NCBI RefSeq assembly: GCF_018417535.1
Contig: NZ_CP070979.1
Location: 1,116,001-1,180,000 of the forward strand
Origin: Burkholderia pyrrocinia
GTDB lineage: Bacteria; Pseudomonadota; Gammaproteobacteria; Burkholderiales; Burkholderiaceae
Length of the DNA stretch: 64,000 nucleotides
Direction of reading: 5' to 3'
The notes under the pieces: model-generated
Seen by the model: the letters and a program-made list of their open reading frames with translations, nothing else
What the model was told of the DNA's origin: nothing
Databases searched by the model: none
Program-made: the position numbers and the translations under genes
Part shown: positions 1-64,000 of the stretch, piece by piece
Layout: the number at the start of each line of letters is the position of its first letter
Position numbering within the stretch: position 1 is the first letter of the stretch

Positions 1-15
1 CGAACGAGGCAAGCA

Positions 16-1062
16 ATGTTGAAGGGGAACGTACTGAAGTTGGCGGCGATCGTCGCGCTGGTCGCGACGATGACGGCCGGCGCGCACGCGGCAGGCGAAC
101 GCGCGCAGCGGCCGCGTGCGATCAAGGTGCTGATCGTCACGATGTTCGGGCCGGAAGGCAAGGCGTGGCTCGACCGGATCGGGCCGGTGCAGAAGATCGC
201 GGTGCCGGGCCTGTCGCCCGACTACCCGGACATCAGTTGCACGCGCAACGACGTGTGCGTGCTGACGACCGGCATGGGCCACGCGAACGCGGCTGCGTCG
301 ATGGCGGCGCTGGTCTATTCGCGCCGGTTCGACCTGCGCAAGACCTACTTCGTCGTGACCGGCATCGCCGGCATCGATCCGGCGCAGGGCACGCTCGGCT
401 CGGCCGCGTGGGCGCGCTACCTGGTCGACTTCGGGATCCAGTGGGAGCTGGATGCGCGCGAGATCCCGGCCGGCTGGAAGTCGGGCTATCTCGGCATCAA
501 CACGAAGAACGGGGATGAGAAACCGCCGCTCGACTACCGCACCGAGGTGTTCCAGTTGAACGAGGCACTGCTCCGGAAAGCCGTCGCGCTGTCGCGCGAC
601 GTGACGCTGCACGACAGCAAGGAAGCGGCCGCGTATCGCGCGAAGTATCCGGACGCGCCCGCGAACCGGCCGCCGACCGTGATCCAGTGCGATACGCTCG
701 CGGGCGACACGTGGTTCTCGGGCACGAAGCTCGGCGAGCGCGCCAGCGAATGGACGCGCCTGCTGACCGACGGCAAGGGGGTGTACTGCACGACGCAGCA
801 AGAAGACAATGCGACGTTCGAAGTGATCAAGCGGGCGGCCGCGGCAGGGCTGGCCGATACGCAGCGCGTGGCCGTGCTGCGCTCGGGTTCGGACTTCGAC
901 CGGCCGCCGCCGGGCGGATCGGACGTCGACAACCTGCTCGAGTACCAGAGCCAGGGCGGGTTCGTGCCGGCCCTCGACAATCTGTACCTCGCCGGTTCGC
1001 CGCTCGTGAGCGCGATCGTGAAGGATTGGACGCACTGGAAGGACGGCGTACCGGCCGAGTGA
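16..1062 (+). CDS. NUP-family purine nucleoside permease-like exported protein
   Basis: The 348-residue protein belongs to the NUP (purine nucleoside permease) family, known from fungal nucleoside uptake and common as an exported protein in Burkholderia. A signal peptide is visible at residues 1-25 (hydrophobic run LAAIVALVATM, ending AHA). The body carries the phosphorylase-like glycine motifs VLTTGMGHANAA (about residue 83) and VVTGIAGIDP (about 114), so it may bind or cleave nucleosides in the periplasm rather than form a channel; that role is inferred. The ATG has GAGGCAAG just upstream. It is followed by a CNT transporter, deoA and cdd, which supports a nucleoside role. Confidence 0.85.
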   Translation: MLKGNVLKLAAIVALVATMTAGAHAAGERAQRPRAIKVLIVTMFGPEGKAWLDRIGPVQKIAVPGLSPDYPDISCTRNDVCVLTTGMGHANAAASMAALVYSRRFDLRKTYFVVTGIAGIDPAQGTLGSAAWARYLVDFGIQWELDAREIPAGWKSGYLGINTKNGDEKPPLDYRTEVFQLNEALLRKAVALSRDVTLHDSKEAAAYRAKYPDAPANRPPTVIQCDTLAGDTWFSGTKLGERASEWTRLLTDGKGVYCTTQQEDNATFEVIKRAAAAGLADTQRVAVLRSGSDFDRPPPGGSDVDNLLEYQSQGGFVPALDNLYLAGSPLVSAIVKDWTHWKDGVPAE

Positions 1063-1140
1063 CGGCCGCCGTCGGCGGGACACGGGCGCGCTTCGGGCGC
1101 GCCCCGGCAGTTCAATAACATCGAGAGAAAGGAGCACAAG

Positions 1141-2415
1141 GTGGATATTCTGCGCAGTCTCCTGGGTATGCTGTTCCTGCTGCTGGTGGCCTATCTGCTG
1201 TCGAACAACCGCCGCGCGGTGAGCGGCCGGACCATGATCGCCGCGCTGTTCACGCAGTTCGCGATCGGCGCGCTGGTGCTGTTCGTGCCGTCCGGCCGTG
1301 CGGTGCTGGCAGCGGCCGCGAACAGCGTGAATCGCGTGCTCGACATGGGCAATCACGGCATCGCGTTCGTGTTCGGCGGGCTGGTCGACAGCCGGATGTT
1401 CCAGTTGTTCGGCGACGGCGGGTTCGTGTTCGGCCTGCGCGTGCTGCCGATGATCATCTTCGTCACCGCGCTGATCGCGGTGCTGTACTACATCGGCGTG
1501 ATGAAGTGGCTCGTCGCGATCCTCGGCGCCGGGCTCGCGAAAGTGCTCGGCGTGAGCCGTATCGAGGCGTGCTCGGCCGTCGCGACGATCTTTCTCGGGC
1601 AGAGCGAGATGCCCGCGCTCGTGAAGCCGTTCGTGCGGAACATGACGAGCGCCGAGATTTTCACGGTGATGGCGAGCGGCATGGCGTCGGTCGCGGGCTC
1701 GGTGCTGGTCGGCTACGCCGGCCTCGGCGTGAAGATGGAGTATCTGCTCGCCGCGTCGTTCATGGCGGTGCCGGGCGGGCTGCTGTTCGGCAAGCTGCTG
1801 TTTCCGACCGTCGAGCCGAGCCGCGTCGTGGTCGACGGTCTCGATTTCGACGACAAGCGGGCCGCCAACGTGATCGAGGCGGCGGCGTCCGGCGCGTCGG
1901 TCGGCCTGCGGATCGCGATCAACGTCGGCGCGATGCTGATCGCGTTCGTGGGGCTCATCGCGCTGATGAACCTCATCGTCGGCGGCGTGGCCGCGTTCGC
2001 GGGCTTTCCGCAGGTTACGCTGCTGGGCATGCTCGGTCACCTGTTCGCGCCGCTTGCGTGGATCATCGGCGTGCCGTGGCACGATGCGACGCTGGCCGGC
2101 AACTTCATCGGCGAGAAACTGATCTTCAACGAGTTCGTCGCGTACGGCGACCTGTCGCCGTACCTGAAGGGCAGCGAGCACGTCGCGGCGGCCGGCCTGC
2201 AAGTGCTCGATCCGAAGACGCTCGCGATCGTGTCGTTCGCGCTGTGCGGCTTCGCGAACTTCTCGTCGATCGCCATTCTCGCGGGCGGCTTCAGCGCGGT
2301 CGCGCCAGAGCGTCGCTCGGAAGTCGCACGTCACGGCTTGCGCGCGCTGACGGCCGCGACACTGTCGAACCTGATGAGTGCCGCGATTGCCGGCCTGTTC
2401 TTCTCCCTGCACTGA
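1141..2415 (+). CDS. Concentrative nucleoside transporter (NupC/CNT family)
   Basis: A 424-residue inner-membrane protein with about ten hydrophobic segments. It has the CNT pattern of an N-terminal helix pair, then a gating domain and a conserved core (GQSEMPALVKPF about residue 153; GEKLIFNEFVAYG about 323). CNT carriers import nucleosides with H+ or Na+. The start is GTG, chosen because AAGGAG lies about 6 nt upstream and the protein then begins at the first membrane helix. It lies 78 bp after the NUP gene and 39 bp before deoA, so the genes are probably co-transcribed. Confidence 0.93.
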   Translation: MDILRSLLGMLFLLLVAYLLSNNRRAVSGRTMIAALFTQFAIGALVLFVPSGRAVLAAAANSVNRVLDMGNHGIAFVFGGLVDSRMFQLFGDGGFVFGLRVLPMIIFVTALIAVLYYIGVMKWLVAILGAGLAKVLGVSRIEACSAVATIFLGQSEMPALVKPFVRNMTSAEIFTVMASGMASVAGSVLVGYAGLGVKMEYLLAASFMAVPGGLLFGKLLFPTVEPSRVVVDGLDFDDKRAANVIEAAASGASVGLRIAINVGAMLIAFVGLIALMNLIVGGVAAFAGFPQVTLLGMLGHLFAPLAWIIGVPWHDATLAGNFIGEKLIFNEFVAYGDLSPYLKGSEHVAAAGLQVLDPKTLAIVSFALCGFANFSSIAILAGGFSAVAPERRSEVARHGLRALTAATLSNLMSAAIAGLFFSLH

Positions 2416-2454
2416 ACCGTGCAGCGGCCACTGATCGATCGAGGAGATACAACG

Positions 2455-3771
2455 ATGTTTCTACCGCAGGAATTCATCCGCAAGAAGCGCGATCGGCAGC
2501 CGCTCGATCGCGACGGGATTGCCGCGTTCGTGCGCGGCGTGACCGACGGCAGCGTGACCGAGGGCCAGGTCGCGGCGTTCGCGATGGCCGTGTACTTCAA
2601 CGACCTGAGCATCGACGAGCGTGTCGCGCTGACGATCGCGCAGCGCGACTCGGGCGACGTGCTCGACTGGCGCGCGCTCGATCTCGACGGACCGGTGATC
2701 GACAAGCATTCGACCGGTGGCGTCGGCGATGTCGTGTCGCTGATGCTCGGGCCGATGGTGGCCGCATGCGGCGGCTACGTGCCGATGATCTCGGGGCGCG
2801 GGCTCGGCCATACCGGCGGCACGCTCGACAAGCTCAGCGCGATCCCCGGCTACGACGTGACGCCCGATACGGATGCGTTTCGCCGCACGGTGCGCGACGT
2901 CGGCGTCGCGATCATCGGGCAGACCGCGCGGCTGGCGCCGGCCGACATGCGCATCTATGCGATTCGCGACGTGACGGCGACCGTCGAGTCGGTCGCGATG
3001 ATCACCGCGTCGATCCTGTCGAAGAAACTCGCGGCGGGGCTCGACGGGCTCGTGATGGACGTCAAGGTCGGCTCCGGTGCGTTCATGCCGACCGTCGAGA
3101 AATCGATCGAACTGGCCCGCAGCATCGTCGACGTCGGCAACGGCGCCGGCATGAAGACGACCGCGATCCTCACCGACATGAACCAGTCGCTCGCACCGTG
3201 CGCGGGCAACGCGCTCGAAGTGGCGTGCGCGATCGATTACCTGACGGGCAAGTCGCGTCCGGCCCGCCTGCATGAAGTCACGATGGCGCTCGCGGCGCAG
3301 TTGCTCGTCACCGGCGGGCTGGCAGGCGCCGCCGCACAGGCACACGCGATGCTGCAGCGGGCACTCGATTCGGGCGCCGCGGCGGAACGGTTCGCGAGAA
3401 TGGTCGCGGCGCTCGGCGGCCCCGCGGACCTGATCGATGCGCCCGGGCGTCATCTTGCGCGGGCGCCGGTGATCGTGCCGGTGCCGTCGCGCGCGAGCGG
3501 CGTCGTGCAGCGTGTCGATTGCCGCGCGCTCGGGCTGGCGGTCGTCGCGCTCGGCGGCGGCCGCACGCGCGCGGCGGATGCGATCGACACCCGTGTCGGC
3601 CTGTCGGCGCTGGCGGAGATCGGGCAGCGCGTCGAGGCCGGGCAGCCGTTAGGCCAGGTACACGCCCGCGACACCGCCGCCGCGGCCCGCGCGGTGGACG
3701 CGGTCCAGCGCAGCTACGTGCTGGGCGAAACGGGCGATGCGCCGCCGACCATCCACCAGCAGATCGGCTGA
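2455..3771 (+). CDS. deoA: Thymidine phosphorylase
   Basis: 438 residues, the usual length for DeoA. It cleaves thymidine or deoxyuridine with phosphate to the base plus 2-deoxyribose-1-phosphate in the cytoplasm. The family signature region is visible: [10 protein letters not shown] (phosphate and nucleoside site, about residue 83), [15 protein letters not shown] (about 115), and [20 protein letters not shown] (about 187). The ATG at 2455 is preferred over an in-frame start at 2419 because GAGGAG sits 8 nt upstream and the N-terminus then matches the family ([13 protein letters not shown]). Substrate would come from the CNT transporter immediately upstream. Confidence 0.96.
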
Positions 3772-3900
3772 CCGATTGCCGGTGCCGGCACGGCGGGAAC
3801 GTGCGGACGTCGGCGGCCGCTTCACAGCACGGGAGTATCGTACCGGCCGGGATGCGGTTGCGTCGATGCATCCCGGCATTTCACCGGAGGCACTATCGCG

Positions 3901-4290
3901 ATGGAACGAGACGAACTGATCGAACAGGCGAAGGCGGCGCGCGAACGCGCGTATGCGCCGTATTCGCGCTTCAAGGTCGGCGCGGCGCTGCAGGCGCGCG
4001 ACGGGACGATTTTTCACGGCTGCAACGTCGAGAACGCGTCCTACGGACTGTGCAATTGCGCGGAACGCACCGCGATGTTTTCGGCCATCGCCGCCGGTTA
4101 TCGTCCGGGGGACTTCGCGCGGCTCGCGGTCGTCGGCGACACGGACGGCCCGATCGCGCCGTGCGGCGCGTGCCGCCAGGTGATCATCGAGGTCGGCATG
4201 CCCGACCTCGAAGTGATCCTGGGCAACCTGAAAGGGGATCTCGAGGTCACGACGGCACACGCGTTGCTGCCGGGCGCGTTCCGGTTGTAA
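3901..4290 (+). CDS. cdd: Cytidine deaminase, homotetrameric short form
   Basis: 129 residues, typical of the small homotetrameric zinc cytidine deaminases. It converts cytidine or deoxycytidine to the uracil nucleoside. Motifs: NVENASYGLCNCAERTA, holding Cys and the catalytic Glu of the C-A-E triad, and PCGACRQV with the two remaining zinc Cys. The start has GGAGG 10 nt upstream. It is the last gene of the nucleoside-salvage set; the gap from deoA is 129 bp, so it could have its own promoter. It ends 49 bp from the convergent Rieske gene. Confidence 0.96.
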   Translation: MERDELIEQAKAARERAYAPYSRFKVGAALQARDGTIFHGCNVENASYGLCNCAERTAMFSAIAAGYRPGDFARLAVVGDTDGPIAPCGACRQVIIEVGMPDLEVILGNLKGDLEVTTAHALLPGAFRL

Positions 4291-4339
4291 CGGAGCGCGT
4301 CGCGGCGAGCCGGCGGCGTCGTGCGGCGTGTCGCATGTA

Positions 4340-5455
4340 TCACGCGTCGTCGCGCGCTTCGCGGATCGGAATCACGGTGCGCGCGCCGCACTGGCGCAGC
4401 AGGTCGCGCAGTTCGTTGATGACCGGAAACACCTCGTGGTTCCAGTCGGCGCCCTGGCGATCGTGTGCTTCCTGCTCGCGCTCGACGATCCAGCGATCCT
4501 CGCGGAAGATGCGCTCGGTGAACCACACGAGCAGCGGCCACGCGAGATCGAGCGCGAACGGTATGCCGGGCTTGTGGATCGACAGCACTCCGAACGTGCG
4601 GTTGGTGCGTTGTTCGGCATCGAGCGGCACGTAGACGATCCACAGGTCCATCACGAGCGTGCCTTCGCTCGAACGGATCTGCAGCGTCTGGTACGGGTAG
4701 CCGGTGCGTACCGTCATCACGCTCTTGTCGGACTGGTCGGCCGGCTTCTTGCTCGCGCCGAACACGAGCGCCTCGCCGACCGGCTGCTTGCCCTCCATCC
4801 GCGTGAACGTGTAGTCGACCTCGACCCAGTCGTCGCCGCGGCGACGGCCCACCGAGCGCGCGCGCATCTGCCCCATCTGCTTGCGGTGCAGGAACTGATG
4901 GTTCATGTCCATCAGGTTCTCGTGCATGAACGAGTAGTGGCACTTGACCTCGCGGCCGAAGCGGCGGGTCTTGTATGCGCGGTTGTCCGCCGAGTCGAGC
5001 GCGGGGAACGGCCGTGTGTCGGCGAGCGTCGCGTCGCCGGGGAACACGAAGATCAGCCCGTGCGCTTCGCGGCACGGATACGCTCGCACGCCGTTCGGCA
5101 AACGATCGCGGCCGAGGTAGGGCACGTCGACGCAGCGGCCGCTGTCGCACGCGTAGGTCCAGCCGTGATAGCAGCAGCGCAGCGTTTCGCCGCTCACGAC
5201 GCCCGCATGCAGCGGCACCTGGCGGTGCGCGCAACGATCTTCGAGCGCATACACGGCGCCCGATTCGGTGCGCACGAGCACGATCGGCTCGCCGGCGAAG
5301 CGCACGCCGAGCGTCTTGCCGCGCTTGAGCTCGCGCGACCACGCGAGCGGATACCATTGATCGGGATGAATGGGCACGCGGCGCAGGTCGCGCACGCCGG
5401 CACCGGTGGACGATTCTTCGAGGGTGCTGCTGTCAGGCAAAGGCACTGCGCGCAT
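4340..5455 (-). CDS. Rieske [2Fe-2S] aromatic-ring-type oxygenase, single-subunit
   Basis: 371 residues from the ATG at 5455, which has AGGAGG 8 nt upstream; an upstream in-frame ATG lacks one. The N-terminal Rieske domain has C75-x-H77 and C94-x2-H97. The C-terminal catalytic domain carries the mononuclear-iron motif NLMDMNHQFLH. The architecture matches vanillate O-demethylase and carnitine or phenoxybenzoate oxygenase alpha subunits, which need an external reductase. No reductase gene is adjacent, so substrate and electron donor are unknown. It is transcribed away from the msrB-dipZ-msrA unit, with 197 bp of GC-rich non-coding DNA between. Confidence 0.85.
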   Translation of the reverse strand: MRAVPLPDSSTLEESSTGAGVRDLRRVPIHPDQWYPLAWSRELKRGKTLGVRFAGEPIVLVRTESGAVYALEDRCAHRQVPLHAGVVSGETLRCCYHGWTYACDSGRCVDVPYLGRDRLPNGVRAYPCREAHGLIFVFPGDATLADTRPFPALDSADNRAYKTRRFGREVKCHYSFMHENLMDMNHQFLHRKQMGQMRARSVGRRRGDDWVEVDYTFTRMEGKQPVGEALVFGASKKPADQSDKSVMTVRTGYPYQTLQIRSSEGTLVMDLWIVYVPLDAEQRTNRTFGVLSIHKPGIPFALDLAWPLLVWFTERIFREDRWIVEREQEAHDRQGADWNHEVFPVINELRDLLRQCGARTVIPIREARDDA

Positions 5456-5694
5456 GCGTGACGCCTCCTGGCTGGGCGGGTGTTCCGAGCGCCGCAAGAC
5501 GCGGCGGGGATCAGGAGAAGTCTACGCGAAGTTGCCCGCTGCGGCGGACGCGATGCGGGTTTGCCCCGGCACGGCGGACGGTGTTTCGTTGATGCGGCGC
5601 AAACCGGGCCGAAGGCGGCGCGCGCGGGCCACGCGCGGCCGCCCTGGCCGCGGCCGCGCGGCGGGCGGCATCCCGTCACGCGACCGGTTGCCGG

Positions 5695-6438
5695 TCACGA
5701 GCGGGCATCGCGCCACAGCACCGGGTCGGCGCGGTACAGCGCCGGGAAGTACTGCTTCAGCCCGGCGACCTTCGGCAGGTCGTTGAACGCGATATACGGC
5801 GCGTCGGGATGCAGTTCGAGGTAGTTCTGGTGATAGGCCTCGGCCGGATAGAACCCCTTGTACGCCTCGACGCGCGTCACGACGGGCGCCGGAAACACGT
5901 GCGCGGTGCCGAGCTGCGCGATGTACGCGGTCGCGACCGCGCGTTGCTGCGCGGTGGTCGGAAAGATCGCGGACCGGTACTGCGTTCCTTCGTCGGGGCC
6001 CTGCCGGTTGAGTTCGGTCGGGTCGTGCGCGACCGAGAAGAACACCTGCAGCAGCCGGCCGTAGGTGATCTGCGTCGGGTCGTAGACGATGCGAACCGAT
6101 TCCGCGTGCCCTGTCAGCCCCGAGCCGACGAGCGCATAGTGCGCGGTTTCGGACGCACCGCCCGCATAGCCGGCCGTGACCTGCTTCACGCCCTTCACGT
6201 GCTCGAACACGCCCTGCACGCCCCAGAAGCAGCCGCCGGCGAGCACGGCCGTCTCGTCGTGCGCCGCGCCGGGCGTTTCGTCGAGCGTCGGCGCGGGCAC
6301 GGTGCGCATCGGCTCGGCGGAATTGACGATGCGCTGGTAGCCGAACACGGCGGCGGCCGCGATGGCGATGGCGCCGATGCGGCGCAGCATCGCTGCGCGC
6401 CGTCGCGGCGCGGAATCTCGGGTGGGTGTCGGGTTCAT
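5695..6438 (-). CDS. msrA: Peptide methionine-S-sulfoxide reductase, membrane-anchored or exported
   Basis: 247 residues; reduces the S-epimer of methionine sulfoxide in proteins. The catalytic motif GGCFWG places the nucleophile at Cys70. Residues 18-37 form one hydrophobic segment after an Arg-rich N-terminus, so the enzyme is probably anchored in or exported across the inner membrane. Cys70 is the only cysteine in the protein, so there is no resolving cysteine and an external thiol partner must resolve the sulfenic acid. The thioredoxin domain of the DipZ gene 60 bp upstream in the same operon is the obvious candidate (inference). Confidence 0.94.
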   Translation of the reverse strand: MNPTPTRDSAPRRRAAMLRRIGAIAIAAAAVFGYQRIVNSAEPMRTVPAPTLDETPGAAHDETAVLAGGCFWGVQGVFEHVKGVKQVTAGYAGGASETAHYALVGSGLTGHAESVRIVYDPTQITYGRLLQVFFSVAHDPTELNRQGPDEGTQYRSAIFPTTAQQRAVATAYIAQLGTAHVFPAPVVTRVEAYKGFYPAEAYHQNYLELHPDAPYIAFNDLPKVAGLKQYFPALYRADPVLWRDARS

Positions 6439-6498
6439 CGTGTGCTCCTTCTGAATGCGTTGGCGAAGACGGCGGCCGGGTGACGGCGGCGCCTGCGT

Positions 6499-8358
6499 TC
6501 AACCGAATGTGAATGCGTACGCATCGACGCCGGGATCGAGAAACTCGATCGCGAACGTGCGATCTGCGATCGCGCCGGGCTGCCGGACGAGCTGGTACAG
6601 GCGCTGCCCGGTAACGGTGCCGTAGCCCTGCGCGTCGACGTCGGCGCCGTGCGCGGCACCGGGCGCCGCGCCGTCGAGCGTCACGCGAAAGCGCACGGGC
6701 TGGCCGTTCGCGCCCGGGCCGAGCACGAGGTGCAGGTCGCGCGCATGGAAGCGGTAGACGATCCGGCCGGCCGGCGCGGCGAGCGATGCGCGCTCGGCGC
6801 CGACCTGCCAGGTGCCGGCGAGGCCCCAGTCGTTGAGATCGGGGCGGGCCGGCGCGTCGTAGCGGTGTGCCGTGTCGCGCACGACGCCGCCCGGCGACGT
6901 GAAGTCCTCGGCACGCGCATAGCCGACATAGGTTTCGGGCGAGCGGACGTCAGCGGTGTCCGCTGCCGCGAGCGCGCCCTTCGCGGGCGCACCGGCCAGC
7001 CCGAGCGGCACGTTCAGCGCTTCCGGATGGCCGGCCTCGGCGAGCAGCGACTGGATCGCGCGTTCCGACTGCGCGTACTCGCCTTCGCCGAAGTGGTGAT
7101 GGCGGATGCGCCCCTGCGCGTCGATGAAGTAGTGCGCGGGCCAGTATTCGTTGCCGAACGCGCGCCAGATCGAATAACCGTTGTCGATCGCGACCGGGTA
7201 GTCGATGCCGAGGTCGTGCACGGCCTTCTTCACGTTGCCGATGTCGCGCTCGAACGCGAACTCCGGCGCGTGCACGCCGATCACGACGAGCCCGTACGGC
7301 GCGTACTTGCGCGCCCACGCGTTCGTGTACGGCAGCGTGCGCAGGCAGTTGATGCACGAATACGTCCAGAAATCGACGAGCACGACCTTGCCGCGCAGGC
7401 CGGCCGCCGTCAGCGGCGGCGAGTTCAGCCACTGCACGGCACCGGCGAGCGACGGCAGCGTGCCTTCGACGGGCAGCGCGGACGGCGTCGTGCCGGCCGC
7501 GCGCATCATCGCGCCGCCGCCGGCCGGTGCGCCGTCGGCAGTCGCGGCCATCATCGCGCCGCCGCTTGTGTTGCCGGTCGTGTTGCCGGCAGCGTCGCCC
7601 GTGGCGGCCGTCGTTGCCGGCGCACCGTTCGAGCGTCCGCCGAGCCGGTCGATGAGCTTCGTCTCGAGCCCGCCCGTGGTGATGGTCGACAGTTGTGCGA
7701 GCGCACCCGTATCGAGGCCGAGCGCGATCGCGCCGACGCCGGCCAGCAGCGCCGCGCCGATCCCGCGCCGGATCCATTCGCCGGCGCCGAGCGAGCGCTT
7801 CATCGCGGCGAACACCTTGCCGCCGATCACGAGCGCGACGGCGAGGGACGTCGCCGCGCCAGCCGCATACGCGACGAGCAGCAGCGTCGTGCCGACGCTC
7901 GCGCCGCGCAGCGCGGCGCCGGTCAGCACGAGCCCGAGGATCGGGCCGGCGCACGGCGCCCACAGCAGGCCCGTCGCGACGCCGAGCAGCAGCGACGACG
8001 CGGGGCCGGCCGGGCGGCCGTCGCGCTGCGCGAATCCGGTGAGCCGGTTGCCGGCGGCGACGAGCGGGCGCGTCAGGTGTTCCGCGAAGCGCGGCATCAG
8101 CAGTGTCAGGCCGAACACCGCAAGCAGCACGATGGCGATCCAGCGGCCGGCCTGGTTGGCCTGCGCGACCCAGCCGCCGCCGACGGCGGCGAGCGTCGCG
8201 ACCACGGCGAACGTGAGCGCCATGCCGGCCAGCAGCGGCAGGCCGGTGCGCACGAACGGCTGGTCGGCGCGCGCGAACACGAACGGCAGCACGGGCAGGA
8301 TGCACGGGCTCAGGATCGTGAGCACGCCGCCGAGATAGGCGAGGGCGATGAGCAGCAT
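6499..8358 (-). CDS. dipZ: DipZ-like CcdA-thioredoxin fusion, transmembrane thiol reductant carrier
   Basis: 619 residues from the ATG at 8358. Residues 1-220 are a CcdA/DsbD-beta-like membrane domain with Cys19 (LSPCILP) and Cys136 (WAPCAGP), the pair that passes electrons across the membrane. Residues 240-300 are a Gly/Ala/Met-rich linker. A thioredoxin-like domain follows with C335-I-N-C338 and a cis-Pro region, then a C-terminal beta domain as in DipZ proteins. It likely supplies reducing power to the exported MsrA and MsrB encoded on either side. In-frame sequence upstream of 8358 is the antisense of msrB and is not part of this gene. Confidence 0.9.
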   Translation of the reverse strand: MLLIALAYLGGVLTILSPCILPVLPFVFARADQPFVRTGLPLLAGMALTFAVVATLAAVGGGWVAQANQAGRWIAIVLLAVFGLTLLMPRFAEHLTRPLVAAGNRLTGFAQRDGRPAGPASSLLLGVATGLLWAPCAGPILGLVLTGAALRGASVGTTLLLVAYAAGAATSLAVALVIGGKVFAAMKRSLGAGEWIRRGIGAALLAGVGAIALGLDTGALAQLSTITTGGLETKLIDRLGGRSNGAPATTAATGDAAGNTTGNTSGGAMMAATADGAPAGGGAMMRAAGTTPSALPVEGTLPSLAGAVQWLNSPPLTAAGLRGKVVLVDFWTYSCINCLRTLPYTNAWARKYAPYGLVVIGVHAPEFAFERDIGNVKKAVHDLGIDYPVAIDNGYSIWRAFGNEYWPAHYFIDAQGRIRHHHFGEGEYAQSERAIQSLLAEAGHPEALNVPLGLAGAPAKGALAAADTADVRSPETYVGYARAEDFTSPGGVVRDTAHRYDAPARPDLNDWGLAGTWQVGAERASLAAPAGRIVYRFHARDLHLVLGPGANGQPVRFRVTLDGAAPGAAHGADVDAQGYGTVTGQRLYQLVRQPGAIADRTFAIEFLDPGVDAYAFTFG

Positions 8359-8393
8359 GGTGCGTTCTCCAGTCGGTCGGGAGCGGGGCCGGA

Positions 8394-8957
8394 TCAGGCG
8401 GCGGCCGGGTGGAAGGTGAGCGCGAGCCCGTTCATGCAGTAGCGCAGGCCGGTCGGCGGCGGGCCGTCGTCGAACACGTGGCCGAGATGGCCGCCGCAGC
8501 GGCGGCAGTGCACTTCGGTGCGGACCATCCCGAACGACGCGTCGGCGTTGCTGCCGACCGCGTGGTCGAGCGGCTTCCAGAAGCTCGGCCAGCCCGTATG
8601 GCTGTCGAACTTGGTGGCCGACGAGAACAGCGCGAGGTCGCAGCCCGCGCATGCGAACGTGCCGGGGCGGTGCTCGTCGTTCAGCGGGCTGCTGTACGGC
8701 CGTTCGGTGCCGGCGTCGCGCAGGATCGCGTACTGGGCGGGCGTGAGCCGGCGATGCCATTCGGCGTCGCTGAGGGTGAGTTCGAACGGGGCGGCCATCC
8801 GTGGGGCGGCCATCCCCGGGGCGACCGGCTGCGGGGTGGCCGGCGGCGCGGCGAACGCGCGGCCGACCAGCGCGCGGCGGCCGGTGGACGACAGCGCCGC
8901 GAGCGTGGCGAGGCCGGTGGCGCCGGCGAACAGCAGCAGATGTCTGCGGGTTGGCAT
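8394..8957 (-). CDS. msrB: Peptide methionine-R-sulfoxide reductase, Tat-exported
   Basis: 187 residues; reduces the R-epimer of methionine sulfoxide. Structural zinc is held by C103/C106 (FACAGC) and C151/C154 (CRRCGGHLGHVF); the catalytic Cys is C174 in RYCMNG. The N-terminus reads RRHLLLFAGATGLA, a twin-arginine-type signal, so the enzyme acts in the periplasm. It is first in the operon msrB-dipZ-msrA (gaps of 35 and 60 bp). A promoter should lie in the 327-bp region shared with the divergent vapBC operon. Confidence 0.94.
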   Translation of the reverse strand: MPTRRHLLLFAGATGLATLAALSSTGRRALVGRAFAAPPATPQPVAPGMAAPRMAAPFELTLSDAEWHRRLTPAQYAILRDAGTERPYSSPLNDEHRPGTFACAGCDLALFSSATKFDSHTGWPSFWKPLDHAVGSNADASFGMVRTEVHCRRCGGHLGHVFDDGPPPTGLRYCMNGLALTFHPAAA

Positions 8958-9284
8958 GATGGGCTCCTGGAAGCAGGTCCTGAAAACATGCGCCCATCGT
9001 AGGCGGCGGCCGGTGTCGAAGTCCTCACGGAAAGTTAAATGATTTGTGATGTCTGGGTGTCGTTACGGGGGACGCTGGAGTCGGTCCAAGTCCCGGCTGA
9101 CAGGGGCTCCCGGGGGATGCGCCGCAGATATTTGTTGAAATCCCGGATGAGCCGCGACTTTTTAGTGTTTTTTTCGTGTTCGCGGGGGGCAGGTCACATA
9201 TGCTCCAGTGACTGCGCCCGGGCCGGACGCGGTCGCCTGTAATGTGTATAGTCGAAGTGATCTATACACATAGCGAGGTATGCC
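8958..9284. other. Divergent intergenic region between msrB and vapBC
   Basis: No gene is credible here. The stretch is noticeably A/T-richer than its surroundings (runs of T near 9160-9175) and must hold promoters for msrB leftward and vapB rightward. The only clear element is the palindrome at 9242-9271, listed separately. Confidence 0.6.
9242..9271. promoter_or_regulatory. Palindromic operator of vapBC
   Basis: A perfect 9-bp inverted repeat ATGTGTATA / TATACACAT (9242-9250 and 9263-9271) is separated by 12 bp. It ends 13 bp before the vapB ATG. VapB-VapC complexes normally bind such palindromes over their own promoter, so this is the expected autoregulatory site. The binding itself is inference. 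Confidence 0.75.
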
Positions 9285-9479
9285 ATGCGTACCAACATTG
9301 AAATCGACGACAAGTTGATGGCCGAGGCACTTGCCGCAACCGGTATCAAAACCAAGCGGGAAGTTGTCGAGCTCGGCCTGAAGACGATCATCAGGCTCAA
9401 ACAGCAAGAGCAGATTCGCCAGTTTCGCGGAAAACTCCACTGGGAAGGTGATCTAGACGCCATGAGGACGGATCGATGA
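9285..9479 (+). CDS. vapB: VapB-type antitoxin (ribbon-helix-helix)
   Basis: 64 residues. The N-terminus MRTNIEIDDKLMAEALAATG is the family-typical beta strand plus helix of the DNA-binding domain, and the charged tail binds the toxin. GCGAGG is 6-12 nt upstream of the ATG. The stop overlaps the vapC start (ATGA), the usual coupling in VapBC pairs. It should neutralise VapC and repress the operon at the 9242-9271 palindrome. Confidence 0.92.
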   Translation: MRTNIEIDDKLMAEALAATGIKTKREVVELGLKTIIRLKQQEQIRQFRGKLHWEGDLDAMRTDR

Positions 9480-9880
9480 CGCTCGTGGATTCGAGCGTCT
9501 GGATCGACTATTTCCGCGGCAAGGTTTCGCCGGAAACCGACAAGCTTGACGGTTTGCTCGGCAACGAGGCGCTGTTCTCGGGCGACCTGATCGTGGCAGA
9601 GGTGTTGCAGGGTTTCTCGGCTGAATCCGAATTCAATGTGGCCCGCCAGTTGTTGACGACGCGCTTGAATGTCGTGTCGCTGGTCGGTACCGATAACGCT
9701 GTCCAGGCCGCACGAAATTATCGTGACTTGAGAGCGCGAGGCGTGACGGTCCGCAAGACCATCGACACGCTGATCGCGACTTACTGTATTGAGAACGGCG
9801 TTTCGCTACTGTACAGCGATCGGGGCTTTGATCCATTCGTTCAATATCTGGGTCTTCGATCAGCGCTTTCAGATGATTGA
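9476..9880 (+). CDS. vapC: VapC toxin, PIN-domain ribonuclease
   Basis: 134 residues forming one PIN domain. The acidic metal-binding residues are present: D5 (VDSSVWID), E42 (VAEVLQG), D97 (IDTLIA) and D115 (YSDRGFD). VapC toxins cleave tRNA or rRNA when the antitoxin is lost. The gene looks complete and is translationally coupled to vapB by a 4-nt overlap. Confidence 0.93.
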   Translation: MTLVDSSVWIDYFRGKVSPETDKLDGLLGNEALFSGDLIVAEVLQGFSAESEFNVARQLLTTRLNVVSLVGTDNAVQAARNYRDLRARGVTVRKTIDTLIATYCIENGVSLLYSDRGFDPFVQYLGLRSALSDD

Positions 9881-9928
9881 TCGAAGCCAGGCTAGCTAGT
9901 CGGATCGCATGCGTCGCAACGGCTTCCG

Positions 9929-10057
9929 TCACAACAGGCAGACCCGGCGCAGGGTGACCGTTCTCAGATAGACGGATTTATCGAGCCACGGCACAAACAC
10001 ATACTCGTCGTATGCGTCGCAACCGATCAGAATCCAGTGGGACAGAACGTTGGACAT
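9929..10057 (-). CDS. Small hypothetical ORF convergent with vapC
   Basis: A 42-residue frame (MSNVLSHWILIGCDAYDEYV, then a short aromatic and basic tail). The ATG at 10057 has GGGAGA 7 nt upstream. I do not recognise a family. It could be a genuine small protein or the 5' stub of a truncated gene; the region around it (9881-10275, 395 bp) holds nothing else I can name. Low confidence. Confidence 0.25.
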   Translation of the reverse strand: MSNVLSHWILIGCDAYDEYVFVPWLDKSVYLRTVTLRRVCLL

Positions 10058-10275
10058 GATGGTCTCCCTGACTTCGCTTGCTTCGATGTGACGGGTGCCG
10101 ATGCGTTGCGATTGTCATCCGTCGTGCTCACACACCGTATACCCGCCGAGCATGGCGTCTATTCCCGAAGCCGCGCAATGCACTTCGTGCGCGGGATGTC
10201 GCGCATCGTTGGAATAAACGGGCCCGCTCCGCGGTATGCGGATCAAGCAGCGGACGCATCGAGGGGGAGGCGCCA

Positions 10276-11247
10276 ATGAACGGCAAGGTGAGGCAAACCC
10301 GGGCCATGCCGGGCCGATCGCAGCGCGATCGCGAGGGTGCTTCGAAGGTGAACGAGGCACCACGGTCATCGTTGTTTCAGGATCGCATCGGCATGCGTCC
10401 ACCGTGGCGCAACCGCGTGCCGCGTCCCGCGCAGCACGCGAATGGCCTCGATGCGGGGAAGCCGGTGTCGGCGCATGACGGGATGCGCAAGGCCGCGCAA
10501 AGGCTGCAGCTCGGTTCCGGCATCCTGCTGTGGGTCTATATTTCCATTCATATGGTCAATCACGCGCTCGGCATCTGGTCGATCGATATCGCCGAGCGTG
10601 GACTGCACCTGGCAATCGGGCTCTGGCAAAGCGCGCCCGGAACGATCCTGCTGTATGGCGCGGCCGGCCTGCATTTCGCGCTCGCGATCCGCACCATTTA
10701 CAGCCGCCGACACTGGGCGCTGCCGCCCGCCGAATGGCTCCGTCTCTGGGCGGGACTCAGCCTGCCGATGCTGTTGATCCGCCACGTCGTCGGGACCCGG
10801 GTTGCGACATCGTTTTACGGCTTCGAGCCGAACTACGAACGGGTCATCGTGTCGCTCCTCACGAGCGGCACGCAGGGCTTGCAGATCGCGCTGCTCGCGC
10901 CGGGTTGGGTACACGGCAGCCTCGGGCTGTGGTTTCATTTGCGCCGGCATGCGTTTTTTCGGCATGCGAAGTTTGTGCTGCTGGCCATGCTCGTCCTGCT
11001 GCCCGTGCTGTCGGCGGCGGGATTCGTGCAGATGACGCGCGCGATCGTGCCGGGCAGTCTCGCCGTACCGGCACCCGACGCGGCGCTGGTTGCGCACCGC
11101 GCCGCGCTCGACAGTTGGCGACATCTCCTCGTCGTCGGCTATCTGTCGCTGATTGCGGTTGCGTTCGCCGGCGGTCAGTTGCGAAACCGGCTCTCCAGCG
11201 GCGATTCGCATGACCCATCCCGCGAGCAGCGGCGAACGGACGCATGA
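10276..11247 (+). CDS. Stand-alone membrane domain of ferredoxin/class III cyclase-type protein
   Basis: 323 residues from the ATG at 10276 (GGGGGAGG just upstream). Residues 1-70 are polar. From about residue 75 it has six or so hydrophobic helices with the motifs HMVNHALG, PGTILLYGAAGLHFALA, RHVVGTR and PVLSAAGF. I recognise these from the N-terminal membrane domain of large proteins that continue into a 2Fe-2S ferredoxin domain and an adenylate/guanylate cyclase domain. Conserved His residues suggest haem or quinone contact. Here the protein stops just after the last helix, so it is either a natural short form or a truncated receptor. Function unknown. Confidence 0.6.
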   Translation: MNGKVRQTRAMPGRSQRDREGASKVNEAPRSSLFQDRIGMRPPWRNRVPRPAQHANGLDAGKPVSAHDGMRKAAQRLQLGSGILLWVYISIHMVNHALGIWSIDIAERGLHLAIGLWQSAPGTILLYGAAGLHFALAIRTIYSRRHWALPPAEWLRLWAGLSLPMLLIRHVVGTRVATSFYGFEPNYERVIVSLLTSGTQGLQIALLAPGWVHGSLGLWFHLRRHAFFRHAKFVLLAMLVLLPVLSAAGFVQMTRAIVPGSLAVPAPDAALVAHRAALDSWRHLLVVGYLSLIAVAFAGGQLRNRLSSGDSHDPSREQRRTDA

Positions 11248-11411
11248 GCACACCATGCCCGCTTGCGGCTCGCTGTCCGCGCGCATCGACTGCGTCCCGC
11301 GCGTACGCGTGCCGGCCGGGCAAAGACTCCTGACAGGCATGGGCAGGGGCTTCGGCGATACTGTGCGCTTTCGCACCCGTCGATCCGCGGCGCACGTCGG
11401 ATTTCCACGCC

Positions 11412-12521
11412 ATGACAACCATTCAAGTTCCCGTCCCGCTGAAGGAATCGCTGGGCGAGCGGCAGTTCCACATGCTGGCCGACGTGCTGCATTCGATCGC
11501 GCCTGCCTTCGACCGGGCGGCATTTCTTGCGACGGCGCTCGACGGCCTTGACGGCTTGACGCTGATGGCGCGCGTCAGGCGCGCCAGCGCGGCGATCGAC
11601 ACCGGTGCGCGGTCGCTACCCGGCGGATACGATGCCGTGCTGGCGTTGTTGCAGGAGGCCGCGCCTCGATTGGGCCGGGGTTTTGTCTCGCTCGTCGCGC
11701 CCGACTATGTCGGGCAGTACGGTCGGCACACCTTCGACCGTTCGATGGACGCGCTGAAATATTTCACGCCGTTCGGCACGTCGGAATTCGCGGTACGTGA
11801 ATTCCTGCGCCTCGACCGGGCGCTCGCGCTCGCAGTGATGGAAACCTGGACGCACGATGCGGACGATGCAGTGCGCCGGCTGGCAAGCGAGGGAAGTCGC
11901 CCGCGCCTGCCGTGGTCGTTCCGGCTCCGCGAGATCGAGGCCGACCCGGCGCTGGCAGCGCGGATACTCGACAATCTTCGCGCGGACTCGAGCGCTTATG
12001 TACGCCGCTCGGTCGCGAATCACCTGAACGACGTGGCGAAGACGCATCCGGCATGGGTGCTCGATCGGGCCGAACGATGGGGCGGCGACAATCCGCATAC
12101 GCGATGGATCGTCCGTCATGCGCTTCGTACGCTCGTGAAGCAGGGCGATGCGCGCGCGCTCGCGATACTCGGTGCCGACAGTGCGCCTCGCGTGGCAGTC
12201 GGCCCGTTTGGCGTGACGCCCGCGCAGGTGGTGCTCGGCGAATCGATCGCGCTCGCCTGCGAGTTGCATTCGACGGCCAAGACGGCACAGCGACTCGTCG
12301 TCGATTACCGTATAGGCTATGTAAAGCAAAATGGCGAGGCGTCGCCGAAGGTGTTCAAGCTGAAGGTACTGACGCTCGAACCCGGCGAGCGCATCACGCT
12401 CCGGCACAGTCGGTCGATCCGCGATTTCACTACGCGCCGACACCATGCGGGCCGGCATGAGGTCGAGTTGATCGTCAACGGCCGGGTCGTTGCGCGATCT
12501 TTCTTCGAGCTTGCCGTGTGA
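11412..12521 (+). CDS. DNA alkylation repair protein, AlkD-like HEAT-repeat
   Basis: 369 residues, all-helical HEAT-like repeats similar to AlkC/AlkD DNA glycosylases that remove alkylated bases. Family features: RRLASEGSRPRLPW (about residue 155), repeats such as DSSAYVRRSVANHLND (about 196) and HPAWVLDRAERWGG (about 214). The final roughly 100 residues (from PFGVTPAQVVLGES) form a beta-rich extension seen in the AlkC-like group. It appears single-gene, with 164 bp upstream and 264 bp downstream without a clear gene. Confidence 0.8.
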   Translation: MTTIQVPVPLKESLGERQFHMLADVLHSIAPAFDRAAFLATALDGLDGLTLMARVRRASAAIDTGARSLPGGYDAVLALLQEAAPRLGRGFVSLVAPDYVGQYGRHTFDRSMDALKYFTPFGTSEFAVREFLRLDRALALAVMETWTHDADDAVRRLASEGSRPRLPWSFRLREIEADPALAARILDNLRADSSAYVRRSVANHLNDVAKTHPAWVLDRAERWGGDNPHTRWIVRHALRTLVKQGDARALAILGADSAPRVAVGPFGVTPAQVVLGESIALACELHSTAKTAQRLVVDYRIGYVKQNGEASPKVFKLKVLTLEPGERITLRHSRSIRDFTTRRHHAGRHEVELIVNGRVVARSFFELAV

Positions 12522-12785
12522 GTGGCTGTTTGCCGGTCCGACGTCGTCGTGTGAAGCGGCGTGGAGGCGAGGTTCGTCGGCTGACGAGGCGGGCGATCGG
12601 CGGTCGATGATACCCGGCGGCTCTGGAAGACACTCCGGCGATTGCGCGCCGAACACGGGATTCGTTATCTGCGCGCCGCAGCGAAGCATCGCAGCATTCG
12701 GTATTTTGCGCGCGGTCCAGGTTGACTAAGATCGAACCCTCGGGCGGACGCCTGTATCGTCAACCGGTCCGCCCGCGCCCGAATC

Positions 12786-13061
12786 ATGGACAACCGCACA
12801 GATTCCCCTCCACGCATCTCGCTGCCGGAACGCGCGCAGCGCCCACGCTCGGTGTGCGCGAAGGCGCTCGTGTTCGCGGACCCGGCGTCGCGCGTCGCGC
12901 TCGCGAATACGAATACGACGGCTGGAGATCGCGAGCGCCGCATCTTCCTGCGCGGCGATCAGGCGCTGCCGTACGGCAACGCGATCGCGCCGATGGGCGA
13001 GATCGGCGGCGCTGGCTACGGGAAGGTCGCGCGGGTATCCGGGGTGCCGAAGCAACGATGA
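12786..13061 (+). pseudogene. Chimeric relic: sigma-54 regulator fragment joined to ExbD/TolR C-terminus
   Basis: The 91-codon frame is unlike any whole protein I know. Codons 1-40 (including RAQRPRSVCAKALVFADPAS) resemble the linker leading into the AAA+ domain of sigma-54 activators (usual form KALVFADPASRALLARI). Codons about 50-91 (RIFLRGDQALPYG, then GEIGGAGYGKVARVS) resemble the C-terminal end of ExbD/TolR proteins. The join suggests two gene remnants fused by deletion. Its end overlaps the start of the luciferase-like gene at 13058. The 264 bp before it (12522-12785) show no gene. Confidence 0.45.
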
Positions 13062-14098
13062 CGCAGGCGGCCGAACGCGTGCGCATCACGCAGATCAGCT
13101 TTCTGACGCCGGGCAACTATGCCGCGGACGATCCGTTGCCGGGCCTCGAGCAGACGCTCGACCTGTTCCGGATCGGCGAGGCACTCGGCTACGACTGTGC
13201 ATGGGTGCGTCAACGCCATCTCGAGCGGGCCGTGTCGTCGGCGGCCACGTTTCTCGCGGCGGCGAGCCAGCACACGACGCGGATCGGGCTCGGGGCGGCC
13301 GTGATCCAGATGGGTTACGAGAATCCGTTCCGCCTGGCCGAGGATCTGGCGACCGTCGACATCCTGTCGCGCGGCCGCCTGAACGTCGGGCTCAGCGCAG
13401 GCGTGCCGCCTCACGGCGCATTGCTCGGCGACAGGCTGTTCGATGGTGCACCGGAGCAAATCGACTTTTCGCACGCACGCGTCGCACGGTTGCGCGCGAA
13501 CCTGACGGGCGATCTGCTCGGCGACGAACAGTGTTTCGTCGAATCGCCGGCCGGGCGCGAGCGGCCACGCGTGATGCCGTACGCGCCCGGACTGACGCAG
13601 CGGCTCTGGTATGGCGGCGGCTCGCTCCGCTCGGCCGAATGGGCCGGTCGCCACGGCTTCAACCTGCTGATCGGCAATCTGAACGTCGGCGAGCACACGG
13701 ACGACTTCTTCGACACGCAGCGCAGCCACATCGACGCGTTTCGTTCGCACTGGTGCGGCATGCATCCGCCGCGCATCGCGCTCGGGCGCGTGATCGTGCC
13801 GACCGACAGTGCCGATCACGTCAGCCGCCGGCGCTATCGCGCGTTCGCCGCGCAACGCGTCGAGCGCACGCGCGGCCCGCAAGGCCCGCGTCGCACCCTC
13901 TATGCGGAAGACCTGGTCGGCAGTGCCGCGGAAATCGCCGAGCATCTGCTCGCGGATCCGATCGTGCGGCAGGTCGGCGAGTTACGCCTGGAATTGCCGT
14001 ACGATTTCGCGCCCGACGAGTACGAACAGATCCTGACCGATTTCGTGCTGCATGTCGCGCCGTGTCTCGGCGGACAGACGAGCAGGACCGCGACGTAG
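13058..14098 (+). CDS. LLM-class (bacterial luciferase-like) flavin monooxygenase
   Basis: 346 residues from the ATG at 13058. A TIM-barrel luciferase-like fold is indicated by ITQISFLTPGN near the start, SAATFLAAASQHTTRIGLGAAV (about residue 63), NPFRLAEDLATVDILSRGRL (about 91) and LWYGGGSLRSAEWAGRHGFN (about 181). These enzymes use reduced FMN and O2. The substrate is unknown. It converges on the dipeptide-type ABC operon, which contains another LLM enzyme, so it may belong to the same organosulfur or organonitrogen scavenging locus. The 226 bp downstream holds no gene. Confidence 0.85.
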   Translation: MTQAAERVRITQISFLTPGNYAADDPLPGLEQTLDLFRIGEALGYDCAWVRQRHLERAVSSAATFLAAASQHTTRIGLGAAVIQMGYENPFRLAEDLATVDILSRGRLNVGLSAGVPPHGALLGDRLFDGAPEQIDFSHARVARLRANLTGDLLGDEQCFVESPAGRERPRVMPYAPGLTQRLWYGGGSLRSAEWAGRHGFNLLIGNLNVGEHTDDFFDTQRSHIDAFRSHWCGMHPPRIALGRVIVPTDSADHVSRRRYRAFAAQRVERTRGPQGPRRTLYAEDLVGSAAEIAEHLLADPIVRQVGELRLELPYDFAPDEYEQILTDFVLHVAPCLGGQTSRTAT

Positions 14099-14324
14099 TC
14101 GGGGAATCCGGACCGCGGGGCGCGCGCGAACGACGGTCCGCGCTGGCGCGGCGTGCACGTCCCGCGGCTCGAAGCCGTCCGGCCGGACCGGCCGCCGCTC
14201 ACGCCGCGCGCGCGTGCCGGTTCAGCGGATACGGCAGCCCGAGATGATCGCGCCGAGATGGATTTTGCGAGGCGTAGCGTGAGTCGATTGGCTCATGGCT
14301 GGAGCAGGGCAGGGGCGACGGACA

Positions 14325-16021
<1,697 letters not shown>

Positions 16022-16025
<4 letters not shown>

Positions 16026-16891
16026 GCCGCCTCCCGGCGTTCGAAGCGCGCCTGCCAGTAGCCGCCGAGCGCATTCACGGCGACGACGGCTGCGGTGATC
16101 GCGAGGCCGGGCCAGACCGCGATCCACCACGCGTTGTACAGGTAGTTGCGGCCTTCGGCGAGCATCAGCCCCCATTCGGCGGCGGGCGGCTGCGGCCCCA
16201 TGCCGAGGAAGCTCAGTCCCGACGTGCCGATGATCGCGGTGCCGAGCCCGATGGTCGCGAGCACCGGCACTTGCGCGATCGCGTGCGGCAGCACGTGCCG
16301 CCAGACCAGCACGGCTGACGCTAGGCCGAGCGTGCGCGCCTGCTCGACATAGCCGGACCCGGCGACGACGAAGGTCTGCGCGCGCACCACGCGCGCGAAA
16401 CGCGGCACCGACGCGACGCCCAGCGCGAAGACGAGGTTCACCGCGCCCGGGCCGGTAAACGAGATCAGCATCAGCGCGAGCAGCAGGTCGGGGAACGCGG
16501 ACACGACGTCGAGAAAGCGCGTGATCAGCTCGTCGAGCCAGCCGCGCGCGAGGCCGGCGAACAGGCCGAGCGCGGTGCCGAACAGCGTCGCGACGCCAAT
16601 CGCGGCCACGCTGATCGACAGCGAGTAGCGTGCGCCGTAGACGACGCGCGAGAAGATGTCGCGGCCGAGCTGGTCGGTGCCGAACCAGTGCTCGGCGCTG
16701 CTGCCGAGCTGCGCGGCGAGCGGGTCGGCGGCAAGCGGGTCGTAGTGCGCGAGCCACGCTGGCGCGATGACGGCGACTGCGTTCAGCAGCAGATAGGCGG
16801 CGGCGAGCGCGAGTCCCGGATGGCGGCGCAGCCAGCCGGGCTCGGCGAATTTCGTGCGCGGGTGCAACGCGAGATCGACGGGAGTGGACAT
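16022..16891 (-). CDS. Dipeptide-type ABC transporter permease (DppC-like)
   Basis: 289 residues with about six membrane helices and the N-terminal DppC/OppC region (FGTDQLGRDIFSRVVYG). The EAA-like coupling motif is RTLGLASAVLVWRHVLPHA. It pairs with the DppB-like permease encoded 13 bp upstream and overlaps the ATPase gene. It forms half of the membrane channel for a peptide-like substrate. Confidence 0.92.
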
Positions 16892-16904
16892 CGGAGCCTC
16901 CGGT

Positions 16905-17915
16905 TCAATGCCGTGCGCGCTGGTCGCGCAGGCGGGGATCGATCAGCAGGTAGAGCAGATCGACGGCGGTGCTGAGCGCGACGTAGATCGCGGCGGACAG
17001 GATCGCGATCGCGAGGATCACCGGCATGTCTTTCGACAGCACCGCGTCGACCGTCACCTTGCCGAGGCCCGGCCGGCCGAACACCTGTTCGGTGATCACC
17101 GCGCCGCTCAGCAATCCGCCGACGAGCCAGCCGGCGAGCGTGACGGCCGGCAGCGCGGCGTGGCGCAGCGCATGGCGCACGCGCAGCGCGAGTCCGCCGA
17201 TGCCCCACGAGCGGACCGTCAACGCGTACGGCTCGTCGAGCGCGCGCTCGATGCCTTGCCGCAGCACGCGGCCGATCACCGCGCCCTGCGCGAGCCCGAG
17301 CGACAGCGCCGGCAGCACGAGCGACGCGAAGCCGCGATCGCCGGCGACCGGGAACAGCTTCAGCGTGAAGCTGAACACGAACAGCAGCAGGATCCCGAGC
17401 CAGAACGACGGCGTCGACGCGAGCAGCAATTCGACGCCGGACGCGGCGCGCCCGGCCCAGCGGCGGCCGGCCGTCAGCACCGCGAGACCGACCGCGAACG
17501 CGATCGTCACGACGAGCGCCGCGCCCGTCAGCTTCAGCGTGGGCCACAACTGGCCGAGCACGAGCGGCGCGACGTCGGTGTTCAGGATGTACGATCGCCC
17601 GAAGTCGCCGTGCAGCACGCGCCACAGGTAATGCAGGTACTGCAGCGCCAACGGTTCGTCGAGCCCCCATTCCTGGCGGATCGCGGCTTCGATCTCGGGC
17701 GTGTTCAGTTGCTCGCCGATCAGGATGCTGACGATATCGCCCGGTGCGAGATGCACGGCCGCTAACGACAGCGTGACTGCTGCCCACAGCACGAGCGCGC
17801 CGGTCGCGAGCCGCGTTGCGACCGGCGAATGCAGCCAGCGGCGCCATGCGGCCGGCGACGGGGCGGGCGGCGCGGCATCGGGGACGGAAACGGGAGCAGC
17901 GCTCGGGTGGTTCAT
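16905..17915 (-). CDS. Dipeptide-type ABC transporter permease (DppB-like)
   Basis: 336 residues. A polar, Pro/Ala-rich N-terminus of about 30 residues precedes the first helix. DppB hallmarks are the AVHLAPGDIVSILIG region, GLDEPLALQYLHYLWRVLHGDFG and the coupling loop ALRHAALPAVTLAG. It encodes one of two channel subunits; the gene sits 43 bp after the substrate-binding protein and 13 bp before the DppC-like gene. Confidence 0.92.
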   Translation of the reverse strand: MNHPSAAPVSVPDAAPPAPSPAAWRRWLHSPVATRLATGALVLWAAVTLSLAAVHLAPGDIVSILIGEQLNTPEIEAAIRQEWGLDEPLALQYLHYLWRVLHGDFGRSYILNTDVAPLVLGQLWPTLKLTGAALVVTIAFAVGLAVLTAGRRWAGRAASGVELLLASTPSFWLGILLLFVFSFTLKLFPVAGDRGFASLVLPALSLGLAQGAVIGRVLRQGIERALDEPYALTVRSWGIGGLALRVRHALRHAALPAVTLAGWLVGGLLSGAVITEQVFGRPGLGKVTVDAVLSKDMPVILAIAILSAAIYVALSTAVDLLYLLIDPRLRDQRARH

Positions 17916-17958
17916 GCGGATTCTCCTGTCGGCGCCGCGCGAGGCGGGCCGGCGTCGC

Positions 17959-19587
17959 CTACTTCTTCACCCACACGTCATACGGGTTTTCCGGCATCTG
18001 CGCGAACGGGCGGAAGCGCAGGCCCTGGACCGCCTTCGCGGCCGCGATCTGGTCCTCCGGCTCGTACAGCGGCACCGCATACGCCTGTTCGTTGATCGCG
18101 AAGTGCTGCAGCTCGCCGTACAGCTTCTTGCGCTCGGCGGTGTTCTGCGTGCGCGCGGCCGCCTGCAGCCAGCGGGTCAGCTCCGGTGCCGCCGCGCGAC
18201 TGTAGTTCAATGCGCCGCCGCGATCGACGGGCAGGTAGTGGCCTTCGATGTCGATCCCGTCCGGCGGCGTGTTCGAGTTCGCGATCGAGCCGAACTTGCC
18301 GCTCTTGCGCGCCTCGACGTACGTGCCGTCGTCGACGTACTGGATCTTCAGGTCGACGCCGAGCCGCTGCCGCGCCTGTGCCTGCAGCGCCTGCAGCAGC
18401 ACGTCGCGCTGGTCGCGCACGGTCGCCTGTGCCTGGATCACCGCGATCGTCAGCCGCTCGCCGTTTTTCGTCCGGTAGCCGCCGGCTTCGCGCGCGGTCC
18501 AGCCGGCTTCGTCGAGCAACTGGTTCGCGCGCTTCGGGTTGTTGCCGTAGGTTTTCTCGACGGCGGCATCGTAGAACGGATCGATCGGCGACGTGATCCC
18601 CCACGCGCGCGTGCGCTCGCCGCGGTAGATCGACTGCACGATGCCGGTTGCGTCGAGTCCTTCGAGCAGCGCGCGGCGCACTTTCACGTCTTGCGTGGGG
18701 CCGTACGCGACGTTCAGGAACAGCGAGTACGGCGTGCCGGTGTTCAGCGCGCGGCGGTAGGTGAAGTCGGCGTTCTTGCGGATCAGCGCCGCGTCGTTGC
18801 CGGACACGCCCTCGATCACGTCGACCTGGCCGGACAACAGCGCGCCCGTGCGCACCGACGATTCCGGCAGGAACCGGTAGACGACCCGGTCGAGATACGC
18901 GGGGCCCTGGTGGCCAGCCGTCGGCGGTGCCCAGCGATAGTCCGGATTCCTCGCGAATTCGATTTCCTGCCCCTTTACGTAGCGGCGCAGGATGAACGGG
19001 CCGGTGCCGGCGATGTCGGTGCCGCCCGACTTCAGGCTCGGCCGGTCGAATGCGTTCGGCGACAGCAGCGGCAGCCGGCCGGCGAACGTCAGGAACGGCG
19101 CATACGGCGCGTCGAGCGTGATCACGACCGTGCGCGCGTCCGGCGTCTTCACGTCCGCCACGTGCGAGATCAAGCGCGCGAGCTGGCTGCCGGCCGAGTA
19201 CGACAGCTCGCGCGCATTCAGGAAGTTGCGTGCGACGGCCTTCGCGTCGAACGGCGCGCCGTCGGTGAACTTCACGCCGTCGCGCAGCGTGAACGTATGG
19301 GTCTTGCCGTCGGCAGATACCTTGTAGCCGGTCGCGAGCCACGGCACGTAGCTGCCGTCCGGCTTCTGCGCGAGCAGGCTCTCGTACGCGTTGCGCAGCA
19401 GCAGTTCGACCTTGTCCTGGCCGTTCAGTTGCGGGTTCAGCGTGCGCGGCTCGGTTTCGACGCCCCAGGTCAGCGTGCCGCCGGTGACGGGCGCGTCCTG
19501 AGCGAACGCCGGGTGCGACAACGCGAGCGCAAGCAGGAGCGCGGCCGACGCAGTGCGGCGCGTGGAATCCGGAAAGGCGAATGTCAT
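17959..19587 (-). CDS. Peptide/opine-type ABC substrate-binding protein (SBP family 5)
   Basis: 542 residues from the ATG at 19587. The signal peptide is residues 1-29 (ASAALLLALALSHPAFAQD). Family 5 motifs are present: LRDGVKFTDGAPFDAKAV, GTGPFILRRYVKGQEIEF and YGNNPKRANQLLDEAGW. It delivers a substrate to the downstream permeases in the periplasm. The real ligand cannot be read from sequence; the neighbouring flavin monooxygenase and acetyltransferase suggest a sulfur-containing or amino compound rather than general peptides. Confidence 0.92.
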   Translation of the reverse strand: MTFAFPDSTRRTASAALLLALALSHPAFAQDAPVTGGTLTWGVETEPRTLNPQLNGQDKVELLLRNAYESLLAQKPDGSYVPWLATGYKVSADGKTHTFTLRDGVKFTDGAPFDAKAVARNFLNARELSYSAGSQLARLISHVADVKTPDARTVVITLDAPYAPFLTFAGRLPLLSPNAFDRPSLKSGGTDIAGTGPFILRRYVKGQEIEFARNPDYRWAPPTAGHQGPAYLDRVVYRFLPESSVRTGALLSGQVDVIEGVSGNDAALIRKNADFTYRRALNTGTPYSLFLNVAYGPTQDVKVRRALLEGLDATGIVQSIYRGERTRAWGITSPIDPFYDAAVEKTYGNNPKRANQLLDEAGWTAREAGGYRTKNGERLTIAVIQAQATVRDQRDVLLQALQAQARQRLGVDLKIQYVDDGTYVEARKSGKFGSIANSNTPPDGIDIEGHYLPVDRGGALNYSRAAAPELTRWLQAAARTQNTAERKKLYGELQHFAINEQAYAVPLYEPEDQIAAAKAVQGLRFRPFAQMPENPYDVWVKK

Positions 19588-19655
19588 GCGTGGAAGTCCT
19601 TCATCAGAGGCGTAGCGGGTGGAATACGGCGCGGCGAAGCGGAGCACGTCGAGCG

Positions 19656-20231
19656 TCACGCGCTCGCGCGCCGACGTTCGCCGTCCGGCGCGGCATCGGC
19701 CGCCGCCGGATCCTGGTAGAGATCCGGGATCAGGATTTTTCTCAGCCAGACGAGCGGTGTGCCGAGCGCATTCGTCGAGCGGTCGAACGGCACGTAGCCG
19801 CCGCGCTCGTAATACGACTGCAACCACGGATGATTGGCCGCGGTCGCGAGGTACGTCGCGGGCGCCTTGACCTGCTGCGTCAGGAACTGCGTTTCGACGT
19901 AGTCGAGCAGGGCGTGCCCGAGCCCCTGCCGCTTGAATGCGGGCGCAACCGCGAACCAGTGCAGGAACGGATGGGGCGTGCGATGGCGTTCGCCGGGCAC
20001 CCACGGGAACCGCACGGTCAGCGTGGCTGCGAGCGCTGTGCGGCCGTCGGCGGCCGCGCGTTCGAGCACGAACGTCGTCTCGCGCGCAACGGTCTGCACG
20101 ACGCGCTCGATCGGCGAGCGCGTGATGGTGAAATGCACGCCCTGCGGCACGAGCGGCGCGTACGCGTCCTGCAGCAACGCATAGAGGGCCGGCACGTCGT
20201 CGGCGCCGGCGATGCGGATCGTATCGGTCAT
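19656..20231 (-). CDS. GNAT-family N-acetyltransferase
   Basis: 191 residues from the ATG at 20231, which overlaps the stop of the upstream LLM gene by 4 nt. The acetyl-CoA site is visible: FAVAPAFKRQGLGHALLDYVE (V-x4-R-x2-G-x-G/A), followed by the C-terminal GNAT strand SYYERGGYVPFD. Sandwiched between a flavin monooxygenase and a peptide-type ABC importer, it resembles the arrangement of SnaA (YtmI) with CmoO/CmoJ monooxygenases in Bacillus, where acetylation precedes oxidation of an S-substituted cysteine. That role is inference. Confidence 0.82.
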   Translation of the reverse strand: MTDTIRIAGADDVPALYALLQDAYAPLVPQGVHFTITRSPIERVVQTVARETTFVLERAAADGRTALAATLTVRFPWVPGERHRTPHPFLHWFAVAPAFKRQGLGHALLDYVETQFLTQQVKAPATYLATAANHPWLQSYYERGGYVPFDRSTNALGTPLVWLRKILIPDLYQDPAAADAAPDGERRRASA

Positions 20232-21376
20232 CGCGCCGCGCCCTCGAAGTCCGGTTGGCGCGCGGCAGTGCGAGCGCCCGACCCTTGCGCGTCCGGGTTG
20301 TCGCGCGACGACACGTCGTCGTGGTCGTCGGCAGGCGCTCCGGCCAGCAGCCGCAACGACGCAATCCGCGGCGCGGCATCGGCAAGCGGCGTGTCGACGA
20401 CGAATTCGGCAATCCCGTAGCGACGATGCAGTGCGTCGAGCTCGCGCAGCACGGCGTCGCGCGTGCCGTGCACGATCCGCGTCTCGCGCGGGTCGATCCG
20501 GTGCGGGCCGCCGCCCGCCTGACGGATGTACGCGTGCGCCTGTTCGAGGCTGCCGACGTTGACCGCGGGGGTGTCGCCGACCTGTACGCGAAAGCCTTGA
20601 TGCCCGCTTGCCAGTTGCGCGGCCGCGTCGCGCGTCGCGGCGACGATCGCGGAGACCGCGAGCAGCGGCGTGCGGCCGCCGGATGCGTGGCGGTACGCGT
20701 CGAACGCCCGTTCCAGGTCCACGGTCGATGCGTTCAGATGCGACGCATAGACGAACGTCCAGCCGAGCCGAGCGGCGAGCGCGGCGCTTTCCGCACTTGC
20801 GCCGAGCAGGAACGGTTGCGCGGGCACGGACGGTAGCGGCGTCGCGTGCAGCGCGGTGGCGTTGTCGTCGTCGGGCGCGTCCGGCCGCGTGCCGGCGCGC
20901 TGGAGATGGCGATCCAGTTCGTCGGCCAGTTCGGCGAACGATGCGCGACGAGCCGGATCGTAACCGGCCTGCAGCGCGCGCGTCGACAGCGGCAGGCCGC
21001 CCGGCGCCTTGCCGACGCCGAGATCGACGCGGCCGGGCGCGAGCGACGCGAGCAGGTTGAAGTTTTCCGCGATCTTGTACGGACTGTAGTGCTGCAGCAT
21101 CACGCCACCCGACCCCACGCGGATTCGTCGTGTCTGCGCCAGCACATGCGCGATCAGGACCTCCGGGGACGGGCACGCGAGCGCGGCCGTGTTGTGATGC
21201 TCGGCGAGCCAGTAGCGGTGATAACCGGCGGCGTCGGCGAAGCGCGCGAGCGACACGCTGCGCGCCAGTGCGTCGGCGGCGGTTTCTCCCGGCGCGACGG
21301 GGCTCTTGTCGAGCACGCTCAAGCGGAATGGCAACGCGGCCAGGGCGGAATCGGAATGGTTGGCGTCGAACGTCAT
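20228..21376 (-). CDS. LLM-class flavin oxidoreductase, MsnO8/YtmO-like group
   Basis: 382 residues; luciferase-like TIM barrel. The LSVLDKSPV start, RYWLAEHHNTAALACPSPE (about residue 59) and GGVMLQHYSPYKIAENF (about 93) are typical of the group that includes Bacillus CmoO (YtmO). The C-terminal part after about residue 345 is a loose polar tail. It is the first gene of a minus-strand operon with GNAT and a complete ABC importer. The promoter lies in the 341-bp gap to the divergent LLM gene. Confidence 0.87.
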   Translation of the reverse strand: MTFDANHSDSALAALPFRLSVLDKSPVAPGETAADALARSVSLARFADAAGYHRYWLAEHHNTAALACPSPEVLIAHVLAQTRRIRVGSGGVMLQHYSPYKIAENFNLLASLAPGRVDLGVGKAPGGLPLSTRALQAGYDPARRASFAELADELDRHLQRAGTRPDAPDDDNATALHATPLPSVPAQPFLLGASAESAALAARLGWTFVYASHLNASTVDLERAFDAYRHASGGRTPLLAVSAIVAATRDAAAQLASGHQGFRVQVGDTPAVNVGSLEQAHAYIRQAGGGPHRIDPRETRIVHGTRDAVLRELDALHRRYGIAEFVVDTPLADAAPRIASLRLLAGAPADDHDDVSSRDNPDAQGSGARTAARQPDFEGAAR

Positions 21377-21717
21377 GATGATGCGATCGGCGCGGGTCGA
21401 AGCGGCCTGATCAACGGGTTAGGCATGCAGAATTATTTTTCGCCTGCGTTCGCACGGTCAAACAATCAAGAAGAATATGGAAAGCCGAAAATATTCGTTC
21501 CGGCCGACCGGGGGGGCTGCGTTATGGTCGTTGGCTGCGCGCCTCGCGGCGTGCGCCTGTGGGCCATGCCGGACGACCCGACGCGAGCGCCGTCGGCAAC
21601 GCGATGCCGGCATGCGTCCTCCGATCGAACCGAATCACGAGGAACGCGGATGAACGACAGAAGCGGACGAGGCGCGGCACGCGCCGCAAGCGACGATGCG
21701 TTGGCCGGAGTCGCGTC
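21377..21717. promoter_or_regulatory. Divergent promoter region of the two monooxygenase operons
   Basis: 341 bp without a convincing gene; locally A/T-rich around 21425-21500. It contains an inverted repeat GAATAT-N12-ATATTC (21473-21496), a plausible LysR-type or dimeric-regulator site. Sulfur-scavenging genes in Burkholderia are commonly controlled by CysB or SsuR, but no regulator gene lies in this cluster, so the identity of the protein is open. Confidence 0.4.
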
Positions 21718-23025
21718 ATGAGCCGCGCACGCAGACGACTGAAGACGCTCGTCGGTGCGGCGAGTGTGCTTTACGCGCCCGGCGACCCGGACATCGTACA
21801 GGGCGTGCGACGCGCGGCGTCGCTCGCGCGCAAGGCGGAAACCGAGAAGATCACCGGCCTCTTCACGGCCGACCTGTTGCAGGCCGATCCGGCCGGTCTC
21901 GCCGGCAGCACGGGCAGCCAGGAGCCGATCGTTGCGCTGGCCGCGCTGAGCCAGGCGACGTCGGCCATCGGGCTCGTCGCGACGGTGTCGACGACGTATC
22001 ACCACCCTTACAACCTTGCGCGGCTGATCGGCACGCTCGATCACGTGAGCGGCGGCCGCGCCGCATGGAACGCGGTGACGTCGTCGGTCGGCGAGGAAAA
22101 CTTCGGCGATGCCGCACTGCCCGACCCGGAACAGCGCTACGCGCGTGCGAGCGAATTCGTCGAGGTCGTCAACGCGCTGTTCGACGCGAACGATCCGGCC
22201 GCGACGCGGCGCGGGCCGGCCGGCAGCATCTCGGTCGACCCGCGCAAGCTCGGTGCGATCGACTACCGCGGCGCGCACTTCCAGGTGCAGGGGCCGCTGA
22301 ACGTGCCGCCGTCGCCGCAGCGGCGGCCCGTGCTGTTCCAGGCCGGGCAGTCGGCAAGCGGCGTGGCACTCGGCGCGCGGTACGCGGAAGTCGTCTACAC
22401 ATCGCAGCCGACGCTCGACGATGCGCGCGCGTTCGTCGCCGAACTGCATCGGCAGGCTGGCGAGTTCGGTCGCGGCGGCCGTCTGCCGTTCGTGATGAAC
22501 TCGTTTCATTCGGTGATCGGCGAATCCGACGCCGACGTCGCGCGGCGGCTGCGCGACAAACACGAACGAATCGATTACGAACAAGGCAGGCTGAAACTCG
22601 CCGACATGCTCGGCGGCGGCGTCGACCTTCGCGATCTGCCGCTCGACCAGCCGCTGCCGCAATCGCTGCTGCCGGCGATCGACAGCGTGCAGCGCCGGCG
22701 CGGACGCGTCGCGATCTTCGTCGGCTATGCGCGGCAGCGGTTGACGCTGCGCGAGCTGATCGTCCGCGCGCAGGAGACCGGCCACTGGTTCGTCGCCGGC
22801 ACACCGGAGCAACTCGCCGATGCGATCGAAACGCGCTATCGCGCGGGACTCGTCGACGTGCTGTCGCTGCACGGGCTCGGCCAGCCGGATCAGGAGGATC
22901 TGCTGCTGAACGGATTGCTGCCCGAGTTGCGCCGGCGCGATCTGCTCGATACCGATTATCTCGGCGAGGATTTCCGCGCGAATCTCGAACTTCCTGCGGT
23001 GCAGCGCGAGCGCGTGCTGGCGTGA
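21718..23025 (+). CDS. NtaA/SnaA/DszA-family flavin monooxygenase
   Basis: 435 residues from the ATG at 21718. The family core is clear: IGLVATVSTTYHHPYNLARL (about residue 82), DHVSGGRAAWNAVTS (about 107), and PVLFQAGQSASGVALGA (about 203). Members oxidise organosulfur or chelating compounds with FMNH2 and O2 (DszA, NtaA, CmoJ). The first 45 residues are shorter than usual and lack the common GHH-x-AAWR motif, so this is a divergent subgroup or has a modified N-terminus. It heads a plus-strand set with a ribose-type ABC importer and OsmC. Confidence 0.87.
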   Translation: MSRARRRLKTLVGAASVLYAPGDPDIVQGVRRAASLARKAETEKITGLFTADLLQADPAGLAGSTGSQEPIVALAALSQATSAIGLVATVSTTYHHPYNLARLIGTLDHVSGGRAAWNAVTSSVGEENFGDAALPDPEQRYARASEFVEVVNALFDANDPAATRRGPAGSISVDPRKLGAIDYRGAHFQVQGPLNVPPSPQRRPVLFQAGQSASGVALGARYAEVVYTSQPTLDDARAFVAELHRQAGEFGRGGRLPFVMNSFHSVIGESDADVARRLRDKHERIDYEQGRLKLADMLGGGVDLRDLPLDQPLPQSLLPAIDSVQRRRGRVAIFVGYARQRLTLRELIVRAQETGHWFVAGTPEQLADAIETRYRAGLVDVLSLHGLGQPDQEDLLLNGLLPELRRRDLLDTDYLGEDFRANLELPAVQRERVLA

Positions 23026-23197
23026 ACCGGCGACGATCGGACGGGGCCCGTGTCGATCGTCGATCCGCGCACGATTACGCAAAACATCGGCAGGGCCGGG
23101 CGGTCGAGTCGAACAGCCGGTCTATCGGCCTGCAGCGAGAGCGGCAGGCGCAGCGTGCGTCCGTCCGGCGGCACGACGAACATTGGAGTGGCCTGAT

Positions 23198-23395
23198 ATG
23201 AACCGCGAGGTGCCGTTTCAGCCGGAAGCAAGGTGTGCCGACTCGAAGCATTGCGGCGAATGTTTCGTATCCGCGTACGGGAGCGCGATCGAAGGGTCGC
23301 TCGCGAGCGATGCCGAACGCTTCTGCGAACGCGAACGGCCGACCGGACGGTACGGCTCGCCGAAGCGGCATGCAAGCCGGCGGACGGGATCGTGA
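23198..23395 (+). CDS. Possible small leader ORF coupled to the ABC ATPase
   Basis: 65 codons beginning MNREVPFQPEARCADSKHCG. The ATG has GGAG about 10 nt upstream, and the stop overlaps the GTG start of the ATPase gene as GTGA, the classic layout for translational coupling. No family is recognised and the composition is ordinary. The rest of the 366-bp gap (23026-23391) shows nothing else. It may be a real small gene or chance; low confidence. Confidence 0.25.
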   Translation: MNREVPFQPEARCADSKHCGECFVSAYGSAIEGSLASDAERFCERERPTGRYGSPKRHASRRTGS

Positions 23396-24900
23396 GCGCA
23401 GCACTCGCACATCGACCGCATCGATCGGCGTCGCCGGCCGTCCTGAGCGCCGCCGGCATCGCGAAACGGTTCGACGCGACCGTCGCGCTGGCGTCGCTCG
23501 ACCTGTCGATCGCCGCCGGTGAAGTCGTCGCGCTGATGGGCGCGAACGGCGCGGGCAAATCGACCTTCGTGAAGATCCTGAGCGGCGTGATCCGGCCCGA
23601 CGGCGGCACGCTGACGCTGCGCGGCGCACCCTATCGGCCGGCTTCGCCGTACGCGGCGAAGCGGCTCGGCGTCGCCACCGTGCACCAGTCGGTCGCCGAC
23701 GCCGTCGTGCCGACACTGTCGATCGCCGACAACCTGTTGCTCGACCGGCTGTGCGATCCGGCCTCGCCGTGGCGCGCACCGCCGGCCGCACGGCACACCG
23801 CGGCGCGACCGCTCGCCGAGCGCGTCGGGCTCGACGCCGACCTGTCGGCGCCGCTCGCGTCGCTGTCGCTGGCCGATCAGCAGCGCGTGACCTTGGCGCG
23901 CTCGCTCGCCGGGCAGCCCGGCCTGCTGATCCTCGACGAGCCGACCGCGAGCCTGTCCGCGCCGGAAGCGGAGCGGCTCTTCGCGCTGCTGGACGCGTTG
24001 CGCAACGATGGCGTCGCGATCCTGCTGGTGTCGCACCGGCTCGGCGACTTGCGCCGCATCGCCGATCGTGTGGCGATCGTCCGCGACGGCCGGATCGTCG
24101 CCGACCTGGCCGCGCCGGTCGACTTCGATGCCGCGGTGGAAACGATGATCGGACGGCCGTTGCCGAAGGCGCGCGCAGCGGACGCGGGCCGCGCCACGTC
24201 GTCGTCCGAAGCCGGCTTCAGCCTGCGGAACCTCCGGCTCGCGCCGGCCAGCGTGCCGTTCGACCTCGACGTCCGGCGCGGCGAGATCGTCGCGATCGCG
24301 GGCCCGGTCGGCGGCGGCAAGTCGCGCCTCGCCAGCGTGATCTTCGGCGCCGCGCGCCCGGCCGCCGGCGAGATGACGCTCGACGGCCGGCCGTGGCGGC
24401 CGCGCTCGCCGGTCGACGCCATTCGCGCCGGCGTGTTCCTGGCCGGCGAGGACCGCTGGCGCACGTCGCTGTTTCCCGACAGCGTGCCGTTCGCGTCGAT
24501 CGCCGGCACGATCAGCTTTCCGTTCCTGTCGCGCTGGTTCACGGGCGGCGCGGTGCGGCCGGCCCGCGAACGCGCTGCCGCCGCGGCCGCGATCGCCGCC
24601 TTCGGCATCCGCTGCACGGGCCCGGACGACCGGCTCGTGCGCCTGTCCGGCGGCAACCAGCAGAAAGTCGTGCTCGCGCGCTGGCATGCGGAACGCGCGC
24701 GGATGTTGCTGCTCGACGAACCGTTTCAAGGCATCGATGCCGGCGCGCGCGCCGATATCGTCGATACGCTGCGGCGCCACGCGCACGAGCGCGCGACGCT
24801 CGTGTTCGTCAGCGATCTCGAAGAAGCGGCCGAGATCGCCGATCGCATCGTGCGGTTCGATCGCGCCACACTCGACCATCCGCTTCCGCCTTCCTCCTGA
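23392..24900 (+). CDS. Ribose-type ABC transporter, double ATPase (RbsA-like)
   Basis: 502 residues from the GTG at 23392. The first ABC domain has Walker A GANGAGKS (about residue 50), signature LSLADQQRV and Walker B LLILDEPT. The second has an altered P-loop GPVGGGKS (about 304), signature LSGGNQQKV and Walker B LLLDEPF, the usual RbsA/MglA asymmetry. Together with the permease and periplasmic protein downstream it forms a CUT2-type importer. Such systems also import non-sugars; the flanking monooxygenase and OsmC suggest this one may. Confidence 0.9.
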   Translation: MSAALAHRPHRSASPAVLSAAGIAKRFDATVALASLDLSIAAGEVVALMGANGAGKSTFVKILSGVIRPDGGTLTLRGAPYRPASPYAAKRLGVATVHQSVADAVVPTLSIADNLLLDRLCDPASPWRAPPAARHTAARPLAERVGLDADLSAPLASLSLADQQRVTLARSLAGQPGLLILDEPTASLSAPEAERLFALLDALRNDGVAILLVSHRLGDLRRIADRVAIVRDGRIVADLAAPVDFDAAVETMIGRPLPKARAADAGRATSSSEAGFSLRNLRLAPASVPFDLDVRRGEIVAIAGPVGGGKSRLASVIFGAARPAAGEMTLDGRPWRPRSPVDAIRAGVFLAGEDRWRTSLFPDSVPFASIAGTISFPFLSRWFTGGAVRPARERAAAAAAIAAFGIRCTGPDDRLVRLSGGNQQKVVLARWHAERARMLLLDEPFQGIDAGARADIVDTLRRHAHERATLVFVSDLEEAAEIADRIVRFDRATLDHPLPPSS

Positions 24901-24915
24901 GTGACAGTGCCTCCC

Positions 24916-25974
24916 ATGAAACCCGTTTCCTCTTCCCTCGCGCACGATGCATTGCCCGGCCAACGGGCGCGCCGCCCCGCGCCGGCTCGCATTCGCGCGG
25001 CGCTCGAACGCACGGGCATCCTGCTCGTGCTGGCCGCTCTCGTCGTCGTGTTCGCGGTCAGGGAGCCCGCGTTCCTGAACCTCGACAACTTGTTCAGCAT
25101 TCTTCAGGCGGTGTCGATCGTCGCGCTGCTCGGCATCGGCGTGACGATCACGCTCGCGGCGGGCGGCTTCGACCTGTCGGTGGGCAGCGTGGCCGCGTCC
25201 GCGCAGATGGCCGCCAGCTATGTGCTGGTCGTCTGGCACGGCGGCACGCTTGCGGCGGTGGCCGCCTGCGTCGCGCTCGGCGTGGCCGCCGGGTTGTTCA
25301 ACGGCCTGCTGATTACGCGGCTGCGCGTGCCCGACCAGCTTGCGACGCTCGGCACGCTGTTCCTGCTGGCGGGCCTGCAGCTGATCCCGACCGGCGGCCG
25401 GTCGCTCGCGACCGGTTCGGTGCTGCCCGACGGCACGGACGCGACGGGCGTGTTTCCCGCCGCGTTTCTCGCGCTCGGGCGTTTGCGCGTGTTCGACGTC
25501 GTGCCGTTGCCGGTGCTGCTGCTTGCGGCAGTGACGGTGCTGGCCTGCGTCGCGATGGAAGCGACGCGCTGGGGCCGCGTGATCTACGCGATCGGCGGCA
25601 ACGAAACGGCCGCACGACTCGCCGGCGCGCCGGCCGCGCGCTACCGGGTTGCCGCGTATGTCGTGTCGGGCGCGATCGCGTCGCTGGGCGGCGTGCTGAT
25701 CGCCGCACGGGTCGGACGCGGCGACGTGAGCGCCGGGCACTCGCTGCTGCTCGACGCGGTGGCCGCCGCGCTGGTGGGTTACGCCGTGTGGGGCGCCAAG
25801 CGGCCGAACGTGTTCGGCACGGTCGTGGGCGCGGTATTCGTCGGCGTGTTGCTCAACGGGCTGACGATGCTGAACGCGCCGTACTACATGCAGGACTTCA
25901 TCAAGGGCGTGTTGCTGGTGCTCGCGCTGGCGTTCACGTTCGGCATCGGTCGCCGTGCGGACGCGCGTGCGTGA
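24916..25974 (+). CDS. Ribose-type ABC transporter permease (RbsC-like)
   Basis: 352 residues from the ATG at 24916 (an alternative GTG at 24901 would add five). About ten hydrophobic helices; family motifs ITLAAGGFDLSVGS (about residue 83), AIGGNETAARLAG (about 225) and a conserved C-terminal DFIKGVLLVLALAF. It forms the membrane channel, working with the ATPase 15 bp upstream and the binding protein at 26240. Confidence 0.92.
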   Translation: MKPVSSSLAHDALPGQRARRPAPARIRAALERTGILLVLAALVVVFAVREPAFLNLDNLFSILQAVSIVALLGIGVTITLAAGGFDLSVGSVAASAQMAASYVLVVWHGGTLAAVAACVALGVAAGLFNGLLITRLRVPDQLATLGTLFLLAGLQLIPTGGRSLATGSVLPDGTDATGVFPAAFLALGRLRVFDVVPLPVLLLAAVTVLACVAMEATRWGRVIYAIGGNETAARLAGAPAARYRVAAYVVSGAIASLGGVLIAARVGRGDVSAGHSLLLDAVAAALVGYAVWGAKRPNVFGTVVGAVFVGVLLNGLTMLNAPYYMQDFIKGVLLVLALAFTFGIGRRADARA

Positions 25975-26239
25975 CGGGGCAGGGCGCGCGGCGCCGCCTC
26001 AAGCGGCGCGGCTGCGCCGTGTCGCGGCGACTGCAGTCAACCCCGGGCACGCTCCCCGACCATCGATTCCTGCGACGGTTATCACGCGCGCGCTCGATTG
26101 CTTGTTCCCGGATCGACGCGACGCGGCCGCCGTCGGTTTGCGATCCGAAGGAATATCCATTTCCGAATCGCTCGGTTTGAGCGTGCCTGTCGCGCTGGTA
26201 GATTGTGCGGATATCGTCCCCCACGGAGACAGGCAGACC

Positions 26240-27316
26240 ATGCGATCGTCGCTTCGCCGCAAGTCACGCATCGACCGGAGGGTCGGTGTGCTCACGCTGT
26301 TTTTCGCGGCTGCATTGGCCGCGCTTGCACCCGCGGCGCACGCCGGCCCGCTCAAGGGCGCGCCCGCGCCGTTCGACAAGGGCGGCGTGAAGATCGCGCT
26401 CGTCAACTATCTGTCGACCGGCGACTTCTTCCAGGCCTACGAGGCCGGCGCGCAGAAGCAGGCGAAGGCGCTCGGCGTCGATCTGCGCATCTACGAGGGC
26501 CGGCAGGATGCGGCCGAACAGCGCGAGCAGATCCAGCAGGCGATCAGCATCGGCGTGTCCGCGATCATCGTCAACCACGGATTGCCCGAATCGTTGAAGG
26601 ACGTCGTCCAGCGCGCGTTGGACAAGGGGATCAAGGTCGTCGCGTTCGACGTCGATCTCGGCAATCCGAAGGTGCCGCAAATCGAGCAGAGCGATCGCGA
26701 CCTGGCCAACCTGCTGCTCGGTCAGGCGGTCAAGGACAACGGCGACGCATTCGCGGCCGGTTATGTGTATGTCGCCGGCTTTGCACCGCTCGACCGGCGC
26801 GATGCCGCATGGCGCGACTTCAAGCGCGCGCACCCGAAGGTGCAGGAAAAGGCGCGCTGGGGCACCGTCGACAATCCGATCGCGCAATCGGTCGCGAATC
26901 AGGCCGCGGCGGCCTATCGCGCGAATCCCGACATCCGCGTCGTGTTCGCGCCTTACGACGAGTTCGCGCGCGGCGCGAAGCTCGCTGCGGACGAAGCGAA
27001 ACTGTCGTCGAAGATCCGCATCTACAGCGCGGATATCTCGACCGCCGACATCGAAGCCATCCGCGCGTCGAACAGCGCGTGGGTCGCGACGGCCGCGACC
27101 AATCCCGCGATCGTCGGCGCCGTGTCGGTGCGGGCCGCCGCGCTGCTCGTCGCCGGCCAGGACCCGGGAGCGCGCATCGTCGTCAAGCCGACGCTGATCA
27201 CGCGCGACGATCTCGTGAAAAACGACATCCGGACCGTGGCCGAACTCGGCGCGAAGTTCCCGGCGTTCCGCGCGAGCGACGCGGCGACCGCCGCATGGAT
27301 TCCGAAGGCGGACTGA
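26240..27316 (+). CDS. Periplasmic substrate-binding protein, ribose/LuxP family (SBP family 4)
   Basis: 358 residues. Signal peptide at residues 1-35 (VLTLFFAAALAALAPAAHA). It has the two-lobe periplasmic-binding fold, with QREQIQQAISIGVSAIIVNHG and GIKVVAFDVD in lobe one and VVFAPYDEFARGAKLAADEA in lobe two. It delivers ligand to the RbsA/RbsC-like pair. The 265 bp before it (25975-26239) contain no gene and may carry a separate promoter or an intercistronic stem that raises expression of the binding protein. Confidence 0.9.
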   Translation: MRSSLRRKSRIDRRVGVLTLFFAAALAALAPAAHAGPLKGAPAPFDKGGVKIALVNYLSTGDFFQAYEAGAQKQAKALGVDLRIYEGRQDAAEQREQIQQAISIGVSAIIVNHGLPESLKDVVQRALDKGIKVVAFDVDLGNPKVPQIEQSDRDLANLLLGQAVKDNGDAFAAGYVYVAGFAPLDRRDAAWRDFKRAHPKVQEKARWGTVDNPIAQSVANQAAAAYRANPDIRVVFAPYDEFARGAKLAADEAKLSSKIRIYSADISTADIEAIRASNSAWVATAATNPAIVGAVSVRAAALLVAGQDPGARIVVKPTLITRDDLVKNDIRTVAELGAKFPAFRASDAATAAWIPKAD

Positions 27317-27388
27317 CCGCCGCCGACAGCGGGCGGCTGACGCCGCCCTGCGCGAAGCACAACCGACTGACGCACCGACGACCCGGCC

Positions 27389-27919
27389 ATGACGACCCTG
27401 AACGACTATCTCGCCCAAAAACGCGACGCCTGGCGCGCGAAGCAGGAAGCGGCACGCAACGATCCCGAATTCAAGGCGACGCCGCTGAAGGCGACCGTGC
27501 GCGCGCTCGGCCGCAGCGGCGTGCGCGAGATCCGCATTCGCGACTTCCAGGTGATCAGCGACAGTCCGCCCGACTTCGCGGGCTACAACCTCGGGCCCGC
27601 GTCGCCGGAGCTGCAGCTCGGCGTGCTGGGCAGCTGCCTCACGCACATCACGCTGATCCAGGCCGCCGAGCGCGGCCTGAAGATCGATGCGATCGAGGTG
27701 GAGGTGACCGGCGACCAGCATCCGCTTGCGCAGCAGCCGGGTTTCGAGCACGTGCCCGTGTTCCCGCACAACCTCCGCTATACGCTCGATATCTCGTCGC
27801 CCGAGCCGCCCGACGCGATTCGCGCGCTGCATCAGGCGGTCGAAGCGGTCTGCCCGATCTTCAACCTGCTGAGGTTGCCGCAGACCATCGACGGCGAACT
27901 GCGGCACACCCGTGCATAA
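27389..27919 (+). CDS. OsmC/Ohr-family thiol peroxidase-like protein
   Basis: 176 residues. OsmC proteins reduce organic hydroperoxides with a Cys pair; here only the second conserved Cys (VLGSCLTH, about Cys88) stands in its normal place, with a further Cys at AVCPIFNLL (about 153). Long N-terminal helix residues 1-30. OsmC-like proteins are frequently linked to organosulfur monooxygenase clusters. It is 72 bp downstream of the binding protein, so it is probably in the same transcript. Confidence 0.8.
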   Translation: MTTLNDYLAQKRDAWRAKQEAARNDPEFKATPLKATVRALGRSGVREIRIRDFQVISDSPPDFAGYNLGPASPELQLGVLGSCLTHITLIQAAERGLKIDAIEVEVTGDQHPLAQQPGFEHVPVFPHNLRYTLDISSPEPPDAIRALHQAVEAVCPIFNLLRLPQTIDGELRHTRA

Positions 27920-28419
27920 CGCGTCGGGGCCGCACGCTCGGCAGGACTTGCCGGCATGCGTCGACATCGACTCATGCCGAGGAGCTTCAAGCCCCCCGGA
28001 TTTCGGATCGGGATGTCCGATGGTCGTGAGGCGGGTGCGCCGTGCCGTCCGCACGATCGTGAAAGCGCTGGAACGCGTCCAGCAGCCGCGCGCGCTGCGC
28101 GGCCAGCGACGGGTCGCGCCGATCGCGCGGCCGCGCGACCGCGCGACCGCGATGTGGATCTCGTCGGCGATCCGGTAACGAAGAAATCCGCGATTGAACA
28201 TACGTGCTGCTGCTAAGCGCGCATGACGAGCGACTTTATGACGCACACCGAATAATTTATCGCTTTATATCGCTTGGGATAACCGGATCGCGAGAACAGA
28301 ATCTCCGCTGCCAGCGCTCGACGACAGTGCGTGTCGACGGTCCCGCATGCGCGCCGCGCGATGCGGGCGCCTGGCTCCAGGTAAATATCGCCGGACGCTC
28401 GGCGGAACAAGGGAGTGCG
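27920..28419. other. Intergenic region before the MFS transporter
   Basis: 500 bp. No gene is supported on either strand; minus-strand frames here look like degraded coding sequence but match nothing I can name. The right part (28231-28290) is A/T-rich (ACCGAATAATTTATCGC) and is the likely promoter of the MFS gene. Confidence 0.4.
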
Positions 28420-29847
28420 ATGAGTTCGATCGATCTGAACGCTGTCACGCCGGTATCTGCGCCTATTCGCTCCGCAAGCGACGTGGCGCGCCTGATCAAT
28501 ACGACGGACAGTTCCGTCAGCCATGCGCGGATGATCGTTCTGCTGGCGCTCGGCGGCGTGTTTCTCGATGCATACGACCTGACGACGTTGTCTTACGGCA
28601 TCGACGACGTGGCGCGCGAGTTCGGCCTGACGCCTGCGCTGACCGGGCTGGTCGGGTCGGCGATCATGATCGGTACGATCTTCGGCAGCCTGATCGGCGG
28701 ATGGCTGACCGACAGGATCGGTCGCTATCAGGTGTTCATGGCCGACATGCTGTTTTTCGTGATCGCGGCGATCGCGGCCGGGCTCGCGCCGAACGTCTGG
28801 GTACTGATCGGTGCGCGCTTCGTGATGGGGCTCGGTGTCGGCATCGACCTGCCCGTCGCGATGGCCTTTCTCGCGGAGTTCTCGAAGTTCAGCGGCCGCG
28901 GCAACAAGGCGTCGCGGCTCGCCGCCTGGTGCCCGATGTGGTACGTGGCGTCGTCGGTCTGTTTCCTGCTGATCTTCGGCCTGTATTTCCTGCTGCCGGC
29001 CCAGCATGCGGGATGGCTTTGGCGCGCGTCGCTGATCTTCGGTGCGGTGCCTGCGCTCGTCATCATTCTGTTCAGGAATCGCTTCATGAACGAATCGCCG
29101 CTGTGGGCCGCGAACCAGGGCGACCTGGCCAATGCCGCGCGCATTCTTCGCGAGTCCTACGGCATTCACGCGCACGAAGCGGAGGATGCGCAACGCGAGC
29201 CGAGCCCGCCGCCCGTGCGGATTCGCGTGCTGTTCCAGCGTCCGTATCTCGGGCGCACGATCGTCGCCAGCGTGATGAACCTGTGCATCCCGTTCGAATA
29301 CACGGCGATTGCGTTCTTTCTGCCGTCGATCCTGTCGCAGTTCCTCGGCGCGGGCGTGTTCGAGACGATCGCGGCATCGCTCGCGTTGAACGTTCTGTTC
29401 GCGTTTACCGGCGGCTTGCTGGGCATGCGTCTCGCATATCGATATCCGTCGCGTCATGTTGCGATCGCGGGTTTCGCGCTGCAGTTCGTCGCGCTTGTCG
29501 CGCTTGCGCTGGCCGGGCACCCGCACGGCGCGCTCGCGGTCGGTCTGGTGCTGCTGATGCTCGGCACCTGGCTGTTCGCCGAAGGCTTCGGGCCGGGCGC
29601 GCAGATGATGATCTATCCCACCTTGTCTTATCCGGCGGCGATCCGCGGCACCGGTGTCGGCTTCGGGCGTTCGCTGTGCGGCATCGGCCAGGCGCTTGCG
29701 CTGTTCGTGCTGCCGATCCTGCAGGCCCGTCTCGGTACGGACATGTTCTGGGTCGTCGCGATCAGTGCGGTCACGCCGATCGTGTTTCTGTTGATCGTGC
29801 GTTACGAGCCGACGGCGCGCGACGTCGACGACGAGGGCGTCGCGTGA
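28420..29847 (+). CDS. MFS transporter, sugar-porter/aromatic-acid-like
   Basis: 475 residues from the ATG at 28420, with GGGAG 5 nt upstream. Twelve predicted helices; MFS signatures GGWLTDRIGRYQVF (loop 2-3, about residue 102) and GLGVGIDLPVAMAFLAE (helix 4 region). The N-terminus is a roughly 35-residue cytoplasmic segment. It probably exports or imports an organic acid by proton coupling; the substrate is unknown. It is monocistronic, with a gene graveyard following. Confidence 0.87.
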   Translation: MSSIDLNAVTPVSAPIRSASDVARLINTTDSSVSHARMIVLLALGGVFLDAYDLTTLSYGIDDVAREFGLTPALTGLVGSAIMIGTIFGSLIGGWLTDRIGRYQVFMADMLFFVIAAIAAGLAPNVWVLIGARFVMGLGVGIDLPVAMAFLAEFSKFSGRGNKASRLAAWCPMWYVASSVCFLLIFGLYFLLPAQHAGWLWRASLIFGAVPALVIILFRNRFMNESPLWAANQGDLANAARILRESYGIHAHEAEDAQREPSPPPVRIRVLFQRPYLGRTIVASVMNLCIPFEYTAIAFFLPSILSQFLGAGVFETIAASLALNVLFAFTGGLLGMRLAYRYPSRHVAIAGFALQFVALVALALAGHPHGALAVGLVLLMLGTWLFAEGFGPGAQMMIYPTLSYPAAIRGTGVGFGRSLCGIGQALALFVLPILQARLGTDMFWVVAISAVTPIVFLLIVRYEPTARDVDDEGVA

Positions 29848-29899
29848 ACGCTGCGGGGATCGTTCGGCCTCCGGGATGATCCGGATCAAGCGTCCCGGT

Positions 29900-29995
29900 T
29901 GCCGCGAAGCGCGCGCATGGCGATTCAGGCTGCGTTACCGCGAATTTCACGCTTGACGAACCGGCATTGACGACGACGAGCGCGGGCGCAGGCAT
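29900..29995 (-). pseudogene. ackA: Acetate kinase (ackA) N-terminal stub
   Basis: The frame starts MPAPALVVVNAGSSSVKFAV, which contains the acetate/propionate kinase N-terminal signature (NAGSSSxKF, the phosphate-binding start of the ASKHA fold). Family resemblance ends within about 30 codons and the full enzyme needs about 400, so only the 5' end survives. The ATG is 9 bp after the stop of a universal stress protein remnant, as expected for a former usp-ackA operon reading leftward. Confidence 0.6.
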
Positions 29996-30003
29996 CGGCC
30001 GGC

Positions 30004-30105
30004 TCAGTGCGACATCAGCACCGGCAGCGTCATCGACGCCAGCACCGTGCGCGTGGCGCCGCCCATGATCGGTTCATACCAGCGCGGCGAGCCGTTCGTC
30101 GCGCC
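30004..30105 (-). pseudogene. Universal stress protein C-terminal fragment
   Basis: Minus-strand translation ending at 30004 gives GGATRTVLASMTLPVLMSH preceded by SPRWYEPIM. The GGATRTVL-x-SMT-x-PVLMSH ending is diagnostic of UspA-family proteins. No start or N-terminal domain is present upstream in the same frame. With the ackA stub it looks like the residue of the Burkholderia low-oxygen/USP locus, which carries usp and ackA genes together. Confidence 0.6.
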
Positions 30106-30387
30106 GTTCGCGATGCGCGCGGAAATAATCGGCGGAACCGGCCATTACGTAGAACGAATGCGGTTCCGAACGGGCGATGGAAATCAGGGATGACCGCATC
30201 TCTTGTCAGGTCGGGCGCGAACCACGACCAGACCGTTGCTTCTCCGGGTTGACGGCAATCAACTCCCGGGCCGGAATGCGGCACGATAGTGATCGTGTGC
30301 GCGAATGCGTTGCCATGACCCCGTTATCCGCGCATGCCGCGCACGCAGTGCGTCGCGACATCACGACGCTTTCGGGACGAACCCATC

Positions 30388-30833
30388 ATGACGCTGATCG
30401 CAAACCTGGACGGTGCCCGGACCGGCTATCGGCTGTGCTTCGTCCGCACGCCGTGGGCGTGGTTTACCTGCTGGCCGCTCGATCGGCAATGCGGCGAAAG
30501 CTGGGCGGAGGTGCCCTACCAGGACTTCGCGAAACCGCCAGCGATTCACGCTCGCAGCTGCTCAGGGTTGCGTTCGACGCGCCGCGCCTGTTGCCGCCCG
30601 AGGCCGGGCGACACGGGCATGCGTGGAGCGTCGAACAGATCAACGGCGGCGCGGCGCCGTGGCTGCGCAGCGAGGATTTCGTCCATGCAATGACGCTGAC
30701 CGTTCCGGCCGGCGCGACGCTCGGCGCGTTCGTCAAGGCGATCGAGGCCGCCGGCGGCACCGTCTACGGCCCGCTCGGCTGGGCGGAGCTGCCGCCGTGG
30801 CAGCGGTCCGACATCGTCGCGCAAACGGGCTGA
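30388..30833 (+). pseudogene. Hypothetical conserved protein broken by a 1-base deletion
   Basis: The first part (MTLIANLDGARTGYRLCFVR through PYQDFAKPP) and second part (QLLRVAFDAPRLLPP, then TVPAGATLGAFVKAIEAAGG to the stop) are consecutive pieces of one small cytoplasmic protein type in different frames. The break lies near 30545-30560. The whole interval is 446 bp, one short of a multiple of three, consistent with one missing base. Function unknown. A sequencing error is possible. Confidence 0.55.
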
Positions 30834-30850
30834 ACGCCCGCGCCGCAACG

Positions 30851-31837
30851 TCACCGCATCGGCTGCGGCGCGATCTCCCGTTCCAGCCGCCCGAGCCGCA
30901 CGACCGTCACGCCGGGCCGCAACTGCCGCAGCGACGGCATGACCAGCACGCAGTCCGGATACGGCGTCACGACCGGCACGTCGTTCGACCAGCCGATCAC
31001 GGTGCCCGCGTCCGCGAAGTGTTCGAGGCCCGTATAGTCGCCGGCGAAGCGGAACGCGTGGCTTGTCGCGACGACAGGCTCCGTCACCTGCACGACGCGC
31101 ATCGTGTCCGGCAGCGGCAGGAACCAGTCCGGCGGCAGGTCGGCGGCATCGACGGCGCCCGACGCGACGAGGAAGCGCGCGGTGCAGTCGCGCGCGACGT
31201 CCACCGCGCGGGCCTCCCAATGCTGCCCGCATTCGACGAGGATCGCGCATGCCGGGCTCGCGGCATCGCCGAAGGCAGCGTAGTCGCGCATCCGCGTGCC
31301 TTCCGGGTGCCCGGCATCGCGGATCACCGTGGCCGGCGCGCCGACCCGGCGTGCCAGCTCGATGCCCTTGTCGAGCGGACCCGCGACGATCAGCGGCGCA
31401 CTGCGTTCGTGCATCGAGTGCAGGTCGAGCAGCCAGTCGGCCGCATCGACGAACGGGCGCAGCGCGCGGGCGCGCTCGAGCTCGCTCGAGCGGACCGACA
31501 GGTCGTCGAGCACGGCGGGCGTCCATACGCGATTGAAGTCCTGGTCGACGAAGCGCGCGGCGTCCGGGCAGGCCGGATCGAAGCGCGCATACGCGGCGAC
31601 GTTCGCGAACGACAGCGTCAGCGTGCCGCGCCGCGGCCGCACGCCGAGCGCCAGCAGCGCGTCGACGACGATCGCGCCGCACACCTCGTTGCCGTGCGTG
31701 AGCGCGTTGACCATCACGTGCGGGCCCGGCTGCCCGGACTCGAAACGGTAGACGTAGTCGACGCCCGTGTTGCCCGCACGATGCGGAGCCAGGTCGGGAA
31801 ACGCGACTTCGATCGGGTAAGGCGTGAAAGCGGTCAT
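30851..31837 (-). CDS. M14-family succinylglutamate desuccinylase/aspartoacylase-like deacylase
   Basis: 328 residues. Zinc ligands are H48 and E51 (ALTHGNEVCG) and H140 (LLDLHSMHE); a later Glu in LVECGQHWE is the likely catalytic base. Such enzymes remove an acyl group from N-acyl amino acids. It is the last gene of a minus-strand run with an aldehyde dehydrogenase, an Lrp regulator and an aminotransferase, a layout reminiscent of the doe genes for N-acetyl-diaminobutyrate breakdown, though the ectoine hydrolase is missing. The substrate is inferred only to class level. Confidence 0.83.
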   Translation of the reverse strand: MTAFTPYPIEVAFPDLAPHRAGNTGVDYVYRFESGQPGPHVMVNALTHGNEVCGAIVVDALLALGVRPRRGTLTLSFANVAAYARFDPACPDAARFVDQDFNRVWTPAVLDDLSVRSSELERARALRPFVDAADWLLDLHSMHERSAPLIVAGPLDKGIELARRVGAPATVIRDAGHPEGTRMRDYAAFGDAASPACAILVECGQHWEARAVDVARDCTARFLVASGAVDAADLPPDWFLPLPDTMRVVQVTEPVVATSHAFRFAGDYTGLEHFADAGTVIGWSNDVPVVTPYPDCVLVMPSLRQLRPGVTVVRLGRLEREIAPQPMR

Positions 31838-31880
31838 GACGGCATACCGGGTAACGAGAACGTAAGGAAGGGGCGCGCGA

Positions 31881-33353
31881 TCAGTCGAGCCCGCCCTCGC
31901 ACAGGTACTTGATCGACAGGTAGTCGTCGAGGCCATAGCGCGAACCTTCGCGGCCATAGCCCGATTCCTTCACGCCGCCGAACGGCGCGGCTTCGCACGC
32001 GAGCGCGCCCTCGTTGATGCCGACGATGCCTGTTTCGAGCCGCGCCGAGACGCGCGCGATCCGCCGGACGTCCTGCGTGTAGAAATACGCGGCGAGCCCG
32101 AACGGCGTGTCGTTCGCGGCGCCGACGGCTTCGTCCTCGGTATCGAACGGAAACAGCGCGGCGACCGGCCCGAACGTCTCCTCGCCACCGAGCTGCATGC
32201 CGGGGGCTGCATCGGCGAGCACGGTCGGCGCGTAATAGTTCGGCCCCAGTTCGGGCAGGCGCCTGCCGCCCGTCAGCACGCGGGCACCGCGCTCGAGCGC
32301 ATCGTCGACATGGCGCGCGATCTTGTCGACCGCGCGTGCGTTGATCATCGGGCCGATCTGCGCGGCAGGGTCGGTCGCAGGCGCGACTTTCAGCGCACCG
32401 ACCCGCGCGGCGAGCTTCGCGGCGAATGCGTCGTAGATTCGGGCCTGCACGTACACGCGATTCGGGGACACGCATGTCTGGCCGCCGTTACGGAACTTGG
32501 CTGCCATCAGCCCGTCGACGGCGGCGTCGAGATCGGCATCGTCGAACACGATGAACGGCGCATTGCCGCCGAGCTCGAGCGACAGCTTTTTCAACGTCGC
32601 GGCCGATTCGCGCGCGAGCAGCTTGCCGACGAGCGTCGATCCGGTGAACGTGATCTTGCGCACGCGGCTGTCGGCGAGCCAGTCGGCCACCGCATCGATG
32701 CCGCGTTCGCGCGACGCGGCGATCAGGTTCAGCACGCCGGGCGGCACGCCCGCTTCCTGCGCGAGGAAGGCCAGCGCGAGCGCGGTGAGCGGCGTGTCCT
32801 CCGCCGGCTTCGCGACGACCGTGCAGCCGGCCGCGAGCGCGGGCGCGATCTTGCGCGCGATCATCGCGAGCGGGAAATTCCACGGCGTGATCGCGGCGAC
32901 GACGCCGATCGGCTCCTTGATCGCACTCAGCCGCTTGCCGCGCTGCTGTTGCGGAATCAGGTCGCCGTACGTGCGGGTCGCTTCCTCGGCGAACCACAGC
33001 ACATACGACGCGCCGTACGCGACCTCGCCGCGCGCTTCGGCGAGCGGCTTGCCCTGTTCGCGCGACATCAGTTTCGCGAGATCGTCGGTGTGCGCAACGA
33101 TCGCCGCATGCCACGCGCGCAGGATCGCCGCGCGTTCGCGGGCCGGCGTCGCGCGCCACGCGGGCAGCGCGCGCACGGCCGCGTCGGTCGCGGCACGCGC
33201 GTCGGCCGCACCGCTGTCGGGCGCGTCGGCCACGCGCTCGAGCGTCGCCGGATCGGTGACCGCGAAGCGACCGCCGTCGAGCGCATCGCGCCACGTTCCG
33301 TCGATCAGATTCGCACTGCGAACGAGTTCGGTGCGGGTGAGGGTAAGTGACAT
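31881..33353 (-). CDS. NAD(P)-dependent succinate-semialdehyde-type dehydrogenase (GabD-like)
   Basis: 490 residues from the ATG at 33353. Aldehyde dehydrogenase features: ITPWNFPLAM, FTGSTLVGK (about residue 236), general base E260 (LELGGNAPF) and nucleophile C294 (GGQTCVSPNR). It is closest in motif pattern to succinate-semialdehyde dehydrogenases. It would oxidise the semialdehyde made by the co-oriented class III aminotransferase. Gap to the deacylase is 43 bp. Confidence 0.9.
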   Translation of the reverse strand: MSLTLTRTELVRSANLIDGTWRDALDGGRFAVTDPATLERVADAPDSGAADARAATDAAVRALPAWRATPARERAAILRAWHAAIVAHTDDLAKLMSREQGKPLAEARGEVAYGASYVLWFAEEATRTYGDLIPQQQRGKRLSAIKEPIGVVAAITPWNFPLAMIARKIAPALAAGCTVVAKPAEDTPLTALALAFLAQEAGVPPGVLNLIAASRERGIDAVADWLADSRVRKITFTGSTLVGKLLARESAATLKKLSLELGGNAPFIVFDDADLDAAVDGLMAAKFRNGGQTCVSPNRVYVQARIYDAFAAKLAARVGALKVAPATDPAAQIGPMINARAVDKIARHVDDALERGARVLTGGRRLPELGPNYYAPTVLADAAPGMQLGGEETFGPVAALFPFDTEDEAVGAANDTPFGLAAYFYTQDVRRIARVSARLETGIVGINEGALACEAAPFGGVKESGYGREGSRYGLDDYLSIKYLCEGGLD

Positions 33354-33435
33354 GGCAGATCCTTGGATGAGGGTGGCTCGACGGCGGCCGGCGCTCACGG
33401 CGCGCCGCCGCGCTCGAGGTGGCCGCCGTTGCTCG

Positions 33436-33927
33436 TCAGTGCCGCTCGCCGAACAGAGACTCGAGCGGGTAGTGTCGCTTGACGAACGGCGACTTGATGA
33501 TCACGTAGCTGAAATACTTCTCGATGCCGATGTTCTGCTCGAGCAGCCCTTCGACGATCGTCTGGTAGTGGCTCACGCTGCGCGTGACGAACTTGAGCAG
33601 ATAGTCGTAGCCGCCGCTCGCGAGATGGCACTCGACGATCTCGTCGACATCGCGGATCGCCGCAACGAACCGGTCGAAGTCTTCGCGCCGGTGATCGGCC
33701 AGCGTGACTTCGGTAAACACCACCTGCACGTCGCCGAGCTTCTCGAGCTGGATGTGCGCGCCGTACCCGGCGATGTAGCCGGCTTTCTCGAGCCGCTTCA
33801 CGCGGATCAGGCACGGGCTCGGCGACAGTCCGACCGCATCGGCCAGTTCGACGTTGGTCATGCGCCCACGCTTTTGTAACTGGGAAAGAATGCGCAGGTC
33901 GATCCGGTCTAGCTTGCTGTCCGTCAT
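33436..33927 (-). CDS. Lrp/AsnC-family transcriptional regulator
   Basis: 163 residues: N-terminal winged helix-turn-helix (DRIDLRILSQLQKRGRMTNV, about residues 5-50) and C-terminal RAM ligand domain with GGYDYLLKFV. Lrp-type regulators embedded in catabolic clusters usually respond to the amino-acid substrate or intermediate. It sits between the aminotransferase and dehydrogenase genes and likely controls this run. Confidence 0.93.
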   Translation of the reverse strand: MTDSKLDRIDLRILSQLQKRGRMTNVELADAVGLSPSPCLIRVKRLEKAGYIAGYGAHIQLEKLGDVQVVFTEVTLADHRREDFDRFVAAIRDVDEIVECHLASGGYDYLLKFVTRSVSHYQTIVEGLLEQNIGIEKYFSYVIIKSPFVKRHYPLESLFGERH

Positions 33928-34013
33928 GTTCGCGTGAGAAGGCAGTAATGGAATGTCCGGTTACTTTAGAGTCGAACGGTAGCCGCCACAAGCCCGGCTT
34001 TCCCTCGCCCGGT

Positions 34014-35414
34014 TCACGCCGGCAGCGCGTGGGAGGCGTCGAGCGCGCGCCGCACGCCCGCGTCGGCCAGCACGTCGTCGAGCGTCTTGCGCACGCGATC
34101 GAACATCAGGTCGAACTCGCCGGCCGTAAAGCTGAGCGCCGGCGCGAAACCGAGCACGCCGTCGCCGAACGCGCGGAACACGATGCCGTTCGCGTACGCG
34201 GCCGCCGTGATCCGGTCAGGCAGGTTCAGCGCCGGGTCGAAGCGCGTCTTGCGCCCCTTGTCGGCCACCAGTTCGAGCGCGCCGAGCAGGCCCGCCGAAC
34301 GCGCATCGCCGACCAGCGGATGGTCGCGCAGCGCGGCAAGGCCCGCCGCGAAGCGCGGCGCCATCGCCTGGCCGTTCGCGAGCAGCCCGCCGTCGTGATA
34401 GAGCCTCAGCACCTCGAGGCCGATCGCGGCGCTGACCGGATGCGCGGAATACGTGTGGCCGTGCCCGACCACCGCGGAATCGGTGCGACTGCCCGCGATT
34501 CCGTCATAGATTTCGTCGGACATCAGTACCGCGCCCATCGGCGCATAGCCGGCCGTCAACCCCTTCGCGACGGTCATCAGGTCCGGCTCGACGCGTTCGG
34601 TCTCGCACGCGAACAGCGGGCCCGTGCGGCCGAAGCCGGTGATCACCTCGTCGGCCACGAACAGGATGCCGAGGCGCCGGCACGCGTCGCGCATCGCCTT
34701 CAGCCAGCCCGCGGGCGGCACGATCACGCCGCCGGAGCCCTGCACCGGTTCGCAGAAGAACGCGGCGACGTTGTCCGCGCCGAGTTCCGCGACCTTCGCT
34801 TCGAGCGCGGCGACGGACGCGGCGATCAGCGCCTGCGGATCATCGCCGAGCGGGTGGCGATACGGGTACGGCGACGGAATGTGGTGCTGGTCGGCGCGCG
34901 GCAGGTCGAAATGGCGATGGAACGCGGGCAACGCGGTGAGCCCGGCGCCGATCGACGACGAGCCGTGATAGCCGCGCTCGAGCGCGATCATGTGCTTCTT
35001 CGTCGGGCGGCCGGTCGCGTTGAAATAGTGCGTGATGAAGCGCACCGCGGAATCGACGGCGTCCGAGCCGCCGAGCGTGAAGTACACGCGGTTCAGCGAC
35101 GCGGGCGCGAGTGCGGCGAGCCGCTCGGCAAGCTCGATCGCGGGCTGCGATCCGAAATGGAAATAGCCGGTTGCGTACGGCAGCTTCGCCATCTGGTCGG
35201 CCGCCGCCTTCACGATGCTGTCGCGGCCGTAGCCGACGTTCACGCACCACAGGCCGGAAAACGCGTCGAGCAGCGTGTGGCCTTGCGCATCGCGCAGGAA
35301 GACGCCGTCGGCCGAGTCGAGCACGGTGACGCCGCGCGCCTCGTGCATACGGTAATTGACGACCGGATGAATCAGGTGTTGGCGATCGGCTTCGATCAGC
35401 GCGGAGTAGGTCAT
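34014..35414 (-). CDS. Class III PLP-dependent omega-aminotransferase
   Basis: 466 residues. Class III signature FVADEVITGFGRTG (about residue 250) and the PLP lysine in MTVAKGLTAGYAPMGAV (about 287). It transfers an omega-amino group (putrescine, GABA, beta-alanine or diaminobutyrate type) to pyruvate or 2-oxoglutarate, giving a semialdehyde for the dehydrogenase downstream. Upstream gap to the GhrA-like gene is 161 bp. Confidence 0.92.
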   Translation of the reverse strand: MTYSALIEADRQHLIHPVVNYRMHEARGVTVLDSADGVFLRDAQGHTLLDAFSGLWCVNVGYGRDSIVKAAADQMAKLPYATGYFHFGSQPAIELAERLAALAPASLNRVYFTLGGSDAVDSAVRFITHYFNATGRPTKKHMIALERGYHGSSSIGAGLTALPAFHRHFDLPRADQHHIPSPYPYRHPLGDDPQALIAASVAALEAKVAELGADNVAAFFCEPVQGSGGVIVPPAGWLKAMRDACRRLGILFVADEVITGFGRTGPLFACETERVEPDLMTVAKGLTAGYAPMGAVLMSDEIYDGIAGSRTDSAVVGHGHTYSAHPVSAAIGLEVLRLYHDGGLLANGQAMAPRFAAGLAALRDHPLVGDARSAGLLGALELVADKGRKTRFDPALNLPDRITAAAYANGIVFRAFGDGVLGFAPALSFTAGEFDLMFDRVRKTLDDVLADAGVRRALDASHALPA

Positions 35415-35575
35415 GGCAGGGCGGGACTCTCGTCGGGTGTCAGCGATGGAGTCATGCTAACGAGCGAGAAATTCCCGCGTGCCTTCAATTTGCCGCCCGA
35501 AACGTACGGGCGCGGCGTTTGCACGGCGCGCTTCGGCATTTTCTGCTGCGCCCGTGCGCCGGCGCGCGCGAACGG

Positions 35576-36502
35576 TTAGTAGCCGCGTGCGCGATCGACG
35601 ACGCCGATCATCGGCTGGCCCGCGCGATGGCGCGCGAGGTTCGCGAGCACGGCGTCGACGGCGGTGTCGGGCCGCGTCGCGCTGGCGATGTGCGGCGTGA
35701 TCCGGATGCGCGGATGCGTCCAGAACGGGTGTCCGGCCGGCAAAGGTTCGGGGTCCGTCACGTCGAGGATCGCGCTGTCGAGCCGGCCGCTGTCGAGTGC
35801 CGCGAGCAGCGCGGCGGCGTCGAGCTGCGGGCCGCGACCGACCTGCACGAGCGACGCGCCGGCCGGCAGCGCATCGAACACGCGCGCGCCGAGCAGCCCG
35901 CGCGTGCCGTCCGTCAGCGGCAGCAGGCAGATCAGGATGTCGGTGCGCGCGAGAAACGCGTCCAGCGCCGCATCGCCCGCATGGCACTCGACGCCGTCGA
36001 GCGTGCGTGGCGTACGGCTCCAGCCGGCGCACGGGAAGCCGAAGCGCCGCAGCGTGTCGAGCACGGCCTGGCCGAGCGTGCCGAGCCCGAGCACGCCGAC
36101 GCGGCGGGATGCAGCCGCGCGCACCGGCCGCTCGTGCCATACCTGCGCGCGTTGCTGCGCCGCATAGTCGAACAGGTCGCGATGGATCGTCAGAACGGCC
36201 TGCGTCACGTACTCGACCATGCCGTCGACGATGCCGGGCTCGATCATCCGCACGACCGGGATGTGCGCAGGCACGCGCGACAGGTCGAACTGGTCGATGC
36301 CGGCGCCGACGGAGAACACGATCTCGAGGTTCGGCAGCAGCGCGACCGGATCGTCGGGCGGCTGCCACGCGGCGAGGTAGCGCACCGCGTGCGGATCGCC
36401 GATGTCCGGCCAGATCCGGAACGCGAGGTCGGGCGCCTGTTGCGCGAAGCGGTGCGCCCATTGCGCGCCGCGTACTGGATCGGCCTTGTAGACGAAGCTC
36501 AT
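35576..36502 (-). CDS. ghrA: Glyoxylate/hydroxypyruvate reductase A-like D-2-hydroxyacid dehydrogenase
   Basis: 308 residues, matching GhrA in length. NAD(P)-binding motif GVLGLGTLGQAVLD (about residue 137), substrate Arg in VQVGRGPQLD, and the catalytic ITPHIAS loop; the C-terminus VDRARGY is characteristic of GhrA. It reduces glyoxylate or hydroxypyruvate. Here it may handle a 2-oxo acid from amino-acid breakdown. It lies 12 bp after the GNAT gene, so they are surely co-transcribed. Confidence 0.87.
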   Translation of the reverse strand: MSFVYKADPVRGAQWAHRFAQQAPDLAFRIWPDIGDPHAVRYLAAWQPPDDPVALLPNLEIVFSVGAGIDQFDLSRVPAHIPVVRMIEPGIVDGMVEYVTQAVLTIHRDLFDYAAQQRAQVWHERPVRAAASRRVGVLGLGTLGQAVLDTLRRFGFPCAGWSRTPRTLDGVECHAGDAALDAFLARTDILICLLPLTDGTRGLLGARVFDALPAGASLVQVGRGPQLDAAALLAALDSGRLDSAILDVTDPEPLPAGHPFWTHPRIRITPHIASATRPDTAVDAVLANLARHRAGQPMIGVVDRARGY

Positions 36503-36514
36503 GGCACGCGTCGC

Positions 36515-37375
36515 TCAGCCGAGCGCCTGGTTCACGATCGCGAACGTGCGCAGCGCCGGGTCGCGCGCGGGCGCCGCACCGCGCGCCATCGCGACGACGG
36601 TATCGACGCGCGGCAGGCCGAGCCCCTGCAGCCAGTCCGACAGCCCGCTGTCACCGGGCACGTCGATGCGCACGAACATGCCTTCGTGCAGCGCGAGCCA
36701 GTGGCTGATCAGCGCCTGCGCGCGCAGCGCGTCCGGTGCGATCACCGGGCCGATCGCGTGGCCGCGGCCGAAACGGCGAAACAGCGCGAAGCCGAGCAGT
36801 TCGCCGTCGCGATCGAGCGCGATCCCGTTGGCGACGCCGAGCAGCGCATCGATCACCGCATCGCGCGGGTAGCCGGCCGCGCGCGCTGCGAGCGCCGCGA
36901 GTCGCGGGCCGTCGTTGGTGCCGAGCGGCCGCAGCCGCTCGCCGGGCGGCAGCGAAATCAGCGGCGGCTGGAACGCGGCGCCCTGGTGCTGGTCGATCGT
37001 GCCGATCGCACCGAATCCGAACTTCACGTAGAGCGGCTCGCCGGCCGGCGTCGCATGCAGGAACACGGTCCGCGGGCCGAGGCTGTCGACGACGCGCGCG
37101 AGCAGTTCGCGGCCGATGCCGCGGCCCTGGCGCTCGGGCGACACGATCACCATGCCGAGCGAGGCGTGCGACTCGCCGAAGCGCCAGCCGAGCGCGGTGC
37201 CGACGATGCCGGATTCGTCTTCGGCGACGAAGCCGCTGCCGAGCTGGAGCGCGAAGCGCCAGTCGTCGAGCCGGTGCGGCCACTTGACCGCCTCCGACAG
37301 CCGGTGCGCAGCGGGCAGGTCCGTTTCGGCGAACGGGCGATAGGTAAGCGTGCGGGAAGTATTGAGGTCGGACAC
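36515..37375 (-). CDS. Two-domain GNAT N-acetyltransferase
   Basis: 286 residues. The N-terminal GNAT domain has the acetyl-CoA motif VSPERQGRGIGRELLARVV (about residue 78) and ATPAGEPLYVKFGFG (about 105). Residues about 150-286 form the second acetyltransferase-like domain seen in this family. It is a clear paralogue of the protein at 54508-55410, sharing DLPAAHRLS near the start and FGRGHAIGPVIAPD. First gene of the minus-strand catabolic run. Confidence 0.82.
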   Translation of the reverse strand: MSDLNTSRTLTYRPFAETDLPAAHRLSEAVKWPHRLDDWRFALQLGSGFVAEDESGIVGTALGWRFGESHASLGMVIVSPERQGRGIGRELLARVVDSLGPRTVFLHATPAGEPLYVKFGFGAIGTIDQHQGAAFQPPLISLPPGERLRPLGTNDGPRLAALAARAAGYPRDAVIDALLGVANGIALDRDGELLGFALFRRFGRGHAIGPVIAPDALRAQALISHWLALHEGMFVRIDVPGDSGLSDWLQGLGLPRVDTVVAMARGAAPARDPALRTFAIVNQALG

Positions 37376-37842
37376 GCCGGACTCCGGATGGGTAGGAATG
37401 ACATCTCGACTCTGCCAGCGGCACAGCGGCGCGGATAGGACGATTCGCCTGTTTTCCGGCGGCAGCGGCCGCTCGCGTCAGATCGACGCAAACCCGCTCG
37501 ATCGGCGCGAACGAACACGCGTATCGTGCCGGCGCGCGCTGCCGATCCGGCAACTCCTGCTGTGGGAATGCCACTACGATGAAGGCGACGGTGTCGCTGC
37601 CGCTTGCCGGCGAGCCGCGTCGGCCGGCAGCCTGCCCGGGTTTTCGCGAGGCTCGCCGGCCGGCCCGGCGAGCCTCGCCGGATCATGCCGCACATCGTGC
37701 TGCACGATCCGGGCAACTCGCGGCGATTGTGCGTTTTGGGCGGCGCCGAACGATGTGCGAACGACTTTTTGCCCTGATTCAATTTCGTTGAACCCAGCCC
37801 GTCCCCGGCCCTGCCGGGGCTTCACACCGACAGGACGTCACC
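37376..37842. other. Divergent intergenic region with a 14-bp palindrome
   Basis: 467 bp between the GNAT gene and the HAD gene. No gene is supported. A perfect inverted repeat GCGAGGCTCGCCGG / CCGGCGAGCCTCGC occupies 37646-37659 and 37665-37678 with a 5-bp loop. Neither side is followed by a T-run in the transcribed sense, so it is not an obvious terminator. Confidence 0.5.
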
Positions 37843-38511
37843 ATGATCCAATTTGAACCGAAGTACATCACGTTCGACTGCTATGGCACGCTGACCCGCT
37901 TCCAGATGGCGGAGCTTGCGCGCGAGATTTACGCGGGCCGGCTGTCGCCGGTCGCGATGGAGGACTTCGTGCGCGCGTTCGCCGCGTATCGGCTCGACGA
38001 GGTGCTCGGCGCCTGGAAGCCGTACCGCGACGTCCTCGTCAACGCAATTCGTCGCACCTGCGCGCGGATCGGCGTGACGTTCGACGAAGCCGAGGCCGAG
38101 CGTTTCTATCATGCGGTTCCGACCTGGGGCCCGCATCCGGACGTGCCGGCCGGCCTGTCGCGGCTCGCGAAGAAGTACAAGCTGGTGATCCTGTCGAACG
38201 CGTCGGACGACCAGATCATGAGCAACGTCGACAAGCTTGGCGCGCCGTTCCACGCGGTGTTCACCGCGCAGCAGGCGCAGTCGTACAAGCCGCGCATGCA
38301 GGGCTTCGAATACATGTTCGACAAGCTCGGCTGCCAGCCGCAGGACGTGCTGCACGTGTCGTCGAGCCTGCGCTACGACCTGATGACGGCCGAGGATCTC
38401 GGGATCAAGCACAAGGCGTTCGTCAATCGCGGCCACGAGCCCGGCACGCCGTTCTACAACTACTACGAGGTGTCCGACATCGGCCATCTCGCGACGCAGC
38501 TCGGCCTGTAA
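37843..38511 (+). CDS. HAD-superfamily L-2-haloacid dehalogenase-type hydrolase
   Basis: 222 residues. The nucleophile is D12 in ITFDCYGTL, the type II haloacid dehalogenase form of the HAD motif. ILSNAS is motif II, the Lys in SYKPRMQGFEY is motif III, and LRYDLMTAEDLG is motif IV. The family hydrolyses 2-halo acids, but many homologues act on other substrates. The ATG has CAGGACG upstream. It may be coregulated with the divergent catabolic run. Confidence 0.87.
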   Translation: MIQFEPKYITFDCYGTLTRFQMAELAREIYAGRLSPVAMEDFVRAFAAYRLDEVLGAWKPYRDVLVNAIRRTCARIGVTFDEAEAERFYHAVPTWGPHPDVPAGLSRLAKKYKLVILSNASDDQIMSNVDKLGAPFHAVFTAQQAQSYKPRMQGFEYMFDKLGCQPQDVLHVSSSLRYDLMTAEDLGIKHKAFVNRGHEPGTPFYNYYEVSDIGHLATQLGL

Positions 38512-38720
38512 GCGCCGCGCCGGCTGCGCGCGAATGTGCCGTGCGACGCGTAGCCACGCGGGCACACCCGGGGCGAATCCAGGAGCGGCCGGCCCGGCCG
38601 CTTCGTCGTGCGCGTACGATCGGCGCACGAAACAAGGGTAATTACCGATGCGGTGCCGTTCAAGGTAGAGCCGCCAACGCCGATATATGTACCGAATGGT
38701 TAATATCGCGAGGCTCCCGC

Positions 38721-40259
38721 ATGAAGTTGTCCACGAAACTGCTGATGCTCGTCGCAGCCGCGCTGCTCGGCGTCGTATTGCTTGCCGCGATGTCGCTGCA
38801 GACGCTGCGCGGCGCGCTGATCGACAGCCGTCGCGAAGAGATCGTCATTCTTTTGACGAAGGCCGAACATCTGGTCAATTCGTACCGCGCGTTGCAGGCG
38901 AGCGGTACGCTCACCGCGGATCAGGCCCAGCAGCAGGCAAAAGCCGCGCTGTCGGCGCTCAACGCGGATACGAAAAGCTACTACTGGGTCACGACTGCCG
39001 ACGGCGTCAACCTGGTTCACCCGAACGCGAAGTTCGTCGGCACGCGGGCCAAGGGCAACCGCACGACCGGCGGCCTGACCGATAGCGAGGCTTATCGCGC
39101 CGGGATGGCGCAGGCGCATTTCGCGCTCGTCGACGTGCTGGTCAAGCGCAGCCCCGACGCGGATGCGGAGCCGAAACTCCAGGGCGTGGTCGCCATTCCG
39201 GAGTGGGACTGGTGGATCGGCACGGGATTCTTTTATGACGATATCGACGCGGCCTTCACGCGGCTCGAGATGGTACTGGGCGCCATTGCGCTCGTCATCG
39301 CCGCGACGCTGGCAGCAATCGCGTGGGGCGTCCTGCGCAGCGTCAGGCGCACGCTGGGCGGCGAGCCGGCGCACGCGACGCACATCGCGGCACGCATCGC
39401 CGCCGGCGAACTGGACGTCGAGTTCGATGCGGCAAAGGCGGCGCCGGGCAGCCTGCTCGCGGCGCTCGGCGAAATGAAGGCGCGACTGACCGAGACGATC
39501 GCCGAAATCCAGACCACGTCCCACTCGATTGCCGTCGGCACCGGCGAGATCGCGCAAGGCAATCTGGACCTGTCGCAACGCACGGAGGAACAGGCCGCGT
39601 CGCTGCAGGAAACGGCCGCCAGCATGGAACAGATCACGTCGACGGTCAGATAGAATGCCGAGAATGCGCGTCAGGCCAATGTGCTCGTCACCACGGCCAA
39701 GGAGGCGACCGAACTCGGCGGTGCCGCCGTGCAGGAGGTCGTCGAAACGATGCGGCAGATTTCGGACGAGTCGGTGCGGATCGCCGACATTACCGTCGTG
39801 ATCGAAAGCATCGCGTTCCAGACGAACATTCTTGCGCTCAACGCAGCGGTCGAAGCGGCGCGAGCCGGCGAGGAAGGGCGCGGGTTCGCGGTCGTGGCTT
39901 CGGAGGTCCGCTCGCTTGCCCAGCGCAGCGCCGCGGCGGCGAAGGACATCAAGGGGCTGATCGAGGTGTCGGTCGGGAAGGTCGGCAGTGGCAGCCGGCT
40001 CGTCGAGGCGGCGGGGGCGCGCATGACGGAGATCGTCCGGTCGATCGACCGGGTTGCCGACATCATGGGCGAGATCTCCACGGCCTCGGCCGAGCAAACT
40101 ACCGGCATCGAACAGGTCGGCAAGGCGGTGGCGCAAATGGACGAAGTCACTCAGCAGAACGCCGCGCTCGTGGAGCAGGCCGCCGCGGCGGCTTCCTCGC
40201 TGGATGAACAGGCGGCACGGTTGCGGTCCGCGGTGGCGGTGTTCCGGCTGGCCAACTGA
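38721..40259 (+). pseudogene. Methyl-accepting chemotaxis protein interrupted by one TAG codon
   Basis: The reading frame from 38721 to 40259 encodes a whole chemoreceptor: TM1 (residues 7-27), an sCache-type ligand domain (about 30-185, with YYWVTTADGVNLVHP and WDWWIGTGFFYDDID), TM2 (about 190-212), HAMP, and the signalling hairpin [20 protein letters not shown]. It is broken by TAG at 39651-39653 (codon 311), in [13 protein letters not shown], where homologues have Gln; this is a CAG-to-TAG change. The remaining fragments would be a 310-residue membrane piece and a separate signalling domain. No CheR pentapeptide at the C-terminus. Confidence 0.85.
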
Positions 40260-40467
40260 ACTGCCGACCCGGGCGAGAAACCGGGCGCGGCGCGCGTGGG
40301 CGATGAACCCGGCATGTTCATGGGGTTCGCGATGGTTTGATCGCCGCCTTCGATAAGGAGGCATGCCGCGCTCACGCGTGCGCTCGGTGCCGAACCGACC
40401 GACTTCGCCGAGACGTTGCCTGCGCGGCCAGCCCGCCGTCTCGGGAAAGCCTGCGGGTGCGCTTGCG

Positions 40468-40810
40468 TCAGACGATCGCGTACACCTTGCGCATCGTCTC
40501 GCACACCTGCCAAAGCCCTTCGGTGTTCGCGGCAAAGAACGGCGTGTCGCCCGCGCCGAACTCGATTGCTTCCTCGCCATCCGGCGCAAACGTGCCGGCT
40601 CCGGCGACGAAATGCATCATCTCCGTTTTTCACGCCGCGCCGGTAAGTGCCCGGCGTGCATTCGAACACGCCGGTGTCGAACACCTCGCTGCCCGGAATG
40701 ACCACCTGACGGTCCGACACGCGGGCGGGCCCGGTGCCGCGCAATCCGGCGGTGCCCCGGTCTTCGGGCAAGCCGGTGTCGACGGAGCGGGAGATCTTCT
40801 GAACTTTCAT
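40468..40810 (-). pseudogene. Cupin-domain protein broken by a 1-base insertion
   Basis: From the ATG at 40810 the frame reads MKVQKISRSVDTGLPEDR to GTYRRGVKNG. The next frame continues EMMHFVAGAGTFAPDGEEA, GAGDTPFFAANTEGLWQV and ends at 40468. Together they form one small DUF861/EutQ-like cupin. The interval is 343 bp, one more than a multiple of three, so a single extra base near 40630 explains the break. It lies divergent to the ABC importer at 41304. A sequencing error is possible. Confidence 0.65.
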
Positions 40811-40949
40811 GCGTGGGTATTCTCGCGGTGCCGGGAAAAACGTCCCGACGCAGCGGCTGCGAGGGCGGCTCACTGTCGCGCGCGCGCGGCTGGCGACCGG
40901 GACATTTCGCTCGTTTCGACCCACGCCGGCCCCCGAGCGCGCAATCGAC

Positions 40950-41020
40950 GCAAAACATGCGGTTTGGGGCCCTCGAACGCGTTTCGGATGCCGAACGGGC
41001 AATTTTGTCGGTGCAATCTG
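40950..41020 (+). promoter_or_regulatory. Regulatory element copy 1 (AAAAC...TTTTG-CGGTGC)
   Basis: CGCAAAAC at 40950 and GGGCAATTTTGTCGGTGC at about 40998-41015 match the blocks of the three other copies, with AAAAC-to-TTTT spacing of 51 bp. The terminal TTAAATG block is absent. It lies in the 493-bp divergent region between the broken cupin and the ABC operon (40811-41303), which holds no gene. Weaker than the other three copies. Confidence 0.4.
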
Positions 41021-41125
41021 CGGTGGCCGTCGCTTTACGATTCTCCTCGTCGCGCATGTCGCCGGGGCGACGGGAAGACAACGCAGCACACGCGGGCACG
41101 CAGCAATTCATGCTGCGCGGACGGC

Positions 41126-41197
41126 CCAAAACGGTCGAATCGTGTCGTGCAGGCGCCCCGAATCGCGACAACCGCCATTTTGGCGGTGCTTAAATGA
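41126..41197 (+). promoter_or_regulatory. Regulatory element copy 2, upstream of dipeptide-type ABC operon
   Basis: Blocks: CCAAAACGGTCGA (41126), GACAACCGCCATTTTGG (41168) and CGGTGCTTAAATGA. AAAAC-to-TTTT spacing is 50 bp. The TTAAAT hexamer could be a -10 with a poor -35, as expected for an activator-dependent promoter. It ends about 105 bp before the binding-protein ATG. The regulator is unproven; the short AraC proteins at 47258 and 60106 are candidates. Confidence 0.55.
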
Positions 41198-41303
41198 ACT
41201 CAATGCGTACGACGTTGCGCTCGCTACCAGCAGGCGGCCGCGGCGGGAATCACGAACCACGCTGGACCCCAGGACCCACTTTCCACAGTCAGGAGCAGTT
41301 CGG

Positions 41304-42890
41304 ATGAGCGACGATATCGACAACGGCGGAGATCACCGCGGCTTCACGCGCCGCGACATGATGCGGATCATGGCGGCGGGCGGCATGATGGCCACCGGCG
41401 CCGGCGGACTGCTGATGAGGACGCAGCCGGCGTTCGCCGCACCCGCGCCGAAGCGCGGCGGCAAGATCCGCGTGGCCAACGAATCAAGCTCGACGGCCGA
41501 TACGCTCGACCCGGCCAAGGGCTCGACGGGCGCCGACTACATCCGCTTCTTCATGTTCTACAGCGGCCTCACGCAGCTCGATGCGAGCCTGGCGCCGCAG
41601 ATGAATCTCGCCGAGTCGCTGCAGACGACCGACGCGAAGACCTGGATCATCAAGCTGCGCAAGGGCGTCACGTTCCACGACGGGAAACCGGTCGGGCCGG
41701 CCGATGTCGTGTTCTCGCTGATGCGCCACAAGAGCGCGGCGACCGCATCGAAGGTCAAGCCGCTCGCCGACCAGTTCGCCGACGCGAAGGCGACCGGCCC
41801 GGACGAAGTCACGCTGACGCTCACGAGCGCGAACGCCGACCTGCCGGTGATCCTCGCGACGCCGCAACTCGTGATCGTCAAGGACGGCACGACCGACTTC
41901 ACGACCGGCATCGGCTGCGGCCCGTACAAGCTGAAGGCGTTCAAGCCGGGCGTATCGACGGTCGGCGTGCGCAACGACAGCTACTTCAAGCCGGGGATGC
42001 CGTATCTCGACGAGATCGAGCTGATCGGCATCAGCGACAGCGCCGCGCGCCTGAACGCGCTGCTGTCCGGCGACGTGCACCTGGTCAACGCGATCGATCC
42101 GCGCTCGACGCAGCGCGTCGCGTCGACGCCCGGCTATGCGCTGAAGGAAACCAAGTCGGGGCTCTATACCGACCTCATCATGCGCAGCGAAAGCCCGCTG
42201 ACCGCGAACCCCGATTTCGTCGAAGGGATGAAGTACCTGTTCGATCGCGAGCAGATCCGTTCGGCGGTGTTTCGCGGCTACGCGGTGATCGGCAATGACC
42301 AGCCGATTCCGCCGGGCCATCGCTACTTCAATGCGTCGTTGCCGCAACGGTCGTACGACCCGGACAAGGCCAAGTTTCTGTTCCGGAAGGCGGGCGCGCT
42401 CGGCGTCGCGCTGCCGCCGGTCTATGCGACGTCCGACGCGAACGGGTCGATCGAAATGGCCGTGCTGCTGCAGCAGGCCGGCCAGAAGATCGGGCTGAAC
42501 CTGCAGGTGAACCGCGTGTCGCCCGACGGCTACTGGTCGAACCACTGGATGAAGCACCCGCTCGGCTTCGGCAACATCAACCCGCGTTCGAGCGCCGACG
42601 TGCTGTTCACGCAGTTCTTCAAGTCGGACGCACCGTGGAACGAGTCGGGCTGGAAGAACGCGAAGTTCGACCAGTTGCTGCTCGCCGCGCGTTCGGAGAC
42701 CGACGATGCGAAGCGCAAGCAGATGTACGGCGAAATGCAGGCGATCGTCGCGCAGCAGGGCAGGGTCGGCATCCCCGCATTCATCAGTTTCCTCGACGGG
42801 TACGACAAGCGGCTCGCGGGCCTCGGCTCGATTCCGACCGGCCCGATGATGGGCGGCATGTTCGCCGAACACGTATGGTGGAACGCCTGA
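41304..42890 (+). CDS. Dipeptide-type ABC substrate-binding protein, Tat-exported
   Basis: 528 residues. The N-terminus carries a twin-arginine signal (FTRRDMMRIMAAGGMMATGA, cleavage near AFAAP). SBP family 5 features: ANESSSTADTLDPAKGSTGAD, KLRKGVTFHDGKPVGPADV and YDPDKAKFLFRKAG. It feeds the permeases and ATPase downstream. The ligand is likely a peptide, opine or N-substituted amino acid, judged from the oxidases that follow. The 493 bp before it carries two copies of the shared regulatory element. Confidence 0.93.
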   Translation: MSDDIDNGGDHRGFTRRDMMRIMAAGGMMATGAGGLLMRTQPAFAAPAPKRGGKIRVANESSSTADTLDPAKGSTGADYIRFFMFYSGLTQLDASLAPQMNLAESLQTTDAKTWIIKLRKGVTFHDGKPVGPADVVFSLMRHKSAATASKVKPLADQFADAKATGPDEVTLTLTSANADLPVILATPQLVIVKDGTTDFTTGIGCGPYKLKAFKPGVSTVGVRNDSYFKPGMPYLDEIELIGISDSAARLNALLSGDVHLVNAIDPRSTQRVASTPGYALKETKSGLYTDLIMRSESPLTANPDFVEGMKYLFDREQIRSAVFRGYAVIGNDQPIPPGHRYFNASLPQRSYDPDKAKFLFRKAGALGVALPPVYATSDANGSIEMAVLLQQAGQKIGLNLQVNRVSPDGYWSNHWMKHPLGFGNINPRSSADVLFTQFFKSDAPWNESGWKNAKFDQLLLAARSETDDAKRKQMYGEMQAIVAQQGRVGIPAFISFLDGYDKRLAGLGSIPTGPMMGGMFAEHVWWNA

Positions 42891-42969
42891 CGCCGTCGCC
42901 TGCCGCCGCCGCGCGGCCGGTGCGGACCACCGCCCCGACCGCGCGCGGCCTTTCCGGGAGTGCCGCTTC

Positions 42970-43923
42970 ATGAACCGAATCCTCATCGGGCTGATCGGCC
43001 GGCGCATCGCGGTCACCGCGCTGACGCTGCTGATCGTGTCCGCGATCATCTTCACGATCACGAACCTGCTGCCGGGCGATGCCGCGCAGGCCGCGCTCGG
43101 CCAGTCGGCGACGCCGGAAACGATCGCCGCGCTGCGCCAGCAGTTCGGCCTCGACATGCCGGCGCACGTGCGCTACGTGCACTGGCTCACCGGGTTGCTG
43201 CACGGCGATTTCGGCCGCTCGCTGTCCGGCGACATGCCGGTGTCGGACATGATCGGCGGGCGCCTGCCGAAGTCGCTCGCGCTCGCGGCGATCACGACCG
43301 CCGTATCGGTGCCGATCGCGCTGCTGCTCGGGATACTCGCGGCGGTCAAGCGCGAGTCGGTGGTCGATCGCGTGATCAGTCTCGGCACGCTGTCGCTCGT
43401 CGCGACGCCGGAATTCCTGATCGCAACGGTCGCCGTGCTCGTGCTGGCCGTGAAGCTGCACTGGCTCTCCGCGCTGTCGTACAGCGGCCCGATCGAAAGC
43501 GTCCACGATTTTCTGCGCGCGTATGCGATGCCGGTGCTCACGCTGTGCGCGGTCGTGATCGCGCAGATGGCACGGATGACGCGCGCCGCGGTGATCGAGC
43601 AACTGAGCGCGTCGTATGTCGAGATGGCCGTGCTCAAGGGCGCGAGCCCGGCGCGCGTCGTGCTGCGCCATGCGCTGCCGAACGCGATCGGGCCGATCGC
43701 CAATGCGGTCGCACTGAGCCTGTCGTATCTGCTCGGCGGCGTGATCGTCGTCGAGACGATCTTCAACTATCCGGGCCTCGCCAGCCTGATGGTCGATGCG
43801 GTCGGCAACCGCGACTTCCCGCTGGTCCAGGCGTGCACGCTGATCTTCTGCGTCGCGTACCTGACGCTCGTGCTGTTCGCCGACCTGTGTTCGATCGTGT
43901 CGAACCCGCGACTGCGGACCTGA
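42970..43923 (+). CDS. Dipeptide-type ABC transporter permease (DppB-like)
   Basis: 317 residues, about six helices. DppB hallmarks: FTITNLLPGDAAQAALGQ, LLHGDFGRSL and the coupling loop VLKGASPARVVLRHALPNAI. GGGAG is 10 nt before the ATG. The gene is 79 bp after the binding protein and 30 bp before its DppC-like partner. Confidence 0.93.
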   Translation: MNRILIGLIGRRIAVTALTLLIVSAIIFTITNLLPGDAAQAALGQSATPETIAALRQQFGLDMPAHVRYVHWLTGLLHGDFGRSLSGDMPVSDMIGGRLPKSLALAAITTAVSVPIALLLGILAAVKRESVVDRVISLGTLSLVATPEFLIATVAVLVLAVKLHWLSALSYSGPIESVHDFLRAYAMPVLTLCAVVIAQMARMTRAAVIEQLSASYVEMAVLKGASPARVVLRHALPNAIGPIANAVALSLSYLLGGVIVVETIFNYPGLASLMVDAVGNRDFPLVQACTLIFCVAYLTLVLFADLCSIVSNPRLRT

Positions 43924-43953
43924 GCGCCCCGTCCTCCTTTCGAGATACCGCCC

Positions 43954-44910
43954 ATGCATCCGACCGAACCCGTACAACGCAGCAGCGCGCTGCCGCCGTC
44001 CGGCGAACCGCGCCCGCCGTGGGGCGGCACGCCGCCTGCCGCGCCCGCCCCCGAGCAGCCGCGCAAGCGCCGCACGGCACGCATGAAGCTGACGGCCGGC
44101 GGCCGTGTCGGCCTGTCGATGGTCGGCCTGATGCTGTTCGTCGCGGTGTTCGGGCCGCTGCTCGCGCCGCACGACGTCGGCGCGATCGTCACGCCGGACG
44201 TGTTCGCGTCGTTCAGCGCGAAGCTGCCGTTCGGCTCCGACTTCCTCGGCCGCGACATGCTGAGCCGGATCCTGTACGGCACGCGGCTGACCGTGCTGCT
44301 CGCGCTGGCCGCGGTGCTGCTCGCCGCGTTGACCGGCACGACGCTCGGGCTGCTCGCGACGGTGTCGGGCCGCGCGGTCGACGAGACGATGAGCCGGCTG
44401 CTCGACGCGCTCACGTCGATTCCGTCGAAGATGTTCGCGCTGATGTTCGTCGCCGCGTTCGGCTCGTCGCTGCCGCTGCTGATCCTGACTGCCGCGGTCA
44501 GCTACATGCCGGGCTCGTACCGGATCGCGCGCGCGCTGGCCGTGAACATCAGCACGCTTGAATTCGTACAGGTTGCGCGAGCACGCGGCGAGAGCGCGCT
44601 GTACATCGCGTGCGTCGAGATGCTGCCGAACATGATCCACCCGATGCTCGCCGATACCGGGCTGCGCTTCACGTTCGTCGTGCTGCTGCTGAGCGGCCTG
44701 AGCTTTCTCGGGCTCGGCGTGCAGCCGCCGTACGCGGACCTCGGCTCGCTCGTGCGCGAGAACATCGCGAGCCTCGGCGACGGCTCGGCCGTCGCGATCA
44801 TGCCCGCGGTCGCGATTGCGATCCTGACGGTGGGCGTCAACCTGTTGATCGACGGCCTGCCGCATCGCGGCCGCCGCAAGGGCGCGGCCGCTGCCGCGGG
44901 AGAGCACTGA
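43954..44910 (+). CDS. Dipeptide-type ABC transporter permease (DppC-like)
   Basis: 318 residues. The first 45 residues are a Pro-rich cytoplasmic extension. The DppC region reads GSDFLGRDMLSRILYG, and the coupling motif is ARGESALYIACVEMLPNM. Its stop overlaps the ATPase start (ATGA at 44907-44910), giving tight coupling. Confidence 0.93.
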   Translation: MHPTEPVQRSSALPPSGEPRPPWGGTPPAAPAPEQPRKRRTARMKLTAGGRVGLSMVGLMLFVAVFGPLLAPHDVGAIVTPDVFASFSAKLPFGSDFLGRDMLSRILYGTRLTVLLALAAVLLAALTGTTLGLLATVSGRAVDETMSRLLDALTSIPSKMFALMFVAAFGSSLPLLILTAAVSYMPGSYRIARALAVNISTLEFVQVARARGESALYIACVEMLPNMIHPMLADTGLRFTFVVLLLSGLSFLGLGVQPPYADLGSLVRENIASLGDGSAVAIMPAVAIAILTVGVNLLIDGLPHRGRRKGAAAAAGEH

Positions 44911-46781
44911 TGCGACATGAATCGACTCCGCTCGTCGAGGTCAGCGGGCTGCGTGTCGTCGGCGGCCGCCCGGGCGGTGCGGAGACGACGATCGTCCATG
45001 GCGTCGACTTCGAGATCCGGCGCGGCGAGGTGCTCGCGCTGATCGGCGAGTCCGGCTCCGGCAAGACGACGATCGCGCTGGCACTGATGGGCCATGCACG
45101 CGCCGGCTGCCGGATCGCGGGCGGCTCGGTGAAGCTCGCCGGCACCGACGTATGCGCGCTGTCCGCGCCGGCGCTGACCGCGCTGCGCGGCCGCAAGGTC
45201 GCCTACATCGCGCAGAGCGCGGCCGCCGCGTTCAACCCGTCGCGCACGATCCTCGACCAGGTGATCGAGAGTGCGCTGATACACCGGACGATGTCGAAGC
45301 GCGACGCGCAGGCGAAGGCGGTCGAGCTGTTCCGCGCGTTGGCGCTGCCGGAGCCGGAAACGATCGGCAAGCGCTATCCGCACCAGGTGTCGGGCGGCCA
45401 GTTGCAGCGCCTGATGGCGGCGATGGCGCTGATCACCGATCCGGAACTGGTGATTCTCGACGAGCCGACCACGGCGCTCGACGTGACCACGCAGATCGAC
45501 GTGCTGCAGGCGTTCAAGAGCGTGATCCGGCGTTATGGCATGAGCGCGGTATACGTGTCGCACGATCTCGCGGTCGTCGCGCAGATGGCCGACCGGATCG
45601 TCGTGCTGAGCGACGGCGTGATCCGCGAGGCGGGCGATACCGAACAGATCCTGCATGCGCCCACGCACCCGTACACGCAGAGCCTGATCGCGGCGGTCAC
45701 GCCGAACGGCGCCGAACGCGACGCGAAACCCGCGGCTGCCGCGCCTGCGCCGCTGCTCGACGTGCGCGGCGCGGTCGCCGGATACGGCGCCCGCACGGTG
45801 AAGGGCCTGCCCGCGAAAGTGATCCTGCACGAAGTGGACCTGCGCATCGGGCGCGGGCAGACGGTCGGCGTGATCGGCGAATCGGGCTCGGGCAAGACGA
45901 CGCTCGCGAAGGTGATCGCGGGCCTGGTGCCGGCCACCGGCGGACAGATCCTGCTCGACGGCGAGCCGCTCGCGCTCGATATCGGCAAGCGCACGAAGGA
46001 GCAGCACCGGCGCGTGCAGATCGTGTTCCAGAACGCCGATACTGCGCTCAATCCGGTGCATACCGTCGAGCGCACGCTCGCACGGCCGCTCGCGTTCTAT
46101 CACGGGGTCAAGGGCGCGCGTGCGCGGCAGCGCGTCGCGGAGCTGCTCGAGCTCGTGCGGCTGCCGCCGGCGGTCGCCGGGCGGCGCACCGGCGAGCTGT
46201 CCGGCGGGCAGAAGCAGCGCGTGAACCTCGCGCGCGCACTCGCGGCCGAGCCCGACCTGATCCTGTGCGACGAGGTGACGTCGGCGCTCGATACCGTGGT
46301 CGGCGCCGCGATCATGGACCTTTTGCGCGAACTGCAGGCGAAGCTCGGCGTGTCGTACGTGTTCATCACGCACGACATCGCGAAGGTGCGCGCGATAAGC
46401 GACGACATCGTCGTGCTGTACGCGGGCCGCCGCGTCGAGACGGGCAGTCGCGACGCGCTGTGCGCGCCGCCTTATCACCCGTACTCGCACCTGCTCGTGT
46501 CGTCGGCGCCGGAACTGCGCGCGGGCTGGCTCGACGATGCGGCCGAGCGTTGCCACCGGCCGCTGGTGCCGATCGGTGCGAGCGCGGACGATGCGCAGCT
46601 GTGCCCGTTCCTGTCGCGCTGCGCGATGCGGGTGGACGGCGTATGCAATCGGACGGCACCCGTGCTGCGCACCCTCGACAACGGCGCGCAGGTGCTGTGC
46701 CATCGCAGCGAGGACGACTTGACGCGCTTCCAGGCGGAGCCGGCGGCGGTCGTCGCGCCGGTGCAGCCGGTGCGCCAGTAG
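44910..46781 (+). CDS. Dipeptide-type ABC transporter, fused double ATPase
   Basis: 623 residues. Two ABC domains with Walker A GESGSGKT (about residues 47 and 325), signatures VSGGQLQR and LSGGQKQR, and Walker B LVILDEPTT and LILCDEVTS. Oligopeptide extensions (HPYTQSLI, HPYSHLLV) and a C-terminal Cys cluster (CPFLSRCAMRVDGVCN) are typical of DppD/DppF proteins, where the cysteines can hold a metal cluster. It is the last gene of the importer operon. Confidence 0.94.
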   Translation: MRHESTPLVEVSGLRVVGGRPGGAETTIVHGVDFEIRRGEVLALIGESGSGKTTIALALMGHARAGCRIAGGSVKLAGTDVCALSAPALTALRGRKVAYIAQSAAAAFNPSRTILDQVIESALIHRTMSKRDAQAKAVELFRALALPEPETIGKRYPHQVSGGQLQRLMAAMALITDPELVILDEPTTALDVTTQIDVLQAFKSVIRRYGMSAVYVSHDLAVVAQMADRIVVLSDGVIREAGDTEQILHAPTHPYTQSLIAAVTPNGAERDAKPAAAAPAPLLDVRGAVAGYGARTVKGLPAKVILHEVDLRIGRGQTVGVIGESGSGKTTLAKVIAGLVPATGGQILLDGEPLALDIGKRTKEQHRRVQIVFQNADTALNPVHTVERTLARPLAFYHGVKGARARQRVAELLELVRLPPAVAGRRTGELSGGQKQRVNLARALAAEPDLILCDEVTSALDTVVGAAIMDLLRELQAKLGVSYVFITHDIAKVRAISDDIVVLYAGRRVETGSRDALCAPPYHPYSHLLVSSAPELRAGWLDDAAERCHRPLVPIGASADDAQLCPFLSRCAMRVDGVCNRTAPVLRTLDNGAQVLCHRSEDDLTRFQAEPAAVVAPVQPVRQ

Positions 46782-46864
46782 TGGGCCGCACCATTCGTTC
46801 GCCGCGCTCGCGTGCGCCGGCGATCGGCTTTCCGGCTTTCCGCACACGCTGCTGCGGCAGTCGC

Positions 46865-46942
46865 GAAAAACGGTGGATTGCGCGTGCGCCGTGCGCGAAT
46901 ACGCGGCAACTGCGCTTTTTGATGGTGATTAAATGGTTTTCA
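46865..46942 (+). promoter_or_regulatory. Regulatory element copy 3, promoter of the decayed oxidase operon
   Basis: From AAAACGGTGGATT (46867) through GAATACGCGGCAACTGCGC to TTTTTGATGGTGATTAAATG. By my count 65 of 76 positions equal copy 4 at 55712 without gaps. It stands in front of a gene stub rather than a gene, so it marks a duplicated and then deleted operon. Confidence 0.65.
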
Positions 46943-46989
46943 ATGAGCGACCGCCGATCGTCGTCGCCGCAATGCTCGAGAAGGATCCG

Positions 46990-47246
46990 ATGAAACCCGA
47001 ATCGTACTGGCCGGATACTCGCCCCGCGTTTTGCGCCGGCCGTGAAGGGCCCTTCGAAGGGGGCGCCGGCGTGGTCGCGGTCTCCATGATGCGTTCGGGT
47101 TCTGCGGACATGGCTTCCGGCCCGGGCCCTGCGTCGGCGACACCATGGCGCGGTTGATCGACACCGGCGCGGCCGGCACGCCGATCAAGCCGTTCGCGAT
47201 CGCGCGCTGCGTCGCGCCGGCCACGGCCGCGCAGGCGGCCGCATGA
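46990..47246 (+). pseudogene. Operon scar: N-terminal stub of one FAD oxidase joined to C-terminal stub of another
   Basis: 46990 onward encodes MKPESYWPDTRPAFCAGREG and then GVVAV, a degraded version of the start of the FAD oxidase at 55886 (MKFESYWLDTRPDFRAGSAG). Near 47087 it changes, in another frame, to FGFCGHGF, then GDTMARLIDTGAAGTPIKPF to the stop at 47246, matching the end of the oxidase at 58943-60094. Everything between (the equivalent of about 3.9 kb in the intact copy) is gone. The stub is followed by an intact AraC gene exactly as in the full operon. Confidence 0.75.
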
Positions 47247-47257
47247 GGACGGAGAAC

Positions 47258-47713
47258 ATGATCGATCTGTTCCACGAGCCGGTCGACAGTGCGGTGCTCC
47301 GCGCTGCCGGCGTCGGGCGGGCCGTATCGCCGGCCATCGGCGACGTGCTGCGCACGATCGATGCGTCGTTCGCGCAGCCGCTGAATCTCGATACGCTCGC
47401 GGCGGTGGCCGGGTTCAGCGTGTCGCGTTTCACCGCGCGTTTTCGCAGCGAAATCGGGCTGTCGCCGCATCGGTATCTGTGTCTGGTGCGGGTTCGGCGT
47501 GCGCAGGACTTGCTGCGCGGCGGCGTGGCGCCGTCGGTCGTGGCGACCGAGGTCGGTTTCTTCGACCAGAGCCATCTGTGCCGGCATTTCCGGCGGGTGC
47601 TCGGGATGACGCCGCGCGATTACGTGAGCGCGCGCTCGGGTGGGACGCCGGGGCGAGCGCCGTCGATGCGTACGCGTGCCGAACGCCGCGACGCGTCCTG
47701 TCACGCCGTGTAG
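47258..47713 (+). CDS. Short AraC-family transcriptional regulator (DNA-binding domain only)
   Basis: 151 residues from the ATG at 47258 (GGAG 4 nt upstream; an in-frame ATG at 47243 lacks one). The protein is almost only the double helix-turn-helix of AraC/XylS: LNLDTLAAVAGFSVSRFTARF (first HTH) and SVVATEVGFFDQSHLCRHFR (second HTH), with the RYLCLVRVRRAQDLL linker. No N-terminal sensor domain. It is a close paralogue of the protein at 60106. It outlives the oxidase operon whose promoter it presumably once controlled. Confidence 0.88.
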   Translation: MIDLFHEPVDSAVLRAAGVGRAVSPAIGDVLRTIDASFAQPLNLDTLAAVAGFSVSRFTARFRSEIGLSPHRYLCLVRVRRAQDLLRGGVAPSVVATEVGFFDQSHLCRHFRRVLGMTPRDYVSARSGGTPGRAPSMRTRAERRDASCHAV

Positions 47714-47761
47714 GTGCAAGCGGGCCGGACGCGCGGCTGCGACCGGCCCGCGGCGTGGTCA

Positions 47762-47801
47762 TTAAACCGTGCTTAACGATCGCTTTTCTGGAAGTTAATC
47801 A
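47762..47801 (+). promoter_or_regulatory. Second shared element, copy upstream of the bicupin gene
   Basis: TTAAA, TTAAC, CG-TTT-CTGG and TAA-CA blocks align with 54302-54341: 26 of 41 positions agree by my count (47761-47801 against 54301-54341). TTAAC and GTTAA (47773-47777, 47794-47798) form an inverted repeat. It lies about 197 bp before the bicupin start in a 284-bp gap that has no gene. Confidence 0.45.
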
Positions 47802-47997
47802 GTCGGGAAGACCTGCGCCGCATGATTGCAGGCACGACCCACCAGTCGCGCGCTTGAATTATTTCGCAACGAGTACGCTTTATCGAACAGATCAATAGTC
47901 CTGACAGTTAGCGGAAAACGAAGTCGCGCGAACATCGATTTCCGGTACCGCCCGAGGACATTTCAACACGATCGTCGCGCAATGCGCAGGAGCAGAA

Positions 47998-48732
47998 ATG
48001 ACCGTAGCGTTGGTGTTGCACCGTGCCGACGGCACGCCCTTGTCGACCGTCTTCCGCAAGGAGTCATTCGGCGAGAACGACCCTTTCGGGCGACATCGGG
48101 AGATTGCATGGGAAGGCCCCGACTCGATGGCCGCGGGCCGTATCGGCTTCGTTGGCGAGCTCGACGTATCGAGCTTTCCGCACATTGAAACCATCGTCGT
48201 CGTGGAAGGAGAGCTTACCCTCGAAGTTCCCGGAGCCGCGCCGTTGGTGCTCGGTCCGCAAGCGGGGGCGGTCATCGGCGGCGGCACAACGGTCCGCGTC
48301 AACGCAGCATCGCCCGTGCTTTTCATGTTCTGCGCGGCGGCTTGCGGGAACCCGACGAAACGCGGCCTCTTTGCGCTGCGCGCGGATGCCGACTTCAAGA
48401 CGTCCGCATCGCTGCCGGCCGACGTGCTGCTCGGTCCCGCTCCGCAATGCCGCAGTGACAACGTCTTCACCGACGACGGCGCAGATTACTGCGCGGGTAC
48501 GTGGGATTCGACGCCGTACCATCGGATCGTTCGCCCGCATCGCGTGAACGAGTTCATGCAGCTGCTGGCCGGCAGCGTACGGTTCGCCGCGCCTGATGGC
48601 AGCGTGCTGTCGGCCGGCGCGGGCGACGCGCTGTTCGTCCCGCGGGGCGCGTCGATCGGGTGGGAAAGCAGCGAGCGCGTGGCGAAATTCTACGTCGTGC
48701 AAAACGTCCAGGCTTCGACCGGGCAACATTGA
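47998..48732 (+). CDS. Bicupin protein
   Basis: 244 residues with two cupin domains in tandem. Domain one: HIETIVVVEGELTLEVPG and GPQAGAVIGGGTTV. Domain two: HRVNEFMQLLAGSVRFAAPDG and GAGDALFVPRGASIGWES. Such DUF861-like bicupins often accompany opine and amino-acid oxidase genes, possibly as small-molecule sensors or enzymes. Start has AGGAGC 6 nt upstream. It is 2 bp ahead of the FAD oxidase at 48735, so the two are coupled. Confidence 0.82.
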   Translation: MTVALVLHRADGTPLSTVFRKESFGENDPFGRHREIAWEGPDSMAAGRIGFVGELDVSSFPHIETIVVVEGELTLEVPGAAPLVLGPQAGAVIGGGTTVRVNAASPVLFMFCAAACGNPTKRGLFALRADADFKTSASLPADVLLGPAPQCRSDNVFTDDGADYCAGTWDSTPYHRIVRPHRVNEFMQLLAGSVRFAAPDGSVLSAGAGDALFVPRGASIGWESSERVAKFYVVQNVQASTGQH

Positions 48733-48734
48733 TC

Positions 48735-50060
48735 ATGTCACCTCCGCTGCAACACATACAAACTTCGCCCACGCAGCCGGCTGCGGCTGACGTCGTCGTG
48801 ATCGGAGGCGGGATCATCGGCGTCTTTACCGCCTACTACCTGGCCCGGCGCGGGGTGTCGGTCGCGCTGGTCGAGAAGGGCAGGATCGGAGCCGAGCAGT
48901 CGAGCCGCAACTGGGGCTGGTGCCGGCAGCAAAACCGCGACGCGCGCGAGTTGCCGATGGCGAGCAAGAGCCTCGATCTCTGGGAACGATTTGCCGCCGA
49001 ATCCGGCGAAGACACCGGTTTTCATCGTTGCGGGCTGTTGTATCTGAGCAATGACGAAGCCGAGTTGTCGCGTTGGTCCAGTTGGGGCGAGTTCGCCAGG
49101 ACCGCCGGCGTGACGACGTACATGCTCGACAGCCGGCAGGCGAGCGAGCGCGGGCAGCCAACCGGGCGCCCCTGGAAGGGCGGCGTCTTTTCGCCGACCG
49201 ACGGCACCGCCGATCCGGCGAAGGCCGCGCCGGCCGTGGCCGCTGCACTGATGAAGCTCGGCGGCAGCGTCAACCAGCAGTGCGCGGCCCGCGGCATCGA
49301 ACTCGAGGGCGGCCGGGTTTCCGGCGTCGTCACGGAAGCCGGGGTGATCAAGACCAGGACGGCCGTGCTCGCCGGCGGCGCGTGGGCGTCGTCGTTCTGC
49401 CGCCAGCTCGGCATCCGTTTTCCTCAGGCGTCGATCCGCCAGTCGATCCTGAGCGTGTCGCCTGTCGAACAGCGCTTGCCGGATGCGCTGTACACCTCCG
49501 GCGTGTCCGTTACGCGCCGGAGCGACGGACGCTACGCACTGGCCATCAGCGGCCGCGCGCGCGTGGACGTGACGCCGCAGCTCCTGCGATTCGCCCCGTA
49601 TTTCGTGCCGATGTTCGCGAAGCGCTGGCGCAGCCTTCTTCCAGGAGGCCTCGAAGGCATGCGCGGCGGCCACGAAACGCTGAAGCGATGGCGACTCGAT
49701 GCGCCGACACCGATGGAGGCGGTGCGCATTCTCGATCCGAAGCCCGATATGCCGACGGTCACCGAGACGTACCGCCGTGCCGTCGAACTGCTGCCCGAAC
49801 TTCGCGAAGCGACGATCACGCACGCATGGGCCGGGTTCGTCGACAGCACGCCGGACGGCGTCCCGGGTATCGGCGAAGTACCGGGCGTGCCGGGCTTGAT
49901 CCTGGCGGCGGGCTTTTCCGGGCACGGCTTCGGCATCGGCCCGGGCGCGGGTCACTTGATCGCGGATCTCGCCACAGGTGCGCAACCGATCGTGGACCCG
50001 ATGCCGTATCGGCCCGGCCGATTCGGCGAATCCGCGTGGGGCAAGGTCGCTGATTTTTAG
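48735..50060 (+). CDS. FAD-dependent amino acid/amine oxidoreductase (DAO family)
   Basis: 441 residues. ADP-binding GGGIIGVFTAYYLARRG (about residue 24) with the following acidic strand ALVEKG, and the DAO C-terminal FSGHGFGIGPGAGHLIADL (about 393) contacting FAD. It oxidises a C-N bond of an amino acid or opine, passing electrons to O2 or the respiratory chain. Begins 2 bp after the bicupin stop; 90 bp before the next oxidase gene. Confidence 0.88.
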   Translation: MSPPLQHIQTSPTQPAAADVVVIGGGIIGVFTAYYLARRGVSVALVEKGRIGAEQSSRNWGWCRQQNRDARELPMASKSLDLWERFAAESGEDTGFHRCGLLYLSNDEAELSRWSSWGEFARTAGVTTYMLDSRQASERGQPTGRPWKGGVFSPTDGTADPAKAAPAVAAALMKLGGSVNQQCAARGIELEGGRVSGVVTEAGVIKTRTAVLAGGAWASSFCRQLGIRFPQASIRQSILSVSPVEQRLPDALYTSGVSVTRRSDGRYALAISGRARVDVTPQLLRFAPYFVPMFAKRWRSLLPGGLEGMRGGHETLKRWRLDAPTPMEAVRILDPKPDMPTVTETYRRAVELLPELREATITHAWAGFVDSTPDGVPGIGEVPGVPGLILAAGFSGHGFGIGPGAGHLIADLATGAQPIVDPMPYRPGRFGESAWGKVADF

Positions 50061-50150
50061 TTTGCGGCCGTCACGCGCAACGCGGTGGCGGCGTTTGAAC
50101 GATGCGCTTCGGTTCGGATCGTGCGCGACCCGCCGGCTTTGGAGTGTGTG

Positions 50151-51428
50151 ATGCGTTTCAGTTCCTACTGGCTCGATACGTCCGAGCCATTCGTGAGCAG
50201 CTCGCCGGAGCTGCCTGACGGAAGTTGCGACGTGGTCGTGGTGGGCGGCGGGATCACGGGCTCGGCGGCTGCGCTGGCGCTGTCGAAAAAGGGCGCGCGC
50301 GTCGTTGTCTGCGAAGCGGGCACCGTGGGGCAGGCGGCGTCGGGACGCAACGGCGGCATGTGCAACAACGGCTTCGCGCAGGATTACGCTTCACTGTCGC
50401 AGCGCATCGGCACGGAACTGGCCAACCGGCTGTATCTCGCGTTCGATGCCGGTGTCGACAAGGTCGAGCGGCTGGTCAGGGAGGAGTCGATCGACTGCGA
50501 TTTCGTGCGCCGCGGCAAGCTCAAGCTCGCGGCGAAGCCGGAGCACTACGACAAGCTGGTGCGAAGTCAGGCGCTGCTCGCCGCGAGCGTGGACCCCGAC
50601 ACGCGTGTGGTGACGAAGGCGCAACTGCGTGACGAGATCGGCTCGAACCGTTATCACGGCGGGCTGATCTTCGAGAAGAGTGCGGGGATGCACGTCGGCC
50701 GCTATGTACGCGGCCTGGCGAACGCCGCGCAAGCGCGCGGCGCACACATTCTCGAGCATGCGCCGGTTCTGAGATTGACGAGGGAAGCGGGCGGCGCATA
50801 CGCGGTGCATACGCCGCTCGGCGAGATCCGTGCGCGCCAGGTGCTGCTCGCGAGCGGCATCTCGCAGGTGGGGCCGTTCGGCTGGATCCGCCGCAGGATC
50901 GTGCCGGTCGGCGCGTTCATCATCGTCACCGAGCCGTTGCCGCGCAAACTGCTCGACCGATTGCTGCCGACCCGCCGGATGGTCACCGACACCAAGAACT
51001 TCGTCAATTTCTTTCGCGTCACGCCCGACAACCGGATGCTGTTCGGCGGGCGGGCGCGTTTCGCGGCGTCGAACCCCCGGTCGGACGAAAAGAGCGGGCT
51101 GATCCTGCGACAACAGATGGCCGCCGTGTTTCCCGAGCTGGCCGGCGTGCGCATCGACTATTGCTGGGGCGGCATGGTCGACATGACGGCCAACCGTCTG
51201 CCGCGCGCGGGCCAGCGACAAGGCGTGTATTACTCGATGGGCTATAGCGGCCACGGCACGCACATGGCCACGCTGATGGGCACGCTGATGGCGGAGATCA
51301 TGGACGGGCGAGCCGATCTCAACCCGTGGAGCAGTTTCGACTGGCCCGCTATTCCCGGCCACTTCGGCAAACCGTGGTTTTTGCCGTTCGTGGGCGCGTG
51401 GTACCGACTCAAGGACACCCTGCAATGA
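50151..51428 (+). CDS. FAD-dependent PuuB-like amine oxidoreductase
   Basis: 425 residues from the ATG at 50151 (GGAG 6 nt upstream). The N-terminus SSYWLDTSEPFV and FAD motif VVVGGGITGSAAALALSKKG are typical of gamma-glutamylputrescine oxidoreductase-like enzymes, with YSMGYSGHGTHMATLMG at the C-terminal FAD site. It is a full-length paralogue of the enzyme at 55886, with identical length. It would release an aldehyde for the aldehyde dehydrogenase that overlaps its stop codon (ATGA). Confidence 0.9.
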   Translation: MRFSSYWLDTSEPFVSSSPELPDGSCDVVVVGGGITGSAAALALSKKGARVVVCEAGTVGQAASGRNGGMCNNGFAQDYASLSQRIGTELANRLYLAFDAGVDKVERLVREESIDCDFVRRGKLKLAAKPEHYDKLVRSQALLAASVDPDTRVVTKAQLRDEIGSNRYHGGLIFEKSAGMHVGRYVRGLANAAQARGAHILEHAPVLRLTREAGGAYAVHTPLGEIRARQVLLASGISQVGPFGWIRRRIVPVGAFIIVTEPLPRKLLDRLLPTRRMVTDTKNFVNFFRVTPDNRMLFGGRARFAASNPRSDEKSGLILRQQMAAVFPELAGVRIDYCWGGMVDMTANRLPRAGQRQGVYYSMGYSGHGTHMATLMGTLMAEIMDGRADLNPWSSFDWPAIPGHFGKPWFLPFVGAWYRLKDTLQ

Positions 51429-52882
51429 ATTCACCTGTTCGTCACCTGATGCAAGCCGGAAGGCTGGATCGATTCTTTATCGACGGAGACTGGGTCATGC
51501 CCGAGGGCAGCGATCGGTTCGCGGTCGTCTGCCCGTCCACTGAAGAAAGGCTGTGCGAAATTCCGCTCGGGAACGCACGCGATGCCGACCGCGCGGTGCA
51601 GGCCGCGCGCGACGCTTTCGAACGCTGGGCCGCGACGTCGCCGCAGCAACGCGCCGCGCTGCTCGACCGCGTTCATGCGCTGATACTGGAGCGAGCCGAA
51701 CTGTTCGCCACGGCACTCGCGATGGAAATGGGCGCTCCCATCAGCTATGCGCGCGGTGCCCATGTGCCGCTCGCGGCCGAACATATCCGGGTCGCGCGCG
51801 ACAATCTGGCCAGCTACCCGTTCGTCACGCGGCGGGGGACGACCGCGGTCGTGCGCGAGCCGATCGGCGTGTGCGCGCTGATCACGCCGTGGAACTGGCC
51901 GATCTATCAAATCACCGCGAAGGTCGGCCCGGCGCTCGCGGCAGGCTGCACGGTGGTCCTGAAACCGAGCGAGCTGTCGCCGCTCAGCGCGTTGCTGTTT
52001 GCGGAAGTGATCGCCGATGCGGGCGTGCCCGCGGGCGTATTCAACCTGGTGAGCGGCAGCGGCACGGAAGTGGGCGCGGCGCTTGCCTCGCATCCGGAGG
52101 TCGACATGGTTTCGATCACGGGGTCGACGCGTGCGGGCGTACTGGTTGCGCAAGCGGCGGCGCCGACCGTCAAGCGCGTCGCGCAGGAGCTTGGCGGCAA
52201 GTCGCCGAACATCGTGTTGCCCGACGCGGACCTGTCGCGTGCCGTCGCGCCGGGCGTGGCCGCCGCGTTCCGGAACATGGGCCAGTCGTGCAGCGCGCCG
52301 ACCCGCATGATCGTCCCGCGCGGCGTTCTGGGCCGCGTCGAGGAACTGGCCGTCGCGGCAACGGAACGGATGATCGTCGGCGATCCGTTCGCCGAAGCGA
52401 CGACGCATGGCCCGCTGGCCAATCGCGCGCAGTTCGATCGCGTCGCGCAGATGATCGACGCGGGCATCGACGAACGGGCGAAGCTCATCGCCGGCGGGCC
52501 CGGACGGCCCGCGGGTTTCAACCGGGGCTTTTATGCGCGGCCGACCGTCTTTTCCGATGTCCGCACCGACATGACGATCGCGCAGCAGGAGATCTTTGGC
52601 CCGGTCCTTGCGATCCTTCCTTACGACACTGTCGAAGAAGCCATCGCGATCGCGAACGACACGGTTTACGGGCTCGGCGCACATGTGCAGGGCACCGACA
52701 AGGAACGCATGCGCGCGGTGGCTGCGCGCATCCGGTCGGGCCAGGTGCATCTGAACTACCCGGCATGGGACCCGCAGGCTCCGTTTGGCGGGTACAAGCA
52801 GTCGGGGAACGGTCGCGAGTACGGGATCGAAGGGATGGAAGAGTACATGGAGATCAAGTCGATCCTGGGTTTCCATGATTGA
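51425..52882 (+). CDS. Aldehyde dehydrogenase family protein
   Basis: 485 residues. NAD-binding ITPWNWPIYQ and ITGSTRAGVL, general base E255 (QELGGKSPN), nucleophile C289 (GQSCSAPTR). It likely oxidises the aldehyde made by the PuuB-like oxidase, whose stop it overlaps by 4 nt. This is the classic oxidase plus dehydrogenase pair of polyamine and opine breakdown, although no glutamylputrescine synthetase is in the window. Confidence 0.92.
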   Translation: MNSPVRHLMQAGRLDRFFIDGDWVMPEGSDRFAVVCPSTEERLCEIPLGNARDADRAVQAARDAFERWAATSPQQRAALLDRVHALILERAELFATALAMEMGAPISYARGAHVPLAAEHIRVARDNLASYPFVTRRGTTAVVREPIGVCALITPWNWPIYQITAKVGPALAAGCTVVLKPSELSPLSALLFAEVIADAGVPAGVFNLVSGSGTEVGAALASHPEVDMVSITGSTRAGVLVAQAAAPTVKRVAQELGGKSPNIVLPDADLSRAVAPGVAAAFRNMGQSCSAPTRMIVPRGVLGRVEELAVAATERMIVGDPFAEATTHGPLANRAQFDRVAQMIDAGIDERAKLIAGGPGRPAGFNRGFYARPTVFSDVRTDMTIAQQEIFGPVLAILPYDTVEEAIAIANDTVYGLGAHVQGTDKERMRAVAARIRSGQVHLNYPAWDPQAPFGGYKQSGNGREYGIEGMEEYMEIKSILGFHD

Positions 52883-52950
52883 AGCAACTGCCGCGCGCGA
52901 TGCGGCGGCAGTACAGATTTGAATCCGTTTGCTTTGCAAAGGTGCCGAGA

Positions 52951-54135
52951 TTGGAAAACCCCGTCATTCCCGACGCGTCGCTGAAAACGCATCACGCGCA
53001 CTGGGCGACCTTGCGCCGCGATCTGCATGCGCATCCCGAGTTGCGATTCGAAGAGCACCGGACGGCCGACGTCGTCGCCCGTGAGCTTGAAGATCTCGGC
53101 TATGCGGTGTCGCGTGGGCTCGGAGGCACGGGAGTCGTCGCGAGCCTGCCCGGTGCGAATCCGGGCCGCGGCATCGTGCTCCGTGCCGATCTGGATGCGT
53201 TGCCGATCCAGGAAGCCAATGACTTTGCGCACGCATCGGGCGCCCAAGGGGTCATGCACGCGTGCGGGCATGACGGGCATACCGTCATGTTGCTGGGGGC
53301 CGCGCGAATCCTGAAGGAACTGCCGCAGTTGCCGGGCACCGTTCATTTCGTGTTCCAGCCCGGAGAAGAGGGGGGCGCGGGCGCGCGGAAGATGATCGAC
53401 GACGGGCTGTTCGAGCACTATCCGACGGAGGCGGTATTCGGCATGCACAACTGGCCCGGTTTGCCTGCCGGGCATTTCGGGTTGCGTACCGGCCCGATCA
53501 TGGCCGCGGGCTCCCGATTCAGGATCACGGTAACGGGCCAGGGCGCGCATGCGGCGCAGCCGCACCTGGGCATCGACCCCGTCCCCCTCGCGTGTTCGAT
53601 GGTGCTGCAGTGTCAGACCATCGCTGCGCGGCACAAGGATCCGGTGGATCCTGCCGTCATTTCCGTCTGCATGTTCCATGCGGGAACGACGGACAATGTG
53701 ATTCCGGACAGCGCCGAGTTGCGCGGGACGATTCGCACGCTGTCGTCGGCATTGCAGCAGAAGCTGCAGCGCGACGTCCAGCTCATGTGCGAGGGGCTGG
53801 CCCGTGCCTATGGCGCGCAAGTCGACGTCGCGTTTTTTCAGTACTACCCCGCGACGGTCAACACGCCGGCCGAGACGGCACTCTGCGATGCGGTCATTCG
53901 CGAGACGTTCGGCGACGAACGCCTTGATCGCGACGTGCCGCCGAACATGACATCCGAAGACTTCGGCTTCATGCTGGAAGAGCGGCCCGGCGCTTATGTG
54001 CTGATCGGCAATGCGCCGGCCGGAACGGCCGCGCCGGCTCTGCATCATCCGAAATACGATTTCAACGACGACATCATTCCGGCCGGCGTCCGGTATTGGG
54101 TCGCGCTGGCGCAGCATTACTTCGCGACCGTTTGA
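52951..54135 (+). CDS. M20-family amidohydrolase (hippurate hydrolase/N-acyl amino acid hydrolase type)
   Basis: 394 residues from a TTG at 52951, which has AAAGG about 9 nt upstream; an ATG at 52900 has no such site, so the start is uncertain. M20D motifs: VLRADLDALPIQE, VMHACGHDGHTVMLLGAARI (metal Cys/His), FQPGEEGGAGARKMIDDG and the final NDDIIPAGVRYW. It removes an acyl group from an N-acyl amino acid using a dinuclear metal site. It follows the aldehyde dehydrogenase closely. Confidence 0.88.
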   Translation: MENPVIPDASLKTHHAHWATLRRDLHAHPELRFEEHRTADVVARELEDLGYAVSRGLGGTGVVASLPGANPGRGIVLRADLDALPIQEANDFAHASGAQGVMHACGHDGHTVMLLGAARILKELPQLPGTVHFVFQPGEEGGAGARKMIDDGLFEHYPTEAVFGMHNWPGLPAGHFGLRTGPIMAAGSRFRITVTGQGAHAAQPHLGIDPVPLACSMVLQCQTIAARHKDPVDPAVISVCMFHAGTTDNVIPDSAELRGTIRTLSSALQQKLQRDVQLMCEGLARAYGAQVDVAFFQYYPATVNTPAETALCDAVIRETFGDERLDRDVPPNMTSEDFGFMLEERPGAYVLIGNAPAGTAAPALHHPKYDFNDDIIPAGVRYWVALAQHYFATV

Positions 54136-54301
54136 CGCGGCGCGTCGATCCATCGTGCCCGGCAGATTCGTCGCGCGATCGGGTGCGGTGCCCGCATCGC
54201 GCATGCGGAGCAGTCGCGACGGGCGCTCACCGGGGAGGTATGCCCGATGCCGGACAAGCCGGTAGTCGAGCCGCATCGAATGGTCATGCACGGGCCGAAC
54301 G

Positions 54302-54341
54302 TTAAAGAGGCGTTAACAGCCGGTTTACTGGTTGCTAAGCA
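54302..54341 (+). promoter_or_regulatory. Second shared element, copy upstream of the GNAT gene
   Basis: TTAAAGAGGCGTTAACAGCC and TTTACTGG align with 47762-47801. It lies about 167 bp before the GNAT ATG, in a 372-bp gap (54136-54507) where I see no gene; an in-frame upstream reading in the gap lacks a coding look. The element suggests joint control of the bicupin and GNAT units. Confidence 0.45.
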
Positions 54342-54507
54342 TGACGAAGGCATTATTTCCTATAGTCGATTCCATGAACTTGCCGGCATGACGCGCGTGC
54401 CGCGAACGTCAGGGCGCAGATGCCGGCTCGTCGAACATCCGGCGAGACCGGCGCGCGCCGTCGTTCGCGCCCGGTTGCGCGATGGTGCCATCCGGAAGGA
54501 TTGCTTG

Positions 54508-55410
54508 ATGAAACAGGAACATGTGATGAACGATTCCCGCTCGACGACGGAGCTTCGCTATCGAAGGTTCACCGCGGCCGATTTACCCGCGGCCCACGCG
54601 CTCTCCACGGCGCTTCGCTGGCCATTCAGGCTCGAAGACTGGCAGTTTTCCGCCGACACGTCGATCGCGTTCGCGGCCGAGGAGAACGGTGTGGTCATTG
54701 GTACTGCGATGTGCTGGAAGTTCGGCGCGGATCGCGCGTCCATCGGGCACGTCATCGTGTCGTCCGCACACCAGGGCCGGGGCATCGGCCGCGAGCTGAT
54801 GGAGACGCTCGTCGAAGAACTGGGGCCGCGCATCACGTTCCTGCACGCGACGCCGGCCGGCCTGCCGCTCTACGAAAAGCTCGGTTTCGACGTGTGCGGA
54901 TCGCTGGACCAATATCAAGGGAACGTGAGCCGGCCTGCCGCGGTGCCACTGCCCGATGGCGAGCGACTGCGGCCCGGGACGCCTGCCGATTTGCGTCGCC
55001 TCGTCGAACTGGACGCGCGCGCTTCCGGCCTCGAGCGCGATGCGCTTTTGTCGGCGTTGCTGACGCGCGGGGAAAGCGTCGTGCTCGAACGCGACGGCGA
55101 AATCGCCGGATTTTCGGTGCTGCGCCGCTTTGGCCGCGGCTACCTGATCGGCCCGGTGGTCGCACCGCGTTCGACCGGCGACGCGCGTGCGAGGGCCCTG
55201 ATCGGCTATTGGTTGAGCGGATTGGAGAACGAATTCGTTCGCGTCGACGTACCTTCTGGAACGAGCTTGCCGGACTGGCTCGACACGCAGGGATTGAAGC
55301 GAGTGGACACCTGCTCGAAGATGGTTCGCAACGCGCCCGCCGCGGCACACGGCGGTGCGCTCGATCCGGTATGCGGACTGTACGGGTTAATCAGTCAGGC
55401 AATGTTGTAG
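54508..55410 (+). CDS. Two-domain GNAT N-acetyltransferase
   Basis: 300 residues from the ATG at 54508 (GGAAGGA 7 nt upstream). Acetyl-CoA site VSSAHQGRGIGRELMETLVE and HATPAGLPLYEKLGFD; the second half matches the paralogue at 36515-37375 (FGRGYLIGPVVAP). The C-terminus has about 12 more residues than the paralogue. It may acetylate the amine or amino-acid substrate or product handled by the neighbouring hydrolase and oxidases. Confidence 0.83.
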   Translation: MKQEHVMNDSRSTTELRYRRFTAADLPAAHALSTALRWPFRLEDWQFSADTSIAFAAEENGVVIGTAMCWKFGADRASIGHVIVSSAHQGRGIGRELMETLVEELGPRITFLHATPAGLPLYEKLGFDVCGSLDQYQGNVSRPAAVPLPDGERLRPGTPADLRRLVELDARASGLERDALLSALLTRGESVVLERDGEIAGFSVLRRFGRGYLIGPVVAPRSTGDARARALIGYWLSGLENEFVRVDVPSGTSLPDWLDTQGLKRVDTCSKMVRNAPAAAHGGALDPVCGLYGLISQAML

Positions 55411-55430
55411 GCCACGGCCGCGCACCGCGG

Positions 55431-55634
55431 ATGATGCGCGGCCTCGAGGCCGGCACGGTATGGATCGACCGCCATGGCAGCACATCGGATTTCGCGATCC
55501 CGACCGGCGGCTACAAGCAGTCGGGCATCGGCAAGGATCTCGGCCGCTACGCTGACGACGCGAACCTGCGCTTCAAGAGCGTCCTGACGACATGTCGGCG
55601 GGAGCGGGACGGATGGCGCCGACGCCTTTCATGA
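55431..55634 (+). pseudogene. Aldehyde dehydrogenase C-terminal remnant
   Basis: The frame reads GLEAGTVWIDRHGSTSDFAI, then PTGGYKQSGIGKDLGRYADD and RFKSVL before drifting into unrelated sequence. AGTVWV-N/D-RHG and GGYKQSGIGKDLGRY are the ending of PuuC-like aldehyde dehydrogenases. No dehydrogenase body precedes it, so this is the 3' tail of a deleted gene. The intact one at 51425 has a different ending, so it is not a simple copy of that gene. Confidence 0.65.
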
Positions 55635-55709
55635 CGGGATCGGGCGGCATTCGGCCGGTGCGCGCGGGCTCCCGCGCGCGGCTTGCGCATGATGTGCTGT
55701 CGCGGCTGC

Positions 55710-55787
55710 GCAAAACAGCGGATGATGCGCGCGCCGTGCGCCAATACGCGGCAACCGCGCTTTTTGACGATGATTAAATGGTATTCA
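55710..55787 (+). promoter_or_regulatory. Regulatory element copy 4, promoter of the FAD oxidase operon
   Basis: CAAAACAGCGGATGATG at 55711, CAATACGCGGCAACCGCGC at 55742 and TTTTTGACGATGATTAAATG at 55761. TTAAAT at 55774 is a candidate -10; with it the transcript would start near 55786 and have a leader of about 100 nt containing the perfect hairpin at 55832-55866. Confidence 0.6.
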
Positions 55788-55831
55788 CCGGGCGGCCGTC
55801 GCCCGATCGCGAACCTGCGGCGACAGGCGGG

Positions 55832-55866
55832 CGGGCGCTGCGCATGCGCGTCATGCGCAGCGCCCG
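55832..55866 (+). promoter_or_regulatory. Perfect 15-bp hairpin in the oxidase leader
   Basis: CGGGCGCTGCGCATG (55832-55846) and CATGCGCAGCGCCCG (55852-55866) pair perfectly around a 5-nt loop. It ends 8-10 nt before the ribosome site GAAGG (55876-55880) and 19 nt before the ATG. It could act as an attenuator, a translation-control stem or a dimeric protein operator; it has no T-run, so is not a standard terminator. Confidence 0.7.
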
Positions 55867-55885
55867 ATTGCTCACGAAGGACCCG

Positions 55886-57163
55886 ATGAAATTCGAATCG
55901 TACTGGCTGGATACCCGCCCCGACTTTCGCGCCGGCAGCGCAGGGCCTGTGGAAGGGCGTGCCGACGTGGTCGTGATCGGCGGTGGTTTTACCGGGTTGT
56001 CGGCGGCGCTGGCGCTCGCGCAGCGTGGCGTGTCGGTCGTGGTGCTCGAAGCCGCGCAGGTCTCGGCAGAGGCGTCCGGCCGCAACGGCGGGCAATGCAA
56101 CACCGGTGTCGCGCAGGACTATGCGTCGCTCGCCGCGCGAATCGGCGCCGTGCAGGCGCAGCAGTTCTACCGCGCCTACGAAAGCGCGGTGAAGAGCGTC
56201 GAGACGATCGTCGCCGAACATGCGATCGACTGCGATTTCCGGCGCAGCGGCAAGCTGAAGCTCGCCGCGAAGCCGCAGCATTTTGCGGGTCTCGCCAGGA
56301 CTTACGATGCGCTGCGGCGCGACGTCGATCCGGATATCGAGCTGATCGAGCCGTCGCGGATCCGCGACGAAGTCGGCTCCGACGGGTTCTACGGCGGCCT
56401 GCTGCAACGCAACGGCGCCCAGATGCACATGGGCAAGTTCGGGGTCGGGCTCGCGCAGGCCGCCGCGCGTGTCGGCGCGCGCATCTTCGAGCATGCGGCC
56501 GTCACGCAACTGAAGCGGCTCGACGGCGACCGGCACGAAGTGACGAGCGCGCGCGGCACGATCGTCGCCGATCGCGTGCTGGTCGCGACCGGCGCGTCGC
56601 AGCACGGGCCGTTCGGATGGTTCCGGCGGCGCATCGCGCCGGTCGGCAGCTTCATCGTCGTCACCGAACTGCTGCCCGACGCGCAGTTGAACCGGCTGTT
56701 CCCGCATCGCCGCGCGTACGTGACCTCGCGCCATATCGGCAACTACTTCCGCGTGACGCCCGACAACCGGCTGCTGTTCGGCGGCCGCGCGCGCTTCGCG
56801 ATGTCGAGCCCGCGCTCCGACGCGAAGAGCGGCGAGATCCTGCGCGCGGGCATGGCCGCGTATTTCCCCGAGCTCGCGAACGTGCGGCTCGACTATTGCT
56901 GGGGCGGGCTCGTCGACATCACGGCCGACCGCCTGCCGCGCGCCGGGCAGCACGAAGGGCTGTACTACTCGATGGGCTACAGCGGCCATGGCGTGCAGAT
57001 GTCGGTGCACATGGGCCGCGTGATGGCCGACGTGCTGTACGGCGCGGCAGCGTCCAATCCGTGGCGCGAGCTCGACTGGCCGGCGATGCCCGGCCATTTC
57101 GGGCACGCGTGGTTTTTGCCGTTCGTCGGCGCGTACTACCGGCTGCAGGACATCCTGCACTGA
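55886..57163 (+). CDS. FAD-dependent PuuB-like amine oxidoreductase
   Basis: 425 residues from the ATG at 55886; GAAGG is 5 nt upstream. N-terminal ESYWLDTRPDF, FAD motif VIGGGFTGLSAALALAQRG (about residue 31), conserved DYCWGGLVDITADRLPRAG, and the C-terminal SMGYSGHGVQMSVHMG site. It oxidises a C-N bond and likely gives an aldehyde. It opens an operon with a three-subunit dehydrogenase (57229-60094) and an AraC regulator. Paralogue of 50151-51428; a decayed start is at 46990. Confidence 0.92.
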   Translation: MKFESYWLDTRPDFRAGSAGPVEGRADVVVIGGGFTGLSAALALAQRGVSVVVLEAAQVSAEASGRNGGQCNTGVAQDYASLAARIGAVQAQQFYRAYESAVKSVETIVAEHAIDCDFRRSGKLKLAAKPQHFAGLARTYDALRRDVDPDIELIEPSRIRDEVGSDGFYGGLLQRNGAQMHMGKFGVGLAQAAARVGARIFEHAAVTQLKRLDGDRHEVTSARGTIVADRVLVATGASQHGPFGWFRRRIAPVGSFIVVTELLPDAQLNRLFPHRRAYVTSRHIGNYFRVTPDNRLLFGGRARFAMSSPRSDAKSGEILRAGMAAYFPELANVRLDYCWGGLVDITADRLPRAGQHEGLYYSMGYSGHGVQMSVHMGRVMADVLYGAAASNPWRELDWPAMPGHFGHAWFLPFVGAYYRLQDILH

Positions 57164-57228
57164 TTGACGTTGATGCGCGCTGCAGCCCGGTTCGTTCGGC
57201 ACGGCGTCGCGTGACAGGAGTGATGCAC

Positions 57229-57537
57229 ATGACAGGGCGATTCGTTCGTCTCGCCGAAACCGGGCGCGATCCCGTCGCATTTCGCGTCGACGGCCGCACG
57301 GTGAACGGGCTCGAGGGCGACACGCTGCTCGTCGCGATGCTGACGCAGACGGGACACGTGCGGCAATCCGAGTTCGGACCCGAGGCGCGGGCCGGCTTCT
57401 GCCTGATGGGCGCGTGCCAGGACTGCTGGGTCTGGACCGCCGACGGCGAGCGCCTGCGTGCGTGCACGACCGCCGTGCAGCCGGGCCTCGACATCGTCAC
57501 CCGGCAACCGGAGGCGCAATGGCCGAACCTCGCGTAA
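57229..57537 (+). CDS. (2Fe-2S) ferredoxin-like subunit of an opine oxidase/HcnA-type dehydrogenase
   Basis: 102 residues from the ATG at 57229, which has AGGAG 8 nt upstream. The 2Fe-2S ligands are C58, C63, C66 and C79 (GFCLMGACQDCWVWT and RACTT). It matches the small subunit of hydrogen cyanide synthase (HcnA), opine oxidases and D-hydroxyproline dehydrogenase (gamma). Its stop overlaps the next gene by 19 nt, as in those operons. Confidence 0.88.
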   Translation: MTGRFVRLAETGRDPVAFRVDGRTVNGLEGDTLLVAMLTQTGHVRQSEFGPEARAGFCLMGACQDCWVWTADGERLRACTTAVQPGLDIVTRQPEAQWPNLA

Positions 57538-58943
57538 TCGTCGTCGGTGCCGGCCCGGCCGGCGTGCGCTGTGCGCAGATGCTGGTGGCCGCCGGCGTGC
57601 GCCCGCTCGTGATCGACGAGGGCCGGCGCGACGGCGGCCAGATCTACCGGCGCCAGCCCGACACGTTCTCGCGCCCGTACGAGAAGCTGTACGGCACCGA
57701 GGCCGCGCGCGCGCAAGACCTGCACGACACGTTCGGGCGCCTGCGCGCGTCGCTCGATTACGAACCGGACACGCTCGCGTGGAGCGTGTCCGGCGGCGCG
57801 CTTTACACGGCGCGCGACGGCATGTCGGTGCGGCGGCCTTATGACGCGCTGGTGTTGTGCCCGGGCGCGACCGACCGGCTGATGCCCGTCAAGGGCTGGC
57901 AGTACGCGGGCACCTACAGTCTCGGCGCATCGCAGATCGCCCTGAAGGCGCAGGCGTGCGCGATCGGCGCGAACGTCGTGTTCATGGGCTCGGGCCCGTT
58001 GCTGTATCTCGTCGCGAACCAGTACGTGCAGGCCGGCGCGAAGGTCGCGGCCGTGCTCGATACGTCGGCCGCCGCGAACCGGCTGCGCGCGCTGCCGAAA
58101 CTGCTCGCGCGTCCCGACGTGCTCGCGAAGGGCATTGCGCTCACGCGCGCGCTCAGGCGCGCCGGCGTGCGCGTCGAGCAAGGGATCGAACCGGTCGAGA
58201 TTCACGGCGATCCGGCGCAGGGCGTTTCCGCGGTCAGCTTTCGTACCGCCGGCGGTGCGCTCGAGCGCATCGCGTGCGACGCGATTGCGTTGGGCTACCA
58301 CCTGCGTGCCGAGACGCAGCTCGCGGATCTGGCCGGCTGCGCGTTCCGTTTCGACGGCGACACGCGGCAATGGCTGCCGCAACTCGACGACATGGGGCGC
58401 AGCTCGGTCGCGGGCGTTTATCTGGCCGGCGACGGCGCGCGCGTGCTCGGCGCCGACGGCGCGGAAGCCGCAGGCCGCCTCGCGGCGCTTGCGGTGCTGC
58501 AGGATCTCGGGCGGCCGGTCGACGCGCGCGAGATCGCCGCGTTGCAGCGCACGCGCGCGAAGATGGACCGTTTCCGTGCGGGGCTCGCGCAGGCGTTTCC
58601 GTGGCCCGCGCAACACGCCGCGGCGCTGTCCGACGACACGATCGTCTGCCGTTGCGAGGGCGTGAGCGTCGGCGAACTGCGCCGCGTGATCCGTGACGAA
58701 GGCGCGTGCGAAGCGAATCGCGCGAAGGCCTTCAGCCGCGTCGGGATGGGGCGCTGCCAGGGCCGCTACTGCGGCCATGCGGGTGCGGAAGTGATTGCCG
58801 CCGCGGCCGGCGTGCCGCTCGAAGCGGTCGGGCGCCTGCGCGGGCAGGCGCCCGTGAAGCCGCTGTCGATCGCGCTGCGCGCGGCGGACGGGCCGCATGC
58901 GTCGCAAGCGGAAGCCGTGACGACGATGTCGGGGGACGAGTGA
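57519..58943 (+). CDS. NAD(P)/FAD oxidoreductase subunit, HcnB/OoxA-like
   Basis: 474 residues. N-terminal FAD site VVGAGPAGVRCAQMLVAAG, mid-region second dinucleotide site VFMGSGPLLYLVANQ, FAD-contact LAGDGARVLGADGAEAAGR, and a C-terminal BFD-like cluster site with four Cys (VCRCEG and GRCQGRYC). This is the alpha subunit of heterotrimeric opine oxidase, HCN synthase and D-hydroxyproline dehydrogenase enzymes. It overlaps both neighbours, implying a fixed complex with 57229 and 58943. Confidence 0.9.
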   Translation: MAEPRVIVVGAGPAGVRCAQMLVAAGVRPLVIDEGRRDGGQIYRRQPDTFSRPYEKLYGTEAARAQDLHDTFGRLRASLDYEPDTLAWSVSGGALYTARDGMSVRRPYDALVLCPGATDRLMPVKGWQYAGTYSLGASQIALKAQACAIGANVVFMGSGPLLYLVANQYVQAGAKVAAVLDTSAAANRLRALPKLLARPDVLAKGIALTRALRRAGVRVEQGIEPVEIHGDPAQGVSAVSFRTAGGALERIACDAIALGYHLRAETQLADLAGCAFRFDGDTRQWLPQLDDMGRSSVAGVYLAGDGARVLGADGAEAAGRLAALAVLQDLGRPVDAREIAALQRTRAKMDRFRAGLAQAFPWPAQHAAALSDDTIVCRCEGVSVGELRRVIRDEGACEANRAKAFSRVGMGRCQGRYCGHAGAEVIAAAAGVPLEAVGRLRGQAPVKPLSIALRAADGPHASQAEAVTTMSGDE

Positions 58944-60094
58944 TGCGGGCCGATGCGGATGTCGTGATCGTCGGCGGCGGGTTCATGGGCGCCGCCGCCG
59001 CGTTTTTCCTGCGCCGGCGCGGCCGCTCGGTGATCCTGCTCGAACGCGGGCTGATCGGGCAGCAGGCGAGCGGCGTCAATTTCGGCAACGTGCGGCGGCA
59101 GGGCCGCTATCTGCCGCAACTGCCGCTCGCGAACCGGTCGCGCGAGATCTGGGGCAGGCTGCCCGAGCTGATCGGGCACGACGCGGAATTCCTGCAGACC
59201 GGGCATATCCGCGTGTGCTACCGGCAGGAGCAGGACGACGCGTTCGAGGTCTATGCGCGCGAAGCCGCGCATTACGGGCTGAAGCTCGACCTGTACCGCG
59301 GCGCATCGATGCGCGCGACGTTTCCGTTTCTCGGCCCCGAGGTGCTGAGCGCGTCGCATTCGGAGATGGACGGTCATGCGAACCCGCGCCTGGCCGCCCC
59401 CGCGTTCGGTCGCGCGGCGGCGCGCGCGGGTGCGCGCATCGAGGAGAACACCGGGATCGCGACGCTCGAGAAGGATGGCGATACGTTCCGCGCGACGAGC
59501 ACCGACGGCCGCGTGTTCTGCGCGCCGAACCTGCTCGTGACCGCCGGTGCGTGGGGCAGCCAGCTCAGCGCGCAGTTCGGCGAGCCGGTGCCGATTGCCG
59601 TCAACGGTCCGCAGATGTGCGTGACCGAGCCGGTGCCGTATGCGATCCGGCCCGTCGTCGGCGTGTCGTCGCCGCATATCGAGGAAGTCGTGTACTTCCG
59701 GCAGGTCGAGCGCGGCAACATCGTGATCGGCGGCTGCGCGCGCGCGCCGGCCTATCTCGACGAACGGCGCGCGAAGGTGCTGCCGGAGAGCACGCTGCTG
59801 CAGTTCACGCAGCTCGCGCGCGTGATTCCCGCGCTGACGCGACTGAACATCATCCGCGTGTGGAGCGGCGTCGAGGGCTACATGCCGGACGACCGGCCGA
59901 TCATGGGGCGCAGCGCGAAGGTCGACGGGCTGTATTACGCGTTCGGCTTCTGCGGGCATGGCTTCCAGCTCGGCCCGGGCGTCGGCGACACGATGGCGGA
60001 GCTGATCGATACGGGCGCGACGAGCACGCCGATCGACCCGTTCGCGATCGCGCGCTTCGCGATGCCGGCCGACGCCGCGCACGCGACGACGTGA
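58943..60094 (+). CDS. FAD-dependent oxidoreductase subunit, HcnC/OoxB-like (DAO family)
   Basis: 383 residues. FAD motif IVGGGFMGAAAAFFLRRRG (about residue 9), C-terminal FAD site FGFCGHGFQLGPGVGDTMAEL (about 338). It is the substrate-oxidising beta subunit of the trimeric enzyme; the likely substrate is a secondary amine such as an opine, sarcosine-type or D-hydroxyproline compound. Start overlaps the previous stop by one base. Its last 50 codons recur, degraded, at 47087-47246. Confidence 0.9.
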   Translation: MRADADVVIVGGGFMGAAAAFFLRRRGRSVILLERGLIGQQASGVNFGNVRRQGRYLPQLPLANRSREIWGRLPELIGHDAEFLQTGHIRVCYRQEQDDAFEVYAREAAHYGLKLDLYRGASMRATFPFLGPEVLSASHSEMDGHANPRLAAPAFGRAAARAGARIEENTGIATLEKDGDTFRATSTDGRVFCAPNLLVTAGAWGSQLSAQFGEPVPIAVNGPQMCVTEPVPYAIRPVVGVSSPHIEEVVYFRQVERGNIVIGGCARAPAYLDERRAKVLPESTLLQFTQLARVIPALTRLNIIRVWSGVEGYMPDDRPIMGRSAKVDGLYYAFGFCGHGFQLGPGVGDTMAELIDTGATSTPIDPFAIARFAMPADAAHATT

Positions 60095-60105
60095 CGGAGC
60101 CGCTC

Positions 60106-60558
60106 ATGGCCGACGTTTTTCATCACGCGCTCGATCAGGATGCCGTCCGCCCGTTCGGCACCGCGCGGCCCGTGTCGCGCGCGATCGGGGGCGCCTTGCG
60201 CGTCATCGAGACATCGTTTGCGCAACCGTTGGGGCTCGCCGCGCTTGCCGCGGCCGCCGGGTTGAGCGTGTCGCGTTTTGCCGCGCGCTTTCGCAGCGAA
60301 GTCGGCGTGTCGCCGCATCGCTATCTGTGCCTCGTGCGGATCCGTTGCGCGCAGGAACTGCTGCGCGCGGGGCTGCCGCCGTCGGTCGTTGCGACCGAGG
60401 TCGGGTTCTTCGATCAGAGCCATCTGTGCCGCCATTTCCGCAGGGTGCTCGGGCGGACGCCGCGCGATTATGTCGATCATGCACCGGGCGCGGCATCGGG
60501 GCGGTGCGCCGCGCCGCCGCGCGAGCAGGACGCGGGCAGCCCGGCTGCTTCAGCCTGA
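60106..60558 (+). CDS. Short AraC-family transcriptional regulator (DNA-binding domain only)
   Basis: 150 residues from the ATG at 60106 (GGAG 6 nt upstream). Double HTH: LGLAALAAAAGLSVSRFAAR and SVVATEVGFFDQSHLCRHF, joined by HRYLCLVRIRCAQELL. A Gln/His-rich lead of about 30 residues replaces the usual sensor domain. Paralogue of 47258-47713. It lies 11 bp after the oxidase operon, so it may be its regulator and bind the element copies at 41128 and 55712; this is inference. Confidence 0.87.
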   Translation: MADVFHHALDQDAVRPFGTARPVSRAIGGALRVIETSFAQPLGLAALAAAAGLSVSRFAARFRSEVGVSPHRYLCLVRIRCAQELLRAGLPPSVVATEVGFFDQSHLCRHFRRVLGRTPRDYVDHAPGAASGRCAAPPREQDAGSPAASA

Positions 60559-60973
60559 CATGTCGCGGCGGCCACGCCGATGCGTTCGGGTTCAGGCGTG
60601 CTCGGTCGACCCGAAAAAACGACGACCGACGCGGCGCTCGATCCCTGTTGCTTTCGCTGTCCTTTTCCGGCTTCGACATCCCGCGCCTGCCGGATCGATG
60701 AAGCGGAACCGGCACGCGCCCCATACGCCGGCCTCCGATTCGTGGAGGTAACCGGGTAAGGTCATTTGGTGCGCCGGCGCGCGCTGCGAACGGGCAACCG
60801 CTGCAGCCAATGCCGGCTCATGCACCGAAATGAGGAATGCGAGTCGACGGAATTTCCGTCTGTTGCTTGTCCAGCAAGCATTGCGCGGCGATGGCCCGGT
60901 TTTTGCTGGAGATGGCATGGCCGCGCAACGGTTGCGCGCTGCCCGACGACAGACGAGACAAGGAAGACTCACC
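60559..60973. other. Intergenic region before the amino-acid ABC importer
   Basis: 415 bp without a supported gene. It must hold the promoter of the importer operon. It contains a 15-bp palindrome (60846-60860) described separately, and GGCAACCGC (60793), a partial match to the oxidase-operon element that lacks its TTTT and TTAAATG blocks. Confidence 0.45.
60846..60860. promoter_or_regulatory. GACGGAA-T-TTCCGTC palindrome
   Basis: A perfect 7-bp inverted repeat around one base (GACGGAATTTCCGTC), about 114 bp upstream of the GTG of the binding-protein gene. Its symmetry suits a dimeric repressor or activator. No protein has been tied to it. Confidence 0.45.
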
Positions 60974-61780
60974 GTGAACCCGACGACCCGACCTATCCCC
61001 CGACGCGCGTGGCTGGCTGCGCTGATCGCCGCGCCCGTGATGGCGCTGCTTGCCGCCGCGCCTGCGCGCGCCGACGCGCTCGACACCATTGCGAAAAGCG
61101 GCACGCTGCGCGTCGCGGTGCCGGAGGACTATCCGCCTTTCGGCTCGGTCGGCACGGACATGCAACCGCAGGGCTACGACATCGACATGGCCGCGCTGCT
61201 TGCGAAATCGTTCGGCGTGAAGCTGAAGCTGGTGCCCGTGAACAGTGCGAACCGGATTCCGTACCTGACGACCGACAAGGTCGACATGGTGATCTCGTCG
61301 CTCGGCAAGACGCCGGAGCGGGAGAAGGTCATCGATTTCTCGACCGCGTACGCACCGTATTTCCAGGGCGTGTTCGGGCCGGCCGACGTGAAAGCGAGCT
61401 CGCCCGCCGACCTGAACGGCAAGACGGTCGGCGCCACGCGCGGCGCACTCGAGGAGATCGCGTTGTCGCAGCTCGCGCCGAACGCGACGATCAAGCGTTT
61501 CGAGGACAACAATGCGACGATCCAGGCGTTCCTGTCCGGGCAGGTGCAGCTGATCGCGGCCGGCAACATCGTCGCGGCGGCGATTCTCGCGAAGAATCCG
61601 CCGCGCCGGCCCGAGGTCAAGTTCGTGATCAAGAATTCGCCGTGTTTCGTCGGTGTGAACAAAAACGAGCCGCGCTTGCTCGCGAAGATCGATGACGCGA
61701 TCGCCCATGCGAAGCAGGACGGCACGCTGGGCGCGATGTCGAAGAAGTGGCTTGGCCAGCCGTTGCCGGCCGGACTGTGA
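60974..61780 (+). CDS. Polar amino-acid ABC substrate-binding protein (SBP family 3)
   Basis: 268 residues from the GTG at 60974 (AGGAAGA upstream). Signal peptide with RRAWLAALIAAPVMALLAA and cleavage near ARADA. Family 3 motifs: GTLRVAVPEDYPPFGSVG, GYDIDMAALLAKSFGV and DMVISSLGKTPEREKVIDFS. It captures an amino acid in the periplasm; the adjacent opine-oxidase-like operon suggests an opine, hydroxyproline or related compound. Confidence 0.93.
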   Translation: MNPTTRPIPRRAWLAALIAAPVMALLAAAPARADALDTIAKSGTLRVAVPEDYPPFGSVGTDMQPQGYDIDMAALLAKSFGVKLKLVPVNSANRIPYLTTDKVDMVISSLGKTPEREKVIDFSTAYAPYFQGVFGPADVKASSPADLNGKTVGATRGALEEIALSQLAPNATIKRFEDNNATIQAFLSGQVQLIAAGNIVAAAILAKNPPRRPEVKFVIKNSPCFVGVNKNEPRLLAKIDDAIAHAKQDGTLGAMSKKWLGQPLPAGL

Positions 61781-61872
61781 CGGATCGCAGTCTCGCCTGA
61801 TACGCCGCCGCGGCCGGCCCTGCCGGCGCTGTGGCGGGTGTTGTGGTCCGAACCGGAATTTCCCCACTTGTC

Positions 61873-62559
61873 ATGAGCTATCAGCTTCAATTCGGCGAAC
61901 TTGCCGATTATGCCGGCATGTTCGCGAGCGGCGCTGCGACCACGTTCGCGCTGACCGCGGCCGCGACCGTGCTCGGCGTTGCGATCGGCGTGCTCGGCGC
62001 GGCAGCGTACAGCGCCGACGCGCGCGCGGCCGTGCGGCTGCGCCCGTTGATCGGCGCGTACGTCGAGGCGATTCGCAATACGCCATTCGTCGTCCAGCTG
62101 TTCTTTATCTTTTTCGGCTTGCCCGCGCTTGGCGTGCACATCGACGAATACATGGCCGCGATTTTCGCGATGACGCTGAATCTCGGCGCGTACTCGGTCG
62201 AGATCGTGCGCGCCGGCGTCGCGGCCGTGCCGAAGGGGCATCTCGAGGCGGCATCCGCGCTCGCGATGTCGCGCGCGCAGATGCTGCGCCACGTCGTGCT
62301 GCCCCAGGCGCTTGCAAAGGTGTTTCCGGCGCTCGCGAGCCAGATCGTCATCACGATGCTCGGTTCGGCCGTCGTGTCGCAGATCTCGGTGGCCGATCTC
62401 ACCTATGCGGCGAGTTACATCCAGTCGCGCAACTTCCGCGCGTTCGAGACGTATTTCGTCATTGCGCTCGCTTATCTGGCGATGGCGCTCCTGCTGCGCG
62501 CGGCGCTTGGCTCGATGGGGCGCCGCCTGTTCTCCCGCCGCATGCGAGGTGCGCGATGA
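61873..62559 (+). CDS. Polar amino-acid ABC transporter permease
   Basis: 228 residues from the ATG at 61873; an upstream in-frame GTG at 61831 would add only polar residues. About five helices; HisMQ family motif IRNTPFVVQLFFIFFGLPAL (about residue 65) and the EAA loop AGVAAVPKGHLEAASALAMS. It pairs with the permease whose ATG overlaps its stop. Confidence 0.92.
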   Translation: MSYQLQFGELADYAGMFASGAATTFALTAAATVLGVAIGVLGAAAYSADARAAVRLRPLIGAYVEAIRNTPFVVQLFFIFFGLPALGVHIDEYMAAIFAMTLNLGAYSVEIVRAGVAAVPKGHLEAASALAMSRAQMLRHVVLPQALAKVFPALASQIVITMLGSAVVSQISVADLTYAASYIQSRNFRAFETYFVIALAYLAMALLLRAALGSMGRRLFSRRMRGAR

Positions 62560-63206
62560 TCGATTTCACGTTCGGGCAGATTCTCGCGAATCTGCTGCTG
62601 GCCGCGCGCTGGACGGTCGTGCTGTCGATCGTGTCGTTCCTGTCGGGGGGGCTCGTCGGCCTGGGGCTGCTCGTGATGCGCGTGTCGGGTTCGCGCGTGC
62701 TGCGAGGCTGCGCGAAGCTGTACATCGAGGTGTTCCAGGGCACACCGTTGCTGATGCAACTGTTCCTCGTGTTCTTCGGTCTGCCGCTCGTCGGCCTCGA
62801 TGTGTCGCCGTGGGTCGCCGCCACGGCTGGTCTCACGTTCTTCACGAGCGCGTATCTCGCGGAAATCTGGCGCGGCTGCGTCGAGGCCGTGCCCAAGGGG
62901 CAGTGGGAAGCGTCGGCGAGCCTCGCGATGAGCTACGTCGAGCAGCTGCGCCACGTGATCCTGCCGCAGGCCGCACGCATTGCCGTTGCGCCGACGGTCG
63001 GTTTCGGCGTGCAGGCCGTGAAGGACACGGCGCTGGTGTCGATCATCGGCTTCACCGAATTGACCAAGGTCGGCGTCGCGATCTCGAACGCGACGTTCCG
63101 TCCGTTCGTCGTGTATGGGCTCGTCGCGCTGATCTACTTCGCGCTCTGTTATCCGCTTACCCGTTATGCGCGCACGTTGCAAAGGAGATGGCATGCCGCT
63201 CGTTGA
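62556..63206 (+). CDS. Polar amino-acid ABC transporter permease
   Basis: 216 residues. Motifs as in its partner: VFQGTPLLMQLFLVFFGLPL and the EAA loop CVEAVPKGQWEASASLAMSY. The start overlaps the previous stop by 4 nt, and its stop overlaps the ATPase start by 14 nt, giving a tightly coupled four-gene importer. Confidence 0.92.
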   Translation: MIDFTFGQILANLLLAARWTVVLSIVSFLSGGLVGLGLLVMRVSGSRVLRGCAKLYIEVFQGTPLLMQLFLVFFGLPLVGLDVSPWVAATAGLTFFTSAYLAEIWRGCVEAVPKGQWEASASLAMSYVEQLRHVILPQAARIAVAPTVGFGVQAVKDTALVSIIGFTELTKVGVAISNATFRPFVVYGLVALIYFALCYPLTRYARTLQRRWHAAR

Positions 63207-63942
63207 AACTCGTGGTCTCGACAAGAGCTTCGGCACCCAACATGTGCTCAAGGGGATCGATTTCTCCGTCGAGCGAGGGCAGGTCGTATCGATCATCGGC
63301 CGCAGCGGCTCGGGCAAGAGCACGCTGCTGCGCACGCTCAACGGGCTCGAGAGCATCGACGCGGGCACGATCGCGATCGACGGCGAACGCGTCGACGCGC
63401 GACACGCGGACTTGCGTGCACTGCGGCTCAAGGTCGGGATGGTGTTCCAGCAGTACAACCTGTTTCCGCATCTGAGCGCCGGGCAAAACGTGATGCTCGC
63501 GCAGTCGGTCGTGAAGAAGGCGCATCGGCACCAGGCACGCGCGATCGCGGAGCTGATGCTCGAGCGTGTCGGCCTTGGCGACAAATTCGACGCGTTTCCG
63601 GAACAGCTGTCGGGCGGTCAGCAGCAGCGCGTCGCGATTGCGCGCGCGCTCGCGATGAAGCCGAGCGTGCTGCTGTGCGACGAAATCACGTCGGCGCTCG
63701 ATCCCGAACTGGTCGGCGAGGTGCTGGGCGTCGTCGAGCAGCTCGCGCGCGACGACATGACGCTGATCATGGTCACGCACGAGATGAACTTCGCGCGTGC
63801 GGTGAGCGACAGGATCGTATTCATGCACCAGGGAAGAGTGTGGGAGAGCGGGACGGCGAAAGAGATCTTCGAGCGGCCGCAGACGATAGAGTTGACGCGG
63901 TTTCTGGGGAGCGTTCAGAAAGCGGAAGATATTGCAAACTGA
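63193..63942 (+). CDS. Polar amino-acid ABC transporter ATP-binding protein (GlnQ/HisP type)
   Basis: 249 residues. Walker A GRSGSGKST (about residue 36), Q-loop FQQYNLFPHLSAGQNV, signature LSGGQQQRVAIARAL, Walker B LLCDEITSALDPEL and H-loop MVTHEMNFARAV. AAAGGAG is about 6 nt before the ATG. It drives import through the two permeases. The 58 bp after it to the window end show no gene that I can support. Confidence 0.95.
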   Translation: MPLVETRGLDKSFGTQHVLKGIDFSVERGQVVSIIGRSGSGKSTLLRTLNGLESIDAGTIAIDGERVDARHADLRALRLKVGMVFQQYNLFPHLSAGQNVMLAQSVVKKAHRHQARAIAELMLERVGLGDKFDAFPEQLSGGQQQRVAIARALAMKPSVLLCDEITSALDPELVGEVLGVVEQLARDDMTLIMVTHEMNFARAVSDRIVFMHQGRVWESGTAKEIFERPQTIELTRFLGSVQKAEDIAN

Positions 63943-64000
63943 GGCCGGCGAAGCCGATGTCGGCCGACAGGATGCTGTCGACGTCGGACATGATTACCCC

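What the first reader, a model, noticed from the sequence alone, without database searches (positions are those of the whole stretch)
46865..47713. Operon scar: duplicated oxidase operon with its middle deleted and regulator kept
The order promoter element, N-terminal oxidase stub, C-terminal stub of the last operon gene, AraC gene mirrors the ends of the intact operon at 55710-60558. The equivalent of about 3.9 kb is missing and the two stubs are in different frames, so the deletion is not a functional fusion. The regulator gene is intact and would now be free to act on the other element copies.
Basis: seen in the sequence. Interest (0 to 1): 0.75.

Follow-up and report, generated by a model that had tools for sequence, protein, structure and literature searches.

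The report
Collapsed second copy of oxidase operon
This stretch is the collapsed leftover of a second copy of an amino-acid-type oxidase operon in a Burkholderia genome: its enzyme genes are almost wholly deleted while its regulator gene is still open, an ordinary piece of gene decay with an unusual record of how the same place was trimmed in other species.

Summary
Confirmed: 46850-47082 matches the promoter and first 31 codons of the oxidase ox1 (55695-55978), and about 47085-47600 matches the end of the last operon gene plus the AraC gene (59926-60445). About 3.9 kb has no counterpart and the stubs are in different frames. The genome is Burkholderia. Two points of the reading change. (1) Not a recent duplicate: the two AraC genes fall in separate groups (AraC1 here, AraC2 in the intact operon). 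(2) The scar is the extreme case of a genus-wide collapse. AraC1 lies between ABC-transporter genes and a cupin cluster at 41 places in 40 of 65 genomes; 38 keep full ox1, none keeps the operon's middle, and 3 (window, G032, G034), plus plasmid record LWK2, have lost ox1 too. In 39 of 40 ox1-AraC1 spacers, the old FeS start codon opens a frame that is either fused to AraC1 or stops at its start: 13 lengths, none out of frame. The ox1 stub drifts neutrally; AraC1's DNA-binding part looks constrained (p=0.018, rough). AraC1 and the cupin occur in the same 40 genomes. Most likely a pseudogene scar with a live regulator behind the old ox1 promoter; its targets are untested.

The parts
44910..46781 (+). 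ABC transporter ATPase gene, the fixed left neighbour of the AraC1 place
   Evidence: ABCatp found left of AraC1 in 41 of 41 genome places
46850..46956 (+). copy of the ox1 promoter region
   Evidence: 79% identical to 55695-55801; region conserved upstream of 48 ox1 genes
46898..46922 (+). conserved promoter element, first of two in the genome
   Evidence: found upstream of ox1 genus-wide
46990..47082 (+). N-terminal stub of ox1, 31 codons, ends before the FAD-binding GxGxxG motif
   Evidence: motif at residue 32 of ox1; neutral drift
47073..47090 (+). deletion junction; GGTCG at 47073-47077 also present in both parent stretches
   Evidence: suggestive only
47079..47246 (+). C-terminal stub of the last (beta) gene, frame open to TGA at 47244-47246
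47145..47246 (+). possible short leader ORF in the 'last' frame (ATG at 47145)
   Evidence: expression not tested
47243..47713 (+). AraC1, short AraC-type regulator (likely start 47258)
   Evidence: Pfam HTH_18 E 8.2e-20; start
47998..54135 (+). cupin, dao48, dao50, aldehyde dehydrogenase, M20 cluster that follows AraC1
   Evidence: cupin in the same 40 genomes as AraC1
55416..55586 (+). C-terminal remnant of the aldehyde dehydrogenase ALDH2 that precedes the operon in other strains
   Evidence: 88% over ALDH2 residues 415-471
55743..55767 (+). second copy of the promoter element, before intact ox1
55886..57163 (+). ox1, intact FAD-dependent oxidase
   Evidence: Pfam DAO E 4.5e-72
57223..57537 (+). 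FeS (gamma-type) gene
   Evidence: C-x4-C-x2-C-x12-C motif
57519..58943 (+). mid (alpha-type) gene
   Evidence: Pyr_redox_2 and Fer2_BFD domains
58943..60094 (+). last (beta-type) DAO gene
   Evidence: Pfam DAO E 2.4e-66
60106..60558 (+). AraC2, regulator of the intact copy

Best explanation
46850-47713 is the collapsed remainder of an ABC-transporter-linked copy of the operon ox1-FeS-alpha-beta-AraC. In this group (window, G032, G034, LWK2) almost all of ox1 went as well as FeS-alpha-beta, while another full operon with its own regulator AraC2 lies about 8 kb downstream. The enzyme stubs are dead. AraC1 is still an open regulator gene that now lies directly behind the old ox1 promoter. Shown: homology, gene order in relatives, neutral drift of the ox1 stub, open AraC1 frame. 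Supported by a rough test: constraint on the AraC1 DNA-binding part. Inferred: transcription from the old promoter; a role of AraC1 for the cupin cluster beside it, and possibly at the one other element copy, since its HTH region is 75 of 100 residues identical to that of AraC2.
For: Alignments. Gene order: 41 of 41 AraC1 genome places lie between ABC and cupin, 38 with full ox1, 0 with alpha or full beta gene, G033 with part of FeS; full ABC-linked operons in G061, BX1, G021, G035 and Paraburkholderia L088, L091 point to the full form as the older one. Leftovers of FeS in 39 of 40 ox1-AraC1 spacers. Trees: scar AraC1 genes group 99/97, with G033 96/88, inside the 44 AraC1 rows (94/85); AraC2 rows lie outside. 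Stub drift 2-4 synonymous to 11-12 nonsynonymous, as neutral, in 3 of 3 comparisons; AraC1 DNA-binding part 8 to 5, p=0.018. AraC1 and cupin in the same 40 of 65 genomes (lists compared by me).
Against: No place was found with AraC1 directly after a complete operon, so the full ancestor is inferred. AraC1 termini drift freely (5 to 22) and the whole-gene dN/dS of window against LWK2, G032, G034 is 0.78-0.94, so AraC1 may be starting to decay; termini drift in the ox1-keeping groups too. The element has 2-3 mismatches in the other three scars. No motif is shared between ox1 and cupin upstream regions: the best score was exceeded by 7 of 20 shuffles. The AraC tree's bootstrap had not settled.
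Confidence: 0.82

Rival explanations
1. One reading: a recent duplication of the intact operon within this genome, then one 3.9-kb deletion in the duplicate.
For: Both copies sit in one replicon 8 kb apart, and the ends match in order.
Against: AraC1 and AraC2 differ at 33% of residues (67% identity) and fall in separate groups shared by other species; the ox1 genes of 40 AraC1 places form a group (99/89) without the operon's ox1. An ALDH2 remnant precedes the intact operon, as in ABC-linked operons elsewhere.
Confidence: 0.06
2. Transfer version of the best explanation: the AraC1-to-M20 block, with or without its scar, entered a BX1-like locus between the ABC gene and ALDH2, cut ALDH2, and made ox1 redundant. 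The other version is loss: both copies were once side by side and different species lost different ones.
For: B. pyrrocinia BX1 has intact ALDH2 and no AraC1 block where LWK2 has the block and an ALDH2 remnant, with the same outer flank in BX1, G032 and G034. Synonymous divergence of window from LWK2, G032, G034 is 0.07-0.15 in AraC1, cupin, dao48, aldh, M20, against 0.15-0.22 in ABC genes and 0.18-0.30 in ox1-FeS-alpha-beta.
Against: dao50 (0.22-0.23) and GNAT (0.19, one comparison) break the pattern. ABC divergence is about as low against several other species, so ABC is a poor yardstick. No genome-wide species tree was obtained (one search failed).
Confidence: 0.55
3. The remnant is still useful as a translated leader: ribosomes pass from the ox1 stub (ORF 46933-47157) to the short ORF at 47145-47246 and on to AraC1.
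For: The stub ORF overlaps the ATG at 47145 and the short ORF ends at the AraC1 ORF start. In ox1-keeping species 39 of 40 spacers keep a leader frame into or up to AraC1, 13 lengths, none out of frame.
Against: The stub codons drift neutrally. The other three scars have lost the ox1 start and have mostly TTG/GTG starts in the leader frame, one ATG in G034. AraC1 has a start of its own at 47258 with GGAG before it (sequence).
Confidence: 0.15

Closest known systems
Flavin-containing opine dehydrogenase operons, OdhC-A-B order of B. thailandensis (PMC4575208; abstract and 12 found passages seen)
   Same: The intact operon has the same gamma-alpha-beta order; gamma cysteine motif and beta Arg-x-Trp motif are present; beta and alpha match the two chains of PDB 1y56.
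   Different: Extra ox1 and AraC genes; the alpha cysteine spacing given in the paper was not found; substrate unknown. In the scar none of the enzyme genes is left whole.
Operon remnants and pseudogenes left by internal deletion (general knowledge, no paper read)
   Same: Stubs of the two ends of a gene set, out of frame, with neutral drift of the ox1 stub.
   Different: The same place is trimmed to different extents in many species, with the regulator kept in each of the 41 places seen.
Short AraC-type regulators (Pfam HTH_18)
   Same: One AraC-type DNA-binding domain.
   Different: No further Pfam domain found in its 156 residues; in 20 of 39 species-level spacers its start is the start codon of a deleted FeS gene.

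Membership tests
Operon remnant (pseudogene scar) | sequence homology of both ends to an intact operon, in order | tested here: met
Operon remnant (pseudogene scar) | relatives keep more of the operon at the same place | tested here: met
   38 of 41 AraC1 places keep full ox1, G033 also part of FeS; complete operon with AraC1 not seen
Operon remnant (pseudogene scar) | neutral drift of the remnant | tested here: met
   ox1 stub, 3 of 3 comparisons as neutral; only 31 codons. The 'last' stub was not tested
Flavin-containing opine dehydrogenase, OdhC-A-B (intact operon only) | gamma-alpha-beta order | tested here: met
   order in PMC4575208 from a passage
Flavin-containing opine dehydrogenase, OdhC-A-B (intact operon only) | gamma C-x4-C-x2-C-x11-12-C and beta R-x-W motifs | tested here: met
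Flavin-containing opine dehydrogenase, OdhC-A-B (intact operon only) | alpha C-x-C-x15-20-C-x4-C motif | tested here: not met
   found only with a wider gap (33 residues); so I say opine-dehydrogenase-like, not a member
Flavin-containing opine dehydrogenase, OdhC-A-B (intact operon only) | activity on opines | not testable with these tools
   none
AraC-family regulator (AraC1) | AraC-type DNA-binding domain, open frame | tested here: met
   HTH_18 above its cut-off; no internal stop in 44 of 44 AraC1 places
AraC-family regulator (AraC1) | binds and controls a promoter | not testable with these tools
   element found, binding not tested

The most novel reading that the evidence does not exclude
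Across Burkholderia the operon beside the ABC genes has collapsed repeatedly and independently, at least three times on the AraC1 tree (common form, G033, scar group), always sparing the regulator. The left-over ends of the deleted FeS and beta genes were recycled as a translated leader, or as a new N-terminus, that feeds AraC1; the window shows the end point, where ox1 and the leader start are gone too and the regulator has taken over the ox1 promoter while a second full operon supplies the enzymes.
Probability: 0.35. Interest if true: 0.55.

Novelty: new member of a known kind. Interest (0 to 1): 0.33.

Why it matters
The scar itself is ordinary decay. The comparison around it gives a natural series, from full operon through ox1 plus remnant to regulator alone, in which a regulator outlives the genes it sat with and changes how it is started. 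It also shows annotators that the annotated AraC start in a B. cepacia plasmid record is the old start codon of a deleted iron-sulfur gene.

Tried and rejected
A shared motif between the ox1 and cupin upstream regions was sought and not found; the best score was exceeded by 7 of 20 column shuffles. Recent duplication was tested with trees and is disfavoured. One shared deletion for the whole genus was considered: G033 keeps FeS residues 3-85 but only the last few residues of 'last', while the window keeps about 53 residues of 'last' and no FeS, so neither can come from the other without recombination. One 3.9-kb deletion versus two steps (middle first, ox1 later) could not be decided: one common-form leader (G046, L073) may hold a rather long 'last' tail as well (local match 59948-60027). 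By DNA similarity to the window operon alone, 25 of 40 spacers beat all 30 of their own shuffles and 15 do not (my count); for those 15 the FeS origin rests on likeness to the other spacers, by eye. L059 has a 5-nt spacer without leader. A species tree by gyrB was not obtained. Literature: five searches gave 0, 1, 1, 8 and 1 papers; no listed title was about this locus; only PMC4575208 was opened (abstract and passages).

Rows dropped: one search dropped hits under 35% identity or 38 bits; one search dropped ox1 hits under 65% identity or about 300 residues and AraC hits under 50% or about 80 residues; one search skipped 7 loci where ox1 does not stand next to AraC1 (L009, L062-L065, L067, L068). 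One search found 141 relatives of the alpha gene and kept 80; all 80 were run. The 48 rows checked for stops are 44 AraC1 places and 4 loci with another AraC (L062-L065); its printed 49 counts one helper row.

Full report
Setting. The window is G000:C3:1116001-1180000 of an 8.5-Mb genome in three contigs. GC is 68%.

Observation. The repeats are real: left 46850-46956 and 46965-47082 against 55695-55801 and 55861-55978 at 79% and 80%; right 47078-47286 and 47298-47597 against 59926-60134 and 60146-60445 at 74% and 79% (gapped alignment). In the whole genome these are by far the best partners. The ox1 stub (31 codons from 46990) and the stub of the last gene lie in different frames. About 3.95 kb has no counterpart. 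GGTCG stands at the junction and in both parent stretches; in such GC-rich DNA that is only suggestive.

What the operon is. The intact operon encodes ox1 (DAO, E 4.5e-72), a small 2Fe-2S protein, an alpha-type protein (Pyr_redox_2, BFD), a beta-type DAO protein and a short AraC protein (LWK2 is annotated likewise). Alpha and beta match the two chains of PDB 1y56, E 3.1e-6 and 3.7e-39; the FeS protein matches no PDB sequence. The order gamma-alpha-beta equals the OdhC-A-B order that PMC4575208 gives for B. thailandensis (passage). Gamma and beta motifs named there are present, the alpha spacing is not. I call it opine-dehydrogenase-like; the substrate is unknown.

The equivalent place elsewhere. 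AraC1 relatives with at least 220 bits lie at 41 places in 40 of 65 genomes of the genus (counted from its list). I looked at all 41 (the window for G000) and at three plasmid records. In 41 of 41 AraC1 lies between the ABC ATPase gene and the cupin gene; 38 have a full ox1 between ABC and AraC1, 3 (window, G032, G034) do not. Plasmid records L010 and L011 keep ox1, LWK2 (L009) does not. None of these 44 places showed an alpha gene or full beta gene between ABC and AraC1; G033 keeps FeS residues 3-85. In many of the more distant loci FeS, alpha and beta directly follow the ABC ATPase. So a full ABC-linked operon is most likely the older state and the AraC1 places are reduced forms.

Remnants in the common form. 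Of 40 spacers between ox1 and AraC1, 39 hold a frame from the old FeS start codon; the exception is L059. Twenty are in frame with AraC1 (lengths 30, 39, 48, 51), 19 end on the stop overlapping the ATGA at the AraC1 ORF start (44, 47, 68, 74, 110, 113, 140, 143, 278); none holds a stop. So 13 different lengths keep one of two frames that lead to AraC1. The species are related, and some spacers are identical, so these are not independent trials; still it fits selection for translation up to AraC1. Before the old FeS start, 33 of 39 have GGAG (my count). In the B. cepacia record the annotated AraC gene starts on that codon. In 9 of 11 full operons an in-frame AraC start stands 13-14 nt after the beta stop; the window's ATG at 47258 stands 14 nt after the tail's stop.

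The scar group. LWK2, G032 and G034 lack even the ox1 start; the promoter region runs straight into about residue 350 of 'last'. The window keeps more on both sides, so its form could be the earlier one, but separate deletions are possible. All four carry a full operon with AraC2 some 8 kb downstream, preceded by a C-terminal remnant of ALDH2. BX1, whose outer flank matches that of G032 and G034 at 92%, has intact ALDH2 there and no AraC1 block. Synonymous divergence of the window from LWK2, G032 and G034 is 0.07-0.15 in AraC1, cupin, dao48, aldh and M20, 0.15-0.22 in the ABC genes, 0.18-0.30 in ox1-FeS-alpha-beta and 0.36-0.40 in AraC2; dao50 (0.22-0.23) and GNAT (0.19, one comparison) do not follow. 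ABC genes are about as close to several other species. This leans to a block that moved between lineages, without proving it.

Trees. The four scar AraC1 genes group (99/97), with G033 as sister (96/88), inside 44 AraC1 rows (94/85); the six AraC2 rows lie outside. The ox1 genes of 40 AraC1 places form a group (99/89) without the operon copies. The AraC bootstrap had not settled. ABC proteins join G032, G034, G061, LWK2 and BX1 (100/99) and leave the window unresolved (bootstrap not settled).

Is anything still working? The ox1 stub differs from intact ox1 starts by 2-4 synonymous and 11-12 nonsynonymous changes, as expected of neutral drift, in 3 of 3 comparisons. The AraC1 DNA-binding part in the scar group shows 8 synonymous to 5 nonsynonymous (p=0.018), its termini 5 to 22 (p=0.89). 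In four ox1-keeping groups (one locus used twice) the binding part gives p of 2.1e-4 or less, and the termini are free there too. Over the whole gene dN/dS of the window against the other three scars is 0.78-0.94. So constraint is there but weaker or less well measured. AraC1 has no internal stop in 44 of 44 places. The element is perfect in the window, with 2-3 mismatches in the other scars, and occurs twice in the genome.

What AraC1 may do. A cupin relative (E at most 1e-60) is in 40 of 65 genomes, the same 40 as AraC1 when I compared the lists; all scar places keep the cluster. That makes the cluster the steadier partner, though no shared upstream motif supports control. The HTH regions of AraC1 and AraC2 agree in 75 of 100 residues, with one 25-residue run identical, so action at the operon's element is possible. 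Both are inferences.

Verdict. A real operon scar with an open regulator: ordinary decay, but part of a genus-wide, repeated trimming of one operon place that keeps the regulator and, in most species seen, a translated path to it.

Noticed in passing
L197 (BX1) 18889-27331 versus L009 (LWK2) 16151-30505: Two strains named B. pyrrocinia differ by the whole AraC1-cupin-dao48-dao50-aldh-M20 block, present in LWK2 and absent in BX1.
   Followed up: partly
L011 11971-12402: The annotated AraC gene of this B. cepacia plasmid starts on the old start codon of the deleted FeS gene, so its first ten residues are of FeS origin.
   Followed up: yes
window 50151-51428: dao50 is a second ox1-like oxidase (56% identical to ox1), absent from the cluster in many species; its synonymous divergence (0.22) does not match its neighbours.
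   Followed up: no
L063 1348, L064 18386, L088 7433: In G021, G035 and Paraburkholderia fynbosensis a weaker version of the element (4-6 mismatches) lies about 900 bp, not 90 bp, upstream of ox1.
   Followed up: no
window 55416-55586: C-terminal remnant of ALDH2, another decayed gene just before the intact operon; remnants differ in length among the four genomes.
   Followed up: partly
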